Shown here: in pieces, positions 1-64,000 of the stretch
Layout of the letters: the number at the start of each line of letters is the position of its first letter
How positions within the stretch are numbered: the stretch's first letter is position 1
Assembly: GCA_012034805.1 (NCBI GenBank)
Contig: JAAUOP010000006.1
Location: forward strand, 1-64,000
Direction of reading: 5' to 3'
DNA: 64,000 nt
Source: Synechococcales cyanobacterium CRU_2_2
Lineage (GTDB): Bacteria; Cyanobacteriota; Cyanobacteriia; PCC-9006; JAAUQQ01
Notes under the pieces: generated by a model
The model's input: the letters and a program-made list of their open reading frames with translations, nothing else
Databases searched by the model: none
What the model was told of the DNA's origin: nothing
Made by a program: the position numbers and the translations under genes

Positions 1-150
1 GGTGGTGGATGTTCACATTGGTCAAATCCGCAAAAGATTGAGCTGGATATTAGCCAGCCGTCGTTGATTCAGACCGTCCGGGGTGTCGGGTATAAATTTG
101 AGGCCGCTCCCCGAGGGGAAGGGGTTGAGGAACTGGCAGACCAGATTTAG
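1..150 (+). CDS. C-terminal end of an OmpR/PhoB-family response regulator (partial, frameshifted)
   Basis: The gene runs in from the left edge of the window. Only the end of a winged-helix DNA-binding domain is present: VVDVHIGQIRK in one frame, then ELDISQPSLIQTVRGVGYKF and a short acidic tail to a TAG stop in the next frame. This is the recognition helix and C-terminal hairpin of OmpR-type regulators and resembles the cyanobacterial RpaA group, although the exact paralogue cannot be decided from 50 residues. The two halves fuse cleanly (RKKIELDI) if one A is restored in the A4 run at 32-35, so the frameshift is probably a sequence error. The receiver domain lies outside the window. Confidence 0.75.
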   Translation, partial: GGGCSHWSNPQKIELDISQPSLIQTVRGVGYKFEAAPRGEGVEELADQI

Positions 151-160
151 CGGCTCCGAT

Positions 161-1548
161 TTAGGGGACGGGTTTGCGGCCCAGCTGACCGGCCATCAGG
201 GCGAGGGCGATCGCTCTCGCCCAGGCCATCCGCCGCATAGCCCACAGGCCCGCGCGCCGAACCCAGACGATCGGTGGCCACTGGGTTGAAAACGTCCGGT
301 CTAGAATATCGGTAAACGCCAAAATCAAGCTGTTCTCGGGTTTGCGCCAGCGATCGTAGCGACGCAGAACTTCCAGCTGGCCAATGTCTCGGCCTTGTTG
401 GTGCGCCTGGGCCAGAACCTGGGCCAGGGCTGCGGCGTCGCGGATGCCCATGTTCATGCCCTGCCCCCCCACGGGGTGACAGTTGTGGGCAGCGTCGCCC
501 ACCAGGGCTAGGCGGTGGAGGCTGTAGCGATCGCTGTGCATCAACCGCACCGGAAACACAACCCTGGGATTTTCGAGTTCGAGTCGGCCCATCTGCGTTC
601 CGTAGCGCTGGGTGAGCAAATCGAGGAACTCCGCTTCCGGTAGCGCTGCAATCCGTTGGGCCTCGGCGTGGGGAGCCGTCCAAACCACCTGGGCGCGCTG
701 ACCGGGCAGCGGCAGAATCGCAAAGGGGCCGCTGGGCCAAAAGCGTTCGTAGGCGATATTGTCGTGGGGCTTTTCGGTCCGCACTGTGAAGCTAATGCAA
801 GACTGCCAGTAGTGCCAGCCCCGAGTCCGGATCTGGGCGGCTTGGCGAAGGGGCGACTGGGCACCGTCAGCAGCGATGACGAGGCGCGTTTTGAGGCGCG
901 TTTTGGAAGGGGCTTCGAGGGGGGGCGATCGCCATCTAGATCGCGGAGATACACCCAAGCCGCATCGGCCTGATACTCCACATGTTCAACCTGAGCGGGA
1001 CAACGCCAGTCAACCTGACCCAGCTCTAGCTCTGGGTTGCAAGGGCGGTCTAAGGCCTCGTAGAGTGGCCCCAGCATGGCCTGGTGTTCGGCGACGTAAA
1101 CCACGTCCTCCTGGCGACCTAGGTCTGCAGGCCCCAGCCACACGGGGCGGGGGTGGCTGCCGTCAGAAAGGCGAATGCGATCGCACGCAACAATCTGCGG
1201 ACGAATCTTGTCCCACAGGCCCAGTCGGGCAAAAATTTCGCCGGACATGAGCGAAATCGCATAGGCCCGCCGCTGCTCGAGTCCGGCAGATTTAGGTTTT
1301 GCTTCTACCAGCGTGATGCGCAGGCCACTGGAGCGGAGCGCCCAGGCTAAGGTCGCCCCGACGATACCGGCCCCAACGATCACGATATCGGTGTCGAAAT
1401 CGGTGTCGAAATCGGTGTTGGGACTGGAGCCAGTTTGGGGGCCAGTATCTGTTCTCGTCAAAGCGGTAGGATTTAAGCGGAAGTTTTCCAAGACTTGCGA
1501 TCGCGTCTCCAAAACCATAGATTCAGCCCAGGAATATAGTCTCGCCAA
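161..1548 (-). CDS. UbiH/VisC/COQ6-family FAD-dependent hydroxylase (frameshifted)
   Basis: This is a flavoprotein monooxygenase of the UbiH/UbiF/COQ6 family, which hydroxylates aromatic rings in quinone-type pathways. The N-terminal part has the Rossmann dinucleotide motif IVIVGAGIVGATLAWAL. The C-terminal part has the DG motif (VIAADGAQSPLRQ) and the second FAD motif GDAAHNCHPVGGQGMNMGI. These parts lie in two frames that overlap near position 920. Restoring one base in the G7 tract at 919-925 gives a continuous protein of about 460 residues, a little longer than usual because of an N-terminal extension. That extension contains a DFDTDFDTD repeat encoded by a 12-bp tandem repeat. The start is uncertain; a Met about 10 codons downstream is also possible. 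The substrate is not determinable from sequence. Confidence 0.85.
1387..1422. repeat. 12-bp tandem repeat inside the UbiH-like gene
   Basis: Three head-to-tail copies of ATCGGTGTCGAA (the last imperfect) encode the Asp-Phe-Asp-Thr repeat just before the FAD-binding fold. The period is a multiple of three, so the reading frame is kept. Confidence 0.8.
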
Positions 1549-1794
1549 AGGACAGCGTGAGCGTCTTGAGTGCCAGAGGATGTGCCAGAGGATTGACCTC
1601 GTGCCAGAGAATTGATCTCATGCTAGGAACCTGCTAACCCTCGATATCGATGCTCAATGGATTGTCCTGTACCGTCTATTGTTACGTAAATTTAAGAAAG
1701 TCCCCTGCGGAAAATACGAATTTTTCAGCTTGATTTTTTAATGAACGAGAATTTAATAAAATCGGCAATCTCCCAAAATTATTTTCAAGCCCTC

Positions 1795-1875
1795 GTAGGG
1801 GTCGGTATCCCCGACCCTCAGACGTCTTGAGACGCATCCCAGATCCGGTATTGGGCGCGGAATGCGCGCCCCTAC
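1795..1875. repeat. Dispersed repeat, REP-like family (copy A)
   Basis: The element is bounded by GTAGGGG and CCCCTAC in inverted orientation and contains an imperfect palindrome around GACGTC followed by GACGCATCCCAGAT. A related element with the same order of blocks (GTAGGGGT-GG-AT, GAC-CTCAG, TTGAG-CGCATCCCA-AT) lies at 26653-26736, directly upstream of the RAYT transposase gene. Terminal inverted repeats and internal dyad symmetry fit a REP or MITE-type element. Confidence 0.6.
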
Positions 1876-1926
1876 TTTCTCGCCTACGTTTTCTCGTCTA
1901 CGTTTTCTCGTCTACCTCTTTTCATC
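1873..1926. repeat. 14-bp tandem repeat upstream of the methyltransferase gene
   Basis: The unit TACGTTTTCTCGTC occurs twice exactly (1885-1898 and 1899-1912), with diverged copies on each side. The array ends about 15 bp before the ATG of the methyltransferase, so it lies in its leader. Confidence 0.8.
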
Positions 1927-1940
1927 TACTTTTTTTTCCC

Positions 1941-2961
1941 ATGACCCTTAGCACCGAACTCCCAGCCCCCAGTTTCACCTCGCGCCTTGTCAGTGGTCTC
2001 TTGGCGATCAAGCCCTTGGCCAGCTTCGCCAAGAGCCGCGCCCGCACCATGATGATCCAACGGGCCGAGGGCATTGGCGTCTATTGGCTGCAGGAGGCCG
2101 ATGCCTTGCGATCGCGCGGGCAGGCCACGCCCTTCTCCGGGGATTGGGAGGCCGACTTGGCCGAAATCCGCGACCCCAGTCTCACCTATCCCAGCTACTA
2201 CCTCAAGCCCTTCCACGCCTACGCAGAAGGCAACCTGGGCTGGGATCCGGCCATGGAAAGCGAAGTTGCGGCTAAGGCGGTTCATGCCAAGATTTGGCCC
2301 GAGGAAACCGCTGAGGGAGATGTCAAGCTGCGCCGGAGTTATCACGAGATTGTCGAGCGCGAGCTCGCCCAGGCCTCAACTTCTGGAGCACCGGGGGCGA
2401 TGCCGTTGGGGAATGGCATGGCGATCGCAGACCTGGGCTGTAGCGTCGGTCTCAGCACGTTTTCACTGCGGGAAATGTTTCCCCAGGCCCAGATTACCGG
2501 GGTGGATTTGTCGCCGTATTTTTGGCGATCGCGCCGTTATCCGCGATCGCCAATCCCAGCCCCAATCCCAGCCCCAATCCCAGCCCCCAGCCCCCAGCAT
2601 CACCTGGAAACACGCCGCCGCCGAGGCCACCGGCCTCCCTGGCCAGTCCTTCGACCTGGTCTCCGCCTGCTTAATGTTCCACGAACTGCCCCGCACCGCC
2701 GCCTGTCAAATTCTCCAGGAAGCCCGACGCCTGCTCAAACCCGGCGGCCACTTCGCGCTCATGGATATGAATCCCGCCTCGCCAATTTATGCCGGGATGC
2801 CACCTTATATTCTGACGCTGCTCAAAAGCACCGAGCCTCACCTAGACGACTATTTCAGTTTTGACTTGCTCGCGGCGATCGAGCAAGCCGGGTTTGAGCG
2901 ACCCAGCCTCACCCCCAACACCCCCCGCCACCGAACTATCCTGGCTCGGGTCGCGAATTAG
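1941..2961 (+). CDS. Class I SAM-dependent methyltransferase (frameshifted)
   Basis: The protein has the glycine-rich SAM motif I (ADLGCSVGLSTFSLRE), post-I motif (ITGVDLSPYF), then SFDLVSACLMFHEL and RRLLKPGGHFALMDMNP, which are motifs II and III of class I methyltransferases. It resembles a cyanobacterial family of about 340 residues with a helical N-terminal extension; the substrate is unknown. The first half ends after DLSPYF in one frame and the second half begins before SITWKHAAAEATG in another. Two single missing bases, one in the T5 run at 2519-2523 and one near 2531-2540, would restore a continuous product. A 12-bp tandem repeat (Gln-Ser-Gln-Pro) follows the break. The ATG at 1941 fits the family start. 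Confidence 0.8.
2551..2586. repeat. 12-bp tandem repeat inside the methyltransferase gene
   Basis: Three exact copies of CAATCCCAGCCC encode a Gln-Ser-Gln-Pro run between the SAM-binding motif and the second half of the domain. Because the period is 12, copy-number change would not alter the frame. Confidence 0.85.
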
Positions 2962-3119
2962 GCGCGGAATGGGGCGCGGGATACGGCCCCGACGCGGGTG
3001 CCCTAGATGTTTTGGAATCAATCCGCTGGGGAATCCTGGGAAAGTCAGGGTATCGCCGGTTTGCGGTCGCTTTTTGTGCAATCTCTTTCCTGAAATAAAA
3101 TTATCCTGAGGAAAGTGTA

Positions 3120-4643
3120 GTGAGCAGACCTCTCACCGTTTCCCCTTCCCCTTTCGATCTCCCTCCAAAAACCATGGCCCACGTCCCTCCCAGCTTTCAG
3201 CCCCCTGGCCCGATTATCTTTGGCACCGATGGCTGGCGCGGCATCATTGCAGAAGACTTCACCTTTGAGCGGCTTTATCGGGCCGCTTGTGCAGCGGCTC
3301 GGGTGCTGAAGGAAGTTTATGGCGAGTCCACGGGCAGCAACACCGTCATCATTGGCTACGATCGCCGCTTCCTCTCCGAAGAATTTGCCCACACCACCGC
3401 CACTGCCGCTAGAGCTGTTGGCCTCGATGTGCTCATGTCTGAGAGCTATGCGCCGACACCGGCCTTTAGCCTCGCGGCCAAGGACAGAAATGCCCTGGGT
3501 GCACTCGTGATCACGGCCAGCCATAACCCCGGTACCTACTCCGGCCTCAAAATCAAGGGAGCCTTTGGCGGCTCGGTGCCCCCGGAAGTGACCCAGAAAG
3601 TCGAAGCACTGCTGGCCGAAGGGTATTTGCCCCAGGCATCTACCGAGACCGCAGCACCCGCCGTTGGGTTTGAGACGTTTGAACCTTGGGCTCCCTATTG
3701 CGAAGCCCTGGGCAAAAAAGTTGATCTGGGCGCGATTCAGGCGGCGGTGAACGGCGGTCAATTACAAATTTTTGCCGATGTGATGTACGGTGCGGCGGCG
3801 ACTGGGTTGGAGCGCATTTTGGGCGTACCCGTGACCGAATTGCATGGCGATCGCGACCCGCTCTTTGGCGGCGGTGCCCCCGAGCCCCTGCCCCGCAACC
3901 TCGCGGTGGTGATGGATCGCATTCAACATCGCGACAACCCATCCCTGGCCGTGGGGTTTGTCTTTGATGGCGACGCCGATCGCATTGCCGCCATCGACGA
4001 AACCGGCGAATTTTGCAGCTCCCAAGTTCTCATTCCAATTTTGATCGAGCACCTGGCGGTGCGACGCGGCCTCACCGGCGAAGTGATCAAAACCGTCAGC
4101 GGCTCAGACTTGATGCCCAAGGTGGCCGAGCTATTTGGCCTATCGGTGTATGAAACTGCGGTGGGCTACAAGTACATCGCCGATCGCATGTTGACCACCC
4201 CGGTTCTAATTGGCGGCGAAGAATCCGGCGGCATTGGCTACGGCAGCCACATCCCCGAGCGCGATGGACTCCTAGCGGCGCTCTACGTGCTGGAGGCGAT
4301 CGTCCAGTCGGGCCAGGGCTTGGCCCAGCTCTATCGCAGCTTGCAAGAACGGACGAATTTCGTTGCGGCCTACGATCGCATCGACCTTCCCTTAGCCAGT
4401 TTGGCAGTGCGCGATCGCGTCCTCGAAGCCCTCCAGCACAACCGCCCCAGCGAAATCGCCGGTCAAGCCGTGCTGGACTGCATCACCATCGATGGCTACA
4501 AATTCCGCCTAGCCGACCAGCGCTGGCTGATGGTTCGCTTCAGCGGGACTGAGCCCCTATTGCGCCTATACTGCGAAGCGGCGACGCTGGAGCAGGTCAA
4601 CGAAACCTTGGCCTGGGCTAGGGATTGGGCCGGTCAGTTTTAG
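3120..4643 (+). CDS. Phosphoglucomutase/phosphomannomutase family protein
   Basis: This alpha-D-phosphohexomutase should interconvert hexose-1- and hexose-6-phosphates, feeding glycogen or nucleotide-sugar synthesis. All four signature loops are visible: FGTDGWRG at the N-terminus, the phosphoserine loop VITASHNPGTYSGLKIKG, the metal-binding loop DGDADRIAAID, the sugar-binding loop GGEESGGIG and the phosphate-binding RFSGTEPLLRLY near the C-terminus. Length (about 490-507 residues) is normal. The GTG at 3120 gives an 18-residue N-terminal extension; the ATG at 3174 (MAHVPP) is the alternative start. Which hexose is preferred cannot be told from the sequence. Confidence 0.92.
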   Translation: MSRPLTVSPSPFDLPPKTMAHVPPSFQPPGPIIFGTDGWRGIIAEDFTFERLYRAACAAARVLKEVYGESTGSNTVIIGYDRRFLSEEFAHTTATAARAVGLDVLMSESYAPTPAFSLAAKDRNALGALVITASHNPGTYSGLKIKGAFGGSVPPEVTQKVEALLAEGYLPQASTETAAPAVGFETFEPWAPYCEALGKKVDLGAIQAAVNGGQLQIFADVMYGAAATGLERILGVPVTELHGDRDPLFGGGAPEPLPRNLAVVMDRIQHRDNPSLAVGFVFDGDADRIAAIDETGEFCSSQVLIPILIEHLAVRRGLTGEVIKTVSGSDLMPKVAELFGLSVYETAVGYKYIADRMLTTPVLIGGEESGGIGYGSHIPERDGLLAALYVLEAIVQSGQGLAQLYRSLQERTNFVAAYDRIDLPLASLAVRDRVLEALQHNRPSEIAGQAVLDCITIDGYKFRLADQRWLMVRFSGTEPLLRLYCEAATLEQVNETLAWARDWAGQF

Positions 4644-4735
4644 TTAGGTTTTGGGCTGATTTCTAGCTGATTTCTAGCTAGTTTTTAGTTGGTTTTTTGG
4701 TCACTCTTCTATTCACTCTCAAGGAACTCACTTCT

Positions 4736-5530
4736 ATGGTCGCAACGCGCCCCAATGCTAACCCGATCGCGATCAGCCTTGCCCTTAAGGTGGTGGGAGC
4801 TGTTCTGCTAACTGCTTCGCTGCTGGATTATGTGGTGCTGTTTTTGCCACCGCAGCTCAAGGATGCCCAGTGGCGATTTCAGTTTACGACACAACTGATC
4901 GATCGCGGTATCGTCCCTCTGATCGGAATTTCATTGATTATGCTGGGGCTATGGATGGCGGCAGCTCTGGGCGAGCCTTCGGAGCCTGGCCGGGCCAATC
5001 GCCCAGCCAGCGCAGATCCGCTCAAGCCGATCACGATGGCGATCGCCGGTTTTCTGGGCTTCTTGTTTTTGATGATGTCGCCGCTGCACATTGTCGATGC
5101 GGGCAAAGCCAGCGCCGCTGCTACCCGTCAGGTCAACAATCAAACCTCTCAAGTGGAGCAGCAGCTTGAGTTTCGTTTGCAACAGGAACGCGCCCAAATT
5201 GATGCTATACTGGCAAATCCTGAACAGCTCAAACAGCTTGATCTGGCCCTGCAGCAACCTGGCCTACCTGCGGAAGAAAAGCAGCGCATTCAAACCTTGA
5301 AAAAAGATTTGGAGCGCTTCCAAGGCAATCCAGCGGCCCTGGGAAAACAGCAAGAGCAAGCCCGTACCCTGGCCCTAGACGAAATTCGTAAGCGCAATCA
5401 AACCGAGCGGGGTCGCATCTCCACCGAATTCAACAAATCCCGTGCGCGCATTGGTCTCAGTGGTTTGTTGATCTCCGCAGCATACCTGCTAATCTGCTGG
5501 ATGGGGTTCCAGACCAGCGGACGACGCTAG
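4736..5530 (+). CDS. HpsJ-like membrane protein
   Basis: This is a protein of about 264 residues with two N-terminal transmembrane helices (LALKVVGAVLLTASLLDYVV and IVPLIGISLIMLGLWMAAAL), a third at MAIAGFLGFLFLMMSPLHIV, a long charged coiled-coil stretch (about residues 140-230) and a final helix (IGLSGLLISAAYLLICWMGF). This architecture matches the cyanobacterial HpsJ family, named for a role in hormogonium polysaccharide secretion, but the assignment rests on layout and remembered similarity. The ATG at 4736 is preceded by AAGGAA at a good distance. It lies between the phosphohexomutase and rdgB on the same strand. Confidence 0.6.
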   Translation: MVATRPNANPIAISLALKVVGAVLLTASLLDYVVLFLPPQLKDAQWRFQFTTQLIDRGIVPLIGISLIMLGLWMAAALGEPSEPGRANRPASADPLKPITMAIAGFLGFLFLMMSPLHIVDAGKASAAATRQVNNQTSQVEQQLEFRLQQERAQIDAILANPEQLKQLDLALQQPGLPAEEKQRIQTLKKDLERFQGNPAALGKQQEQARTLALDEIRKRNQTERGRISTEFNKSRARIGLSGLLISAAYLLICWMGFQTSGRR

Positions 5531-5580
5531 TTGCCCGGGATTCCAACTTGCCTGCCGAATCTCTGAACCACACGCCATCT

Positions 5581-6173
5581 ATGCTCAATTTTTCCAGAGG
5601 CCAAACGCCGCTTGTCGTTGCCACCGGTAACCCCAATAAGCTGAAAGAAATGCAGCATTATTTGGGAGATTTGGGCTGGTCTTTGGAGCTGAAACCGAGA
5701 GAATTGGAGATCGAAGAAACCGGTACAACGTTCTTGGAAAATGCCCAGTTGAAGGCAACCCAGGTGGCGATCGCGACAGGCAAGTGGGCGATCGCCGATG
5801 ACTCCGGCCTCTCGGTCAATGCCCTCAACGGCGCGCCAGGGCTCTACTCTGCCCGCTATGGCGACAGTGACGCCGAACGGATCGATCGGGTGCTGCGCGA
5901 ACTCGGCCCCCACCCGAACCGCTCGGGGCAATTTATTTGTGCCGTGGTCTTGGCAAGGCCCGACGGTTCGGTGGCCTTGGCAGAGGAGGGCATTTGTCCC
6001 GGTGAAATTTTGCCGTCCCCTCGAGGCGCGGGGGGCTTCGGCTATGACCCGATTTTTTTGTGCCCGAGGCTAACCGCACCTACGCAGAAATGACGCCCGA
6101 CCAAAAGCACGCGCTCAGTCACCGGGGCCGAGCCTTTGCGTTGATTGTGCCGCAGATGGAAGGGCTGCGATAG
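5581..6173 (+). CDS. rdgB: RdgB/HAM1 non-canonical purine NTP pyrophosphatase (frameshifted)
   Basis: This enzyme hydrolyses ITP, dITP and XTP to monophosphates and keeps deaminated purines out of nucleic acids. The N-terminal substrate loop VVATGNPNKLKEM, the ADDSGLSVNALNGAPGLYSA motif and GGFGYDPIF are all diagnostic. After GFGYDPIF the frame breaks. Restoring one T in the T7 run at 6053-6059 gives VPEANRTYAEMTPDQKHALS and a normal C-terminus ending at 6173, for about 197 residues. The ATG at 5581 is chosen because family members begin a few residues before VVATGNP; an upstream in-frame start would add only an atypical leader. Confidence 0.9.
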
Positions 6174-6197
6174 CAGTCGCGCAGGAGGCGATCGCCC

Positions 6198-7493
6198 ATG
6201 CTGCCCACGCTAATCTTTGCAGCCATTTTAGCCCTCTACCTCGCATTTAACCTGGGTGCCAACGACGTTGCCAATGCCATGGGGACTTCGGTGGGGTCGA
6301 AGGCGATTACGCTGACCCAGGCGATCGCCCTCGCTGGGGTGATGGAATTTGCCGGGGCTATTCTCCTAGGCCATCAGGTTTCCCAGCGGCTCATCAACGA
6401 CGTGATTGACCCTGGAGCTTGGAGCGGTGATCCCCAGCCCTGGCTGTGGGCGATGCTGGCGGTGTTGCTCACGGGAGGGGTATGGCTGAATCTGTCAACG
6501 TTGCTGAGTTTACCGGTATCGGCATCTCATACGGTTGTCGGCGCATTGGCGGGGGCGGGGCTGATGGCGGCGGGGCCGGAGGTGGTGCATTGGGCGTCGC
6601 TGGGGCAGATCTCGCTCGCTTGGGCGATCACACCGCTAGCCAGTGGGGCGATCGCCGCTGGGGTCTACAGCCTGATTCGGCGTGGAATTTTGATGCAGGA
6701 GCAACCTTTGCTGCAACTTCGTGAAGGGGTGCCGGGGTTGGCCGTGTTGTTATTTGGGGTGTTCGGGGCGATCGTCTTTCCGGCTCTCCAGCGCACGGCC
6801 TGGGTTGCTCGATGGCTAGACAACGCAATAATCCCTGCGCCTGCATTGGGGATTGGACTGAGCGCGATCGGCGCGTTGGGCTTGGTTTGGGTTTCGTTAA
6901 AGACAATTGTAGATACATCTAATCTGGATCAAACGTCTTGCGTTTCAACGGAGGTCGGGGCGCAAGCGACTTTGGAGCGGGTGTTCGGGCGATTTCAGGT
7001 CGTGAGTGCTGGCTTTGTCGCCTTTGCCCATGGGGCGAATGATGTCGGCAATGCAGTGGCTCCGCTGGGGGCGATCGCGTTCTTTTTGAACACAGGACAG
7101 CTGCCGGGCGATCGCCCCGAAATGCCCCTTGACCTGCCCTTCTGGATTTTGGCCCTAGGCGGCGTTGGCCTTGTACTCGGCCTCGCCATTTTGGGCAAAC
7201 GGGTCATCGCAACCATTGGCGAAGGCATCATCCCACTCCAGCCCAGCAGCGGCTTTTGCGCCGAGTTGGCGACGGCCCTCACGGTGCTCCTGGCCTCAGG
7301 CCTGGGTTTGCCCGTATCGACCTCCCATGCGCTGATTGGGGCGGTGGTGGGTGTGGCCTGGGTGCAGGATCGAGAGGCGATCGCGTGGGGCACTTTGCAG
7401 AAAATTGCCATTACTTGGGGCATCACGATTCCGGCGGCGGCGGCGATCGCAGCGGTCAGTTTCGCCGGGATCCAGGCGTGGGCTATCAAATAG
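6198..7493 (+). CDS. Inorganic phosphate transporter, Pit family
   Basis: This is a low-affinity inorganic phosphate:cation symporter of the Pit/PHO-4 family in the plasma membrane. The two inverted half-repeats each carry the signature: GANDVANAMGTSVGSKA near residue 22 and HGANDVGNAVAPLGAI near residue 275. Two further symmetric motifs, SLPVSASHTVVGALAGAG and GLPVSTSHALIGAVVGVA, follow. About ten to eleven hydrophobic helices fill the remaining 431 residues. It begins 24 bp after rdgB and may be cotranscribed with it. It is convergent with the NB-ARC/WD40 gene, whose stop is 14 bp away. Confidence 0.95.
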   Translation: MLPTLIFAAILALYLAFNLGANDVANAMGTSVGSKAITLTQAIALAGVMEFAGAILLGHQVSQRLINDVIDPGAWSGDPQPWLWAMLAVLLTGGVWLNLSTLLSLPVSASHTVVGALAGAGLMAAGPEVVHWASLGQISLAWAITPLASGAIAAGVYSLIRRGILMQEQPLLQLREGVPGLAVLLFGVFGAIVFPALQRTAWVARWLDNAIIPAPALGIGLSAIGALGLVWVSLKTIVDTSNLDQTSCVSTEVGAQATLERVFGRFQVVSAGFVAFAHGANDVGNAVAPLGAIAFFLNTGQLPGDRPEMPLDLPFWILALGGVGLVLGLAILGKRVIATIGEGIIPLQPSSGFCAELATALTVLLASGLGLPVSTSHALIGAVVGVAWVQDREAIAWGTLQKIAITWGITIPAAAAIAAVSFAGIQAWAIK

Positions 7494-7507
7494 GAGGGTG
7501 CATTGCC

Positions 7508-10500
7508 CTAGGCGACGGCTCCGAGGGATCGCAAGATGTCCCGTTGTCCGTTGCTCAATCCGGTTGCGTGGGTGATCTGCATCTTGTCGTAGGGATGGGG
7601 AACCGTGAGCGCCTTGATACAGTGGCCTGTGGTGACATCCCACAGACGAATGACCCCATCCAAAGAACCACTAATCAGGGTGTTACTATCGGGGTGGATA
7701 TCCACAGCCATGACATCGCGATCGCTCACCTGACAAACTCGAAGGCATTCTCCTGTCATTGCATCCCACAGTCGAAGCGTACAGGTACGGTTGCTGCCGC
7801 TGATAATGTATTGGCCACAGCGGCTCATGGCCACGGAAAAAATCCAAGCCTGATCGCCTGTCAGGGTTTGCAAGCAGGTTCCAGCCGCTACATCCCATTG
7901 CTTGATGGAACCATCATCGCTGCCACTTACGAGCCACTGACCATCCGCACTAAAGGCGATCGTGCGGACTTTATCGCGATGGCCTTGCAGAACCCGGAGG
8001 CAGTTCCCCGTCACACTGTCCCAAAGACGAATGCTGTGGTCGTCGCTACTGCTGGCAAATAATCGCCCATGGGGATGATAGGCTACGCTCCATACCCAAG
8101 CTTGGTGGCCTTGATAACCTTGGATGCAGTCGCCAGTGTTGAGATCCCAGCGCTTGACGATCGGGTCTTGGCCGCCGCTAATGAGGAATTGACCATCGGG
8201 ACTGAAGGCGATCGCCCAAATGCCGCCTTGATACGTGTCACTGGTATGGCGTAGGCATTGTTTGCTTCCCCCTGTTTGGACATTCCAGAGGCAGATAGTT
8301 GCGTCATCACCACTACTCGCAAGGGTTTTGCCATCGGGGCTGAAGGCGATCGACCAGATCCAGGCCGTATGACCCTGGAGGATGTGGAGGCATTGGCCTG
8401 TTTCTGCATTCCAGAGACGAATGTTGTGGTCGAGATAGCAGGCAGCGATCGTTTTGCCATCGGGGCTATAGGCAAGAGACCAAAGCCAGTTGGTATGGCC
8501 AGTCAGGGTTTTAACACACTGACCCGTTTGAGCATTCCAGAATTTAAGCACTTGATCATTATCGCCCGTCACGACGGTGCAGTTATCGGGGCTAAAGGCA
8601 AGGCTACGAATCCCTGTAGCATGGCCTTGGCCGATGGCATGGCACGTTCCGGTTGCAACATCCCAAAAGCGGACGATAGGGCCAAAACAAGCACTAGCAA
8701 GGTTTTTCCCATCAGGACTGAGGGCCAGAGTTTTGATTTCCATTGGGTGACCTGTGAGGGTTTTCTGGCAGGTGCCAATGGTGACTTCTGAACCTGAGAC
8801 TAAGCTGAGATCCCAGTTGAGATCCCAAAGCTTGATTTGTTTGTCGCAACCGCTGCTGGCAAGGCGATCGCCGCTGGCGCTAAAGGCGATCGTCCAGACG
8901 GCATCGCTGTGATCGGTGAGGGTTTGTAGGCATTGACCTGTGGTGAGGTCCCAGAGCTTGATGGTGGCGTCGTAGCTGCTACTGGCGAGGACGGGGCGAT
9001 GGGGGTGGAACGCAACGCAGAGGATCCAGTTGCTGTGGCCGGTGAGGGTTTGGCGGCAGTGGCCAGTAGCGGTGTCCCAGAGTTTGATCGTGCGATCGTC
9101 ACTACCACTGGCGATCGTATTGCCGTCGGGGCTAAAGGCCACGCTCCAACAGCCTTCGTGATGCCCCTCTAGGTCATACAGGCAGCGCTGGGTTTGGAGA
9201 TCCCAGAGTTTGAGGGTGGGGGTGAGGCTGCTGCTGACGAGTTTTTGGCTGTCGGGGCTGAAGGCCACGGAGACAGTCCACCAGAGGTGTTTTTGGAATA
9301 GGCCAATTTGTTGGCTACCATCGGCGGTGAGGAGACGGATTTGGCCGTTGGAATCACCTGCGGCGAGGAGTTGACCATCGGGGCTGAAGGCGAGGGAATG
9401 GATGCCCCCAAAGGATTGGCGAAAGAGGCAGCGGTGAAAGTCGGCTTGGGTGAAGTTGACCCCATGAAGAATGCTTTGCTGGAAATTGGCTTGCCAGAGG
9501 GCGAGACGAGAGAAGTCGTAGTCTTGGAGATTGGTGCCGAGAAGGACTAGGAGATTGAAGAGATTACCCGCACTGTAGCCCGGTTGGCGGGGGCTGTGGG
9601 TTTGGAGGTGGCGGAGGAGGCTTTGGATCTGGAGCTCTAGATGGGATTGGCTGTTCCAGATTGCGAGTAATTCATCCCGGATGGGGGTGAGAATGAGGCG
9701 GGTTTGAGTGTCACGGACATAGTCTTTTGTATCGGCTTGGATCAAAGCGTGCTGATTGAATATATGTAGCTGATTAGTCTTGATTTCTTGGAGAGCAGTG
9801 GCAATCAATTTGTCGGTGAAATACTCGATCAATACCGGTTGTAGGCCGAAGTATTTGTTGCTTTTTTCGAGGGGGAGTTTTTGCTGGAGGGACTGGAGGG
9901 TTTGGGGGAGATGATGCTGAGAGCTGGCAGAAACGAGGTCTGCGCGAAGGTCTGTGAGGCTGGAGGGGTCCCGGCGAATGGCGAGCCAATAGAGGACTTC
10001 CTGTTCGAGGGGGGAGAGGCGATCGCAGTGCCAATCTAGCAATTCCCGTAGATCAGAAAAAAGGGGTTTGCCGATGCTTAAAAACTCATGGAGATCGCCA
10101 TTGAAAATATCTTTGACATGGTGGGCAGCAAGTTCGAGGGCGAGGGGATTGCCGTCATAGAATTGGATGACCTGTTGCCAATCGGTTTCACTGCCGTAGA
10201 ATCCATCGCTGATTTCAGCAAAGAGTTGATGGCCTTCGATTGCCGTTAATCCCCCGAGTTCGAGGATGCGAACGGGTTTATTAGGGCCTTCAAGACGGGT
10301 GAGATGGGTAAGTTTTTCGCGGCTGGTGAGGAGGATACAGCTTTGGTGGGGGACGGTGGCGAGTTTTTCGATGACGGGGTCATAGTCTTCGGAACCGAGT
10401 CGGTATTTGCCGGTTTGGTCGCCCGTTCCGAGGATGGTTTCTGCGTTGTCGAGGATGAGGAGACAGCGGTTTTGTTTGAGCAGATCGAGGAGTTGGCGGG

Positions 10501-11149
10501 TTTGTTGGTCAAGGGGGAGGGGAGCGGGATTGGTTTGGTGTTGGGAGAGAACTTGAATCCAGTCGGTGAGGAGATCGCTGATGGCTGGGGCGTTGAGGAG
10601 CGATCGCCAAATGACGAATTCAAAGTCATCCTGAATGCCTTGGGCGAGTTTGAGGGAGAGTTCGGTTTTGCCAATGCCGCCTTTGCCGAGACGCAGGGAG
10701 ACGGCGGTTTTGCCAATGCCGCGTAGGCCGACGATGGAGATGAAACGAGCGCGATCGGTGAGAACCCAGTTTTTCAGAGTTTGCAGCTCTGATTCTCGGC
10801 CAAAGAAAACAGGAACATCCGGCGCTTCACCCCAGTCCTGATGGCTCTGGTTCGCAACGAATGAGGCTAACGAGGCAGCATCTGGCAACTGGGGTGAGAG
10901 ACGTCGCAGGGCTTCACGGCAGTTGGGTTTTGTGACCGATTCACCGAGGGCAAGGCTGAGTTGTTTCCAGAGAAGGGAGCCGGTTTTGCGGACATGTTCG
11001 ATGGTTTTGCCGGTTGCGCGGGCGATCGTTTTGTAGTCTTGTTGGTCGAGGGAGCCTCGCAGGACGGCAACTTGAAGGTCTTTGAGGTGTTCTCCGGTGG
11101 ATTGATGGATAGCGCGATCGGCTGACTGGATGAGGGTTTCTGTATCCAT
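7508..11149 (-). CDS. STAND NTPase: NB-ARC domain with 14 WD40 repeats
   Basis: This 1213-residue protein has an N-terminal helical/HTH-like domain (residues 1-90) like those on cyanobacterial NB-ARC and vWA-associated proteins. An NB-ARC-type NTPase follows (about 115-400), then a helical linker and pentapeptide-like stretch. The C-terminus has 14 WD40 blades (about 580-1195), enough for two seven-bladed propellers. STAND proteins of this type are signal-activated switches in which the repeats sense and the NTPase oligomerises; several related classes act in phage defence. The Walker A motif is doubled: GLRGIGKT (141-148) and GKGGIGKT (155-162) within a 14-residue tandem duplication. Walker B is CLLILDNAE. 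The effector is not evident unless it is the N-terminal domain. Confidence 0.9.
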   Translation of the reverse strand: MDTETLIQSADRAIHQSTGEHLKDLQVAVLRGSLDQQDYKTIARATGKTIEHVRKTGSLLWKQLSLALGESVTKPNCREALRRLSPQLPDAASLASFVANQSHQDWGEAPDVPVFFGRESELQTLKNWVLTDRARFISIVGLRGIGKTAVSLRLGKGGIGKTELSLKLAQGIQDDFEFVIWRSLLNAPAISDLLTDWIQVLSQHQTNPAPLPLDQQTRQLLDLLKQNRCLLILDNAETILGTGDQTGKYRLGSEDYDPVIEKLATVPHQSCILLTSREKLTHLTRLEGPNKPVRILELGGLTAIEGHQLFAEISDGFYGSETDWQQVIQFYDGNPLALELAAHHVKDIFNGDLHEFLSIGKPLFSDLRELLDWHCDRLSPLEQEVLYWLAIRRDPSSLTDLRADLVSASSQHHLPQTLQSLQQKLPLEKSNKYFGLQPVLIEYFTDKLIATALQEIKTNQLHIFNQHALIQADTKDYVRDTQTRLILTPIRDELLAIWNSQSHLELQIQSLLRHLQTHSPRQPGYSAGNLFNLLVLLGTNLQDYDFSRLALWQANFQQSILHGVNFTQADFHRCLFRQSFGGIHSLAFSPDGQLLAAGDSNGQIRLLTADGSQQIGLFQKHLWWTVSVAFSPDSQKLVSSSLTPTLKLWDLQTQRCLYDLEGHHEGCWSVAFSPDGNTIASGSDDRTIKLWDTATGHCRQTLTGHSNWILCVAFHPHRPVLASSSYDATIKLWDLTTGQCLQTLTDHSDAVWTIAFSASGDRLASSGCDKQIKLWDLNWDLSLVSGSEVTIGTCQKTLTGHPMEIKTLALSPDGKNLASACFGPIVRFWDVATGTCHAIGQGHATGIRSLAFSPDNCTVVTGDNDQVLKFWNAQTGQCVKTLTGHTNWLWSLAYSPDGKTIAACYLDHNIRLWNAETGQCLHILQGHTAWIWSIAFSPDGKTLASSGDDATICLWNVQTGGSKQCLRHTSDTYQGGIWAIAFSPDGQFLISGGQDPIVKRWDLNTGDCIQGYQGHQAWVWSVAYHPHGRLFASSSDDHSIRLWDSVTGNCLRVLQGHRDKVRTIAFSADGQWLVSGSDDGSIKQWDVAAGTCLQTLTGDQAWIFSVAMSRCGQYIISGSNRTCTLRLWDAMTGECLRVCQVSDRDVMAVDIHPDSNTLISGSLDGVIRLWDVTTGHCIKALTVPHPYDKMQITHATGLSNGQRDILRSLGAVA

Positions 11150-11557
11150 GATTGAACACCAATGTACAAAGAGGTGGGCTGGTTGCCTTGCCAGCGATCG
11201 GGCTAATGAATACAGGTAAATTAGCCTTAAAGTCCTTGGCTATTCTACTTTTAGCTACTCACGAAATATTCGACTGTCACTTTTTGATACTTTTTGCTTC
11301 GTAAGTTGAAAGAGGGGTCGGGCACCTTAGAAGTGAGGTGATATTACCTCCTAGCTAGGGGCTGAACTGCTCTTAGCTCTTTCATTCTGTAGGTTTACTT
11401 TCTTGGGGCTTCACTTTTTGAGTTTTGCCTCTTGAGGCTTTACGTATGCTCAAGCCTACGCCGAAGACTTCTCATACCATCCAACCTTACCTGTTCATCA
11501 GGGATCAGATGGTTCTTCGGTGAGCGATCTAGTGAGCCAACTTCTGAGACTAAATCC
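11150..11557. other. Intergenic region between divergent genes
   Basis: This AT-rich gap separates the NB-ARC/WD40 gene and the surface repeat gene, which point away from each other, so both promoters should lie here. I see no confident promoter, riboswitch or terminator. Confidence 0.5.
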
Positions 11558-13866
11558 ATGAGCACAAATTTTTTCGATCACAATTTCTATGCGCTAGACA
11601 ATCCAGATCTAGCTGCTAATGGAATTTTAAGCCCAGAGCAACTTTTAAATCATTTCAATAGCTATGGACTGAATGAAGGTCGAAATTTTTCGTCCATGGT
11701 TGACCTAAGTTACTATAAAAGCATCAATCCTGATTTGATAGATGCTGGTTTGACAACGAATTCTCAACTCTACTCCCATCTTTCAAGCTATGGTGTTTCA
11801 GAAGGAAGAAGTTTCTCTCCTTTGGTCGATCTAGATTTCTACCTGAATTCTAACCCAGACTTAGAACAGGCATTTGGCAACGATTTTAAGTCTGCTTTTC
11901 AACATCTAGCTGGTTTTGGAGTCCAAGAGGGTCGAATGTTTGGAACCTTAGTTAATTCCAGCTTTTATCTAGATGCAAACCCAGATGTCAGTCAAGCTTA
12001 TGCTGGTAATCGAAAGAAAGGATTTGATCATTTGGTTTCCCATGGTTTTGAAGAAGGAAGAGAATTTTCACCATTTATAAATCTAGATTTTTATCTTCAG
12101 GCCAACCCAGATATCAATCAAGTTTTTGGCAATCAGAGATATGCCACATTGATCCATCTTCTGACGAATGGGATGGCAGAGAATCGTCAATTTTCTGTCG
12201 TGTATGATGCAGATCATTATTTGAATAATAACCCTGATCTCTATGAATTTATCCTAGATGTAGGGAAAGACTTGTTTGAACATTTTGTTCATTATGGAGC
12301 TTCTGAAGGTAGAGAATCCTCCCTTGTTTTTGATGTTGATTATTACAGAGAGAATAATCTTGACTTAGTCAGTGCAAATCTGAACATATTGCAGTTGTTC
12401 GAACATTTTCAAATTAATGGATTAGAGGAAGGTCGAAAAGCCTCACTAGATTTCAATGTTCAGCACTATCTTTCAGCTAATAGCGATCTCAGAGATCTCA
12501 ACTTTGACAGTAGACAAGCCTTTCATCACTATCTCACATATGGTTTAGGTGAAGAAAGTCGTTACGGAGTCATCAATGACATTAGTCTTCCACAGAAAAT
12601 TATCGAATTTGGTTCTCCTATTTTTTCCAAAGTTTCAAGTACCGTGTGGGCATTTACAATACCAGGAAGTGACGGTAGTAAATTCATTAGTAACATCGTT
12701 GCGACTAGCTCAGAGCTATATCCGAGTCAAGTACAATTTATTCCCGCGAACACATCTCTAGAAAAAGGATATACAGCACAAATCAGCCAAGGCGGGAAAA
12801 AAATTGTATTTCAGAGAGACGGGGAAATGACCCCTGTTGTTTTTGATATGACTGACGACAGATCTTTGTTGATTACAATTAGCTCTATCGGCTACTCAAT
12901 TGCTCTACCCGTTCCCGAATCCTCTATACCTGAGAATCCATCCACAACAGTACCTCCGGGAAATGAGAAGCTATGCGAGTTTGCAAAACAATTCTGTAAA
13001 TCAGTAGGCATTATTGGTGATGTTGCTGGAGCGCTTGCTACCATCGGTGCACTAACAGGAGTGGGCATCGTTGCAGCCGGACCTCTTGGCAGCATAGCGC
13101 TAGTTTCAAAAGTTGTAAAATATTCCTGCTTAGCACTCATAGGAAGCGATAAAGATCTTGTCAATGAGTTAGCCGATGAGTTCACAGATAAGCTAGGGGG
13201 CTGGGCTTTTGGGAAGCTAGCTGCTTCTAACTCCGTCTTCTCACGTCAAAAAATTATCAAGGCGCTTAATTTACAAGGAGAAACTCCCAGTAATCGATTA
13301 GTGGGTAAATTAGTTGATTCTCCAAATAATTCTGACAAGAAAATATTTGATTTAACAAGTTCTGGGATAAAGTTTCTTGCTCAGTTGAAGGCTGAACAGC
13401 CCAATAGTTCTTCGGGAACCTTACTACCCACTTTACGTAGGAAACTTGGGATCGATTTTTGCGATCCGCCTCGGCCTGCTTTCTTCGATGCTTCTATTTC
13501 AACCACAGCAGTGCCCTATAAAGGTAGTGCCGTTTTGACTGTAAAATTCCTTAATCCCAATAATGATTCTACACGACTGACTGTACAAAGTGATTTATTT
13601 CGAGGATTGGGTGCACTAACAGTTCCAGTCCCAGAAAATATGAAAAAGAAGGTGAAATGAAGTTTTTAATTGAAAATAAGGGCTATCAGCTCGGCAATGG
13701 AACTTGCGCTACTACCAGTCCTTCTAGTGTAGATGTTTCACTAGAAGGAGCTTCCTATACACCTCGGGGAGACGAACGACTTGAGCCATTTAAATTAAGT
13801 GGCCCTTTAAGTGGCCCTTCAGATTCAATCGTATATCCTTGTTCAGCAACAATTAGACTACTGTAG
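11558..13866 (+). CDS. Surface-type protein with eight NPDL/EGR repeats (frameshifted)
   Basis: Residues 4-340 consist of eight repeats of about 42 residues with the pattern D-x-x-YL-x-x-NPDL, then HY/HF-x-x-x-G-x-x-EGR. This is a repeat seen in secreted or calcium-associated bacterial proteins. A beta-rich segment follows, then a glycine/alanine-rich hydrophobic stretch (GDVAGALATIGALTGVGI) and a C-terminal domain. The first frame stops at 13660. One extra A at 13635-13638 would join it to a 69-residue continuation (VPVPEKYEKEGEMKFLIENK) ending at 13866; alternatively the overlapping ATGA marks a second small gene. The gene is clearly richer in A+T than its neighbours and lacks HIP1 sites, which suggests transfer. 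The start is the ATG before STNFFDHNFYALDNPDL. Confidence 0.7.
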
Positions 13867-14156
13867 TGAGAGTATTGATAGATAGCGTGTTAGGTTGTTC
13901 TGGGGCCAATGTTCTTTCGTTGGCCACTCAACAAGATATCGATCTCGCCAACCGCCTTGGCATTCCAAGGTACACCCCTCCTCATGCTCAGCGATGAGGT
14001 CTGGAAGGGCGCGATCGACCTCCTCAGCCGAGAAGCAGCGATCTGAGTCAACTCAGCAGCGATCGCAAGGTCATCCACTTCTCCGATATGGCCATAGTTC
14101 GTCTTGGCTCTCCTAATTGTGGAGCGATCGCCACCTGCAAACTCCCCTAATTACTT
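13867..14156 (+). pseudogene. Possible decayed ORF between the surface protein and Uma2 gene
   Basis: Two short stretches in different plus-strand frames read like pieces of one protein: QQDIDLANRLGIPRYTP, then LMLSDEVWKGAIDLLSREAA. No complete ORF remains and I do not recognise the family. It may equally be non-coding. GC content is normal here, unlike the gene to the left. Confidence 0.25.
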
Positions 14157-14966
14157 TTAGGGCAACTGATTGGGGTCAATCCCTTGCGATCGCAAATAAG
14201 CTTCAAGACGCTCCTTAGCCTGCCGTTCCTGGTTGGCGATCTGTTCAGCCTGCTCCTTAGACTGCCGCTCAATTTCCTCTGGGAGGGGGATCAAAGCGCC
14301 ATCAGATGTAAACCAGCGTAACTGCCGATCGTGGACACCCAGTTCAAGGTCAAGTTCAATACTTTTAAGCCGTTTCTGAGCATTCAGTGGCATAGCCTTG
14401 TACTTCCCATTGCTGAGCCGAAAACCCTTGAACTCTAAGCTCTCCGGATCAAACCAATAATACTCAGGTAAGCGCCAGACATTTTGGTATAACTTTTTCT
14501 TCGTGGTGCGATCGACATCCGCAGTAGAATCTGACAACAATTCGATGACAACATTTGGGTATTTGCCACCTTCCTCCCAAATAGTCCAACTGCGACGATC
14601 ACGCTTTTCCGCATCTAAAACAATAAAGACATCCGGTCCACGGAAGTCTCGCTTTTTGGTTTGAGCAGCACTGTAGTAGACCGTCAAATTACCGGAAATG
14701 TAAAAATTATCACGATCGCGCCACCAATACTCTAAAAGACGAATGAGCAAATCAATTTGGCGGCGATGCCAGTCAGTTTCCAAAGGCGGTTCGTCGCTAT
14801 AAAGGTTTGTAGGCGGTACGGATGGGAGGTAAGAGTCAAGTTCTACAGGCAAATCCTCAGACAACTCCTCAGGCAAATCTTGAGCCCAAGGCTGATTTGA
14901 AGGTATCGGGTTTGGAGATGCTACGATCGCGTTACGTGGGGGTGGAATGGCATCTAGACGAACCAT
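14157..14966 (-). CDS. Uma2 family endonuclease-like protein
   Basis: Uma2 (DUF820) proteins have a PD-(D/E)XK nuclease fold and are strongly expanded in cyanobacteria; their role is unsettled. The core here is GPDVFIVLD, then PNVVIELLSDSTADVDRTTK and YWFDPES, in the usual order, covering residues about 75-215 of 269. The C-terminal tail is a charged helix (EEIERQSKEQAEQIANQERQ) likely to form a coiled coil, and it ends in the family-typical LRSQGIDPNQLP. It lies divergent to the PD-(D/E)XK-like gene at 15099. Confidence 0.85.
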   Translation of the reverse strand: MVRLDAIPPPRNAIVASPNPIPSNQPWAQDLPEELSEDLPVELDSYLPSVPPTNLYSDEPPLETDWHRRQIDLLIRLLEYWWRDRDNFYISGNLTVYYSAAQTKKRDFRGPDVFIVLDAEKRDRRSWTIWEEGGKYPNVVIELLSDSTADVDRTTKKKLYQNVWRLPEYYWFDPESLEFKGFRLSNGKYKAMPLNAQKRLKSIELDLELGVHDRQLRWFTSDGALIPLPEEIERQSKEQAEQIANQERQAKERLEAYLRSQGIDPNQLP

Positions 14967-15098
14967 GGCTGTTACCCTAGGATATTTGGGCTTATTTCAG
15001 TATAGCAAGTTGTCTATTCAAATCTATCAAGCGCCTTCACACCTTTCCATACAGCTTATGCGACTTCCCCCCTCCCCCAACTCCTCAGCCAAAACACC

Positions 15099-15695
15099 AT
15101 GTCCTACAGCCAATTTGATCTTGAAACCGCGATCGCAGACTTCGACCTGACCTTCCACGAACAAGTTGGTTATTTTTCGCAGGTGGCGGAAGTGCGGCCG
15201 AGCAGCCTGCTGATGCAAATTCTTGACTTTAATACGCCCGTTGCCTTAGCGATTAACTCGGAGAAAGTTCGATCGGAATTGATCATCGCACCATTACTCT
15301 TAGAACTCAAACGCAATCATCCTGATCGCGTCAGCTTCTTCTCCGGCAAAGAGTTTAATGTCGATGTAAATCGAGGACTGAACGGATTTTGTGACTTTCT
15401 TATTAGTCGATCGCCCCAGCAATCCGTGATTCAATCGCCCGTCATTGCGATCGTAGAAGCCAAGAATGAAAACATCGAGCTGGGCCTAGGACAATGTATT
15501 GCTGAAATGGTTGCTGCTCAGATTTTTAACCAACGCAAAGGATTGGAGATCTCGACGATTCTTGGGGCCGTGACGACCGGGAGTACTTGGAAGTTCATGC
15601 AACTTGAAGACAAAACGGTCGAGCTGGATCTCACCGAATATTTCTTGAATCAAGTCGGCAAGATTCTCGGAATTCTTAGCATCAATTTGGTATGA
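15099..15695 (+). CDS. PD-(D/E)XK nuclease-like protein of unknown role
   Basis: This 198-residue protein is not one I can name. It contains GFCDFLISRSP followed by VIAIVEAKNENIELGLGQC, which matches the D...E-x-K spacing and following helix of restriction-endonuclease-like folds. The helix continues with IAEMVAAQIFNQRKG, again typical. The N-terminal part is helical. No methyltransferase or other restriction-modification partner is adjacent; the neighbours are a Uma2 gene (divergent) and a GST gene (convergent). The ATG at 15099 starts MSYSQFDLETAI. Confidence 0.6.
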   Translation: MSYSQFDLETAIADFDLTFHEQVGYFSQVAEVRPSSLLMQILDFNTPVALAINSEKVRSELIIAPLLLELKRNHPDRVSFFSGKEFNVDVNRGLNGFCDFLISRSPQQSVIQSPVIAIVEAKNENIELGLGQCIAEMVAAQIFNQRKGLEISTILGAVTTGSTWKFMQLEDKTVELDLTEYFLNQVGKILGILSINLV

Positions 15696-15803
15696 AAAAT
15701 CCCTTAGATAAAGTTCACCCTACGGCGGGTTGCACAAAAAAGACTGTGATCGGCTCATTGAGTGGAGAACCCGATCGCAACCTCATCCGCTTTCCCGATA
15801 TTT

Positions 15804-17029
15804 CTAGGTGTGGGCAAAATCGAGTGGATTTTGATCGCGGCGGTGGTTGATGGGAATGGGTGGGCCTTGGCGATCGCCCACCAACGCAGCCGTTTCCTCC
15901 AGCGCCTGCCGCAGCCGCTTGGCCGCATAAATCGACATATCGCGAGGAACATTGACGCGATCGCGCAAATAGCGCAGCGCCACGTCCGCTCCAGGCGGCG
16001 GCACGCAAACCTCCCCCGTCATCATCCGAGTCAGCGCACACCGTAGCGCCGCGTCAATGACCCCATCCGCCGCCGGATTGACCCGCACCAAATTATCGCG
16101 ATGTTTCAGCACCCGGTGTAGTGCCTCACCCCTAGCCGTCTCCGGTTCTGGATAGGTGACATCCGGCAACCCCAACCAAGGGCCCTGATCCACCCGCAGC
16201 TGATTGGCCTGGGATTGAGGCTGATCATTGCTATAGCAACCGCCCATCTGCGGCGGCAGGTCGTGGGCGTGGGTGTGAAAGTCGCTTTGGGTGCCTCGAT
16301 AGGTCGAGCGAGTTTCCATGGCATCAAACCAGGCCGAAAAGCCGGGGTTCGCAGTTCTCAGGTCATAGCCTTTGTAATAGTAAAGGCTGGCATTCATGCG
16401 TTCGACGTAGGGCGTAAACACCACATCCGCAGTGCTGAAGACATCGAGAAAGTAGGGGCCGGGGGTACTGGCCAATGCCGCTTCTACGAGGTCAACAATT
16501 TCCTGAAACTGCCCTTGCTTTTGCTGATCCTTGGAGCTAAAAGGCCCCGATGGCCGACAGAGCCAGTTGCACCACTCACTAAAGAGTAGGCGCTCTAGCC
16601 GCCGCAGCGGCAGCACAGCGGCATCGTTCATGCCTTTGTAGAGCAGCCCAAAGGTCTGTTCGAGGGCGACTAAAATATCGTCGCTTTCGGTCACAAACTG
16701 GCCGTCTAGCTCCAGAGCCGGGAGCATTCCAGAAGGAACAAGTTGCTTGTACCAGCGCTCTTTTTCGCCATAGCAAAACATCGTCACCTTTTTGATGCGG
16801 TAGGGGACGCGCTGTTCCTCGAGCCACAGCCAAACTTTTTGGCAATAGGGGCACCAGGCATGGTTATCCCGGTAGAGCGTTACCCGCACATCGGTTCGGT
16901 TGGCAACAGCCGCAACGTCGCCTGGGCATTGGTCGGGCCATGGATGCGATCGCTCCCATCGGCACCATCGTTAGTCAGGGCTTCAGTCAGGGCTTCGAGT
17001 TCGGGCCAGGTCAGGGGGGCAGGGGTCAT
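15804..17029 (-). CDS. Glutathione S-transferase family protein (frameshifted)
   Basis: The thioredoxin-like N-terminal domain has the CPYC motif ([19 protein letters not shown]) and [19 protein letters not shown], which binds the gamma-glutamyl moiety. An all-helical C-terminal domain follows. Cyanobacterial members are about 400 residues and start with a short leader like [14 protein letters not shown]. That leader is present in another frame from the ATG at 17029 down to LRLLPTEP, and one missing base at the CC pair (minus strand) near 16893-16894 would join it to DVRVTLYRD. Reading only from the internal GTG at 16889 gives 361 residues. The substrate is unknown. Confidence 0.85.
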
Positions 17030-17255
17030 CAGCGGAGACGATGGTGGGGAAGGATTGTGTCGAACGCTACAAGCAAGCCGGGGTCAGACGGCGGATTTGG
17101 GGATTTGGCCGCAAATCCTGTTCCTATTGTCGCACTCTCTCTAGGCTTTGCCCGAGTCTCGCGTCAGGAGATTCCGGCAGAGACGCTATAATTTTCGTGC
17201 TCGAATTGAGCCAACTTCCTTGGGGTGAACCGCGCCTAATGAGATCCCGCGCGAC

Positions 17256-17303
17256 GATGTCCATAGATAACGATGTCCATAGATAACGATGTTCGTAGAT
17301 AAC
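17256..17303. repeat. 16-bp tandem repeat before the DUF2141 gene
   Basis: Two exact copies and one diverged copy of GATGTCCATAGATAAC lie about 40 bp upstream of the DUF2141 start codon. Confidence 0.8.
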
Positions 17304-17340
17304 GGTCTCCCAATCACCACGATGGCTGCGCATAACAACG

Positions 17341-17889
17341 ATGAATGATAGACACCGCCAACACCCTGACCGCCAACTGGGCGAAACTTGCCCGATTCAT
17401 CCAGCTTTTTCTAAGCCATGGCGCATCCTCTCTTGCCTGAGTGTGACCATGGCTGTCCTCGCGAGTCTTATGATTCCCGAGATGGCCCGAGGCAAGGCTG
17501 ATGACCCCTCGACTGAAAGCCAGTTGGTGGTCGAAGTTGACGGGGTGCGTAGGCCAAAGGGGCAGATGTGCTTGAGTGTGTTTGAGAGCGATCGCGGCTT
17601 CCCCAGCAGTAGCGGCGACGCCGTGCAAAACAAATGCGTCGCCGTGACCACCGGGCTGCAGGTCATCCAAATTCAGGGTCTCAAACCCGGAAGCTATGCC
17701 GTGGCGGTTTTGCACGATGCCAATGGCGATCAAAAAGCCAATCGCAATGGCCTCGGGATCCCGATGGAGGGATTCGGTTTCTCGCGCAATCCTACGATTC
17801 GCTTTCGGGTGCCTCGGTTTAATGAGACGGCGATCGCAGTCAAGGGCAAACAAACCAAAATCCAAATTCGCCTCAATCACCTAATCTAG
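17341..17889 (+). CDS. DUF2141 domain-containing exported protein
   Basis: After a hydrophobic leader (ILSCLSVTMAVLASLMIP, followed by a likely cleavage region near ARGKA) the protein has the DUF2141 core: LVVEVDGVRRPKGQMCLSVF, then GSYAVAVLHDANGDQKANRN and PMEGFGFSRNP. This is a small secreted beta-sandwich family of unknown function. The predicted 182 residues are slightly long because of the N-terminus, so an internal start closer to the leader is possible. It is convergent with the large gene at 17899-21542, with nine bases between the stops. Confidence 0.85.
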   Translation: MNDRHRQHPDRQLGETCPIHPAFSKPWRILSCLSVTMAVLASLMIPEMARGKADDPSTESQLVVEVDGVRRPKGQMCLSVFESDRGFPSSSGDAVQNKCVAVTTGLQVIQIQGLKPGSYAVAVLHDANGDQKANRNGLGIPMEGFGFSRNPTIRFRVPRFNETAIAVKGKQTKIQIRLNHLI

Positions 17890-17898
17890 ACCCTAAAT

Positions 17899-20800
17899 CT
17901 AGACCACGCTCAGTAAGGAAATTTGATTGGCTCCAAACTCAGAGACATACAGATTTCCCGTGGGTCGATGCTCGACCAGATCCAACGGATTGTTCAAGCC
18001 GCTGGCAATCTGGGTCGAGCCGATCACGCCGCCGTTGGCCCCGAGCTTGAGGGCCAAAATGTCGTCCCCGGCGCTATACTCTGTCACCAGGAGTTGATTG
18101 CGCAATTTGCCCCCAAAGGCATCGCCCAGGTATTCGATCGCGCCATTGGTCGAACGGTTGCGGCCAAAATCGTAAGCAAAACCCCGATACAGCGGATCCG
18201 GCTGGGTACCCACGGCATATTGATTGACCTCCGCTGGATCGAGCCCTGCCGTAGGATTCCCCCCGTTGAGGATGTAATGACCTTGGGCCGGGTTGGGGTG
18301 ACCGTAGTAGCCCCCGGATTCGACTCGATACAGATAATCATTTTGGGTATTGACGCCCAAAAGGACTTCGTTGAATGGCGTCCTAGGGTCATCTGGCGTA
18401 TTGCCTTCTGCCGCACCGCTACCGTTATTCGGCACATAAAGAGAGCCATTGCTATGCCAGACCAAGTCGTAGGCATTGCGGATTCCCTTGCCGTATAGCG
18501 TGACGGGGGCATTGGGCGCAAAGGGATTGTAGGTTCCAGGCTTGCCGTTATAGGTTTCGGTTTGAACATTGAAGCCGCCCACGGGTGCCGTGCGCCTCGG
18601 ATCAATACGCAGCACCGAGGCGGTGAGCAATCGTTCAGGGCGATTGCCCCAGTTGCTGTCTGGGGCTCCGGTGGCGGCGTTGCCGCCCTGGGTGAGGTAG
18701 AGCGCACCGTCTGGGCCAAATTCCAAACTGTTGCTCATGTGGCTGCGGGTGGCTCGGGGCAGACCCACGACGTAGTCGGTCACGGTGGGCACAAAGCTAC
18801 TGCCGCTGTTAAGGGTGACCTTAGAGATTTTGCTGGTAAAGTCGTTGGCTGGGGGCGGGGTCACGACCGAATCATTATTGGTAATCCAGAGGGTCTTAGG
18901 ATCTTGGGGATCGAAGACCAGGCCGACGATGGAGCGGTTGGCATTCGCCAGCCCCAGAAATGTCTGCTGATTGGTGAGGCGGCCATCGGCGGCGATAGTC
19001 CAGCGGTGTAGTTCTCCGGTGATCGTTGCGCCGTAGAGTTGGGTGCCATCGGGGCTGGTTTCCAAGCTGCTGAAGCCGAGAGGGCCAATGCCGGTGTAGA
19101 CGGTGGATTTGTTGAAACGAATCGCGCTGTTGCTGTTGTCGTTGCTGCCGGTGGAAAAGGTGGTACTAAAAGGGAGAAATGCGACGCCCGATTCGTCCTT
19201 GACGCCGTCGCTCAATCGGAAGGTGTAGTGCGTGTTGGCATCTAGGCTGCGACTGGGCTGGAAGACAATGGCATCGCCCCCTCCGGTTGTGTTAGCAATC
19301 CCTGCGACGGGCGCTCCGTCGCGGGTGCGATAGAGCTGCACGGTACGATTGGTCAAGGTGGCACCATCGACGACGCTGCCGGTGCCGAGGAGATCGACGT
19401 CGAGGGTAATTGCAGCGTTGCGGTTGATGTTGCTGGCACGACTGAGCGGGACGCCGCTGGGAATCCGAGGGTGATTGCCGGGGTCAACGCGTTTAATCTC
19501 AACGTAGTTGATGCGCGTATTGTCCCCACCGATAGAATCGAGGGTGAGTCTGCCATCGTTGACACGGACGGTAGCGGTGGCGAGTTCGTAGGGCTGGCGG
19601 CTGGTGGGTACGAAGTTGGGCAGGATGTTTTGGCCTTCGACGTTGATGCGGTGGGTACTGTCGAAGTAGCGATCGCCCACACTCACCGTCACGCTATAGT
19701 CGCCGTTGGGCAAGGTATATTCCCAGGCTGCTGCAGGGGCGTCGTTGCCGATGTGCTCCATGTGCAAGAAGGTGTTGAGGCGGGGGTCGGTGTTGGGGTC
19801 TTGGCGATCGCGCGCCACGCCGCGCAGGTCAACCGGAACGGGGGTACGACCCACGCTGGTCTCTGTGATCCAGCCGTAGCCCCGCGCGGGTTAAAGGCTT
19901 CACCGATATCAGCGCTATAGCCCTGGGGCGTGGCGGAAGCGGTGGCCTGGAAGTTGATTAAGCGTGAAAAGGTCGGGGGCGGATTGGTCAGCGCCTTGGG
20001 GATGATCTCCAGGGCCGAGAGTTTGGCGTTGTTGGCACTGGCCAGAAAGTCGAGGTTGAGGATGCCATCGCTGACGGTGATATTGAAGGTTTTGTCCAGG
20101 GCGATATTTTTTCCTCCGGCCTGGGCGAAGACATCCACGTCGTCTAGGACTTTTCGGCCTTCGGCGCTGAGGTCAAAGATGCGATCGCCCGCCGCATTAG
20201 CCCAAAAATCCGCCAGCTTCAGAGTCACCTGGTAGTCCCCATTGGCCGCAACGGGGACTGCGTAGGCTAAGTTGCGCAGCCAACGTTCGGATTGGTAGAG
20301 GGGATCGTCTTGGGTGTTGGCGATCGCAGCTTGGGTCGAGGCAACATTGCCGCCGGTGAAATAGCGATCGGCGCTCCAGAGGTTGCCGTTGCGATCGGTG
20401 TAGGCACCTCCGCCAGCATTGATCCGAACAATGGATGGAATCGGCGGCGCGGCTTGACGGTTCAAGGCCCATTCAATACTCTGCTCTAGGTGCTGTTGGA
20501 ACAGCAAGTCCATGGGCGCGCTGCCTTCGTAGAGATGCTCGTCATGGCCGAGGGCAGAGTAGAAGACGCGGCCTTGGCCTTCATTGCGCACCCATGCTAG
20601 GGGGTGATTGCTGCCACCGACGCCGTTGTCGCCGATGTAGGTTGATTCATCAACCGTGAATAGATACTCGGCCTGGGGCTGGGTCGTAAAGTTATACAGC
20701 TCATCGGCAAAGGCAAAGGAACCGGGCAAGCCGAGATTGGCAGGATGATTATTGACCGAGATTTCGACGTTGGTGTTGTTGGGAGAATGAAGGTTGGTTC

Positions 20801-21542
20801 GATTGTTGCGGGTATCGGCTTTTGCACCTAACAATGCACCGAATTCGTTAGACTCTCCAAAGGTGGAAATCCCGCCATGAACCCCGATCAGCGCCCCCCC
20901 ATTGCGGACATAATTCGTAAGGGCTGAGACTTGAGTTGGGTTATCGCTGGTGCCGATGGAGTTTAAAGCGATCACCGCATCATACTGGGCCAAGTTTGTG
21001 GGAGTTAAGGCATTGAAGTCTTGGGTGTCAGTCACCCGCCAACCGTTTTCTTGTCCGAATTCGTTGATCAGGGCAATCCCTTCGTCAATGCTGTCGTGAC
21101 GAAAACCCGTGGTTCCATGAAAAATCAGAATGGATTCGGGCTGGCTGCCGATGGGTGGCGTCGCATTATCAGAAATTCTTAGGTAGTCGAAGTTCGCTCC
21201 ACTACTGCCATTTGCGGTTAGACGGATCGTATTAGGTCCGGCGTTGAAATTGACAGACAGACTGACAAAATTCCAGTTTGACCAACTGTCCGTGCTACCA
21301 AAATTAAGATTTTGATTGACCGTCTCTCCGTTGAGACTAAAAGAAAGCGGGCGGTTTTTTTCGCCTAAAGCATAGCGCCAGGATAAGCCATAGGAGCCAG
21401 CCTGGGGAGCATTAAATGTCCATTCAATAAAATCATTGGTGGAATTTTGATAATCCACAAATGTGCCTTGGGCACCAGTATGGTTGGAGGCAATTTGGGG
21501 GCCTTGAAATCGTGCAGCTTCCGCTTGCAAGAGAGTATCCAT
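17899..21542 (-). CDS. Very large ThuA / malectin / glucose-dehydrogenase-like protein (frameshifted)
   Basis: Read through one frameshift this is a protein of about 1215 residues. In order it has a CBM6/35-like carbohydrate-binding domain (residues 1-130), a ThuA-like flavodoxin-fold domain (about 140-360; ILIFHGTTGFRHDSIDEG and GHDEHLYEG), two malectin-like domains (about 375-510 and 535-680), a Big/Ig-like segment and a C-terminal six-bladed glucose/sorbosone dehydrogenase-type propeller (GLVFDPQDPKTLWIT, YGKGIRNAYDLVWHSNG). The parts suggest binding or turnover of polysaccharide outside the cell. There is no classical signal peptide. The two ORFs join if one C is restored in the C4 run at 19880-19883 (RGGYGWITETSVGRTPVPV). 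Confidence 0.8.
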
Positions 21543-21961
21543 AGCAATCTTTTGGCGTGGCTTGTAAGGTTTGGTCGAAGCGGGTGACCGAAGCGGATGA
21601 TCGAGTCTTTCGATCGCAGCTTCTGGTGGATGCTGATACTAGAGGATGCGTGATGACAGATACGCTCTCCAGTCGCGTCACGTCCAAACTCGTGGAAACC
21701 GGGCGCTGAGGCTATGATACTATCGTTTTTAACTGTTGCACGAGGGTTATTGTGGGTGTTGAGGCGATCGCCAAAGTCTCAACTAAGAATATTTTCTGGA
21801 ATATTTTTCTGAGATATTTTTTGGAATATTCGTGCAATATCCTTTCCTGAGACTCTTTCTTTAATCTCAAGATTACCCCAATCAAAAAGCTGAACTATTC
21901 CATAGAATTCAGCTTTTTGATTCTCAGATCTATCTTAATGTCTTAGGGTTTTGAAAGGATG
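21543..21961. other. Intergenic region with a strong hairpin
   Basis: This region separates two minus-strand genes. Apart from the inverted repeat at 21880-21922 it is A+T-rich with a purine/pyrimidine-biased stretch (21770-21870, repeated GAATATTTT-like words) and no ORF. Confidence 0.5.
21880..21922 (-). terminator. Perfect 15-bp hairpin, probable terminator of the beta-propeller gene
   Basis: The arms AATCAAAAAGCTGAA (21880-21894) and TTCAGCTTTTTGATT (21908-21922) are exact reverse complements around a 13-nt loop. The hairpin starts 40 bp after the stop codon of the minus-strand gene that ends at 21962. There is no long U-run after the stem, but the stem itself contains T5, so termination could work in either direction. 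Confidence 0.6.
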
Positions 21962-23935
21962 CTACAAAGTCGTAGCGAAAATGTCCGAACTCTCTGTCAC
22001 TGCCTGTAGTGCTAAAGACTCCCACTTCGTTGTGTTGACGGGCCAAATTGGATTCGTCGCACCTTGAATTGTGACATCATCGATCAATGCTAAGGTTTTT
22101 ATGTCGTGAACCGTAATGCGATTGCCGGAAATCGCATACAGATCGTCATCGATCACTAAGCTCCGACGAATCCTTTCTCCATCATGCCGAATATCACCAA
22201 CCACCTTAAACCCATCCTGAGCATCAACATCAAACACCCGCAATCCCTGACCACCAACAGAACTTTGAAACGGAATTGCCAGAGTATCAAACTTAGGATA
22301 GTAGCCGACGGCTTGCTGATCCCACTGAGCTTCAGAGCCACTATATTGCCCTTCAAATAGATAGCTATCCACCTCCTTGGGCTGACTCAAATTTTGCACA
22401 TCAAACAGCGATAGTTTTAGGCCGCGCACGCGCCCCGAAGCATCTGCATCCCGGCCCACTCCGAGAACTTGCTTGCGCCCTTCATTTTCAATCACCTGCA
22501 AATACTCGGAAAAGCCAGGCAGCTTGACTTCGCCCGCAATCTTAGGCTTACTCGGTTGACTCAAATCTAGTGAAAAGAACGGATCAACCTGCTCAAATGT
22601 GACCAGAAACCCATAATTATCCTGAAAACGTGCCGACCGAATCGTCTCGCCGGGGGCGATATTGTTAATGCTGCCGATAGTCTCTAGATTTTGACCTTTC
22701 TGCGCCAAAACAAACAAATCATTGCGGGCCTGCTGGCCAAACCCCTGGGTGGTTGCGACACGTAAAAAGCCCTTTTCCTCATCCACCGAGAATGGGTCTA
22801 GCACTCGACCTGCAACCTCACCCCGCGCCACCCAGTCGAGTGAATCCAGATCAACCTTCAAGATACCAGTCTTGCCGCTGTCCCACCAATCGTTCCGTAA
22901 CAGGTAGAGATTATCTTGGGACATGTACAGATTGCCCACATTGTTGGCAGGCAGACCGATCGACTTATCAGGACCAGGACGCTTGTCATCCACATCAAAC
23001 ACGGAGACCGAAGCCATATTGTAGGGCTTGTCATCGAGGGGCTTATAGATGTCGGTGGCTCGGTTGAGCAAACCTTTTTTAAGTTCTTTTCCTTGGCCAT
23101 CCACAGTTATAAAGCTTGGCAACGCTAGCGTTAGTTCTTTACCCTGAATTCGTTTTAGATACGCCTGCTTTGTTTCGTATTGATAACTTTGATTTGGGTT
23201 CGGAAATGCAATCTTCGCTGAACTTACACTTCCGTTTATCCAAGCAGGACGCGATTCCGGCGCAGGCAAACCAAAGGTGTCCTGGGTCGCGACATAAACC
23301 TTGTCACCCACGGCACGGGACGATAGCAGCATGCCATCGAGCTTCGAAGTCTCCTCAATCCGAATGGCATAGGGATTAGAAATATCAAAAACACTGACAT
23401 TGACCGTTGGTTGGTCGGAAAGGTTGCTCCGATAAGAACCGAAGTAGGTATAGAAGAAGTTGGGACTCGTCGAAACGATAGTCAGCTTATCTCCGTAGAG
23501 ATAAGCTCCTTCAATATTGCCCAGATCTTGCAGGCTCTTTTGCGAGGTCACTTTTATCTCTTTTGGATTGCGTGTATCGACAATCGTCAGAGTTTGATTC
23601 TCAACTTGATAGATAAACTTGCCATCTGTTTCAACCAAATCAGCTTCGTCTACCCCTATTTCTTGGGTATTGGTTTGAGAAAAATCTCGACTGCTGGAGC
23701 CTCCAGAAGCATTGCCTGTGAAAAAGGATGGGGTGGCCCCATCTTGCACCTGAGTCCCAAAGTTAATTGCTAGAAATTGAGGGGTACTACCCTTCAGATA
23801 ATAAGGGGGATAGTAGGTGACAGGTTTGCCAAATAGGGACGCGTATTGATTTTGTGCGGATTCGACCAAATAGGATTTGAGTTGACTTTCTGAGCCGAAT
23901 CGTTCAATCGTCGGATAGGAGCTATTTTGAGCCAT
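21962..23935 (-). CDS. Beta-propeller domain protein (secreted C-terminal propeller family)
   Basis: The 657-residue product matches the bacterial/archaeal family with the signature FSQTNTQEIGVDEADLVETD, which opens the propeller. DGKFIYQVENQTLTIVD, repeated D-x-D/G blade ends and VVGDIRHDGERIRRSLVIDD follow. These are usually surface or secreted proteins of unknown function. This copy lacks an obvious signal peptide and starts MAQNSSYPTIERFG. It follows the 504-residue exported protein gene on the same strand after 118 bp. Confidence 0.85.
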   Translation of the reverse strand: MAQNSSYPTIERFGSESQLKSYLVESAQNQYASLFGKPVTYYPPYYLKGSTPQFLAINFGTQVQDGATPSFFTGNASGGSSSRDFSQTNTQEIGVDEADLVETDGKFIYQVENQTLTIVDTRNPKEIKVTSQKSLQDLGNIEGAYLYGDKLTIVSTSPNFFYTYFGSYRSNLSDQPTVNVSVFDISNPYAIRIEETSKLDGMLLSSRAVGDKVYVATQDTFGLPAPESRPAWINGSVSSAKIAFPNPNQSYQYETKQAYLKRIQGKELTLALPSFITVDGQGKELKKGLLNRATDIYKPLDDKPYNMASVSVFDVDDKRPGPDKSIGLPANNVGNLYMSQDNLYLLRNDWWDSGKTGILKVDLDSLDWVARGEVAGRVLDPFSVDEEKGFLRVATTQGFGQQARNDLFVLAQKGQNLETIGSINNIAPGETIRSARFQDNYGFLVTFEQVDPFFSLDLSQPSKPKIAGEVKLPGFSEYLQVIENEGRKQVLGVGRDADASGRVRGLKLSLFDVQNLSQPKEVDSYLFEGQYSGSEAQWDQQAVGYYPKFDTLAIPFQSSVGGQGLRVFDVDAQDGFKVVGDIRHDGERIRRSLVIDDDLYAISGNRITVHDIKTLALIDDVTIQGATNPIWPVNTTKWESLALQAVTESSDIFATTL

Positions 23936-24053
23936 TTTTCATATTCTCCTGGAGAAGAAGGGCACTGAGCCAGTATTCCCCAGAAGACTTAAAAAGGTCT
24001 GCCAATTCGGCATTTTCTCGGTCTGAGTGGTTGCGAGCTGGCGCGTTTTTGGG

Positions 24054-25568
24054 TTACTGCCCCCGCAAGCGTGACCAAAGTCGAAACACATCCCAACGCG
24101 ATCGCCCCGTGTTCTCCTCATTCCGGCTCCAAAAATCACTCCACCAGCCGGGAGGCTCGTCCTTGGAGCCGTCGTATTCGGTTGGGCGATTCGTGTCGCC
24201 ACTGGTGACGAGGCTGCCCACGTAGTCCCCTTCTGAATAGACTTTGCTGATTTGATCCTGGATGTGCTGCATGTCCTGCTCGGACACAACACCATTGCTG
24301 GTGGCTTTATAGAATTGAACCGTGGCGCGGATTGGGAAACGGGGGTCACGTTCGATTGCCAACTGATCAATCTCCGTAAACGGCCCTTCCACTTCCCCGT
24401 GGCCAATCACCGCGGCTTCGACATCACTGCTTGGGGCTGTGGTCATGGGCGCAGATTGGGGCATGGCTTCTGATAGAACCATGTTGTTACCTAGGGCGGC
24501 GCGGGGTTGCTCTTTTTGTTTGAGGGGTACTTGTATTAGCAAGACCATGTTGAGCCCTTCGGCTTCTGTAGCCTTGGGGGTATCGGCTCCACTGCGATCG
24601 CCCGATGGACTTAAGTCACGATTAAAATCGCTGAGGCGCTGGCCAGTGAGGCTGGTGCGATCGCCATTTTTATTAAAAAACAACCGTTGCCCCCAGGTCA
24701 TCCCTGCCTCAAAGCCATCTCGGGTATTGTCAATCACCGTTACACTCGTTCCCTCGCGTGTCGCCAAAATTGTGAGCACGGCGGGATTCTCTTGATAGGA
24801 CTGGTAGTTGAACAACACCGGATTAAACGTCGCTTCGCCGGTCTTTGGGATGGGCAAAAATGCGGCTTGGGCACTGACTAGGGCATGGCTATCGCGGGGA
24901 GCGAGCAGGGATTTTTGCTGACCTTTCCACGACTTGGGCTCATGCAAATATTTGCGCAGATCGCCCAGCAACTCTCGCACCGAAACCCGCTCGAGTGCTT
25001 TTCCCTTTTCATTGCCGACCAGCACAAAGAATTTATCCAGATCGACATCAGCGGTTTCGTCGGAAAAGTTGGGATGACGGATCACGGGCATGAGACTCAG
25101 GTTGTATTGCCCACTGCTAGGGTCACGCTGCTGCACCTGAATGGTCATGTCACTGATATTTGGCCCCACGGCGGAGTTTTTGTAGCGACCGGTGTCTTCC
25201 CACGTGACGTTGAGAATATTCAGACCGAAGCGTTGGGCGAGGCGTTGGGCGGCGCTGTCGTTGACGAGATTTACCGTTTTTTGGATGACATTGCGGTATT
25301 GCTGCGATCGCTCGGCTCGGCTTGGGTCGGTGGGCACTGGCTCTGCTGGGTCGCTAGAGGTATTGGATTCGGCATTGGGGTCGGCATTGGATTCGGCATT
25401 GGCCCCAGGACTGGCTTCAAGATCATCCTTCGCGCCCTTAGTATCCAGGATTCCCCAGGTTTGTGCGAGGCTTGGAGCTGCGGTGGCTGGGGGGGTGAGG
25501 GCGATCGCCGCACTGGTGATGGCGGTGGCGATCGTCACCAGTAAGCCCAGGGAGAAGGTGGATTTCAT
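24054..25568 (-). CDS. Exported protein of unknown function, 504 residues
   Basis: I do not recognise a named domain. A signal peptide is clear (MKSTFSLGLLVTIATAITSA, then AIALTPPATAAP with an AxA-like cleavage site). A low-complexity linker of Asn-Ala-Glu-Ser/Asp-Pro units encoded by imperfect 15-18 bp repeats (about 25370-25420) follows. The remainder, about residues 70-500, looks like a folded alpha/beta domain with SVRELLGDLRKYLHEPKSWK and VTVIDNTRDGFEAGMTWGQR. The protein is probably periplasmic or thylakoid-lumenal. It may be cotranscribed with the downstream beta-propeller gene. Confidence 0.6.
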   Translation of the reverse strand: MKSTFSLGLLVTIATAITSAAIALTPPATAAPSLAQTWGILDTKGAKDDLEASPGANAESNADPNAESNTSSDPAEPVPTDPSRAERSQQYRNVIQKTVNLVNDSAAQRLAQRFGLNILNVTWEDTGRYKNSAVGPNISDMTIQVQQRDPSSGQYNLSLMPVIRHPNFSDETADVDLDKFFVLVGNEKGKALERVSVRELLGDLRKYLHEPKSWKGQQKSLLAPRDSHALVSAQAAFLPIPKTGEATFNPVLFNYQSYQENPAVLTILATREGTSVTVIDNTRDGFEAGMTWGQRLFFNKNGDRTSLTGQRLSDFNRDLSPSGDRSGADTPKATEAEGLNMVLLIQVPLKQKEQPRAALGNNMVLSEAMPQSAPMTTAPSSDVEAAVIGHGEVEGPFTEIDQLAIERDPRFPIRATVQFYKATSNGVVSEQDMQHIQDQISKVYSEGDYVGSLVTSGDTNRPTEYDGSKDEPPGWWSDFWSRNEENTGRSRWDVFRLWSRLRGQ

Positions 25569-25805
25569 GGTGCGCTAGGATTAGTCTATGGCTGATGGTC
25601 TACGGCCCCACTCTAGAGGGAGTTTGGCAATGCAAAACCTGGGTTTCTATTTTTGAAACAGCGGGCTGTCGTCACCGATCGCTGGGCAGAGTCTCTTTAC
25701 GAAGCACAAAAACTTTGACCAACATGGGTTAGCGCTGCGCTAACCCATCCTAAGACCGAGGTGGAGGCGAGTTATATTAGGGGCAACTGATTAGGGGCAA
25801 CCGTC

Positions 25806-26609
25806 ATGTATCAACCCTTAGGCTACGGGCCGGATGGCCCACTGCCGCCATCACAAACATTGCCGACAATGTACGATTTGCCCAGTGAGTCTGCGGGGGA
25901 GCCAGGATTGCCGGATTTGTTTCACTTGAGCCAGCCGCGTTTGCTGGATGAAACGCTGCTGTCGCCCACCTATCCCGGAGACCAGCGGTTTACAGCAAGC
26001 GATCTTAATCTCTATTACGATGCCCGCCATTCACTCTGGCACAAGCGTCCGGATTGGTTCCTCGTGCTCGGCATTGCACCCGCTTCAAACCAAGCGGAGC
26101 TGCGGCTGAGTTATGTTATGTGGCAGGAAGCCGTGGCACCGTTTTTGGTCGTCGAGTTGTTGTCACCGGGAACGGCGGATGAGGATTTAGGCAAGACATT
26201 GCGGGAGGTGAACCGACCGCCGACGAAATGGCAAGTGTATGAGCAAGTGTTGCGGGTGCCCTATTATGTGGTGTTCGATCGATATGAGTCACAGTTTCGG
26301 TTGTTTGGCATGAGGGGGATGCGGTACGAAGCCATTGAGTTGGTGGGCGAGCGGTTTTGGTTTGAGGAGCTGGATCTGGGCTTGGGGGTTTGGTCTGGGG
26401 TGTATGCGGGAACCGATGGGCGATGGTTGCGGTGGTATGACGCGGCGGGGGATTGGGTTGCAACGCAGGAGGAGCGGGCCGAGTCTGAGCGGGAGCGGGC
26501 CGAGTCGGAGCGGGTGAGGGTCGAACAGGTGATGGCGGAGTTGGCGGTGGAGCGAGAGCGGGCTGAGCGTCTGGCGGCAAGGTTGCGGGAGCTGGGAATT
26601 GAGGAATGA
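25806..26609 (+). CDS. Uma2 family endonuclease-like protein with coiled-coil tail
   Basis: The Uma2 core is present: RPDWFLVLGI, then PFLVVELLSPGTADEDLG, VYEQVLRVPYYVVFDRYES and LRWYDAAGDWV. The C-terminal 50 residues are a regular heptad-like run (ERAESERERAESERVRVEQV) ending LAARLRELGIEE, typical of cyanobacterial Uma2 proteins. The run is encoded by near-identical short repeats at 26480-26530. This is one of four Uma2 genes in the window. The ATG at 25806 starts MYQPLGYGPDGPLPP. Confidence 0.85.
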   Translation: MYQPLGYGPDGPLPPSQTLPTMYDLPSESAGEPGLPDLFHLSQPRLLDETLLSPTYPGDQRFTASDLNLYYDARHSLWHKRPDWFLVLGIAPASNQAELRLSYVMWQEAVAPFLVVELLSPGTADEDLGKTLREVNRPPTKWQVYEQVLRVPYYVVFDRYESQFRLFGMRGMRYEAIELVGERFWFEELDLGLGVWSGVYAGTDGRWLRWYDAAGDWVATQEERAESERERAESERVRVEQVMAELAVERERAERLAARLRELGIEE

Positions 26610-26652
26610 GTGTCTGGACTAGGAAATATTGGTTTCCCCAACAAATTGATCG

Positions 26653-26736
26653 GTAGGGGTTGGCATTTCTGACCTTCAGGGCATTCCTGAAGGGGTGTTG
26701 AGGCGCATCCCAAATTCTGCTTTGGGGGCGGGATTG
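26653..26736. repeat. Dispersed REP-like repeat (copy B) directly upstream of the RAYT gene
   Basis: The block order matches the element at 1795-1875. It contains a perfect hairpin, CCTTCAGG and CCTGAAGG around GCATT, followed by TTGAGGCGCATCCCAAAT. It ends about 16 bp before the transposase start codon. RAYT transposases are normally flanked by the palindromic REP elements they mobilise, so this is a candidate for the cognate element. Confidence 0.6.
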
Positions 26737-26751
26737 CATGAAGAGCGAATC

Positions 26752-27503
26752 ATGCGCAAAATTCGTTCTTTCCTTTCTGGGTATTGTTATCACACAACCG
26801 TTCGGTGTAACAATCGAGATTTTTGTTGACTCGATCCCATTGTCGGGAGGTGTTGCTGTATGCGATCGAACAATGCAAGGCGAAGTATGAGTTTAAGCTT
26901 TATGGCATCTGCATTATGAGTAATCATGTGCATTATTTGATGCAGCCGCTGGTGCCGAAGGAGATGCCGAAGATTATGCATTTCCTCAATTGGTATAGTG
27001 CGATGTGTTTTAACCGGATGTTGAATCGGACGGGCCATTTTTGGGAGAAGCGGTACCATGCGGTGGGTTTTCCGGAAGATGACCAGCGGCGGGCGTTGAA
27101 TACGTTGCGCTATATCCATGCGAATCCGAAGGCGGCGGGGATGCAGCGGGGCTTTTTCTACGATTTCAGCAATTATGGCAGTTATGAGCGGTTGACGCAG
27201 GATGGGTTGACGGAGTGGCATCCGGCCTTCTTGTCAATGGCAGCGACGTTGGAGTTGTGTGCGGCAGCGTATCGGAGGTTTTGTGAGCGGTATCAACCGA
27301 AGCCGAAGTCGGAGCGGAGAAGCCATTGGGGGAGCAAATTGTTGGCGAGGATTGTCGCAGAGCGGCGGGCGAGGCGACGAAAGTACAAAATTAGCCCCGG
27401 ACAAAAATCGCTTTGGGAGGATTGGGATGAACCGTTTGAGGAAATAAAAAATGTTGCCGAAAAATTTAAGGCAGCGAATCAATTTCCTCCCTATCCTAAA
27501 TAA
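26752..27503 (+). CDS. REP-associated tyrosine transposase (RAYT, Y1_Tnp family; frameshifted)
   Basis: This single-strand transposase family has a HUH nuclease core. HVH is seen in GICIMSNHVHYLMQPL, and the family motif LNTLRYIHANPKAAGM follows. The N-terminal piece MRKIRSFLSGYCYHTTVRCN lies in another frame from the ATG at 26752. Restoring one T in the T5 run at 26820-26824 gives NNRDFLLTRSHCREVLLYAI and a product of about 250 residues. The long basic C-terminal tail (GSKLLARIVAERRARRRKY) fits DNA binding. The gene is preceded by a REP-like repeat. It may be active or domesticated; no transposon ends other than the repeat are visible. Confidence 0.88.
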
Positions 27504-27625
27504 AAAAATAACCCAAATTTCTATTTTTTTAAGGAGGTGAAAAAGATTGTTGGTGCCAGGTAAAGAAATGCTGGGAGGCTGATTATGCCGTAGAAATTTG
27601 TTCTTGATAAAAGCTTCAAAAATTC

Positions 27626-29983
27626 CTAGGACTGAGTCGTGCTACAGTTCACAAGTCGCTGCGCGAGAGAAGAGAAGCAATAATCGAAGGTATAAAAATC
27701 GATAAAAATCAATCCCCCCGGATTCGGCCGAGGTAATTCTCCCACCGGAGAAAGAGAGGGTGTCTTTTGGAGGTCTGAGTAGTTCACGTATTTTTTTGCT
27801 TGTTTATTCTGCCAACCTACTTTAACGCAAAAACGATCCCAGTCTTTGCCCAAAGACATTGGACTCCCGCATTCCTGCCAAATCTTTTTTTGGACCGAAA
27901 ACCCAAAATGTCCATTGCTGGCTTCTACCCAAAGGCGATCGATCGTCCGTAAGTCTTCACAGGGAAAATTCTCCAAATCCTCCGGGTCAAACCATTGCCC
28001 TTCTTCCTTATTCACCGTCGTAATCATCAGCCGATAGGTTTCTTTATCCGCTGCTTCCCACTCGCCCGCCTTCAGCAGCCTTTCTAGTTCCCCATAGCGA
28101 GACACTTGCACCTTGGGCTTGAGCGCCTCTAGCTTCTGGACAATAGCCGGATTCAAGGTTCGCTTAGTCTCCTGATAACAAGCATAGGCCAAATTATTCG
28201 CCCCTTGCGCCATCGCCGCCTCGATCAATACCGTCGGATCCTTCGCCTGAGCCGCATAGAGCAAAATGGTCTGCCGCCACCAGGATTGATTCTCCCCGTC
28301 GGCATCCGCATCCTTGAGAAACTCATAGAGCAGAACTTCTTGATCAGTCTCTTTAATTTGCCGAGCGGCCAAAAATTCCTGAAAACTCAAATGAGAAAAC
28401 TCATAGCCCTCCAGCCCTTGGCGCACAATCAACTCACTCACATTCACCACCTGCCGCAAAAATTCCTCAGGTGGAATACCCTCGTGGTTTTGTTCCTGTA
28501 AGGTTCTGCTGAGTAACTCCAGCAAGTCCTCTTCCTCAATCAGCCGTTTTTCCTGCCGCATCATCTCCAGCGCAATCGCTTGCAAGACCAATTGCCGCTC
28601 CTCTGGAGACAGGGGCAAAACAATCCCCCTTGCTGCCGGTCGTTTGCGCAACTGCAACGAACAAATATCCTGATAAAGCTCCACCCGCTGACGGGGCAAC
28701 TCTACCCCCGGATCGCTACGGTGATAGGTCGCCAATAGATTTAGCAGCAGCGGATTTTTCGCCAGATCGGCCAGCTCGGGTCGCTCAGGATTGCGGATTT
28801 GTTCCAGCAGACTCTCTGCATTGCGTCTGGCATCCCGCTGTACCTCCGGGGTGCCTCGACCGGCGCGATCGAGCTTTTCCTGGGACAAATACCACTGATG
28901 CACAAACTGGGTTTGTTGATCCGCCGTGAGCGGCCTGACCCACACCTTCGTGCGCAGGGCATCCACCCGCCCAGAATCCTCAAAAATTTCCCGGTAGGCG
29001 GTGGGCCGAGAGGTCAGAATGAACACCGAACGATCGAACTGGCGCATCTGCTGGGTGATCCATTGGCTAAAAATAATCCGCTCGTTTTCTGGAATTTCAT
29101 CAAATCCATCCATCATCACCAGCACCTTACCCCGCGCTAGCATGTCTCGGAACCAATTTTGGGGCAGCTTGGAGAGGCGATCGCGCTCACTATCAATTTC
29201 CGCCATGACCCGCAAATGCTGCTGCATGAACAGATCCGGCAAACTCAAAGGTGACTCCTGGGCGATGTACTTGCGGTATTGCCGCAGGGGCAAGAGGACC
29301 GGAATTAACCCTGGCACATCATACTTGCGGTATTGCTTGGTGCCATAGATATAGGCCAAATGCTTCAGCAACGTTGTCTTGCCAAACCCACCCCAGGCCA
29401 CGATCGCCAACTGTCGATAGGCCGGATTTCGCTCAGCCTCCGCCAGAAAATCCCAAATGCAGTGATGGCGAAGATCCTCTAGATTCTCTGCCGTCTGTCG
29501 CCTGCGCTGAAACCCAACCGCCACCGCGCTCGAATCTAGCTCCAACGGGACAAACACTTGCTCCAGCATGGGCGTCATGATGCGATCGCGCTTGCCCATT
29601 CCCTCGGATTTATAATCCCGACAATCTAATGCCTGACAGAGCAAATAGGCATCCTCTGCCCGCGAGACCTTGGCAAAAAGCTGGTCAATCCCGCCATCGA
29701 TCGCCTGGTCGATCGCCTCATCAATGCGCTTACCAGTGTTCTCCAAGCGCCGCCGATTGCCTGCATCCACGGGCTTTAGCAAACTGGCTCCGTAGGTGAT
29801 GCCCAAACCGATTCCGGCGGAGGCGATCGCCTGGGGAATATCGCTCTCCTTAAACAATGACCAAAATGCCCCAAACCCTCCTGCCCCGACGCCCCCAGTC
29901 ATCAGCACTTTGGCCAAAATGCCTCCCAGCTTGTCTGGCAACGACTCTGGCTGTGGCGACTGATCGGGCGGAGGATTCGACAT
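27626..29983 (-). CDS. NACHT NTPase fused to a C-terminal GUN4 domain
   Basis: This protein of 785 residues has, in order, two short hydrophobic segments (about 22-45 and 50-68) that could anchor or insert in a membrane, a NACHT-type STAND NTPase (Walker A WGGFGKTTLL at 197-206; Walker B KVLVMMDGFDE at 286-296), helical arms ending in a sequence like other NACHT proteins (YEFSHLSFQEFLAARQI), and a GUN4 domain (about 630-750; GEWEAADKETYRLM, FPCEDLRTIDRLWVEASNGH, FGFSVQKKIW). GUN4 binds porphyrins and activates Mg-chelatase, so the fusion suggests a tetrapyrrole- or light-linked switch. The extreme C-terminus diverges from GUN4. No effector domain is seen. Its downstream neighbour is the RAYT gene, which is convergent. 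Confidence 0.88.
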   Translation of the reverse strand: MSNPPPDQSPQPESLPDKLGGILAKVLMTGGVGAGGFGAFWSLFKESDIPQAIASAGIGLGITYGASLLKPVDAGNRRRLENTGKRIDEAIDQAIDGGIDQLFAKVSRAEDAYLLCQALDCRDYKSEGMGKRDRIMTPMLEQVFVPLELDSSAVAVGFQRRRQTAENLEDLRHHCIWDFLAEAERNPAYRQLAIVAWGGFGKTTLLKHLAYIYGTKQYRKYDVPGLIPVLLPLRQYRKYIAQESPLSLPDLFMQQHLRVMAEIDSERDRLSKLPQNWFRDMLARGKVLVMMDGFDEIPENERIIFSQWITQQMRQFDRSVFILTSRPTAYREIFEDSGRVDALRTKVWVRPLTADQQTQFVHQWYLSQEKLDRAGRGTPEVQRDARRNAESLLEQIRNPERPELADLAKNPLLLNLLATYHRSDPGVELPRQRVELYQDICSLQLRKRPAARGIVLPLSPEERQLVLQAIALEMMRQEKRLIEEEDLLELLSRTLQEQNHEGIPPEEFLRQVVNVSELIVRQGLEGYEFSHLSFQEFLAARQIKETDQEVLLYEFLKDADADGENQSWWRQTILLYAAQAKDPTVLIEAAMAQGANNLAYACYQETKRTLNPAIVQKLEALKPKVQVSRYGELERLLKAGEWEAADKETYRLMITTVNKEEGQWFDPEDLENFPCEDLRTIDRLWVEASNGHFGFSVQKKIWQECGSPMSLGKDWDRFCVKVGWQNKQAKKYVNYSDLQKTPSLSPVGELPRPNPGGLIFIDFYTFDYCFSSLAQRLVNCSTTQS

Positions 29984-30070
29984 CAGACTTCCAGGAGAGA
30001 CAAACTCAGTCAGTCTTATTCTACAAGTCTCACAAACTGGATTTCTGAAAGAGCCACTTGCAAGATTTGC

Positions 30071-30685
30071 CTACAGCCTCGGCATCAAATCCCCCAAGCT
30101 CAGATTCAGCTCAGGCAACAAAGGCGATCGGATTGCCTCCCCCAAGCGATACTGCACCTGGTCATAAAACCGACCCGACAAAACATTAACCGTCAGCGTC
30201 GGCTGCTTCGGGTCTCCAATATAACGAATCCCACCCAACCCACGAAAATCAACAATCCAATATTCAGCAATCCCCATCAGCGCATACTCCTCCACCTTCC
30301 GCGCATAATCATTCTCCCAATTCGTACTCACCACCTCCACCACCAACTTGATCGATTCTCCATAGACAATAATCGGCTCCTGCTGCCAAAGGGGTTCCTG
30401 GGCCAGCGCTCGTTCATCCAACACAATTACATCCGGACGGCGGGCCGTTGCTTCACGGATATTGGGACGGAGAATGCAGGTTTTGGGAATTAGAAACGGC
30501 AGATCCTGGCGATCGATCTCAACACTCAATTTGCTCGCCGTTTTCCCAGCAACCGCCTCATGGGGCCCCGTTGGTTCCATTTCGATCAATTCTCCATCGA
30601 CCAACTCGTACTGTTCATGATCGCCATGCTGAGCAATGAACCGTTCAAAGGTGAGAAGCTGGGCAGGCATGTAAGTCATCGCCAC
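30071..30685 (-). CDS. Uma2 family endonuclease-like protein
   Basis: This 204-residue Uma2 protein without a coiled-coil tail has MPAQLLTFERFIAQHGDHEQ, YELVDGELIEMEPTGPHEAV, RRPDVIVLDE, IKLVVEVVSTNWENDYARKV and EYWIVDFRGLGG in the standard order, with the PD...E-x-V nuclease-like core. The ATG at 30685 gives MAMTYMPA; the second Met is an alternative. It sits between the NACHT-GUN4 and nurA genes, all on the minus strand, with no obvious promoter between. Confidence 0.88.
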   Translation of the reverse strand: MAMTYMPAQLLTFERFIAQHGDHEQYELVDGELIEMEPTGPHEAVAGKTASKLSVEIDRQDLPFLIPKTCILRPNIREATARRPDVIVLDERALAQEPLWQQEPIIVYGESIKLVVEVVSTNWENDYARKVEEYALMGIAEYWIVDFRGLGGIRYIGDPKQPTLTVNVLSGRFYDQVQYRLGEAIRSPLLPELNLSLGDLMPRL

Positions 30686-30750
30686 AACCTTTAGACTGAG
30701 CCTCTAGTTTAGCAATCGCCCCGAAATTCCTGCCTGTGCCGAGGTTAAGT

Positions 30751-31968
30751 CTAGGCAATACTGCCGCGTTTGCGAGCTTCCTTGAACGAGGTGCCGACAT
30801 TGCGCAAACCCGCCTTCACCATTTGTCGCTCTAGCATCGCAAAAAAACGAGCGCGATCGCCCCCCCGCACCACCGCCTGATTGTGCGCCTCCGCCAAAGC
30901 CACCGGATAGCCGTAACCCTTGTGCACCTGGCCCAACACCAAACTCAGCGCCGAACCCAACAACGTCGCATCTTCCCCCACCCAGGCCGGAAACTCCAGC
31001 CGTGCGATCTCTGCGCCCACATGGACATAGCAAAAATAAATCGTTTGTTGTAGACCATACTCCGCCAAAATCTTGGCCGAACTGCGCCACAGCGGCCCCC
31101 GCTCTCCCGGCCGCAGCATCGTAGACCACAGCGTTACATCTCGCAGCGGCGTAAAAACCTGACAGGGTGCGCCATCACCTCGGCCTTCGCAGTGGGTTGC
31201 ACAATCTGGGAAGTCGTAGGGGCAAGATTGCAAGCGCAAAAAATTGAGCGACTCGGTGCTGCGTGAGGCGCTGACATAGCCAACAAATGGCACCCGCAGC
31301 GCCTGCAGCTGCTCCCAGGCTTCGAGAATCGGGGGCAAGATGCGATCGCGCGCCTCCCCCGGCAATCCATCCAAAAACCAGTAAATCAACGAGCCATCGA
31401 CCAGGGCTAAGGTTGGAGCCAGGGTTGAAGCCAGGGTCGCAAGTGAAGCCTGGGGCGGGCTTGAAGCTATCCCCGCCGCCAGTTCTGCCAGCATTTCCAC
31501 CTCGGTAACGGTTCGCCGATAGCCCATCCATTCCTCGGTACCGATGCCCCATTTGCGTGCCCCGTAGAGGTCGTCGGATTGGTAAAAGACCTCGGGCAGG
31601 CTGTCGAGCAACGGTTGGCGGTTTTGACCATAGTGCAAGACGACGCGACCAATGTTGATTAGATAACAGTAGGCAATTTCGTGGTGGCTGGGGGCGATTT
31701 GGGAGCCATCGGTGGCAAGGACGGTGTGCTGGGCAGGTGGGGTTGCGATCGCAACTTTTGTCTCCATTGGCTCCATTGGCTCGGCGGCGGTGAAGCTGAG
31801 GCGATCGCGCCACTCCTGTCCCATCTGCACCAAGATTGCCTGGTGCTGGGCGGCCTGGGTGACCAAATGCTGGGCTCGCTCCAACCTCGTCCGACTCGCC
31901 GCCGCTTCCTGGGCAAGGTGGTTACTAATCCCCTGCATTTGTAGTGCCAACTTAGTCAGATCCAGCAT
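30751..31968 (-). CDS. nurA: NurA-type DNA repair nuclease
   Basis: NurA is a manganese-dependent single-strand endonuclease and 5'-3' exonuclease that, with HerA, resects DNA ends in archaea; cyanobacteria carry a homologue. The catalytic motif VLATDGSQIAPSHHE is near residue 85. LALVDGSLIYWFLDG gives the second acidic site and the C-terminal VHKGYGYPVALAEAHNQAVV is family-typical. Length (405) is normal. Its start overlaps the end of the HAD hydrolase gene by 17 bp, so the two are translationally linked. No herA is in the window. A short low-complexity stretch (Pro-Met-Glu, Leu-Ala-Thr repeats) is encoded by small direct repeats near 31410-31440 and 31770. Confidence 0.9.
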   Translation of the reverse strand: MLDLTKLALQMQGISNHLAQEAAASRTRLERAQHLVTQAAQHQAILVQMGQEWRDRLSFTAAEPMEPMETKVAIATPPAQHTVLATDGSQIAPSHHEIAYCYLINIGRVVLHYGQNRQPLLDSLPEVFYQSDDLYGARKWGIGTEEWMGYRRTVTEVEMLAELAAGIASSPPQASLATLASTLAPTLALVDGSLIYWFLDGLPGEARDRILPPILEAWEQLQALRVPFVGYVSASRSTESLNFLRLQSCPYDFPDCATHCEGRGDGAPCQVFTPLRDVTLWSTMLRPGERGPLWRSSAKILAEYGLQQTIYFCYVHVGAEIARLEFPAWVGEDATLLGSALSLVLGQVHKGYGYPVALAEAHNQAVVRGGDRARFFAMLERQMVKAGLRNVGTSFKEARKRGSIA

Positions 31969-32794
31969 CGCTCACGCCCCGTTCGGGAAATGGCCAACCG
32001 CAGAACGTCTCCAAGTCTAACAGCTCGATCTGTTCATCTGCTGCCGCCGCCTGCCGGTCTGGAGCGACGTTATAGCCCCAATCTGCTAAGAACAAGCGGA
32101 CTTCCTGCAGGTCTGCTTGGACTTGAACGGCTTGCAGCGCTGGCAGGCGGTCTTCGATGAACCAAAGGGAGGGCTGGGCAGCCGCTTGACCTTGGGGGTG
32201 GGAGATGAGATTGCGGTTAAAATTGCCTTGGAGATCGCGCAGGGTTTGATATTTGGGCTGTCGGATTTCCTTACCAATGATTTGCTCCGGCGCAAGCTCG
32301 ACGCCGCCCTGGGCCAGGAGCTGACGGATGAAGCGACCTTCCTTGGTGGAGACGATATACAACTGCGTGGCGCTGCGCTGAACCCGACTGATCAGATCGA
32401 GGACGCCGGGGTAGAAGTGGTGGAGGGCAAGCCAAGCCTCGAGCTGGGTTTGAATTTGGCGATCGCGCTCCCCATCCACCTGGGCCACCAGCTCCTGTGG
32501 CTGTTTCTGGGCTGCCTCCGCAATTTGTCTGACTAAAATCGGCCAGTTTTCCAAAATTTCAGCGTCACCGACACCCTGAACCAGCGCTGCCACCAGCACC
32601 GGCATCTCCCAGCCCGTTTCGATCACGGGGCGAAGCTTGCGAAAGCGATCTTCGAGCCCCATCGGTTCGACGGTTTCATCTTCATCCACGCCCCAACAGC
32701 GCGCGTAGGCCCGCCAAGCTGTCTGCCAGTATTCTCGCAGCCCGTCACAGATGACCCCGTCAAAGTCCAGTACCAAGAGATCCGGTTCAGCCAT
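31952..32794 (-). CDS. HAD-superfamily hydrolase
   Basis: The first HAD motif DLLVLDFDGVICDG opens the protein and supplies the nucleophile Asp. TQLYIVSTKEGRFIRQLL is motif II and SLWFIEDRLPAL gives the acidic motif IV. The cap is helical, as in phosphoglycolate-phosphatase-like members. The ATG at 32794 (MAEPDLLVLDF) is preferred over an upstream in-frame start that adds 21 residues unlike the family. It overlaps nurA by 17 bp, suggesting an operon. The substrate is unknown. Confidence 0.85.
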   Translation of the reverse strand: MAEPDLLVLDFDGVICDGLREYWQTAWRAYARCWGVDEDETVEPMGLEDRFRKLRPVIETGWEMPVLVAALVQGVGDAEILENWPILVRQIAEAAQKQPQELVAQVDGERDRQIQTQLEAWLALHHFYPGVLDLISRVQRSATQLYIVSTKEGRFIRQLLAQGGVELAPEQIIGKEIRQPKYQTLRDLQGNFNRNLISHPQGQAAAQPSLWFIEDRLPALQAVQVQADLQEVRLFLADWGYNVAPDRQAAAADEQIELLDLETFCGWPFPERGVSDAGSD

Positions 32795-33027
32795 GACAAA
32801 AATCCTTGGGAACGAGCTCTCAGAAGCGAGGGTCAAATTAGACCATCCCCACCTCACCAGCCACTAACCAAAACCAACCAAACCTCTTACGGGAGCCAGT
32901 GATTGCTCCAGCGTTGAGCGATCGAACAGTGGGAGCCCTTCCCTAACCCTCAGATGGTTGAGTCCGACTCACCAAAAGTAGGCTCTGTTCGATTTTTACT
33001 TTCGATTTTCACTTCTTAAGCAATTAG

Positions 33028-33099
33028 CTGGGGTGCTAGGATTCGAACCCAGGAATGGCGAGACCAAAACCCGCTGCCTTACCACTTGGCGACACCCCA
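33028..33099 (-). tRNA. trnQ: tRNA-Gln (anticodon UUG)
   Basis: The minus strand folds as a standard cloverleaf of 72 nt. The acceptor stem TGGGGTG pairs with CACCCCA and the discriminator base is G. The D-arm has GCC-AAGTGGTAA-GGC, the anticodon loop TTTTGGT places TTG at positions 34-36, and the T-arm is CTGGG-TTCGAAT-CCTAG. The 3' CCA is not encoded. Confidence 0.95.
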
Positions 33100-33166
33100 T
33101 CGGCGTTTGCCTTTGTAAGGATAGCAGTATTGACCCGGTCTCTGTCAAGGGCTGTGCGCAAAAAAC

Positions 33167-33236
33167 TGTGCCCAACAACCTGTGTCCAACAACCTGTGTC
33201 CAACAACCTGTGTCCAACAACCTGTGCCCAACAACC
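33167..33236. repeat. 14-bp tandem repeat, five copies
   Basis: Five contiguous units of TGTGTCCAACAACC differ at only one position. The array lies upstream of the tRNA-Gln gene and just downstream of the glycosyltransferase stop, so it separates two minus-strand units. It is not a CRISPR: there are no spacers. Confidence 0.95.
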
Positions 33237-33305
33237 TGTCCTCCCCCTGCCCAATAACCTGTCCTTCTCCTACAGGAATCCCACCACCGACGCCGTTGCC
33301 TTTTG

Positions 33306-35606
33306 CTACGCCGAGGCCCGATAGCGCTTCAGGAGGGGGCGCAGCCGCACCACGGTCAGCAAAATGGCCAGCAGCGCATCGAATCCCCCCGGTTTTTTGC
33401 GACGTTTCCACTCGGTCATTTCACCGTAGAGCAGCTGAACGATTTGGCGATGGGACTGCGACGGCAAAGCCTCGGAAAATTGAACCGAGACCCATGTTTG
33501 ACGCCCTTGGCCAAAGACCCGCAACACCTGCCCCGGCAGTTGTAGATTTTCGGCGTGTAGATTTTCGGGGTATGAATTCTCGGGGTATGAACTTTCTGGG
33601 TATGAACTTTCTGGGTATGAACTTTCCGGGTTGAGCCACAGCTCCGCCTCGGCTCCTGGCTGTAGCTCTAGGGGAAATCCGAAGACCGCAGAGGCTCCCC
33701 CTTCCGATAGATCCTGGAGCACGCCTTCATATTCTCGCTCGACCAGCATCTGGTCTGGGCCGGGCTGCTCGCGGATGAGCAAACGACAGGGTCGCTTGAG
33801 GGGGAAGCGATCGAGGCTGCGGCGAATGGGTTGATCGATCGCCGATAAAATCGACGCCCCCATCAGCAGACAGTTATAGCCCAACCAAAAGTAAATCGGA
33901 AATTGGTTGTCCCAAGGCGCGGGCCACAGCCACAGCCACTGGCCCACCAGCTGCACCATCACGCAGCCTAAACTCAAGGCCAACATCAAAATTAGCGGTA
34001 GACTGTGCTCAAAGTTATAGTGCTTGCCGTCCAGCTTGACGCCCTTGCGCGTCACCCGGCTCACCTTGCGAAATGGATTGCCCAGCAACCGCACGAGCCG
34101 ACTGACCGCCGGGAAGCAAAACGTGGTTTCGTAAACATCGTACCAAAATTGAGAAATGCGGTAGTCTGTGGACCAGCCCTGTACGGCAATGCTAAAAAAC
34201 CAAAACGGCGCAAAATAATACAAGATCTCTGCAAGCGTTGCATCCAGCAAAGCCAGATTTCCGTAGATGCACAACAAGGGCGTGATCAATAGAATTAACC
34301 GCAAAAAGGGCTGAATGCAGGCAATAAACTGAGTGACCAAAAAGCTCTTTTGTCCCCAATTGAGCCGCTGAGCTAAGGGCAAGTCTTTCCCGCAAAAATA
34401 GACCTGCCAGTTACCTTGGAGCCAACGCAAACGCTGGTCAATAAAGTCATTATATGTTCGGGTTGATTCTCCCATGCTGAGGATTTCGTTCAGATAGATA
34501 ATTCGCTGGCCATGGGTCAACATTTTGAGCGAGGTTTGATAATCTTCTACGCAGCACTTGATGAAATAGCCGCCGATTTGATCGAGGCTCGATCGCCGTA
34601 CCACGTAAGAGCTACCGCAGCAAATGACACTATTAAAGACATCTCGACAAGATTGAACAGAGCCAAAAAATAACTCGAGGTCATTGGGTAAAAAGTCAGA
34701 TAAGCCAAGATTACGGGCGTGATAATCCGGGTTATAAAAATATTGAGGCGTCTGAACAAGGGAAATTTGACTTTGCTGAAAAAACCGACCGTTCGAATCA
34801 AAAAAATTGCGAAAGGGTACAAAGTCTGCGTCTACGATCGCAACGAGTTCTCCCCCGATTTGGGTCAGCGCATGATTGAGATTGCCTGCCTTCGCATGGT
34901 CATTATTCGGTCGAGTCAGATATTGACAACCGAGCTCTGCGGCCATGGCTCGAATCTGGGGACGTCGCGTATCATCCAGAATATAAATCGTCTTATTGGG
35001 GTAGTCCATTGCCTGACAGCCCATCACCGTTCGCCGCACAATGAAATCAGGCTCGTTGTAGGTGGGCACAAGAACATCAACACTAGGCAAGTAATTGCCG
35101 GAGATAACCGCTTGTTGGTCGCGATCGGCTTGGCGCGATCGCAACTTGTCCGTTGCGAAAATCGTCTGCATCGAGTTCAAAACTGCTGACAAGATACAGA
35201 CACATTCCACCCCAAAGAGCATGAGCCCCAGAGTTTGTTCTAGCGGCGTGGAGAAATCGAGGGTGGAGAGCGATCGCCAGACCAGATAGCGCAGCGCCAA
35301 CACTATCAAAATGGGCCGAAAAATTAACCGCGTCAAGTTATTCGGCGGCAAAAAACGCAGCATCATGGTCGCCAACAGCACCAGTGCCAAGGGCAAAATG
35401 ATCCGCTCTGACCCCATGGGCAGGGCTAGGAAATCGGGCAGCGTATTGGCGATAGAAACCGGAGGACGCTGACGGTAGGCGTCGAGCGGGCCTTGGCTGT
35501 TGAGCCGACTGAGGTAAAACAGCGTACCCGAGACGACGAGACTCAAGCCAAAAAAAGCTTTGACGGGCCAAGCGATCGCCTGCCGCCACAGTCCGAGAAG
35601 ATTCAT
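33306..35606 (-). CDS. Cellulose-synthase-like glycosyltransferase with PilZ domain
   Basis: This GT2-family polysaccharide synthase has several N-terminal membrane helices, the catalytic domain (VDVLVPTYNEP, then IVDADFVPF with the DxD, CCVEDYQTSLKML and QRLRWLQGNW), further helices, and a C-terminal c-di-GMP-binding PilZ domain (RPCRLLIREQ..., VLQDLSEGGASAVF). It should extrude a beta-glucan in response to c-di-GMP. The PilZ domain carries an unusual insertion of six five-residue units (SSYPE-like) encoded by 15-bp repeats. It forms a unit with the HlyD-like gene upstream, the arrangement proposed for cellulose secretion in Thermosynechococcus. The start abuts a 17-bp tandem repeat, so no Shine-Dalgarno sequence is visible. 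Confidence 0.92.
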   Translation of the reverse strand: MNLLGLWRQAIAWPVKAFFGLSLVVSGTLFYLSRLNSQGPLDAYRQRPPVSIANTLPDFLALPMGSERIILPLALVLLATMMLRFLPPNNLTRLIFRPILIVLALRYLVWRSLSTLDFSTPLEQTLGLMLFGVECVCILSAVLNSMQTIFATDKLRSRQADRDQQAVISGNYLPSVDVLVPTYNEPDFIVRRTVMGCQAMDYPNKTIYILDDTRRPQIRAMAAELGCQYLTRPNNDHAKAGNLNHALTQIGGELVAIVDADFVPFRNFFDSNGRFFQQSQISLVQTPQYFYNPDYHARNLGLSDFLPNDLELFFGSVQSCRDVFNSVICCGSSYVVRRSSLDQIGGYFIKCCVEDYQTSLKMLTHGQRIIYLNEILSMGESTRTYNDFIDQRLRWLQGNWQVYFCGKDLPLAQRLNWGQKSFLVTQFIACIQPFLRLILLITPLLCIYGNLALLDATLAEILYYFAPFWFFSIAVQGWSTDYRISQFWYDVYETTFCFPAVSRLVRLLGNPFRKVSRVTRKGVKLDGKHYNFEHSLPLILMLALSLGCVMVQLVGQWLWLWPAPWDNQFPIYFWLGYNCLLMGASILSAIDQPIRRSLDRFPLKRPCRLLIREQPGPDQMLVEREYEGVLQDLSEGGASAVFGFPLELQPGAEAELWLNPESSYPESSYPESSYPENSYPENLHAENLQLPGQVLRVFGQGRQTWVSVQFSEALPSQSHRQIVQLLYGEMTEWKRRKKPGGFDALLAILLTVVRLRPLLKRYRASA
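33541..33630. repeat. 15-bp tandem repeat inside the PilZ domain
   Basis: Six units of TATGAACTTTCTGGG and variants lie head to tail and encode Pro-Glu-Ser-Ser-Tyr repeats on the minus strand, within a surface loop of the PilZ domain. The central copies are identical, which implies recent expansion. Confidence 0.92.
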
Positions 35607-35765
35607 TGCAGTTTAGACAGAAATGCAGTTTAGACAGAAATGCAGTTTGGACGGAAATGCAGTTTGGACGGAAATAAGGTGAAAGGGCTAACGCGAATAA
35701 GGTGAAAGGGCTGAGGTGAGAATTGCGGCGATCGCCCCGTGATAAGCGCCCCGTGATAAGCGCCC
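35607..35765. repeat. Three successive tandem repeat arrays in the leader of the glycosyltransferase gene
   Basis: Four 17-bp units of TGCAGTTTAGACAGAAA start at the base next to the ATG (35607-35674). Two 23-bp units beginning AATAAGGTGAAAGGGCT follow to about 35718, then two and a half 14-bp units of GCCCCGTGATAAGC (35734-35765). The whole 170-bp gap between the HlyD-like and synthase genes is repeat. Confidence 0.9.
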
Positions 35766-35777
35766 CATAACGATCGC

Positions 35778-37093
35778 TTAGGACGCCAAACGGCCCGCCA
35801 TCGTGCGCAAACGACTCCAGAGCTTGCGATCGGCCTGGGGTTCACCCTGGCGCGCAAACGTTACCCGACCCGTGTAGCCGATGTAGCAAAGATTTCCCGA
35901 AGCCACCTTTTGATCCGAAACCAGCGCTGTGGTTGCCTGACCCGGCAATTTTACCCGTACCTGGGTGTGGCGGGGCAGGTTGCGCTGGAGCGGCGTCAGC
36001 ACGTCTTGCCCCGCGACCAACCGGCCCACGCCTCCCCGAATCATGCTGACTTCCCCTTGCAGAACAATATTGTCTGCGCCGTGCAGCTGCACTTCTGCAG
36101 GGGTGCCAATTTGCAGTGAACCCAGGGCATTTTCATCGACCACGGCATCCACCCAGCGCTGTTCGCAGTCCATCATCTGACCGAGGGAATCCCCCTGCTG
36201 AACAAACTGACCCGGCTGGGCCGAGAGATCCCACAGGACGCCATTCACCGGCGCACTAACTTGGGAGAGCTGTTGTTTTTGAATTTCTGCTCGCACCTTG
36301 AGGAACTCTGCCTGGGTATTTTTAAGCGCCTGGCCCAGTAGTAAGACCTGCTGGTGTCCGGCCACAATTTGCAGTTCTAGCTCTTGCTTGCGAATGCTGG
36401 GGTCATAGTTGCTGCGGGTGCGGGTGAGGGTGAGCCCACGACCCACGGCGTTTTGGCTCACTTTCTGGGCCGCAATGCGGTTCTCGAGGCTGTTGACTTC
36501 GCTGGCGCGCTGATCCCGCTCGGATTTGGCAATATCGACATCAATGGACGGGACGGCTCCCTGCTGCTTGAGGGCGGCGAGGCGCTGGTAGTTGAGTTCG
36601 GCGAGTTGCAGGCGCGATCGCCCCCCTGCAATTCCGACTCGAGTTGCTGAATTTGTAGCCCCATTTCGGAGCCTTCGAGGGTGATTTGCTCGCTGGCATC
36701 CTGGCTGACGAAACTGAGCATTTTTTGCTTTTGCAGGAGCTGGGACTGAGCCCCCGTCAGCTCAAACTGCTGTTGCCTGAGGCGGCTCAATAACTCCTGA
36801 CCCTTGACCTCGCTGGCGCGGCTGTTGGTGATGCGAAAAACCGGGGCAGCTTTGCTGATGGCGTCACCGGTACGAAAGACCAGCGGTTCGAGAATGCCAT
36901 CTTCGGGCGCTTTGAGATCGACCAGGGCACCATTGACGACAGCATCGACGCTAATGACAGAAGTCATGCGGGTTTGTAGATACTGATATGACCAATACAA
37001 GAGGCCGATGCCAGCTCCCAGAACGAGCAGATTCGCAAGGGGCGATCGCAGGGAAACAGACTCATTTTCAGCAAGACGATTGCCTAAAACCAT
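35778..37093 (-). CDS. HlyD-family membrane fusion protein (frameshifted)
   Basis: The protein has one N-terminal membrane helix (NLLVLGAGIGLLYWSYQYL), a biotinyl-lipoyl-like half-motif (VNGALVDLKAPEDGILEPLV), a long coiled coil, the second lipoyl half (VSAPVNGVLWDLSAQPGQFV) and a beta-barrel. It would bridge the inner and outer membrane for polymer export, in partnership with the downstream cellulose-synthase-like protein. The two frames join in the coiled coil if one C is restored in the C6 run at 36621-36626 (ELQGGRSRLQLAELNYQRL). The restored length is about 438 residues. The ATG at 37093 is preferred; an in-frame GTG lies 15 bp upstream. Confidence 0.85.
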
Positions 37094-37108
37094 AGGAGAG
37101 AACAACAC

Positions 37109-37593
37109 GGTAGAGCATTATTAAAGGAAGAAAAAAGTCGAAAACACCCAAATCCACTAGCCTAGTCCAGATCTATCTCCGTTGACTTCACTCGAAGACA
37201 GTCTTATGCAAGACTTGTACAACCCCACTGTTATTTATAGCGTCATACGGCTCTTTTTTGAGTTATATATCTTACTTTTTCTACGAGCGGCAAATATAAG
37301 AATCTACCGGGAGCTTGCTTTGATGAGATCCGGCTCTCATTTTTCGCAGGATCGATGAGCGCTTTGTCTGGCAAAGCATAAAGATTTGATGAAGAGCTTT
37401 CCATCTCCCCCAAAATATGGGTTTGAAGGGCTGTAGAGAAACGACTCAGCTCTAGATCGTATGGGTATAAAATAATTAAGCTGCAATGCGGTTGCTGCTT
37501 GGCTTTAAGTTAGCTACTGGAGCAACTGCTTGCTCCAGTTTCGGTCTGAGCATTTGGCATTGCCGATTATTGCTGATTGATGGGATGTTTGCC
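37109..37593. other. Intergenic region upstream of the HlyD-like gene
   Basis: This A+T-rich stretch holds the HlyD-like promoter region on the minus strand. At 37500-37560 there is an imperfect dyad, GCTACTGGAGCAACTGC-TTGCTCCAG. No gene is visible. Confidence 0.45.
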
Positions 37594-37617
37594 GTAGGAA
37601 CGAACCGCTGTTCGTCC
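37594..37617. repeat. Dispersed hairpin repeat, GGGACGAAC family (copy 1)
   Basis: GTAGGAACGAACCGCT-GTTCGTCC forms a short hairpin. Related copies are at 53786-53834 and 55212-55234. The recognisable cas4-like coding sequence begins immediately to its right, so insertion of this element may mark the left breakpoint of the relic. Confidence 0.65.
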
Positions 37618-37980
37618 AGCTTTTGCAAAGCCTTGAGCGCCTCACGGGTCAAACGGATCTGATCGAAGCGCTCGATGGTCGCTGGTGTCCGACGGAATAC
37701 AAGCAGGGAAAACGGAGTGAGTTTGAATTTGAAAGTGAATTTGACAACAATGTAATGATGCGATGCAAGTTTGTGCCCAGGATCTTTGCTTGGAAGAGAT
37801 GCTAAGACAACTGATTGCCCTCGGCTATGTCTATGCCCAGCCCCATCGGTGCCAGTCCGTGGAAATTCCGAATGTGCAGAGTGCGCTGAATGTAGAGTGC
37901 GCTGAATATTGCCGGGTTTGATCCGGACTGGGGCGATTTGCATACGGTGCGCTACGGTCGGTCTTGGCTGGCGCTAGAAC
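37618..37980 (+). pseudogene. Relic of a cas4-cas1 CRISPR adaptation gene
   Basis: Three fragments in different frames match the family order. LTGQTDLIEALDGRWCPTEY followed by KQGKRSE is the Cas4 RecB-like core, with D...E-x-K. NDAMQVCAQDLCLEEMLRQL then IALGYVYAQPHR is the next Cas4 helix and Cys region. IAGFDPDWGDLHTVRYGRSW then LALEL is the C-terminal end of Cas1. About 280 codons between the Cas4 tail and the Cas1 tail are missing, and no CRISPR array or other cas gene is in the window. The order Cas4 then Cas1 suggests the parent was a fused gene. It is non-functional. Confidence 0.7.
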
Positions 37981-37982
37981 TG

Positions 37983-38084
37983 CACTTTCCGCAACAACAC
38001 TTTCCGCAACAGCACTTCCCGCAACAGCACTTCCCGCAACACTTCCCGCAACAGCACTTTCCGCAACAGCACTTTCCGTAACAA
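37983..38084. repeat. 15-bp tandem repeat, about seven copies
   Basis: Units of CACTTTCCGCAACAG, with one unit shortened to 12 bp, extend the Cas1-like reading frame as His-Phe-Pro-Gln-Gln repeats until a stop. The array lies between the cas relic and ccmK3. There are no spacers, so this is not a CRISPR array. Confidence 0.95.
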
Positions 38085-38207
38085 CGCAACCTCTGCGATT
38101 TACAATGGCCCTTGAGCGTAAGCTCCGAACACAAAGCTAGAATGGCTTCGCAAGCTTGCGGAGAAATCGCCACCCCAATCCCCCCACCCACGTTCAACCC
38201 CATCCCC

Positions 38208-38516
38208 ATGTCCGAAGCCGCCGTTGGAATGATCCAAATTGACGGGTTCCCCGGAACCCTCGCCGCTGCCGATGCCATGCTCAAAGCCGCGCGGGTCACG
38301 CTCGTACAATTTGACCTCGCCGAGCGCGCCAACTTTTACCTCGTGATTCGTGGCCCCAACTCTGAAGTGCAACGGGCCATGCCCGCAGGCATCAAAGCCG
38401 CTGAAGACGTCAAGGCCGAGGTCGTCAATTATTACATCGTGCCGAATCCTCCTGACAACATCGTCGATGTCTTAACCCTTGGCTTCAGCGACGCCTCCTT
38501 ACCCTTTCGGTCTTAA
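38208..38516 (+). CDS. ccmK3: Carboxysome shell protein CcmK3-type (BMC domain)
   Basis: This 102-residue single-BMC-domain hexamer subunit belongs to the beta-carboxysome shell. MIQIDGFPGTLAAADAMLKA is the standard N-terminus. The pore region reads VQFDLAERANFYLVIRG in place of the usual GYxRxGS, and the tail has NYYIVPNPPDNIVDVL, as in CcmK3. The ATG at 38208 is chosen because BMC proteins begin about eight residues before the IxxxGFP motif; upstream in-frame codons read through repeat-flanking sequence. ccmK4 follows after 92 bp, the usual satellite location away from the main ccm operon. Confidence 0.9.
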   Translation: MSEAAVGMIQIDGFPGTLAAADAMLKAARVTLVQFDLAERANFYLVIRGPNSEVQRAMPAGIKAAEDVKAEVVNYYIVPNPPDNIVDVLTLGFSDASLPFRS

Positions 38517-38608
38517 GTGCCCAGCGGTTCAGGCTAGCCCGTCGGGTAGATGGCCCGCTTTAGCCTAGTATTAATAGTTGTCTGTCCGTTTGCCGTTAGG
38601 AGTTTGCA

Positions 38609-38956
38609 ATGTCGATTGAGGCTGTCGGTTCCCTAGAGACAAAAGGCTTTCCGCCCATGCTGGCGGCGGCGGATGCCATGGTCAAAGCAGGCCGGATAAC
38701 CGTGGTGGGTTATCTCCGCGCCGGGAGTGCGCGTTTCACGGTGAATATTCGGGGCGCGGTGTCTGAAGTCAAGACGGCGATGGAAGCGGGCCGGGCAGCA
38801 GCTGAGAATACACCGGGCGGCACCCTGGAAACCTGGGTGATTATTCCCCGTCCCCACGAGAATGTTGAGGCCGTTTTGCCCATTGCCTATAGTCCTGAAT
38901 CTGAACCCTATCGGGTGTCTCCGGGCAGTAGTAATCGTTTGCCTGCCGCTTCTTAA
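38609..38956 (+). CDS. ccmK4: Carboxysome shell protein CcmK4 (BMC domain)
   Basis: This 115-residue BMC-domain shell protein has VGSLETKGFPPMLAAADAMV, VVGYLRAGSARFTVNIRGAV with the pore residues, and the C-terminal WVIIPRPHENVEAVLPIAYS that characterises CcmK4. A good ribosome binding site (AGGAG) precedes the ATG at 38609. It pairs with the adjacent ccmK3; CcmK3 and CcmK4 are known to form mixed hexamers that tune shell permeability. The DUF1823 gene follows 23 bp later and is probably cotranscribed. Confidence 0.95.
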   Translation: MSIEAVGSLETKGFPPMLAAADAMVKAGRITVVGYLRAGSARFTVNIRGAVSEVKTAMEAGRAAAENTPGGTLETWVIIPRPHENVEAVLPIAYSPESEPYRVSPGSSNRLPAAS

Positions 38957-38979
38957 AGCGCCGGGGGTCGGATTACGAG

Positions 38980-39393
38980 ATGGTTGAATTGCCGTCGATT
39001 ACCATACAGACCGTTTGGGCGGTTCTCAATGATGAGGTAGATGATGCCACAGCCAATGCCTTGGTGTGGCAGGTGTTGGGCTATCGTTGGGTCGGCGATC
39101 GCCCCCAGGACGATCGCTGGAATAATCGCTGGAACACCGAAGCCGTCGCCCCAGACTGGCGCGACGCCTATCCAGAGCCTCCCAACTTCATTGAGAGCCG
39201 TCCGGCAACGGTCAAGCTGACGCGATCGATTCCACCGTCAGACAAACAATTGCTCAAGGAACAGCTTCAGTTTCAGGGCTACAAAATCGGTGAGTTGACG
39301 CCGCGCAAGACCCGCCGAGCCACGATCGCCAACTATCTGCTCAGTTATTTGAATCAGCTCAATCTCAACTCGCCAGAGGCAACCGAGTCATAG
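38980..39393 (+). CDS. DUF1823 family protein
   Basis: This is a 137-residue soluble protein of a family found in cyanobacteria and plants, function unknown. It has TVWAVLNDEVDDATANALVW, LGYRW, DWRDAYPEPPNFIESRPATV and the strongly conserved YKIGELTPRKTRRATIANYL. A short insertion (DRPQDDRWNNRWNTEA) sits after the LGYRW block. It follows ccmK4 by 23 bp, so a link to carboxysome function is possible but is only inferred from position. Its stop overlaps the end of the convergent kinase-like gene by 6 bp. Confidence 0.85.
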   Translation: MVELPSITIQTVWAVLNDEVDDATANALVWQVLGYRWVGDRPQDDRWNNRWNTEAVAPDWRDAYPEPPNFIESRPATVKLTRSIPPSDKQLLKEQLQFQGYKIGELTPRKTRRATIANYLLSYLNQLNLNSPEATES

Positions 39394-40583
39394 CTGGAGC
39401 TCGCGCTCCAGGGCTTCCGTATGCATCGGCATGGGGAGCCTGACCGTGACGCAGGTGCCCTCGGAGGTGCTGACGAGAGTGATATTACCGCCGTGCAGTT
39501 CGGTGCAGGTTTTGGCGATCGCCAGCCCCAGCCCAGCCCCAGTTTTGATCTTGGCATTCTCTGCTCGAAAGAATGGTTTGAACACATGATCTTGGTCGGC
39601 AGCGGGAATGCCCATGCCCTGATCTTGAATCAAAAACGTTGCCTCGGTTTTGTCGTAGGTGAGCACGAAGTCAACCTGGGTTTCGGGCAGGGAGTAGGTC
39701 AGCGCATTGACAAGCAAATTGCGGAGGATCGATCGCAAGAGCTTGGGATCGCCCTGGACAGAAATCGCCTCAGGTAGAAGTTTGCAAGTGATCCGGCAGG
39801 GTATGGCTTCGACAGAGAGCTCGGTCGAATCGTTTGCCGGCATACTTGCCACCAAATCCGTTACGAACTGGTTCAGATTGAGAACAACAGGCTCGAACTG
39901 GAGTAATCCCGTTTCCGATTGCCCCACCAAATCAGCGCATCATTGAGCAACGAAGTCATCAGTTTGACCGATTCGCGAATGCGCTTGAGGTGGCGATGGA
40001 TGCGCGCTTTGCTCCAGCCATCCCCGTAGTGTTCGATCAGTTCGTTGGATGACAAGATGACCGTCAGCGGTGTCCGATAGGCTCGAGAGAGCAGAGGCAA
40101 GAGCTGGGATTGTAGCGAGGCCAAAGGGTCAGCTGGGGGATGGGCCAAATCTGGGACTAGCTCGGTGATCCGGGGCTCGGAGGTATTTGGAGGTTTAGGC
40201 TCCGATCGCGTTGGACTCGAGGATCCAGATGCTCTTGCTTGGGCCAGTTGAGCCTTAACCTCTTCGAGTTCCTGGCGCTGGCCGACGATGAGCAACACTG
40301 CGAAATAGGCCAGTGCACCGAGCATGGGTGCAGTGAAGGCAAAACACAACAGAAAGCGATCGCGCATCAATTCCGTCACTGCCGCTTGATCCCCCTGGGG
40401 GAGGCGATCGCCGACAAAGTGGTAGAGCTGCGCCAGAAACAAGGCCCAAGCGATCGCCCCCACCGAGCTACTGATGAGCCAAAGCCGCAGCCGCAGCCGA
40501 GCCGATTGTTTTGCCGATGAACTGGCCGATGGACTGGCCGATGAACTGATCGGGTCAGATGGCTGATTTACAAACACGAACAC
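39388..40583 (-). CDS. Histidine-kinase-like protein lacking the phosphoacceptor His (frameshifted)
   Basis: Two membrane helices (LWLISSSVGAIAWALFLAQL and FAFTAPMLGALAYFAVLLIV) and a short coiled coil precede a HisKA-like dimerisation region. There the conserved SHEFRTPL reads SRAYRTPLTVILSSNELIEH, so Arg (CGA) replaces the His. The HATPase domain looks intact: N box LRNLLVNALTYS, G1 DQGMGIP, F box FKPFFRAEN, G2 TGAGLGLAIAK. The two frames join if one T (minus strand) is restored at the A3 run 39929-39931 (LNDALILVGQSETGLLQF). The GTG at 40583 is preceded by GAGG and gives about 398 residues; a longer ORF to 40808 has an atypical N-terminus. It may be a pseudokinase or ATP-dependent regulator. 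Confidence 0.8.
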
Positions 40584-40962
40584 GAGCCTCAGATTAATCA
40601 GCAAAAATGAACCAGACCCCTGCAACCCCCAAATCCTTCGAACAAACTCTGAACCACTCGGCGGAAGATTGCTCCCAACACACCTGAGTTTCTGGGGGCG
40701 GCTCAGAACCGAAATTTTTTCATGGCAAAATTTAGTCCATGACAGTATAAGGGGCAAAAGGGTCTTGCCGTTACCTGGGCAGAAATCCTCAACCTCGAAA
40801 CATCTCATCGATATCTCATCGATATCTCACCGACGCATTGGATTGAAGCGCACTAGAATGGAGTGGAGTTAGCAGATAACTCGCCAAATTTTGCTCGTCC
40901 GTTGCTCGTCCAGAGCCCGTTAATTTCTCCCACTCCCGTTCGACACCAGGATCTTTTGACCT

Positions 40963-42324
40963 ATGCCGCTGCCTGTCGTTGCCATTATCGGTCGCCCCAA
41001 TGTGGGCAAGTCTACCCTGGTGAATCGATTGGCCGGGGGGCGAGATGCCATTGTTCATGATGAGCCGGGGGTGACGCGCGATCGCACCTACCGAGAGGCC
41101 TACTGGAGCGATCGCGAGTTTCAAGTCGTCGATACCGGCGGACTGGTGTTCGCCGACGACACCGAATTTCTGCCGCTGATCCGCGAGCAGGCCATGCTGG
41201 CCATGGCCGAGGCAAGTGTCGCCATTTTGGTGGTCGATGGCCAAGCTGGCATTAATGCAGCGGACGAAAGCATTGCCGAGTGGCTCCGTCAGCAGAAGGT
41301 ACCGGTGTTGTTGGCCGTCAATAAATGTGAATCCGTGGGGCTCGGCAATGCCCAGGCCGGAGAGTTTTGGGGGCTTGGGCTCGGGGAGCCGATGCCGATT
41401 TCGAGCGTGCATGGTAGCGGTACGGGGGATTTGCTCGATCGGGTCATTGACTACTTTCCGGCCAAGGAAAATGATCAGGCGGAGGCTGCTGCCAGTGTTG
41501 CCATCATCGGCCGCCCCAACGTCGGCAAGTCTAGCTTGTTGAATGCCTTTGTGGGCGAGGGTCGGGCGATTGTCAGTCCGATTGCTGGAACGACCCGAGA
41601 TGCGATCGACACCCTCGTGGAGCGCGACGGCAAGACCTATCGCCTGATTGACACCGCTGGGATCCGCCGCAAACGCAGCATTGACTATGGCCCCGAATTT
41701 TTTGGTATCAACCGAGCCTTTAAGGCCATCCGCCGCTCCGACGTAGTTTTGCTGGTGATTGATGCCCTAGATGGCGTGACCGACCAAGACCAAAAGCTCG
41801 CTGGACGCATCGAGGAAGACGGGCGCGCCTGCATCATCGTCGTCAACAAATGGGACGCCGTCGATAAAGACTCAGGCACGATCTACGAAGTCGAAAAAGA
41901 ACTACGGGCGCGTCTCTACTTTCTCGATTGGGCTCCGATGATCTTTATCAGTGCCCACACCGGCCAACGGGTCGAAAAGATTTTGGGCCTAGTGGATGTG
42001 GCTGTGGTGCAGCACCAGCGCCGGGTGACGACCTCGGTGATCAACGAAGTGATTGAAGAAGCAGTGAGTTGGCAATCGCCACCGGCCAACCGCCAGGGCA
42101 AGCAGGGCAAAATTTATTATGGAACGCAGGTGACCAGTGCGCCGCCCACGATCGCCCTCTTCGTCAATGAACCCAAATACTTTGGTGAAGGCTATCGCCG
42201 CTATGTCGAACGTCAATTCCGTCAGGGCCTTGGCTTTAATGGCACACCGCTGCGGCTGATCTGGCGCGGCAAGCGCCAACGGGAAGCCGAGCGCACCCTC
42301 AACCGAGCCACCCGCGTCAAGTAG
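40963..42324 (+). CDS. der: Ribosome-assembly GTPase Der (EngA)
   Basis: Der has two tandem GTPase domains and acts in 50S subunit maturation. Both G1 motifs are present ([14 protein letters not shown] and [14 protein letters not shown]), with G3 DTGG and DTAGI and G4 NKCE and NKWD, and a C-terminal KH-like domain ([20 protein letters not shown]). Length 453 is standard. The EcfT-like gene follows 79 bp downstream, an arrangement common in cyanobacteria. Confidence 0.98.
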
Positions 42325-42403
42325 CCCAAGGACGCAGGCCGCCTCGCCTGACCGTTCATCGACAGTTCCGCCACCATCGTTCCGCCGCAATCGTTCCGCT
42401 GCA

Positions 42404-43462
42404 ATGGATATTCTGCGTTCCTTACCCCTGGGTCTTTACCTGGAGCAGCCCATCACCGGGCTGCATCGCTTAGATCCTCGGGTCAAGTTGGTTTGGTTGA
42501 TGGGCTTTTTGCTCACGCCGGTTCTGGCCAGTGATCTCTGGCGGATTGCACTGGTCTTTTTATTGGTCGCGCTGACCCTGGTGGCTCGGATTCCGTGGCG
42601 GGTGTGGCGGCAGCAGCTGGGCTGGCTTTCGACCCTGTGTTTGCTGATCTTTGTGATGACGGCCATCTCACCCGATGGTCTGCTCGCCAATCACACCGCC
42701 CATCGCCCTGGGGTGGATAGTCTCAGACTTGACGGCCCAGCGACGCCACCACCACTGCGGTCCAAGGCCACGCAAGCGCAACGGCAGCAAAGTCGAACCC
42801 CCAAAACGCGAACGAATCGGGGTACGGCACCCTCTATTGCGTCGTCCCCAAGCAGTGCTGAGCCAGACGCGCTCACGTTTGTCAGCAATGTTTTCGGCAA
42901 TGTTTTTAATGCTGATCGCTCCTACCGCTACATCCTCTTCCAGCAGTGGTTCATTACGATCTCCCAGCGATCGCTCGACCTCGCTATCCGCGTCAGCACG
43001 CTCATTTTCACCCTGATCTACAGCACTAATCTCTACCTTCTCACCACCGCTCCCGAAGAAATTACCGCTGGACTCGAAGACCTGATGCTGCCGCTGCGCT
43101 GGTTGGGCGTGCCGGTGACCGAGGTCGCGCTGACGTTGACGCTTTCCCTGCGCTATATCCCGCTCGTGCTCGAAGAGATCCAGAACCTGGGTCGCTCCAT
43201 TTGGACCCGCGCCATCAACTGGAAAGAGCTGGGGTTGCGTCGGGGGTTGAGGGTCTGGTTGATTGTGGCTGAACGCCTGCTCGAAAATTTGCTTCTGCGG
43301 GCTTCCCAGGCGGCGAATGCCATGCAAGTGCGCGGCTTCACCGGCCCCAATCGCCATCGGGTACAGTGGCACGAGCTGAAGCTAAAGCTGCCAGATTGGC
43401 TGGCGATCGCCACTCTCCTGCTCTTTTGTGGCCTACGCACTTGGATCGGCGGCGAGGGATAG
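42404..43462 (+). CDS. EcfT/CbiQ-family energy-coupling transporter transmembrane protein
   Basis: This is the membrane scaffold of an ECF-type (or CbiQ) vitamin or metal transporter. The N-terminal GLYLEQPITGLHRLDPRVKL is typical, and the coupling motif appears as ASQAANAMQVRGFTG near the C-terminus. A Ser/Pro/Arg-rich insert (about residues 105-155, PPPLRSKATQAQRQQSRTPK and beyond) separates the first and second groups of helices and is unusual. Neither the ATPases nor the substrate-binding component are in the window. It sits between der and yggS on the same strand. Confidence 0.88.
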   Translation: MDILRSLPLGLYLEQPITGLHRLDPRVKLVWLMGFLLTPVLASDLWRIALVFLLVALTLVARIPWRVWRQQLGWLSTLCLLIFVMTAISPDGLLANHTAHRPGVDSLRLDGPATPPPLRSKATQAQRQQSRTPKTRTNRGTAPSIASSPSSAEPDALTFVSNVFGNVFNADRSYRYILFQQWFITISQRSLDLAIRVSTLIFTLIYSTNLYLLTTAPEEITAGLEDLMLPLRWLGVPVTEVALTLTLSLRYIPLVLEEIQNLGRSIWTRAINWKELGLRRGLRVWLIVAERLLENLLLRASQAANAMQVRGFTGPNRHRVQWHELKLKLPDWLAIATLLLFCGLRTWIGGEG

Positions 43463-43553
43463 GATGCTGCATGCCCCCTGGGGTGTTTTGGCACGGCTCG
43501 ACGCTTGAATATTTCGTAAGTTTTGTCTATTTTTGTATGCCGTAGGAAGTGAT

Positions 43554-44276
43554 ATGTCAGACCCGTGTTCAGGAGATGGGCTGCTTGCGGAAGATGAACA
43601 AGCGGCGATCGCCGTCCGCATCCAAGCCATTCGCCAAACCTTGCCCAACACTGTCCGTTTGATCGCCGTCTCCAAAACCCACAGCGCCGCCCACGTTCGA
43701 GCCGCCTATGCTGCAGGCATTCGTGACTTCGGCGAAAACCGGGTTCAAGAAGCGATCGAAAAACAAGCCCAGCTGCAAGACCTCGCCGACGTCACCTGGC
43801 ACCTTCTTGGCCCTTTGCAAAGCAACAAAGCCCGCAAAGCCGTTGACCACTTTGACTGGATTCACTCCCTAGACAGCTTGGCCTTGGCGGAGCGCCTCGA
43901 TCGCATCGCTGCCGAGCAACAAAGGTCACCGCAAATTTGCCTGCAGGTCAAGCTACGCCATGATCCCAGCAAGAGCGGCTGGTCTCGGGATGAACTGTTT
44001 AGTCAATTGCCGCAGCTCTCTAAGTATAAAGAACTACGTATTTCTGGGGTGATGACGATCGCCCCCCTCGGCTTAGAAACCGTGGAAACCCTTAGATTAT
44101 TTGAGGAAGCACGCGATTTGGCTGAACAAGTACACGCTGAAGCAAAACGGCAGAGATGGTCTAATATGTTGATGAATCAGCTGTCAATGGGAATGTCCGA
44201 GGACTATCTGTTGGCCGTAAAAGCCGGTTCAACCCTGGTGAGGTTGGGTCGAACCATCTTTGGATCGAGGGGTTAG
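43554..44276 (+). CDS. yggS: YggS/PLPBP family pyridoxal-phosphate homeostasis protein
   Basis: This is a fold-type III PLP-binding protein without known enzymatic activity that keeps vitamin B6 and amino acid pools balanced. The lysine motif LIAVSKTHSAAHVRAAYAAG, DFGENRVQEA, WHLLGPLQSNKAR and MGMSEDYLLAVKAGSTLVRL (phosphate-binding) are all seen. The ATG at 43554 has GGAAG upstream. Its place before sepF and proC is conserved from Gram-positives to cyanobacteria. Confidence 0.95.
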   Translation: MSDPCSGDGLLAEDEQAAIAVRIQAIRQTLPNTVRLIAVSKTHSAAHVRAAYAAGIRDFGENRVQEAIEKQAQLQDLADVTWHLLGPLQSNKARKAVDHFDWIHSLDSLALAERLDRIAAEQQRSPQICLQVKLRHDPSKSGWSRDELFSQLPQLSKYKELRISGVMTIAPLGLETVETLRLFEEARDLAEQVHAEAKRQRWSNMLMNQLSMGMSEDYLLAVKAGSTLVRLGRTIFGSRG

Positions 44277-44810
44277 TTCCCTTCTTGTCGTCTATTTGGG
44301 GCGTGGGTAGCATAGGCACACACCTGGACGAACAAGCTCCCACAGATTTTTGTTCTTCCCCCCATCAACACCAGATCGACTTAGGCCAGCAATCCCGACG
44401 TTCCGCAGGGTGTTTCATGGGTTTGATTTTGTTCCGTCCTCATGACGTCATATACCTGGGTTGCATTTGCCCTATAATCCCGAATGCTCGAGCACCCCTT
44501 TGGAGCACTCGATTCCGGGGCGTTTCGCGACCGGCAACGAACTCGCTGACCCAAGAGCAATGTTGCGAGCCAGAATGCTAGTGGTTTTAAGCTACTTGGG
44601 CGACTGTGACCCGGTCGTAAACATTTGGTGTTACCCTCTTTGTGAAGTTTCGTTAAAGATACTTCACAGCCAGAGAGATTAGGTGCATCTTTAGCTGCAA
44701 GTCTCGCGTCTTCGACCTGTGGTGCTGGTTCGGATCTAAATGCTGGTTTCGTTAATGCATCGCTCGAGAATCTAAAAAAGCATTTACTGAGTTTTACTGG
44801 AGTGTGAACC
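44277..44810. other. Long leader or intergenic region before sepF
   Basis: This 534-bp gap contains a perfect palindrome ATGACGTCAT at 44442-44451 and a -10-like TATAAT at 44473-44478 without a matching -35. The rest has several short dyads (for example TCGAG and CTCGA near 44490-44520) but no ORF. A regulated sepF promoter is likely, but its position is not proven by the sequence. Confidence 0.4.
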
Positions 44811-45389
44811 GTGTCAATTTTCAATAGGCTGCGCGATTTCGTCGGCATGAACGAGGGAATGGAGTACGACTACGAGTATGACGAAATGGATGGTGAGGAG
44901 TATCAGAATCTCTACCAAGAAGAGAACCCTGCCCCCGTTGTTCAAGAAGAAGCCCCCCGCCGTCGTACCCGTGAGCGTTCTACTGTAATGACTACTACTT
45001 CTTCCTTAGGTTCCACTGGTGTAAGCAACGTGATTGGTATGCCCGGCGCGATCAATGGCCTCTCTGAGGTGGTGGTAATGGAACCCCGCTCATTCGAAGA
45101 GATGCCCCAAGCAATTCAGGCCATGCGCGAGCGCAAGTCTGTGGTGCTCAATCTCACCATGATGGATCCTGACCAAGCCCAGCGGGCTGTGGATTTTGTG
45201 GCCGGTGGTACCTATGCCATCGACGGTCACCAAGAGCGAGTGGGTGAGAGCATTTTCCTCTTTACGCCCAACTGTGTTCAGGTTGTAACCCAGCAAGAAA
45301 ACGCTGAGGCCGCCCCGACTGCTGCTCCGACTTATCAGGCTTCGGGTGCCCCTGCTTGGGCCAATAGCCAAATGCCCCTAGCGCAATAG
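44811..45389 (+). CDS. sepF: Cell division protein SepF
   Basis: SepF anchors FtsZ to the membrane and bundles it. The N-terminal amphipathic membrane anchor is [13 protein letters not shown], followed by an acidic Tyr-rich linker ([16 protein letters not shown]). The core has [40 protein letters not shown] and [15 protein letters not shown]. The start is a GTG at 44811, chosen because it gives the exact anchor helix. Length 192 is normal for cyanobacteria. It follows yggS and precedes proC. Confidence 0.97.
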
Positions 45390-45436
45390 TGCCTCTCATC
45401 CCATCGGGCAGGATTTACCTCCAGTTGTCGTAGCTT

Positions 45437-45486
45437 GGGAGTTATAACTTGAGAGTCATAACTTGAGAGTCATAACTTGAGAGTCG
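45437..45486. repeat. 14-bp tandem repeat between sepF and proC
   Basis: Three and a half copies of GAGAGTCATAACTT occur, two of them exact, about 50 bp after the sepF stop. A GACAGCTTTAGGG-like duplication follows. Confidence 0.9.
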
Positions 45487-45671
45487 CAGCTTTAGGGTGA
45501 CAGCTTTAGGGCGGTTACTTTGGGTTTTGTCGAAGCGATTTAATTGAGCCAGCGCATCGAAGCGAAGTCAGGCAAGTTGGGTTAAACCGCTTGCCTTATT
45601 TTTTGGCTTTCATTCAGGGCGTGAATAAGGGTTTTAATAACACTAGATTCACGAAATAGGACGCAGTGGTT

Positions 45672-46481
45672 ATGGCTCCAAAGCTGGGCTTGGTGGGGGG
45701 TGGCGTGATGGGTACGGCGATTTTGTCACGGCTGCTTGCGCAGCAGATCTATCGCCCTGATGAGGTGTTAGTCAGCGAGCCCAGGGCAACGCAACGGGCG
45801 GAACTTGAGGCAGAGTATGGGGTGTTGACGACGGAGAGTACGCCCCTTGCAGCCGAAGCAGAGGTGCTGTTGCTGGCGATTAAGCCGCAGATTTTTGGGG
45901 TGATTGCTCAACAGCTCATGCGTCAGGCAGGGCAGTTTTCGGAGCAACTGGTTTTGTCGATTTTGGCCGGAACGCCTCTAAGTCATTTGGAAACTGGGTT
46001 TGCGGCTCAACCGATTGTGCGGGCCATGCCCAATACACCGGCGACAGTGGGGGCGGGCTGTACGGCGATCGCGCCCAATGCCTACGTGAAGCCCTATCAC
46101 CTCGCCCAGGCGCGCAGGATTTTTGAGGCGGTGGGCCAGGTGGTCGAGGTTCCGGAATCGATGATGGATGCGGTGACGGGACTGTCAGGGTCGGGGCCTG
46201 CCTACGTGGCGCTGATGGTGGAGGCGTTGGCAGATGGAGGGGTGCGTGCAGGGTTGCCGAGGGCGATCGCCCAGCAGTTGGCTCTGCAAACCGTGCGGGG
46301 AACAGCGGAACTGTTGGCGCAAACTGGGCAGCATCCGGCGGTGTTGAAGGATCAGGTCACCAGTCCGGGGGGAACAACGATCGCGGGGGTGGCAGCCTTG
46401 GAGCAGGCAGGCTTCCGCTCGGCGTTGATTGAGGCGGTGAGGGCGGCGAGCTTGCGATCGCAGGAACTCGGCAAGCTGTGA
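45672..46481 (+). CDS. proC: Pyrroline-5-carboxylate reductase
   Basis: ProC carries out the last step of proline synthesis, NAD(P)H-dependent reduction of pyrroline-5-carboxylate. The Rossmann motif LGLVGGGVMGTAILSRLL is at the N-terminus and the family signature appears as AVTGLSGSGPAYVALMVEAL with QVTSPGGTTIAGVAALEQAG near the C-terminus. Length is about 269. The ATG at 45672 starts MAPKLGLVGGG; a GTG six bases upstream is the alternative. Confidence 0.97.
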   Translation: MAPKLGLVGGGVMGTAILSRLLAQQIYRPDEVLVSEPRATQRAELEAEYGVLTTESTPLAAEAEVLLLAIKPQIFGVIAQQLMRQAGQFSEQLVLSILAGTPLSHLETGFAAQPIVRAMPNTPATVGAGCTAIAPNAYVKPYHLAQARRIFEAVGQVVEVPESMMDAVTGLSGSGPAYVALMVEALADGGVRAGLPRAIAQQLALQTVRGTAELLAQTGQHPAVLKDQVTSPGGTTIAGVAALEQAGFRSALIEAVRAASLRSQELGKL

Positions 46482-46524
46482 ACTATCGCTGTGTGGATGG
46501 GTTGTGAGAATTCGGGCACGCATC

Positions 46525-47357
46525 CTACGGTACGTCAGGGTTGATGCCTTGTTGGCGTAATAGTTCGGCGAGTCGGTCGGCACGTTGGCGTTCTGCTTCG
46601 GCGCGCTCCCGTTCCACTTCGGCGCGTTGGCGCTCTGTTTCTGCTTCTCGTCTGGCCTGATCTGCTGCTTGCTCAACCTGAGTGACTTTCTCGACGGCCA
46701 GGGTAATCGTTCTCCCTCGCGAGTCCACCAGCGCAGCCAGTAGCCATCGCGTTTTTCTTTCGCGCCCCGCCAGGTGCCCATCCAGAGGTTCATGGATGCA
46801 ATCCAATGGCGTCCGTTTTCGTCTGGGTTTTCGAGCTGATAGCGCCCGCCTTCTAGGGTGTAAACCTCCAGCAAGCCACCGTCGGGGTCAAAAATAACGT
46901 AGGTGGAGACACACAGGATTTGCTCGTAGAAAAACCACTTGCCGGGGGGAAAGGTGCGTTTGACGGAATACTCGCCGCCATCAGTGTCTGAAATAAATTC
47001 CATCACCACCGCTGGGGGAGTGCCTTCCAGGTGGGGGGTGTAGGCCTTGCGCTCTGAACGTTCGGGCTCTTTGACCTGGGGGACATAAAGCCAGTCGGGA
47101 GCTTTGATGATCAACTCCCCGTTAAGGGTTGCGCAGAGCCCAAAGTTGGAGGCGATCAGCATTGCAGGCTGGATCCATTGCGCCAGTTCAAGGCTCTCGC
47201 GTAGGGCTCCGGCAATTAGGGGTTGGCCAGTATTTTCCACGGGGGTTTCGTCTAGCTGAAAGCCCTCGGGCAGTTTTTCCCAGGTGACAGTGGGATCGGC
47301 GAGGGCGGTGATGGAAGACGGGCTACCTGAAGACGGGCTGATTGGGGTTGCAACCAT
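46525..47357 (-). CDS. Uma2 family endonuclease-like protein (frameshifted)
   Basis: The N-terminal frame carries the Uma2 core: PDWLYVPQVK, PPAVVMEFISDTDGGEYSVK, WFFYEQILCVSTYVIFDPDG and YWLRWWTREGERLPW. The other frame carries the coiled-coil tail, EKVTQVEQAADQARREAETE and following, ending LLRQQGINPDVP. One missing base at the CC pair near 46698-46699 would join them (LPWAVEKVTQVEQ), giving about 277 residues. It is convergent with proC. Confidence 0.82.
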
Positions 47358-47449
47358 GGGTGCCTTAAGGGTGCAGGTTTGGTTTTATGGTAGCGCGATC
47401 GCCATCCGATCCGGTTCACCGCCGGGCGCGTTGGGGGAGCGTTTCGCCG

Positions 47450-48154
47450 TTACGGGCTTTGTTCGTAGGCGGCGGTGGACTGGCCAATTTTCGGTTCCGT
47501 GCCCGCCAGCAGTCGCTCCAGGTTGGCCCGGTGCCGCAGAACCACAAAACCGGCACCCAGCAATGCAAACAGCAGATAGGGCAGTGTGGCCCCGGAGGCA
47601 AACATGGCGATCGCCATCACCCCCACTGCAATCAGCGACGACAGTGAGACAATCCGCGACACCGCCAGCACCAGCGCAAACGTTCCCAGCGCCGCCAGGG
47701 CCACCGGCCATTGCATCGCAAACAAAACCCCCAGCCCTGTTGCCACAGATTTGCCGCCTCGGAAGCCCAGCCACACCGGACGACTGTGGCCCAAGACTGC
47801 CAACAGGGCAGCCAAGGCGGCCAGCCAGTCTAAGATCACCGCCGGTGTCAATCCCAGGGTTGAGGCGGGCGGCCAGTCAGACAGGTCAGAACCTGCCTGT
47901 TGCCCCAGAAACCGCACCAGCAGCACCGCCGCCACGCCCTTGAGCACATCCACCATAAAAACCACCAGCGCTGGCCCCTTGCCCAAGACACGCAGCACAT
48001 TGGTTGCCCCAGTGCCACCGGAACCGTGATCTCGAATATCCAAACCACCGACCCAGCGGCCCGCCAGGTATCCCGTTGGAAACGAACCTAAGAGGTAGGC
48101 CAGCAACAGCAAACCGAAAGCGGCCAGCGCGGTCAACAGGGGCGTGGTCAACAT
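47450..48154 (-). CDS. plsY: Glycerol-3-phosphate acyltransferase PlsY
   Basis: PlsY transfers an acyl group from acyl-phosphate to glycerol-3-phosphate, the first step of phospholipid and glycolipid synthesis, in the plasma membrane. LLGSFPTGYLAGRWVGGLDI, RDHGSGGTGATNVLR (the glycine-rich motif) and LGHSRPVWLGFRGGKSVATG are diagnostic. Several membrane helices fill the 234 residues. It is the last gene of a minus-strand group running from a dienelactone hydrolase through mlaE, DUF3119 and DUF3086, which suggests an envelope-lipid function for the group. Confidence 0.96.
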   Translation of the reverse strand: MLTTPLLTALAAFGLLLLAYLLGSFPTGYLAGRWVGGLDIRDHGSGGTGATNVLRVLGKGPALVVFMVDVLKGVAAVLLVRFLGQQAGSDLSDWPPASTLGLTPAVILDWLAALAALLAVLGHSRPVWLGFRGGKSVATGLGVLFAMQWPVALAALGTFALVLAVSRIVSLSSLIAVGVMAIAMFASGATLPYLLFALLGAGFVVLRHRANLERLLAGTEPKIGQSTAAYEQSP

Positions 48155-48280
48155 AGGAATGTTTTGGAGATGAAGGGATGGGCGATCGAGCGATGGGGCG
48201 ATCGACTTTTATCATGCCATGGGCGGGGGATCTCGCTCCCATGCTCTCCCCTGGCCATTACCCTCGAAGTCCCCTGTCAG

Positions 48281-50071
48281 CTAAATCCAATCCCCATCAT
48301 CGTCGTCATAGCGATCGTCATAGGGACGCTCGACCCGATTGTCATCACTGCGGCTGGGTGGCAAACTGCGGCGCGGCGCAGGGGGGCTGAGGGCGTCGTC
48401 TTCCGGATAACGCCGTTGGCGATCGCCCCGAGAGGCCTGGTCAAACCAGCTTTCGCCGCGTGGATTATTGTCCCGACGCGGGTCACGGCTCGGTTCGTAG
48501 CTGTCCGATTCGTAACCGGGCTGTCCATAACTGGGCTGCGCGTAACTGCCCTGGTTGTAGTTGCCTTGGCCGTAACTGCCTTGGCCGTAACTGTTTTGGC
48601 CGTAACCGCCCTGGCCATAATCCCCTCGTCCATCGTTTCCTCGGCCATAACCTGGCTGGCCATAGCCGCCTCGGCCATAGTCATCATCGTAGCGATCGTC
48701 GCCGATGAGCTTGTCGGTCATGCGATCGAGACTGTCGGTCACCCGGTCTAAAATATTTTTCTCCTTGGGGCGATCGTCAAACGCTGGCTGGATCTGGGTC
48801 ATGGGATCCGGCGAAAAGGCGATTAAGAGGGGAAATTGCAGCAGCGACACATCCACCAAGCCCTCGGCTTCATCCAAGATCACCAGAGGCAGGTCTCCGG
48901 CCTTGAGCATCCGCTCAGCCCTCTGCACCAAGGGCTCCGGCGCTTCGCAGAGCATAATGCCTTCGTTCGGGCCAAAATCCGAGCGGGAAATACCGAGGCA
49001 TTCTTGGAGGCCCCGCCGCCAGTCGCCGAGGCGCTCGGGGCTATTGGCCAGCACGAGGGCGCAGACGCGATCGCCATACAGCTCGTTCAACACTGAAATG
49101 GCCGCCGATGCCAGCAAAATGTTCTGTAACCGGCTACCCATGCTGCGCACGGCCCCACGACCACCCCGCTGCAGGAACCACTGGGTCACTCGCTCAACAT
49201 GAATAGGCTCAAAGGTTCGGCGCAGTTGCCACGGCGGGCCGTAGTAGTCCGGGGCGGTGCGATAGCGATCGAGAATGTTCCGAATTTCCCGCTCCTGGGT
49301 CTCGACGTCCTGCTGGGCGAACTTGGGCAAGGGCAGGGGCTGCTTTTCGGCGGGTTTGCGGTCTAGCTCTGAGGCTTGGGCCCGAATGCCGCTGCCATCG
49401 GTTCCGAGGTCCATCTGCTCGGTGATGTTGACCAAATCCTGGAGACTGCCGACGAGGTAGTCCTTAAAGCCTTGAACCCGCAGGGCGAGATCTTGGGATA
49501 CACCGGCAAAGTTGTCGCGCATTTCGCGACGAATGTTGTCGCGGCGGCGTTCGAGCTGCTCGATGTTGGTGCGCAGGGCATTTTGGCGATCGCACAACTC
49601 CCGCAGGCCATCCTCAAAGACGACTTCCACAGCCTTGCGTTTGGCCGCTTGCTGCTGGGTGAGGGCGTCGATGTCTTGCTGGAGCGATCGCTTTTGGGCC
49701 TGGAGCTGAGCCACAGAACTGTCGTCTAAATCCAGGGATGGTTCGGAGGGTGCTGATTCGGAGGGCGCTGGCGATGGCAGGGCTGCGCTGGCTTCAAACT
49801 CTGGATCGCCGGGTTCATCAGTGACAACTTCGGGCTGGATGGCTGCAATCGCCTCATCCCCAGCCACCCGATCTTGCGCCCCAGTTTGGCTGTTACTGTT
49901 GATCTCACCTGAGTTCATCTCACCTGAATTCATCTCACCTGAATTCATCTCGCCCAAATTCATCTCGCCCGGATTTATCCCGTCTGGCTTCGTGCCACCG
50001 TTCAGCCCGCCTAGGTTCAGCGGAATCGCATCAGCCGGAATTTCCAAGGGTCGCAGATCGTCAGGGTTCAT
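48281..50071 (-). CDS. DUF3086-type protein with low-complexity termini
   Basis: The central part (about residues 110-420) includes a coiled coil (QLQAQKRSLQQDIDALTQQQ) and a conserved region with VQGFKDYLVGSLQDLVNITE, YYGPPWQLRRTFEPIHVERV and LPLVILDEAEGLVDVSLLQF, matching the cyanobacterial DUF3086 family as I remember it. The N-terminus has a GEMNS repeat array from 15-bp tandem repeats. The C-terminal 150 residues are Gly/Tyr/Gln/Arg-rich (GYGQNSYGQGSYGQGNYNQG), an intrinsically disordered, prion-like composition. At 596 residues it is longer than I would expect. It lies between DUF3119 and plsY; its function is unknown. Confidence 0.65.
   Translation of the reverse strand: MNPDDLRPLEIPADAIPLNLGGLNGGTKPDGINPGEMNLGEMNSGEMNSGEMNSGEINSNSQTGAQDRVAGDEAIAAIQPEVVTDEPGDPEFEASAALPSPAPSESAPSEPSLDLDDSSVAQLQAQKRSLQQDIDALTQQQAAKRKAVEVVFEDGLRELCDRQNALRTNIEQLERRRDNIRREMRDNFAGVSQDLALRVQGFKDYLVGSLQDLVNITEQMDLGTDGSGIRAQASELDRKPAEKQPLPLPKFAQQDVETQEREIRNILDRYRTAPDYYGPPWQLRRTFEPIHVERVTQWFLQRGGRGAVRSMGSRLQNILLASAAISVLNELYGDRVCALVLANSPERLGDWRRGLQECLGISRSDFGPNEGIMLCEAPEPLVQRAERMLKAGDLPLVILDEAEGLVDVSLLQFPLLIAFSPDPMTQIQPAFDDRPKEKNILDRVTDSLDRMTDKLIGDDRYDDDYGRGGYGQPGYGRGNDGRGDYGQGGYGQNSYGQGSYGQGNYNQGSYAQPSYGQPGYESDSYEPSRDPRRDNNPRGESWFDQASRGDRQRRYPEDDALSPPAPRRSLPPSRSDDNRVERPYDDRYDDDDGDWI
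49899..49973. repeat. 15-bp tandem repeat inside the DUF3086 gene
   Basis: Five units of TTCATCTCACCTGAA and close variants encode Met-Asn-Ser-Gly-Glu repeats near the N-terminus. The second and third copies are identical. Confidence 0.92.
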
Positions 50072-50152
50072 TATCGAAGAATCGTAGAAGTTGAATGGGG
50101 TTCTAAGGGGCAGAACGTTTGGGGGCCGGAACGCTTGGGGAAATCTTAGCTC

Positions 50153-50641
50153 TTAATCGAGCCGGGGACAGCGAGCCTCCAGACACTCTTGCAGCTGGCG
50201 CGGGTTGAACAGGACGGGCAGAAAGTGAATGCTGTTGATTTCTTTGAAGTAAAACAGAATCGGGACAGCAGGCCAATAGATGCGCCAATTTTCCCATTCG
50301 CTATAGGGAAAGCTGCGAAAGGGCGGATTGTTGCCGCGTTGGACGTCTAGGGCCGTTGCGGTGAACCGCAGCCGCAGGCTCGAGGCCTGGTACGCGAGAA
50401 ACAAGCCAAACAGAGCCACGGGCAATGCGCCCCAGGGGCTGAGGAAGACGAGGGAGAGGGCGATCGCTAACACTCCCACGGGCACCCGATAACTTGGCGA
50501 CAACTCAACGGTTTCCGTCGGCGACAAAGCCTGCTGAGTCGAGGGTTGAGCCGATGCTCCTGCCGGTGATTTGGCCGGTGATTTTGTCGGTGATTCCGTC
50601 GATGGCTCGGTCGATTGACCCGCCGGTTTTGCAGTCGCCAT
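50153..50641 (-). CDS. DUF3119 family membrane protein
   Basis: The conserved region runs ELSPSYRVPVGVLAIALSLV, LSPWGALPVALFGLFLAYQA (two membrane helices), then RGNNPPFRSFPYSEWENWRI, VPILFYFKEINSIHFLPVLF and LFNPRQLQECL, matching the cyanobacterial and plastid DUF3119 family. A Pro/Ser/Thr-rich N-terminal stretch (SPTKSPAKSPAG-like) is encoded by imperfect 15-bp repeats. The ATG at 50641 (MATAKPAG) is preferred; an upstream start adds 16 unlikely residues. Function is unknown; the neighbours point to envelope lipids. Confidence 0.75.
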   Translation of the reverse strand: MATAKPAGQSTEPSTESPTKSPAKSPAGASAQPSTQQALSPTETVELSPSYRVPVGVLAIALSLVFLSPWGALPVALFGLFLAYQASSLRLRFTATALDVQRGNNPPFRSFPYSEWENWRIYWPAVPILFYFKEINSIHFLPVLFNPRQLQECLEARCPRLD

Positions 50642-50797
50642 AGCAGATATCTCGCAAATAGTTCTCAGATGCATAGGTCTCAGACGCAATGACTCAAACG
50701 GACGCTTCCCAATCCGTTTTCATGTTTAGAGCCACTCCCCATTCTATGAGCTTCAAGCGAGAGACAGCCTGTGGGGTTTCCCGTCCCCTGGGCTAAC

Positions 50798-50847
50798 CTC
50801 AAACCTAAAGCTCAAACCTAAAGCTCAAACCTAAAGCTCAAACCTAG
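50798..50847. repeat. 13-bp tandem repeat at the 3' end of mlaE
   Basis: Three exact copies of CTCAAACCTAAAG and a fourth partial copy run into the mlaE stop codon (50844-50846), so the array starts from the end of the gene. Confidence 0.9.
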
Positions 50848-51620
50848 AACTGCACCGTTGCGCCCTGGCCATGGAATAACAGCCCGGATAACACAAAATT
50901 CACCACAAAAATGGCCAACAGCGTTGTCACCACCGCCGCCGTGGTCGATTCGCCGACGCCCTTGGCCCCGCCCGTCGTGGTCAGTCCCCAGCTGGAGCCG
51001 ACGATCGCCACCAACCCCCCAAACACAAACGCCTTGATCATCGCCGTGGCCAAGTCCCACACACTGAGGAAACCGCGCACCGAGTCCAAAAAGGCATTGA
51101 GCGTCATGCCAAAGCTGCTCATGGCGACCAGTAAACCGCCGCCCATGCCCACCAGCGCAAAGACCAGGGTCAAAATCGGTGTCATCAAGCAGCAGGCCAG
51201 AACTCTGGGCGACACCAGATAATCCACGGGATCCGTACGCAAGACGTAAAGGGCATCGATTTGCTCGGTAACCTTCATCGTGCCAATTTCTGCGGCAAAG
51301 GCCGACCCCATCCGGCCCGCCAGCAGCACCGCCGTCAGCACCGGAGCCAGCTCTCGCACCAGCGCCAGCGCCAACACGCCACCGACGACGCCCACCGCCC
51401 CAAAACGCAAAAACTCCCGCGCGACCTGAATGGTAAATACCGCGCCGACAAACACCGACGCTACGGAAACAATCAGCAACGAGGCAGGCCCTGCGGCGGC
51501 CATTTGCTCCATGGTGTTGCGATAGTGAATGCGTCCGCGCACCACATGAAAAATTACTTGACCGCCCAGCAAGATAGCGGCCCACAGACGCAGTCCCCAG
51601 CGTCTTAGTCCCTTGTTCAA
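50844..51620 (-). CDS. mlaE: MlaE-family lipid ABC transporter permease
   Basis: This is the permease of an Mla/TGD-type phospholipid transporter in the plasma membrane. RNTMEQMAAAGPASLLIVSV, VGAVFTIQVAREFLRFGA, LALVRELAPVLTAVLLAGRM and SAFAAEIGTMKVTEQIDAL are diagnostic. Five or so membrane helices fit. The TTG at 51620 gives 258 residues, the family length, and begins 16 bp after the stop of the preceding hydrolase gene; a longer in-frame ORF would overlap that gene by 100 bp. The ATPase and MCE-domain partners are elsewhere. Confidence 0.93.
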   Translation of the reverse strand: MNKGLRRWGLRLWAAILLGGQVIFHVVRGRIHYRNTMEQMAAAGPASLLIVSVASVFVGAVFTIQVAREFLRFGAVGVVGGVLALALVRELAPVLTAVLLAGRMGSAFAAEIGTMKVTEQIDALYVLRTDPVDYLVSPRVLACCLMTPILTLVFALVGMGGGLLVAMSSFGMTLNAFLDSVRGFLSVWDLATAMIKAFVFGGLVAIVGSSWGLTTTGGAKGVGESTTAAVVTTLLAIFVVNFVLSGLLFHGQGATVQF

Positions 51621-51636
51621 GAGGTTGCTCCGTTTG

Positions 51637-52386
51637 CTAAAGCTGCTCGAAGAGCGCTTTGACCTGTTCCCAGGCATCCGCTGCGGCGTCCGCTCGGTAG
51701 GAGTCGCGGCGATCGCAAAAGAATCCGTGCCCTGCACCCTGGTAGCGAAACACCCGGTGGTTCGAATCGTTCAATTGCAGCGCTTGCTCTACGGCATCCA
51801 CCTGCTCATTGGGAATCAGCGGATCCTCAGTCCCGAAGCAAGCATACAGCGTCCCTTGAATCTCTGGGGTACGCGCGATCGTCGGTTCGCCACCGCCCGG
51901 TGTCATCGTCGCGATACCGGCTCCATAAAACGAAGCGGTGACATGGAGGGCGGGCAAGGTCGCCGCGAGATAGGCGACATGGCCGCCAAAGCAAAAGCCG
52001 ATGCTGCCCAGGGCGGGTTTGCCGTTGGGCCGGTGTTTGAGCTGCTGGCCCCAGGTATTTTGGAGATAGGCGATCGCCGCTGCCAGGTCACTCAGCAGTT
52101 CTGCGGCTGTGGTCATGTCCTTATATTTTCGCCCTTCGGCTAGAGCCGCGTCGTCATAGCCGACGTCAAAGCCGGGGGCCGTACGTTGGTAGAGGGCGGG
52201 GGCGATCGCAAGATACCCCTCCGCTGCAATCCGCTCTGTCACGTCCCGAATGTGGGCATTTACCCCAAAGACTTCTTGGATAACGAGGATGCCGGGAAAA
52301 GGCCCATCGCCCTCGGGCTGGGCGAAGTAAGCCTCGATGCGCAAATCACCGTTGGGGATTTGGACGGTCGTAGTACGGACGGCCAT
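51637..52386 (-). CDS. Dienelactone hydrolase family protein
   Basis: This is an alpha/beta hydrolase of the DLH type, with a Cys nucleophile in GSIGFCFGGHVAYLAA, the acid in YACFGTEDPLIPNEQV and the His in GAGHGFFCDRRDSY. The N-terminal PFPGILVIQEVFGVNAHIRD is typical. The substrate is unknown. The ATG at 52386 (MAVRTTTVQIPNGDL) is preferred to an upstream extension. It is the first gene of the minus-strand group with mlaE. Confidence 0.92.
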   Translation of the reverse strand: MAVRTTTVQIPNGDLRIEAYFAQPEGDGPFPGILVIQEVFGVNAHIRDVTERIAAEGYLAIAPALYQRTAPGFDVGYDDAALAEGRKYKDMTTAAELLSDLAAAIAYLQNTWGQQLKHRPNGKPALGSIGFCFGGHVAYLAATLPALHVTASFYGAGIATMTPGGGEPTIARTPEIQGTLYACFGTEDPLIPNEQVDAVEQALQLNDSNHRVFRYQGAGHGFFCDRRDSYRADAAADAWEQVKALFEQL

Positions 52387-52804
52387 GGAAAGAAAGCCAA
52401 TTAGGGGATTTCGACCCACACAGAATATCCCGACTCTACCCAGGCCGTAACCTCCAGGAGATAGTCGCCGCTCAAGAATTTCTCAGATACTGAATTTAGA
52501 CTTCTTGCGCAAATCAAGACCCTCACCCTAAATCTCTCTCTCGGCGGGGGAGAGTGACTTTGAAGTTGCTCCCATTCTGCCCTTTTGGGAGCAAGTGGTT
52601 GGGGCATGAGGGGGCTGTTTCTCCTCATGCAAGAGATCCATCAAGAGATCTCTTGAGTTCCAGTATTGATTGAATTCCAGAAGTTTTTCCAAAAGTTTTC
52701 CCAAAAGTTTTCAAGGATTTGTCAATAACCGTTGCCAAGCAAGGACAGGGGAGTCACCCTAAGGACGACCCTACCCCAGGCTCTCTAGAATCTTTCTCCC
52801 TCCC
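52387..52804. other. Intergenic region between divergent genes with a repeat element
   Basis: This gap must contain promoters for the hydrolase/mlaE group (minus) and the GntR gene (plus). A MITE-like repeat fills 52520-52614. At 52684-52725 there is a weak 12-bp tandem repeat of the type AAAAGTTTTCCC. Confidence 0.5.
52520..52614. repeat. MITE-like dispersed repeat with CCCTCA...TGAGGG ends
   Basis: The ends CCCTCACCC and GGGGCATGAGGG are imperfect inverted repeats. Inside is a perfect hairpin, TTGCTCCCA (52566-52574) and TGGGAGCAA (52586-52594). This layout resembles a small inverted-repeat element common in cyanobacterial genomes. Only one copy is in the window. Confidence 0.5.
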
Positions 52805-53788
52805 ATGGTCAAATTTCTCATTCAGCCAGACAGCGAAATTCCCGCGTCTAACCAGCTTTATAACCAGATCATGTTTGCGATCGCCTCCCGCAAATATCCG
52901 CCAGGACACAAGCTGCCCAGCACCCGGCAACTGGCGATGCAAACGGGGCTACACCGCAACACCATCAGCAAGGTCTATCGCCAGCTCGAAGACAATGGCC
53001 TGGTGGCGGCTCAGGCGGGGTCGGGCATCTATGTGCGCGAACAGGGCGAAGACCAAAGTGTCAGCCAGCGCACACCCTTGGTGGATCAATATCCCAAGGC
53101 CTATCAAGACATTCGACAATTGTTGGATGACCTGCTCAAACAGGGCTGCTCCCTGAGCGAAGCGCGGGATTTGTTTTTAGCGGAAATCGACTGGCGCTTG
53201 CGGTGTAGTGCGCGGGTGCTGGTCACGGTGCCCAACGAAGACCTGGGGGCCGGTCAGCTGATGGTGCAAGAGCTAGAGCGATCGTTCAATATTCCGATTC
53301 AGCTGGTGCCCCTCGAAGAGCTGGAGAAAATTCTCGAAAAAACCCGCTCGGGGACAGTGGTGACCAGCCGGTACTTTATGGGGACAGCCGAGGCGATCGC
53401 CTCTCCCAAAGCCGTGCGCGTTATCCCAGTGGATGTATACGACTACACCAGCGAAATTCAACTGCTGAGCCAGCTCAAACCGGGCACCTGCGTGGGCATT
53501 GTCAGCCTCAGTTCGGGGTTGCTGCGGGGAGCCGATGTGATGATTCGCAGTTTGATGGGGGAGCGGCTGCTGTTGATGAGTACCCAGCCCAGCGATAGCT
53601 ATAAGTTACGAGCGATCGCCCGCAGTGCGGCGTTGATTTTGTGCGATCGGGCCAGCGATGAAACCGTCAAAAAGGCCGTTTTTGCAGTCCAAGAAGACTT
53701 GATCCGCCACCCCAGGGTGGTGTGCTGCGAAAATTTTATCAGCACCGACTCCATCAATCTCCTGCGCCGCGAGCTAGGCTTAGACTAG
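52805..53788 (+). CDS. GntR-family transcriptional regulator
   Basis: The N-terminal winged helix is of the YtrA/GntR type: SNQLYNQIMFAIASRKYPPG, HKLPSTRQLAMQTGLHRNTI and SKVYRQLEDNGLVAAQAGSG. The C-terminal domain (about residues 100-327) is not a UTRA or aminotransferase domain that I recognise, but has alternating alpha/beta segments (VTSRYFMGTAEAIA, TCVGIVSLSSGLLRGADVMI) suggesting a small-molecule-binding periplasmic-binding-like fold. The ligand and targets are unknown. The dispersed hairpin repeat starts exactly at its stop codon. Confidence 0.88.
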   Translation: MVKFLIQPDSEIPASNQLYNQIMFAIASRKYPPGHKLPSTRQLAMQTGLHRNTISKVYRQLEDNGLVAAQAGSGIYVREQGEDQSVSQRTPLVDQYPKAYQDIRQLLDDLLKQGCSLSEARDLFLAEIDWRLRCSARVLVTVPNEDLGAGQLMVQELERSFNIPIQLVPLEELEKILEKTRSGTVVTSRYFMGTAEAIASPKAVRVIPVDVYDYTSEIQLLSQLKPGTCVGIVSLSSGLLRGADVMIRSLMGERLLLMSTQPSDSYKLRAIARSAALILCDRASDETVKKAVFAVQEDLIRHPRVVCCENFISTDSINLLRRELGLD

Positions 53789-53834
53789 GGACGAACCAAC
53801 CTTCCTCCGGTTGTGGAGACACCGTTCGTCCCTA
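53786..53834. repeat. Dispersed hairpin repeat, GGGACGAAC family (copy 2)
   Basis: Perfect 11-bp arms TAGGGACGAAC (53786-53796) and GTTCGTCCCTA (53824-53834) enclose a second small hairpin (CAACC...GGTTG). The left arm begins on the GntR stop codon. It could also act as a terminator or mRNA stabiliser between the GntR and MBL genes. Confidence 0.75.
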
Positions 53835-53857
53835 AGATTTTTATGAAGGGATGCCCA

Positions 53858-54610
53858 ATGCAGTTGACGTATTTTGGTGCCAATAGTTGGCTTCTAGAGT
53901 TTGAGCAGCTTCATATTTTGATTGACCCTTGGCTTGTCGGTCGCCTTTGCTTTGGCGGCCAGCGCTGGTTCTTCGAGGGCACTCACACCCTGCCGACGAC
54001 GATTCCCGATCGGATCGACTTGGTCTTGCTCGCCCAGGGCTTGCCTGACCACGCCCACCCGCCGACCCTGAAAAAGCTCGATCGCCAGTTGCCCGTGGTG
54101 GCCTCCCCCAGTGCAGCCAAGGTGGTTCAGGGCTTGGGCTACTCCACTGTCACTGTCCTTAGCCCCGGCCAAACCCATCGCGTCGCCGATGCGGTCGAAA
54201 TTCGCGCCACTGCCGGGGCACCAGTACCCCAAACCGAAAACGGGTATCTGATCACGGGGTTGCAAACCGGCAAAAAGCTTTACTACGAACCCCATGGGTT
54301 TAGCGATCGCACCCTCCCAACCTACGCCCCCATCGATGTTGTAATTGCTCCGGTGGTGGATTTGACCCTTCCCTTGGCAGGCGCGTTTGTCAAAGGCAAC
54401 CAAACCACCATCCAGCTACTCCAGGCTCTACAGGCGCGCTATGTGCTGCCAACAACGGCGGGAGAAGGGATTGAGTATGCGGGGATAATTGATCGGCTGC
54501 TGTCGGTGAAGGGTAGCCCGGAGCACTTTCGGCAACAGCTCCAGGCCGCGAATCTTCAAACCGAGTTGGTGGAAGCAAAACCCCAGCAGGCGATCGCATT
54601 AACCCTGTAA
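53858..54610 (+). CDS. MBL-fold (metallo-beta-lactamase-like) protein
   Basis: MQLTYFGANSWLLEFEQLHI then LIDPWLV is the opening of a UlaG/RomA-like MBL fold. The metal motif normally HxHxDH reads LLAQGLPDHAHPPTLKKLDR, so the first two His are not conserved while DHAH remains. Later blocks (YYEPHGFSDRTL, IDVVIAPVVDLTLPLAG) fit the fold. Function is unknown. The ATG at 53858 follows GAAGGG; the longer ORF from 53813 runs through the hairpin repeat and is unlikely. Confidence 0.82.
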   Translation: MQLTYFGANSWLLEFEQLHILIDPWLVGRLCFGGQRWFFEGTHTLPTTIPDRIDLVLLAQGLPDHAHPPTLKKLDRQLPVVASPSAAKVVQGLGYSTVTVLSPGQTHRVADAVEIRATAGAPVPQTENGYLITGLQTGKKLYYEPHGFSDRTLPTYAPIDVVIAPVVDLTLPLAGAFVKGNQTTIQLLQALQARYVLPTTAGEGIEYAGIIDRLLSVKGSPEHFRQQLQAANLQTELVEAKPQQAIALTL

Positions 54611-54825
54611 GCCACCGCCGAAACTCCTTGGCTGGCGTTGAAATTCCTAGGCTGGCATAACGAAGGGAGCTATAACACGAATGACTGAGTGTTTTCACGC
54701 ATAAAGAGGGTAAAAACTGGGCGATCGCCACTGCAATCCTCCGTGAAAACTCGGCCTTGATCACCGTGAGGGTCACTAGACTCGAGGGATTTTAGATTTT
54801 TCTCGAAATATCCGGATGTTCAGAA

Positions 54826-55060
54826 CCCTTGAAGCATAAGGGTCAATCACCCCCTAGGGGTGACGACTCCCTCCGTAACGACCCCTCTAGGGCATTACCC
54901 AGATGCCATTCCCGGAAGGAATTATGCATAGTAGATACAGGTTCACGCGAAGGTTTCCGAAAGGGTCTTCACGTTCCAGGTGTTCCCCACGTGCACAAGG
55001 GGGAAGGAGCTGTAAGGGAGGTGGGAGTCTCTTGCAGCTTCGTAGCCTGGTTCGCGAAAT
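54826..55060. ncRNA. Candidate structured RNA or structured element
   Basis: The segment is more GC-rich and more structured than the repeats around it. CCCCCTAGGGGTGACG near its start, GAAGGTTTCCGAAAGGGTCTTC, CACG-TTCCAGGTGTTCCCC-ACGTG and AGCTGTAA...TTGCAGCT each form a hairpin. Strand and class are not determined, and I could not match it to 6S RNA, SRP RNA, tmRNA, RNase P or a named riboswitch. Confidence 0.25.
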
Positions 55061-55064
55061 CAGG

Positions 55065-55186
55065 TTTTCTGTAGATTTTCGTATTCCAATAAATTTTATT
55101 TCGATAAGTTTTCATTCCAATTGATTTTCGTTTCGATAGATTTTCGTTTCGATAGATTTTCATTTCGATAGATTTTCATTTCGATC
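55065..55186. repeat. 16-bp tandem repeat, A+T-rich
   Basis: The unit TTTCGATAGATTTTCA/G occurs three times almost exactly at 55131-55178, with several diverged copies to the left. Confidence 0.9.
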
Positions 55187-55211
55187 AAATCACCCGCACA
55201 CCGTTCACCCC

Positions 55212-55234
55212 GTAGGGACGAACCGCGTTCGTCC
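55212..55234. repeat. Dispersed hairpin repeat, GGGACGAAC family (copy 3)
   Basis: GTAGGGACGAAC-CGC-GTTCGTCC forms a perfect hairpin with 8-bp arms. It is the shortest and most perfect of the three copies. Confidence 0.7.
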
Positions 55235-55264
55235 GGCTGTTCCGGCTGGTTTGGATTGCTTACC

Positions 55265-55318
55265 GGTTCTCGAGGATTTACAGGTTCTCGAGGATTTACA
55301 GGTTCTCGAGGATTTACA
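55265..55318. repeat. 18-bp tandem repeat overlapping the S9 peptidase stop
   Basis: Three exact copies of GGTTCTCGAGGATTTACA and a partial fourth lie head to tail. On the minus strand each unit contains GAG-AAC-CTG-TAA, the last three codons and stop of the peptidase gene, so the array is a multiplication of the gene's own 3' end. Confidence 0.95.
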
Positions 55319-57350
55319 GGTTCTCGATCGCCACCGGCTCCACTGCCTGAGCTAGCGCAAAGCCAAACACCTTGGCATAGAAAAACAGCTCGCCATCGAG
55401 CGATCGCTTAATACTCTCCGCCTGACGAAACCCGTGGTACTCCTCGGGAAAAGGAACATAGGCCACCGGCAACTGCTTCGCCTTCAACACTGCTACCATC
55501 TGCTCTGCTTGATTGGGCGGTACCACCTCATCCTTCAGGCCCTGGAAGAAAATAATCGGGCAGGAGAGGCAATCCGCGTGGTAAATCGGCGATCGCGCCT
55601 GATACAGCGCCTCACACTCGGGATAGGGCCCCACCAACCCATCCAAATAGCGCGCTTCAAACTTGTGCGTGTCGCTGGCTAGGGCCGTCAGGTCACTGAT
55701 ACCATAGCGACTCGCTCCCGCCTTGAAGACATCGTGGAAGGTCAGCGCACAAAGCGTTGTATAGCCTCCGGCGCTGCCGCCGTTAATGGTGAGGCGATCG
55801 CCATCCACATCGCCCCGCGCCACCAAATACTCCGCACCATGGACGCAATCTTCCACATCCACCACGCCCCACTGACCCCGCAACGCCTCCCGGTAGGCGC
55901 GGCCATAGCCCGTGCTACCGCGATAGTTGACATCTAGCACCGCAAACCCGCGACTTGTCCAGTATTGAATGCCCAAATTCATGCAACTGCGTGCCGCTGC
56001 CGTGGGGCCGCCGTGGCTTTTGACCAGCAGGGGCGGGCGTTCGTGGGGATTGTGACGGTGCGTCGCATAATCGGGGTGGGTCGGCGGATAGTAAATGCCG
56101 TGAGCCACCTGGCCATCGCTGGTGGGAAAGGTGATCTGCTCGGGAACCGAAAAATAGCCCGGATCCAAATCCAGCTGGCTCGAAGATTGGAGCGTCGTCA
56201 GCTTTCGGGTTGCCAAGTCGAGCTGCACCACCTCTGTCGGGCCCGTGGCGGAACCTGCAATAAATACGGCCCGCTCGGGAGAGGCCTGGATGTCACTGAT
56301 TTCGGTGTAGGGACTGGTGACTTTTTCGATCCTGCCGCTGCGCGTATCAACGAGGGCCAGGTACCAAAGGCCCCCCTGGGTGTAGGTACAGACAATTTGG
56401 TCTTCGCTGGCAAAGGCGTAAAGATCCATGCAGAATACCCAGTGGGGCAGGCCAAATTCTGCGTCGCCAAACTGCTGCCGAAACTCGGGATGGGCATCAC
56501 AGACCGCTTCGACGGTGCTGCCTGTCCAGCGGTGGAAGCGCCACCAGCCGGTACCGCGATCGCTCACAAAGTAAAGCTGTCCGCCCGGAGACCACTTAGG
56601 TTCTACCACTGCTTCTGCTGGCCCGCCCGCCACCTTGCGAATGCCCCCCAGCGAACCATCTGCCTGAAAGGTTCCGAGCCAAAGATCGGCACTATCCCAC
56701 GGCATCTGCGGATGATTCCAGCTGACCCAGGCCAGTTGCGTCCCATCGGGGCTGAGGCGCGGGCTGGCATAGAAATCATCACCGCTGACTAAGACGATGC
56801 CGCCGTTGGCATCGCCCTGGAGGGACACGGCCACGATGGCGTTGGTTGGCTCTGGGGGGAGCGACGCCGCAGTGCCGTTTTGATCGTTGGGCTCGACGCG
56901 ATGATCTTCTCGAACCCCAATCCAGCGATCGCGCCCTCGATCAATCTGACCATCCGCAAACCGCAGCGGTAGCTCCGGTGTGAGCGGCCAAGGCTCTTGC
57001 CCCGGAACCAGCCGATAGAGCCGCTGGTCATCATTATTCGAAAAATAAACCGTTTGTTGATGCACCACAAACGAGCCGCCCCCATACTCATGCACCCGAT
57101 TGCGCAGGCTAAAGGGTGCTGCATTCACCTCGTGCACCGACCCGTCGGCTTGCTGATGCATCAGCACCGTGCGACCGGCTTCGGCAGGTCGCATTTCTAG
57201 CCAGTAGGTATCGCGCCCTTCCAAGGCGGTTCCAATTAGGCTTACCGTATTTGCGACAATTAAATCTGCAGTAATGGGAGAATCCCAGGAACCGTAGGGA
57301 GCTGCGATCGCAGGGGTCATTCGATCTGTACGCTCAAGTAGAGTCTTCAT
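55314..57350 (-). CDS. S9-family prolyl-oligopeptidase-like serine peptidase
   Basis: This 678-residue protein has an N-terminal beta-propeller (blades such as LSPDGTQLAWVSWNHPQMPW and VVEPKWSPGGQLYFVSDRGT) and a C-terminal alpha/beta-hydrolase domain with the catalytic Ser in TINGGSAGGYTTLCAL (about residue 525), Asp in FFQGLKDEVVPPNQAE and His in PEEYHGFRQAES. This is the dipeptidyl-aminopeptidase/acylaminoacyl-peptidase type. There is no signal peptide, so it is probably cytosolic. The final codons and stop lie in the 18-bp tandem repeat. Confidence 0.95.
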   Translation of the reverse strand: MKTLLERTDRMTPAIAAPYGSWDSPITADLIVANTVSLIGTALEGRDTYWLEMRPAEAGRTVLMHQQADGSVHEVNAAPFSLRNRVHEYGGGSFVVHQQTVYFSNNDDQRLYRLVPGQEPWPLTPELPLRFADGQIDRGRDRWIGVREDHRVEPNDQNGTAASLPPEPTNAIVAVSLQGDANGGIVLVSGDDFYASPRLSPDGTQLAWVSWNHPQMPWDSADLWLGTFQADGSLGGIRKVAGGPAEAVVEPKWSPGGQLYFVSDRGTGWWRFHRWTGSTVEAVCDAHPEFRQQFGDAEFGLPHWVFCMDLYAFASEDQIVCTYTQGGLWYLALVDTRSGRIEKVTSPYTEISDIQASPERAVFIAGSATGPTEVVQLDLATRKLTTLQSSSQLDLDPGYFSVPEQITFPTSDGQVAHGIYYPPTHPDYATHRHNPHERPPLLVKSHGGPTAAARSCMNLGIQYWTSRGFAVLDVNYRGSTGYGRAYREALRGQWGVVDVEDCVHGAEYLVARGDVDGDRLTINGGSAGGYTTLCALTFHDVFKAGASRYGISDLTALASDTHKFEARYLDGLVGPYPECEALYQARSPIYHADCLSCPIIFFQGLKDEVVPPNQAEQMVAVLKAKQLPVAYVPFPEEYHGFRQAESIKRSLDGELFFYAKVFGFALAQAVEPVAIENL

Positions 57351-57655
57351 GCAGGCGCAGCTAACCGCTCTCGATGGACAGTAATGTCAGGTTCGAGGGT
57401 TGGTGCGATCGTGAGTGTGATCATATCAGGCGCTTCTTCTTCCGAATGCTCCTGTCGCTCAGCTCAGGGACCGTATAAACCCTAACCACCGACGGCCTCA
57501 ATATAGGACGAAGGGGTGAGAGCCGACAGGGGGCAAGATCCTGCCGCTCGATTGGGACTCCTCCCCCCCATCCACTGTCCTATCCTAGGAATGTGAGGCA
57601 ATTGGGAACTTGACAAGCTGCAACCTCTATGAACTGAATCTTTATACTCAAGGGA
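57351..57655. other. Intergenic region between divergent genes
   Basis: It separates the S9 peptidase (minus) from the exported protein gene (plus). I see no clear promoter, repeat or RNA element in it. Confidence 0.5.
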
Positions 57656-58528
57656 ATGCTATCACTCAATACAATGAATCCTGTTCTAAATGCCGCCCGC
57701 TCAAGCATCACGCTCTGGTCCGTTGCTCTTGCTGCACCAATTGTGGGCCTAGCTCTGCTGCCCCAGCCTGCCACGGCGAACAATCCCCGCATCACGCCAG
57801 CTTTAGCTCAAAATGTGGCCCAGGGGAATGCCAGCAATCGCCCGCTTCCCCGATTGGTCGATCTCGCTGTGCGTCGAGATGTGGCTCGCCGGAGCAATCA
57901 GGCCGTTGAGCAACTGCAAATTACTCGCTACACCTCGGATATTTGGCCCAATGGCTGTCTGGGGTTGGCGATCGCCACAGAAGTCTGCACCCAGAGCCGA
58001 GTCTCTGGCTGGCGCGTGCTCGTCAGCAGCCCCGGCAACAGCCAACCTTGGATCTACCGCACCAACGCCTCCGGTCGAATCCTACGCCTAGAATCAGCGC
58101 CGCCCAGCCTAGGGGCGACCGATAAAGACACCCCACCCCGAGAGGACGGTATCACTGGTGCAGCTAGCACTACCACCACCTCCCCCCTGCCCGAGGAAAT
58201 TCAGGCTCCCGCTGCCCAGCTGACTCCCCAGAACGGCCAAATTCGCATCACCCTGAGCAACCGCACCAACGCCGGACTGACCTACCAGGTCATTGGCGAC
58301 ACCATGCCGCGCAATCTCCCCGGTCAGGAGAGCGTGACCTTGCAATTTTTGGAGGTTCCGACCACGCTGACCTTTCGACGAGATGACGGTGGACTGTTGA
58401 ATGTCAGGCTGCAACCCCAATCGGAAGAACCCGCCGCGTTGGAGATTGTGCTCGAAGCCGTGCTGGACTTGGGGCGCGATCGCACCACCCTCACTGTTGA
58501 ACAAACCGGAGCGGTTTTCCTCAATTAG
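57656..58528 (+). CDS. Exported cyanobacterial protein of unknown function
   Basis: A signal peptide is visible (SSITLWSVALAAPIVGLALL then PQPATANN). A domain with ITRYTSDIWPNGCLGLAIAT, EVCTQSRVSGWRVLVSS and WIYRTNASGRILRLE follows, a pattern recurring in cyanobacterial exported proteins and carrying two Cys that could form a disulfide. A Thr/Pro linker then leads to a second, beta-rich domain (ITLSNRTNAGLTYQVIGDTM, TLQFLEVPTTLTFRRDDGG). The start is either ATG 57656 or ATG 57674. No function is known to me. Confidence 0.65.
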   Translation: MLSLNTMNPVLNAARSSITLWSVALAAPIVGLALLPQPATANNPRITPALAQNVAQGNASNRPLPRLVDLAVRRDVARRSNQAVEQLQITRYTSDIWPNGCLGLAIATEVCTQSRVSGWRVLVSSPGNSQPWIYRTNASGRILRLESAPPSLGATDKDTPPREDGITGAASTTTTSPLPEEIQAPAAQLTPQNGQIRITLSNRTNAGLTYQVIGDTMPRNLPGQESVTLQFLEVPTTLTFRRDDGGLLNVRLQPQSEEPAALEIVLEAVLDLGRDRTTLTVEQTGAVFLN

Positions 58529-58789
58529 GCCTGCCACTCAGGCCTGCCACTCAGGAATAACGCCACCCCTTGCGAAGAAAGGACTCGCCCTGACGGACAC
58601 CACCGTGCAACTCCTAGCACAGTTCTCCGAAATCGCAACATCCTAGTTTGTAGATCCCCAAGACCCTAAACACCAGACGCTAGACACCAGCAAGGACGGG
58701 GTGGCAACCGGCCTTCTCGTCTCCCCTAGCCCTCGTCGTTGCTTGGAGCAGTCGTTCTCAAACCCTCTTTTGTTCGTGAGTTATTTTCC

Positions 58790-58987
58790 ATGACCTTTTC
58801 TGATAGCCAGTCCCCTGTGAGAGACATCACTGAACAAATTTTGGCCACGCGACGCATCACCCGTGGCGATCAACAGCGTTTGATGGTGACCTTGCTCTCC
58901 AAAGACGCCCTTAGCTCCGAAGATCGAGCCATGATCGATCGCATCTTTGACCAGCTTCAGCGCGGTCTGCTGCATGTCGTTGACTGA
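58790..58987 (+). CDS. Small conserved cyanobacterial protein, 65 residues
   Basis: The sequence TEQILATRRITRGDQQRLMV, LLSKDALSSEDRAMIDRIFD and QLQRGLLHVVD resembles a small all-helical family widespread in cyanobacteria and of unknown function. The ATG at 58790 gives MTFSDSQSPVRDI. It stands alone between the exported protein gene and the membrane protein gene at 59098. Confidence 0.75.
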   Translation: MTFSDSQSPVRDITEQILATRRITRGDQQRLMVTLLSKDALSSEDRAMIDRIFDQLQRGLLHVVD

Positions 58988-59097
58988 CCCCTCGAATCTC
59001 TTGCTATGCTGAAAATCTTGCCATTCGATAGGTCGGCTGCTAGTCTACATCAGCATCCTTGACAAACTGCCAAAGTAGACCCTCGTTGCTTGGTTAC

Positions 59098-60569
59098 ATG
59101 ACACAGCCCAACTTGCTCAACCTTGCCAAACAGGGGGACACCCGAGCCCTCACGAGTTTGCTCAATCGATCGCTTCAGCCCCGTGGCATCACGGCCAAGG
59201 CAACCAAGCGCGATGAGCAGCTTCATATTCTGCTGGAGGCACCCGAAATCCCCAGCAAGCTCGCCTCTGTGCGCTGTATCCAGCAGGGACTAGAAAAGCT
59301 AGAGTTGATCGACACTCCGGTCAACATCTATGGCCGTCAGCAGGGGCAAACCCAGATTGCCTGGCAGGAGTGTCTCACTGCCCCGATTCGGAGTACCTCT
59401 TTTGAAGATGGTTTCTTTGATGCCGAGCTATTGGCAGATGGCGATGCTCCAGAACCCACTGGCGGTGAGCCCACCCAGGTGTCGGAAGACTGGTCAGATC
59501 AAGCCACTGCGATCGAAGTGGTCGATCATCCCCTGCCTCCTGCCCCACCGCCGCCATCGATCTCACTTCAGGCACCAGCTCAGGCATTAGCCCAATCATC
59601 TGCCCAGTCATCGACCAGCTGGGATAACTTCGAACTCGATGCCGTCACCCCAAAAGCTGTTCCCAGTGCAGGATTTGAGCCTTCCCCTGTCAGCGCGGCT
59701 TGGGGCGCGGGCATGCCGGTCGATTACTCCCCTGAAGAAGCTGACCCGACTTTGATTGTCCCGGATGAAGGCGAGGACGAGATGGACTCAGCTCTTAATG
59801 ATGAGGATGCAGATAGCGAGATTTTGCTCTCCCTTTGGGACGATGCTAATTTAGATGACGATATCGAACTTTCTGGGGATGTTTCCGCCGATAACCTGTC
59901 CCTGTGGCAGGAGAGAGAAACCGCAGGCAGACTGGGTGCAGATCCCACCGTTTTATCCGACGAACCCATGTTGGTGGGTCAGGCAGCTGGTGCGAGGTCT
60001 CGGAAGCAATCCTCTTGCCTGCCGCTGTTGCTGCTAGGCTTGCTGGCCCTGTTGGGTGGTGTCGTCACTGCCGCTTATTTGAATGTGCCCTGGCTGGCGA
60101 AGGTGCCCGGTATTGGCCCGCTGCTTTCGCAAAACGTGCCACAAGATTCCGACAGCGTGGATTCGACTGAGGGAACAGTCGAATCTGGAAAGCATCCATC
60201 CCGCCCAAGGCGGTGGAGAGTACGTCGAGTAACCCTCCGCCGACCGAGGCTAGCCCTGGGACGAGTCCTGAAGCCGCTTCCCCGGACACCGCTCCTGCAA
60301 CGCCCCCGGCTCAACCGGTGGTGACATCTCCAGACACCACAGCCACCTCGGCTGACCCCTTCCGGGAGGCTGTGAACGCTGCCACCCAGGCTGCAAACCT
60401 CGCCCAAACCGCCGACTCCCCAGAGGCTTGGAGCCAAGTTGCAGACCTTTGGGACAGCGCCGTTAAGAACATGCAGGCGGTGCCCAGCGATCACCCCCGC
60501 TATGACGTGGCCCAGCAGAAAATTCCTGAATACCAGCGCTATCTTGACTATGCCCAGCAACAGTTGTAG
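59098..60569 (+). CDS. Cyanobacterial single-span membrane protein of unknown function (frameshifted)
   Basis: The N-terminal domain (MTQPNLLNLAKQGDTRALTS, LLNRSLQPRGITAKATKRDE, IYGRQQGQTQIAWQE) is a small alpha/beta domain seen at the start of several cyanobacterial proteins. A long acidic, Pro/Ser-rich linker, a membrane helix (CLPLLLLGLLALLGGVVTAA) and a Thr/Pro/Ser-rich stretch follow. The C-terminal helical domain (FREAVNAATQAANLAQTADS, SQVADLWDSAVKNMQAVPSD, YDVAQQKIPEYQRYLDYAQQ) resembles a tetratricopeptide-like helical hairpin. The last part is in another frame; restoring one A at the A3 run 60189-60191 (GKASIPPKAVESTSSN) gives about 490 residues. The ATG at 59098 fits the domain start. 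Confidence 0.72.
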
Positions 60570-61367
60570 GTGTTGCAGGAAAATTTCAGCACTGAGCAGG
60601 GTTTTAGTGCTATCAGCTACAGACTGAGAGATGCTGCTGGGAAAAACAGCCGCCCTAAGGTTGCGGTTTTAGCAATCGATTTGAAAAGCTTATTTAAATA
60701 TTTGGTAAGGAACCCGATTGTCGCGACATTCCAGATGATTTTGGGGTTAGGGTGTACCCTGAGCTGTGTCAGCGTGCCCTACTGACTCAGTGCAAAGAAA
60801 AAATATACCCATACACCTGAACCTTTACCTTTGTCTCTCTATTTAGCGCTCAGCGACTTTCCGGTTTTGCCAGGTGCTCTGTAGAATCTACAAATATGAA
60901 GTTTATTGGGTTAGACATCTTGGCCTATTCTTAATCTCAGGTTCGAAGGGAGCATCTGTTCGCTAGACTGCTGCTCAGCTCAGATATATTTCTATATCAA
61001 CGATCTCTAAACGTTACGGGTCATTCCTTTAATCGGCAGTCATTCACAGCTCAGGTATTGCTTAGTCCTGTCCAGTTTTGGAGTAGGGCGGAGGGCCGAA
61101 TTTGGTTCGGCTGCTGGGATAGAGTCTTGAGGATTTATGCCTCATGCGATCGCTCCTCCCATGAGGGCGACTGCGCTGGCTGTTGACTGGTGGCGGTCTA
61201 AGCTTACGTCTACAGCGTCTTAGATTCGCGCCGAGCTCCAAACGATTAACTTGAAACAGACAATTAATTTGAAACGGCTAACTTGAAACGGCTAACTTGA
61301 AACGGCTAACTTGAAACGGCTAACTTGAAACGGCTAACTTGAAAAACTTCTTATATACAATTTCCCT
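60570..61367. other. Long intergenic region before the LabA-like gene
   Basis: It holds a weak dyad with a T-run after the preceding gene (AAAACAGCCGC...GCGGTTTT at about 60644-60670, a possible terminator), plain A+T-rich sequence, and a 14-bp tandem repeat array at 61247-61345. No ORF with recognisable sequence was found. Confidence 0.5.
61247..61345. repeat. 14-bp tandem repeat, about six copies, in the leader of the LabA-like gene
   Basis: The unit TAACTTGAAACGGC occurs four times exactly at 61279-61334, with diverged copies on both sides. The last copy ends about 20 bp before the GTG start codon. Confidence 0.95.
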
Positions 61368-61937
61368 GTGAGACCTGACAAACTTGCTCCGCTTAGACAA
61401 AAGCTCAATCGAGTATCAACGGAAGGGCGGCTGACGCGTCTGTCGATCTTTGTTGATGGCAACAATATGTTTTATGCCCAGCAAAAGAACGGCTGGTTCT
61501 TCGACCCTCGGCGGGTTCTGGAGTACTTTGCTCGCAATGCTGACACCGAGCTGATGAATGCCTTTTGGTATACGGGGATCAAAGACCCTCAGGATCAGCG
61601 TGGCTTTCGAGATGCGCTGATTAGTCTGGGGTATACAGTCCGCACCAAGATTTTGAAGGAATACTACGACGATATCTCGGGTCGATATTCCCAAAAGGCC
61701 AATTTGGATATTGAAATTGTCATCGACATGTTCAATACGGTGAACCAATATGATTCTGTGATTTTGTTCAGCGGTGATGGGGATTTTGAGCGTGCGATCG
61801 AACTCCTGCGCTCCAAGAATACTCACATTACCGTGGTTTCGACGGAGGGGATGATTGCGAGGGAGTTGCGCAATGTGACCGATCGCTACATTGATCTTAA
61901 CGATATTCGCAAGTTTATCGAGAAAAGTGACTACTAG
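61368..61937 (+). CDS. NYN-domain (LabA/DUF88-like) protein
   Basis: NYN domains have a PIN-like RNase fold. The acidic residues are seen in LTRLSIFVDGNNMFYAQQKN, NLDIEIVIDMFNTVNQYDSV and ILFSGDGDFERAIELLRSKN, with VVSTEGMIARELRNVTDRYI after them. LabA in Synechococcus elongatus takes part in circadian output; whether this is its orthologue or a paralogue cannot be decided here. The start is a GTG at 61368, giving 189 residues; there is no strong ribosome binding site because the tandem repeat reaches almost to the start. Confidence 0.88.
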   Translation: MRPDKLAPLRQKLNRVSTEGRLTRLSIFVDGNNMFYAQQKNGWFFDPRRVLEYFARNADTELMNAFWYTGIKDPQDQRGFRDALISLGYTVRTKILKEYYDDISGRYSQKANLDIEIVIDMFNTVNQYDSVILFSGDGDFERAIELLRSKNTHITVVSTEGMIARELRNVTDRYIDLNDIRKFIEKSDY

Positions 61938-62000
61938 GGCGTAGCTGTAGCCTGCCCATTCTCTGACCTGACCATTCTCTGCCGTAACGTCTGTTGGCCC

Positions 62001-62831
62001 ATGACTTACCTCGTGACCACGTTCTATAGGTTCGTGCCTCTACCGGACTGTGCTGAGCTGCGTGAGCCGTTGCTACAAGCTTGTTTGGCGGGTGGGGTTG
62101 GCGGCACGATTTTGCTGGCAGAGGAAGGGATTAACGGGACGATCGCCGGCGAGCCCCAGTCTGTCCAGTCGGTTTTGGCATTTCTGGCCCAGGATGAGCG
62201 CTTTAGGGATTTGCCCTGCCGGGAGGCTTGGAGCGATCGCCAACCCTTCCAGCGGACGAAGGTCAAGCTCAAGTCAGAAATCGTCACCCTGGGCCAGCCT
62301 CATATTCGTCCCTTGGAGCAGGCCGGAATCTATGTTGAGCCCGAAGATTGGAACCCCGTGATTTTGGATCCAGAGGTGTTGGTCATCGACACGCGCAACG
62401 AATACGAGGTGAAACTGGGGAGCTTCCGCAATGCCGTTAATCCGCACACCGAGTCCTTTCGAGCCTTTCCAGACTACGTGCAGCGCCAACTCCACCCGCA
62501 ACGGTACCGCAAGATCGCGATGTTTTGCACTGGCGGGATTCGCTGCGAAAAAGCCTCGGCTTATCTGCGAACCGAGGGGTTTGAAGTGGTCTATCACCTC
62601 AAGGGCGGAATTTTGAACTATTTGGAGAAAATTCCGGCGGATCAGAGCCTTTGGGAGGGAGAGTGCTTTGTCTTTGATGAGCGGGTGGCGGTAAAGCAAG
62701 GGCTGGAGGTGGGCAATACTGAGATGTGTGGGTGCGGTCAGCCGATTTCAGCGGCAGATAAAGCCTCTGAGTTTTATCAGTTCGGGCGATGTTGCCCCCA
62801 ATGTCGCAAGCTGCCTAGCCTTGAGCCGTGA
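62001..62831 (+). CDS. trhO: tRNA uridine(34) hydroxylase TrhO (rhodanese-related)
   Basis: TrhO uses O2 to form 5-hydroxyuridine at tRNA position 34. The N-terminal ILLAEEGINGTIAGEPQSV, the rhodanese domain with VLVIDTRNEYEVKLGSFRNA and the active-site Cys loop MFCTGGIRCEKASAYLR, and the C-terminal Cys-rich segment (MCGCGQPIS, CCPQCRKLP) are typical. Length 276 is normal. It follows the LabA-like gene by 63 bp. Confidence 0.95.
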   Translation: MTYLVTTFYRFVPLPDCAELREPLLQACLAGGVGGTILLAEEGINGTIAGEPQSVQSVLAFLAQDERFRDLPCREAWSDRQPFQRTKVKLKSEIVTLGQPHIRPLEQAGIYVEPEDWNPVILDPEVLVIDTRNEYEVKLGSFRNAVNPHTESFRAFPDYVQRQLHPQRYRKIAMFCTGGIRCEKASAYLRTEGFEVVYHLKGGILNYLEKIPADQSLWEGECFVFDERVAVKQGLEVGNTEMCGCGQPISAADKASEFYQFGRCCPQCRKLPSLEP

Positions 62832-62983
62832 CTCAACTTCCCCATCGAGTAGTGACCGAATTGAATGTATTGGATTTCTATCCCTTAGTCTTGGGACGTT
62901 CAAATTAAGATTTTTAGAGCGTTTTCGGGCAAAGGCATCAAAATCAGGCATGATCGGGAGTATCACTGTCAAGAGAGAATTTT

Positions 62984-63522
62984 ATGGTAATGAACCGACT
63001 GCGTCGGCTTTTCGCCCCGTTGCTGTTGAGTGCGCTGCTGTTGTTCTCAACGGGGTGCACTGCCTTTGCGCCACCGGATGCGCCCTCGTCCTTTAGCGAG
63101 GTTCAAGCCGAGACCTCCGGACGGAAAGCGCCGGATGCGGTGGCTAAGGATGCTACCAGTGGTAGCAGTTTCAATGCTTTTTTCCCACGCTCGGTCGCGG
63201 GATATGATGGCTATGAGATTGTGCCTGCCCAAGAGAAGAAAGGTTTCGCTGAGTTTAAGGTGAACGAGGGTGGCACCAATGTCGCGATGCTGTCGATTAA
63301 CGACACGATTAGCAACCCTTCTGCTGCAACGAAGTATCAGTCCAGTAGCCGCAAGATCCAGGGGTACCCCGCCCTCGATATTGGTAATAACGGTACGGGG
63401 GTTTGGTGCGCGATCGCTTTCAAGTCAAAATCCAGTCCCGCTCTGAGTCCTTTACCGCTGAGGATCGCGACACCTGGCTGCAAAAGTTTGATTTCAAGGG
63501 ACTCTCGAAACTCGCCAACTAG
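62984..63522 (+). CDS. Lipoprotein of unknown function (frameshifted)
   Basis: The N-terminal signal with lipobox (LLLSALLLFSTGC) marks a lipid-anchored protein. The mature part has SFNAFFPRSVAGYDGYEIVP, AQEKKGFAEFKVNEGGTNVA and IQGYPALDIGNNGTG. The frame breaks at the T3 run 63402-63404. One extra T gives GVLVRDRFQVKIQSRSESFT and a natural end WLQKFDFKGLSKLAN at 63522, so the product is about 179 residues. The family is found in cyanobacteria and has no assigned role. ATG 62984 and the ATG two codons later are both possible starts. Confidence 0.72.
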
Positions 63523-63540
63523 GCCGTTCAATGCTTAAGT

Positions 63541-63650
63541 CAATTGTTTTAATGCCAATTGTTTTAATGCCAACTGTCTTCAGGTCAGCCGTCTTGATCT
63601 CAGACGTCTAGAGCCAACCGTTAAAGCCAACCGTTAAAGCCAACCGCTAA
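63541..63650. repeat. 15-bp and 13-bp tandem repeats
   Basis: Two exact copies of CAATTGTTTTAATGC (63541-63570) are followed by a diverged copy. Three copies of GCCAACCGTTAAA then occur at 63612-63650. Together they fill the gap between the lipoprotein gene and the next gene. Confidence 0.88.
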
Positions 63651-63685
63651 AGTCAACAGTCCAATCATGTTTAAGGGAGCCGACT

Positions 63686-64000
63686 GTGAGTAAAAAATCG
63701 ATTTTGAACTGGTAGATGACCTACCGACGCGTGGCCTCACCGTGATGTCGCTCAAAGCGCTGGATTTTGCAGTGCCAGGGCAGTGGAATAACTTGGTCGG
63801 CTTCACCAATACCATTAAAGAGGTGACAGGTGAAACCGATGAGGCATTGATTCAAACCATCGGTGAACGAGCGGTGACGCTGTTTAATGACAAGTCCGAG
63901 GGGTATCAGAAGGCGCTTTGGCTTTATCAGACCGTCGATGCGGGATCGAGTGCCTTGGGTGCGGGCATGTTGGCCAATAAGGCGACGGAGAATATTTCGT
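63686..64000 (+). CDS. N-terminal part of a protein of unknown function (partial, frameshifted)
   Basis: It begins with GTG at 63686 after AAGGGAG at a good distance. It reads MSKKSI, then, after one T is restored in the T4 run at 63702-63705, FELVDDLPTRGLTVMSLKAL, VPGQWNNLVGFTNTIKEVTG and NDKSEGYQKALWLYQTVDAG. It runs off the window end. The sequence looks like a small helical cyanobacterial protein, and I do not know a function. Confidence 0.65.

Follow-up and report, generated by a model that had tools for sequence, protein, structure and literature searches.

A probable remnant of a type I-D cas4-cas1 gene pair upstream of ccmK3 in a Synechococcales cyanobacterium

Organization of the locus

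The window analysed here is the whole 64,000-nucleotide stretch at the start of contig JAAUOP010000006.1 of Synechococcales cyanobacterium CRU_2_2. Within it, a Cas4 fragment followed by a Cas1 fragment, on a single strand and in cas4-cas1 order (37642-37985, plus strand), lies between a polysaccharide operon and the genes for two shell proteins. The sister-genus metagenome-assembled genome (MAG) RM1_1_8 (G002) and a genome of the same genus (G001) serve as the main comparisons. The features of the region are:

33306-35606, minus strand: GT2/PilZ BcsA-type polysaccharide synthase (Pfam), left neighbour
35778-37108, minus strand: HlyD-like secretion gene, left neighbour upstream of the synthase, in two frames with an apparent single-base frameshift
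37565-37641, plus strand: truncated MITE-like element, about 77 of about 103 bp (own-genome search)
37642-37870, plus strand: remnant of a type I-D cas4 (about codons 73-141), aligned to positions 9093-9313 of the RM1_1_8 locus L028 (tblastn, NCBIfam)
37871-37985, plus strand: remnant of a type I-D cas1 (about codons 222-253), aligned to positions 10182-10266 of L028 (tblastn, NCBIfam)
37978-38083, plus strand: 15-bp tandem array (AACAGCACTTTCCGC), 7.3 copies (TRF)
38078-38106, plus strand: putative ccmK3 promoter, GTAACA - 17 bp - TACAAT (pattern scan, in which about one such site is expected by chance)
38208-38516, plus strand: ccmK3, BMC-domain shell protein (Pfam BMC, E=9.8e-21)
38609-38956, plus strand: ccmK4, BMC-domain shell protein (Pfam BMC, E=1.5e-22)

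The left neighbours are collinear with contig C256 of G001 as far as 37116, where collinearity stops. The synthase is 81% identical in G001, and the HlyD-like gene, named from sequence character and context with no curated model passed, has there a continuous homologue of 458 aa in one intact ORF. From 38208 onward, the right neighbours (ccmK3, ccmK4, a DUF1823 gene, a histidine kinase and Der) are collinear with G001 contig C301. The remnant is therefore placed at a synteny breakpoint relative to G001, as it also is relative to G002. The approximately 445 bp from the HlyD-like gene to the MITE-like element (37116-37561) had no match in the relatives searched.

The original prediction held that this site, adjacent to carboxysome genes, formerly contained a CRISPR adaptation module. 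Relatives of ccmK3 (76%, 70% and 58% identical) provide no backing for a lasting association: ccmK3 is preceded by Dus in G001 and, in G002, by an Opp-type ABC transporter, and none of the 45 loci recovered by a CcmK3 search, which include distant BMC proteins and loci ending close to the gene, contains type I-D cas genes. A conserved cas-ccmK3 neighbourhood was accordingly rejected. Because the region upstream of ccmK3 differs among relatives and none of those loci carries type I-D cas genes, the adjacency to carboxysome genes is probably incidental, with no evident functional message. For beta-cyanobacteria, a published account describes ccmK shell genes relocated to satellite loci (PMC5853843).

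An apparent histidine kinase at 39388-40808 is also read in two frames; this and the two-frame HlyD-like gene reflect either sequencing errors or real decay. An antisense ORF at 37476-37943 (minus strand) has no Pfam match and crosses the MITE-like element, and we judged it spurious.

Identification of the Cas4 and Cas1 fragments

The peptides quoted in the original prediction are present within 37594-38084, and both sets of fragments match Cas4 and Cas1 models. The Cas4 piece corresponds to positions 66-103 of the NCBIfam model NF049935 (E=0.0048) and the Cas1 piece to positions 428-451 (E=0.0038), each scoring below the curated cut-off when taken singly. Joined, they match NF049935 with E=2.4e-8 and the cas4 model TIGR00372 with E=5e-4. 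A blind NF049935 search of the entire 5.3-Mb genome recovered both stretches independently. In tblastn searches of the 64-kb window, the Cas4 and Cas1 proteins of RM1_1_8 matched with E=9.5e-15 and E=5.5e-8, respectively, and these two queries revealed no other type I-D cas trace in the window at E<0.1.

The sub-threshold scores of the single pieces are what could be said for a chance resemblance. Against it stand the occurrence of two ordered pieces on one strand, homology at the DNA level and a shuffle control: the real scores of 52.4 and 46.2 bits were reached by none of 1000 dinucleotide shuffles of 37594-38084, for which the maximum was 25 bits. In the DNA alignment to RM1_1_8, 154 of 220 columns are identical in cas4 with 30 gaps (approximately 81% of aligned bases), as are 71 of 85 bases (84%) in cas1. 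On these grounds we rejected chance, which has a negligible probability; profile, tblastn, alignment and shuffle results agree in placing the two fragments here in the order originally proposed.

Anatomy of the remnant

The reading frames are not intact, owing to truncations, frame breaks and an internal deletion. The cas4 remnant contains a 26-bp insertion that is a local tandem duplication (approximately 37727-37752), together with other small indels. At the junction 37870/37871, the sequence lacks about 861 bp that RM1_1_8 has, from the last part of cas4 across the intergenic gap through codon 221 of cas1. This amounts to 287 codons, and the earlier estimate of about 280 was thus about right. 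The Cas1 piece starts at 37871 (VQSALN), earlier than first described; at the junction it carries the 18-bp and 16-bp copies of a tandem duplication (37871-37888 and 37889-37904), and it retains the motif string DVQSALN...GFDP...LHTVRYGR...LAL.

Affinity to type I-D gene pairs

The fragments are best matched by two genes of a type I-D locus in RM1_1_8 (contig C98), cas4 and cas1, which are adjacent but separate. The order of this locus is cas3', Cas10d/Csc3, Cas7/Csc2, Cas5/Csc1, Cas6, Cas4, Cas1 and Cas2; downstream of Cas2 an array starts with a repeat-spacer-repeat unit whose repeat is GTCGCAATTTTGGTGAATCCCTTCTAGGGATTGAAAC. Its Cas10d matches the corresponding model with E=1.1e-278, and the best curated model for its Cas1 is Cas1d. 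The composition agrees with published type I-D gene content (PMC10212523).

The remnant shares with this pair its order and strand, its nucleotide identity over aligned bases, and the motifs GxxDLIE...EYK of Cas4 and GFDP..G.LHT.RYGR.SLAL of Cas1. It differs in being reduced to about 69 + 32 codons joined by deletion in a broken frame, and in having no cas2, array or effector. The fragments match all type I-D pairs sampled (E from 1e-5 to 1e-12), and all the other loci that they match carry a Cas1 passing TIGR04093 (Cas1d). Among subtypes their affinity is closest to type I-D, with significance reached only against TIGR04093-passing loci. The nearest relatives of the remnant are separate type I-D cas4 and cas1 genes, whose proteins have 61-80% identity to those of RM1_1_8, the closest of them.

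The original prediction envisaged a single cas4-cas1 gene, which would correspond to a fusion of type I-G or I-MYXAN. This could be entertained since both pieces have NF049935 (Cas4g/Cas1g) as their highest-ranking curated model, but that model matches unfused Cas4 and Cas1 genes from other subtypes as well. Fused Cas4-Cas1 genes, including the one that the genome itself encodes on contig C93, gave no match to the fragments better than chance, and true fusions have only about 30% protein identity to the type I-D proteins of RM1_1_8. The C93 fusion belongs to the same protein superfamilies as the remnant but to another lineage, with identities to type I-D proteins of about 30% for Cas4 and 43% for the C-terminal half of Cas1. 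We consequently rejected a fusion as the origin, a reading that is very improbable. Because the fragments match TIGR04093 loci and fused genes give no significant match, sequence similarity identifies an ordinary type I-D cas4-cas1 gene pair as the source.

Other CRISPR-Cas genes in the genome

We looked for an intact copy and arrays elsewhere in the assembly, which is 89% complete. Genome-wide searches for Cas10d and Csc2 found neither, and there was no array with the RM1_1_8 type I-D repeat. Four sites match the end of that repeat with one mismatch, three of them single sites and one a short tandem repeat with a 14-bp unit. Type I-D effectors are thus likely absent from the genome, with the reservation that an intact type I-D locus could sit in the missing part of the assembly.

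The remaining CRISPR-Cas locus is of type I-MYXAN, is unrelated to the remnant, and is located on C93 (L027, positions 18000-37500), where it encodes Cas6, Cas3, Cas8a1/Cmx1, Cas7, Cas5, Cas4-Cas1 and Cas2. The Cas4-Cas1 fusion is split within cas1 by an apparent single-base frameshift, the model match of Cas7 ends early, and a TnpB-like gene adjoins cas2.

The edges of the remnant

The left edge had been described as a dispersed hairpin repeat. It is dispersed, but rather than a plain repeat it is a truncated MITE-like element cut where cas4 begins (37641/37642); it retains the terminal inverted repeat on the left and the central hairpin but has lost the right end. A search of the genome returned 40 matches at E<=1e-3, and the genome contains approximately 30 or more copies or partial copies. 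Full copies, eight of which (one enlarged) occur in the loci retrieved, are 102-105 bp long and bear 14-bp terminal inverted repeats (GGCGTTGCTGATT / AATTCAGCAACGCC). The label MITE-like rests on the short length, multiple copies, terminal inverted repeats and lack of coding capacity of the family. Repeats were also proposed to have grown at this edge; what is found instead is a mobile element cut at the breakpoint. Examples of the family are found in L062, L065, L071-L073, L077 and L080, and copy L065 has an internal tandem triplication; some copies also occur in G001 and G002.

At the right edge, the 15-bp tandem array is real, as TRF confirms, but its growth on an edge of the cas genes is doubtful. 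The first, -35-like hexamer of the putative ccmK3 promoter falls within the last array unit, and the segment ending in TACAAT is shared with the sequences upstream of ccmK3 in both G001 and G002. G001 has its own short repeat array at the same spot with no cas piece, so that the conserved promoter-like segment borders an array in a cas-free relative as well. Because of this overlap and the repeats in G001, the array more likely arose by local slippage close to the promoter than as a scar of the cas deletion. That the remnant and array have been retained as an upstream regulatory region of ccmK3, with the last unit supplying the -35-like hexamer, is highly unlikely; if it were so, array copy number could tune shell-protein expression. 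Short tandem arrays with units of 11-18 bp are frequent across the window (59 TRF rows), and some are in frame inside genes, e.g. 33563-33631 in the synthase.

Origin and decay of the remnant

We consider it very probable that 37642-37985 is a degraded remnant of a type I-D cas4-cas1 gene pair shaped by at least three events. The proposal that an adaptation pair was cut down by deletions is supported by the breakpoints mapped in the DNA alignment. A loss on the left, with its breakpoint inside both the MITE-like element and cas4, would have removed everything upstream of about cas4 codon 73. An internal deletion of about 861 bp would have fused cas4 at about codon 141 to cas1 at about codon 222. 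A loss on the right would have taken everything past about cas1 codon 253 (the rest of cas1, cas2 and the array) up to the ccmK3 promoter region, where the 15-bp array now lies. Small tandem duplications and indels would additionally have broken the frame, and replication slippage may have produced both these duplications and the array. The order of the events is one that we infer; neutral decay, once the type I-D effector genes had been lost or left behind, is the most likely account of the whole.

Nearby conserved genes such as the HlyD-like gene likewise contain single-base frameshifts, which might be sequencing errors, but the large deletions, the truncation of the MITE-like element and the tandem duplications are not explicable in this way. 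Given that the frame is broken, the start of Cas1 is deleted and about 100 codons are left, the remnant shows no sign of function and is most likely a neutral pseudogene fossil.

A finer question inside this explanation is whether the pair decayed where it now lies, which we addressed by comparing three genomes that differ strongly. Erosion in place of a full type I-D locus once situated between the polysaccharide operon and ccmK3 has a chance that we put slightly short of even. The cas4 and cas1 fragments are still ordered, and the break on the left falls inside a MITE-like element; against this, the window holds no further type I-D trace, the 37116-37561 segment is unmatched, and the genes upstream of ccmK3 in relatives differ and have no type I-D cas nearby. 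It is also quite conceivable, if we would not favour it, that the piece broke elsewhere and was brought here by rearrangement between dispersed repeats; it could, then, have arrived already broken. The synteny breakpoint relative to both G001 and G002 is in keeping with such transport, as are the position of the junction within a many-copy dispersed element and the presence of another copy approximately 330 bp upstream of Dus, which is the neighbour of ccmK3 in G001 but not here. On the other hand, no reciprocal junction was found: past the repeat on the Dus side (beyond C205:18051), the sequence has no match to the region upstream of the HlyD-like gene in G001, which leaves a reciprocal exchange between MITE copies near Dus and the polysaccharide operon unsupported.

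The genes cas4 and cas1 added new memories to the CRISPR immune system, and loss and decay of CRISPR-Cas loci are common. Like other cas pseudogenes and degraded loci, the remnant consists of core genes that are truncated and frameshifted, the other parts of the system being absent, and apart from the position of its left break within a MITE-like element it does not differ from them in principle. Our literature searches returned no description of this cas4-cas1 remnant. As a genetic fossil it is ordinary, and nothing points to retained activity. It illustrates the reduction of such genes in a genome with many MITE-like elements and short tandem repeats, although the gain in knowledge is small because such loss and decay are common.

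Third-position identity to G002 is 69% in the cas pieces and 47% in ccmK3 plus ccmK4 (Fisher p=0.0015; p=0.20 at fourfold sites alone), a comparison in which the cas pieces are few and were picked for similarity. This hints that the cas genes may have been shared with G002 more recently than ccmK3 and ccmK4, via transfer, and we make no claim to that effect. In the Dus region of the genome (C205:16718-18051, L069), Dus has an apparent frame break, and a 16-bp tandem array and a MITE copy follow it.
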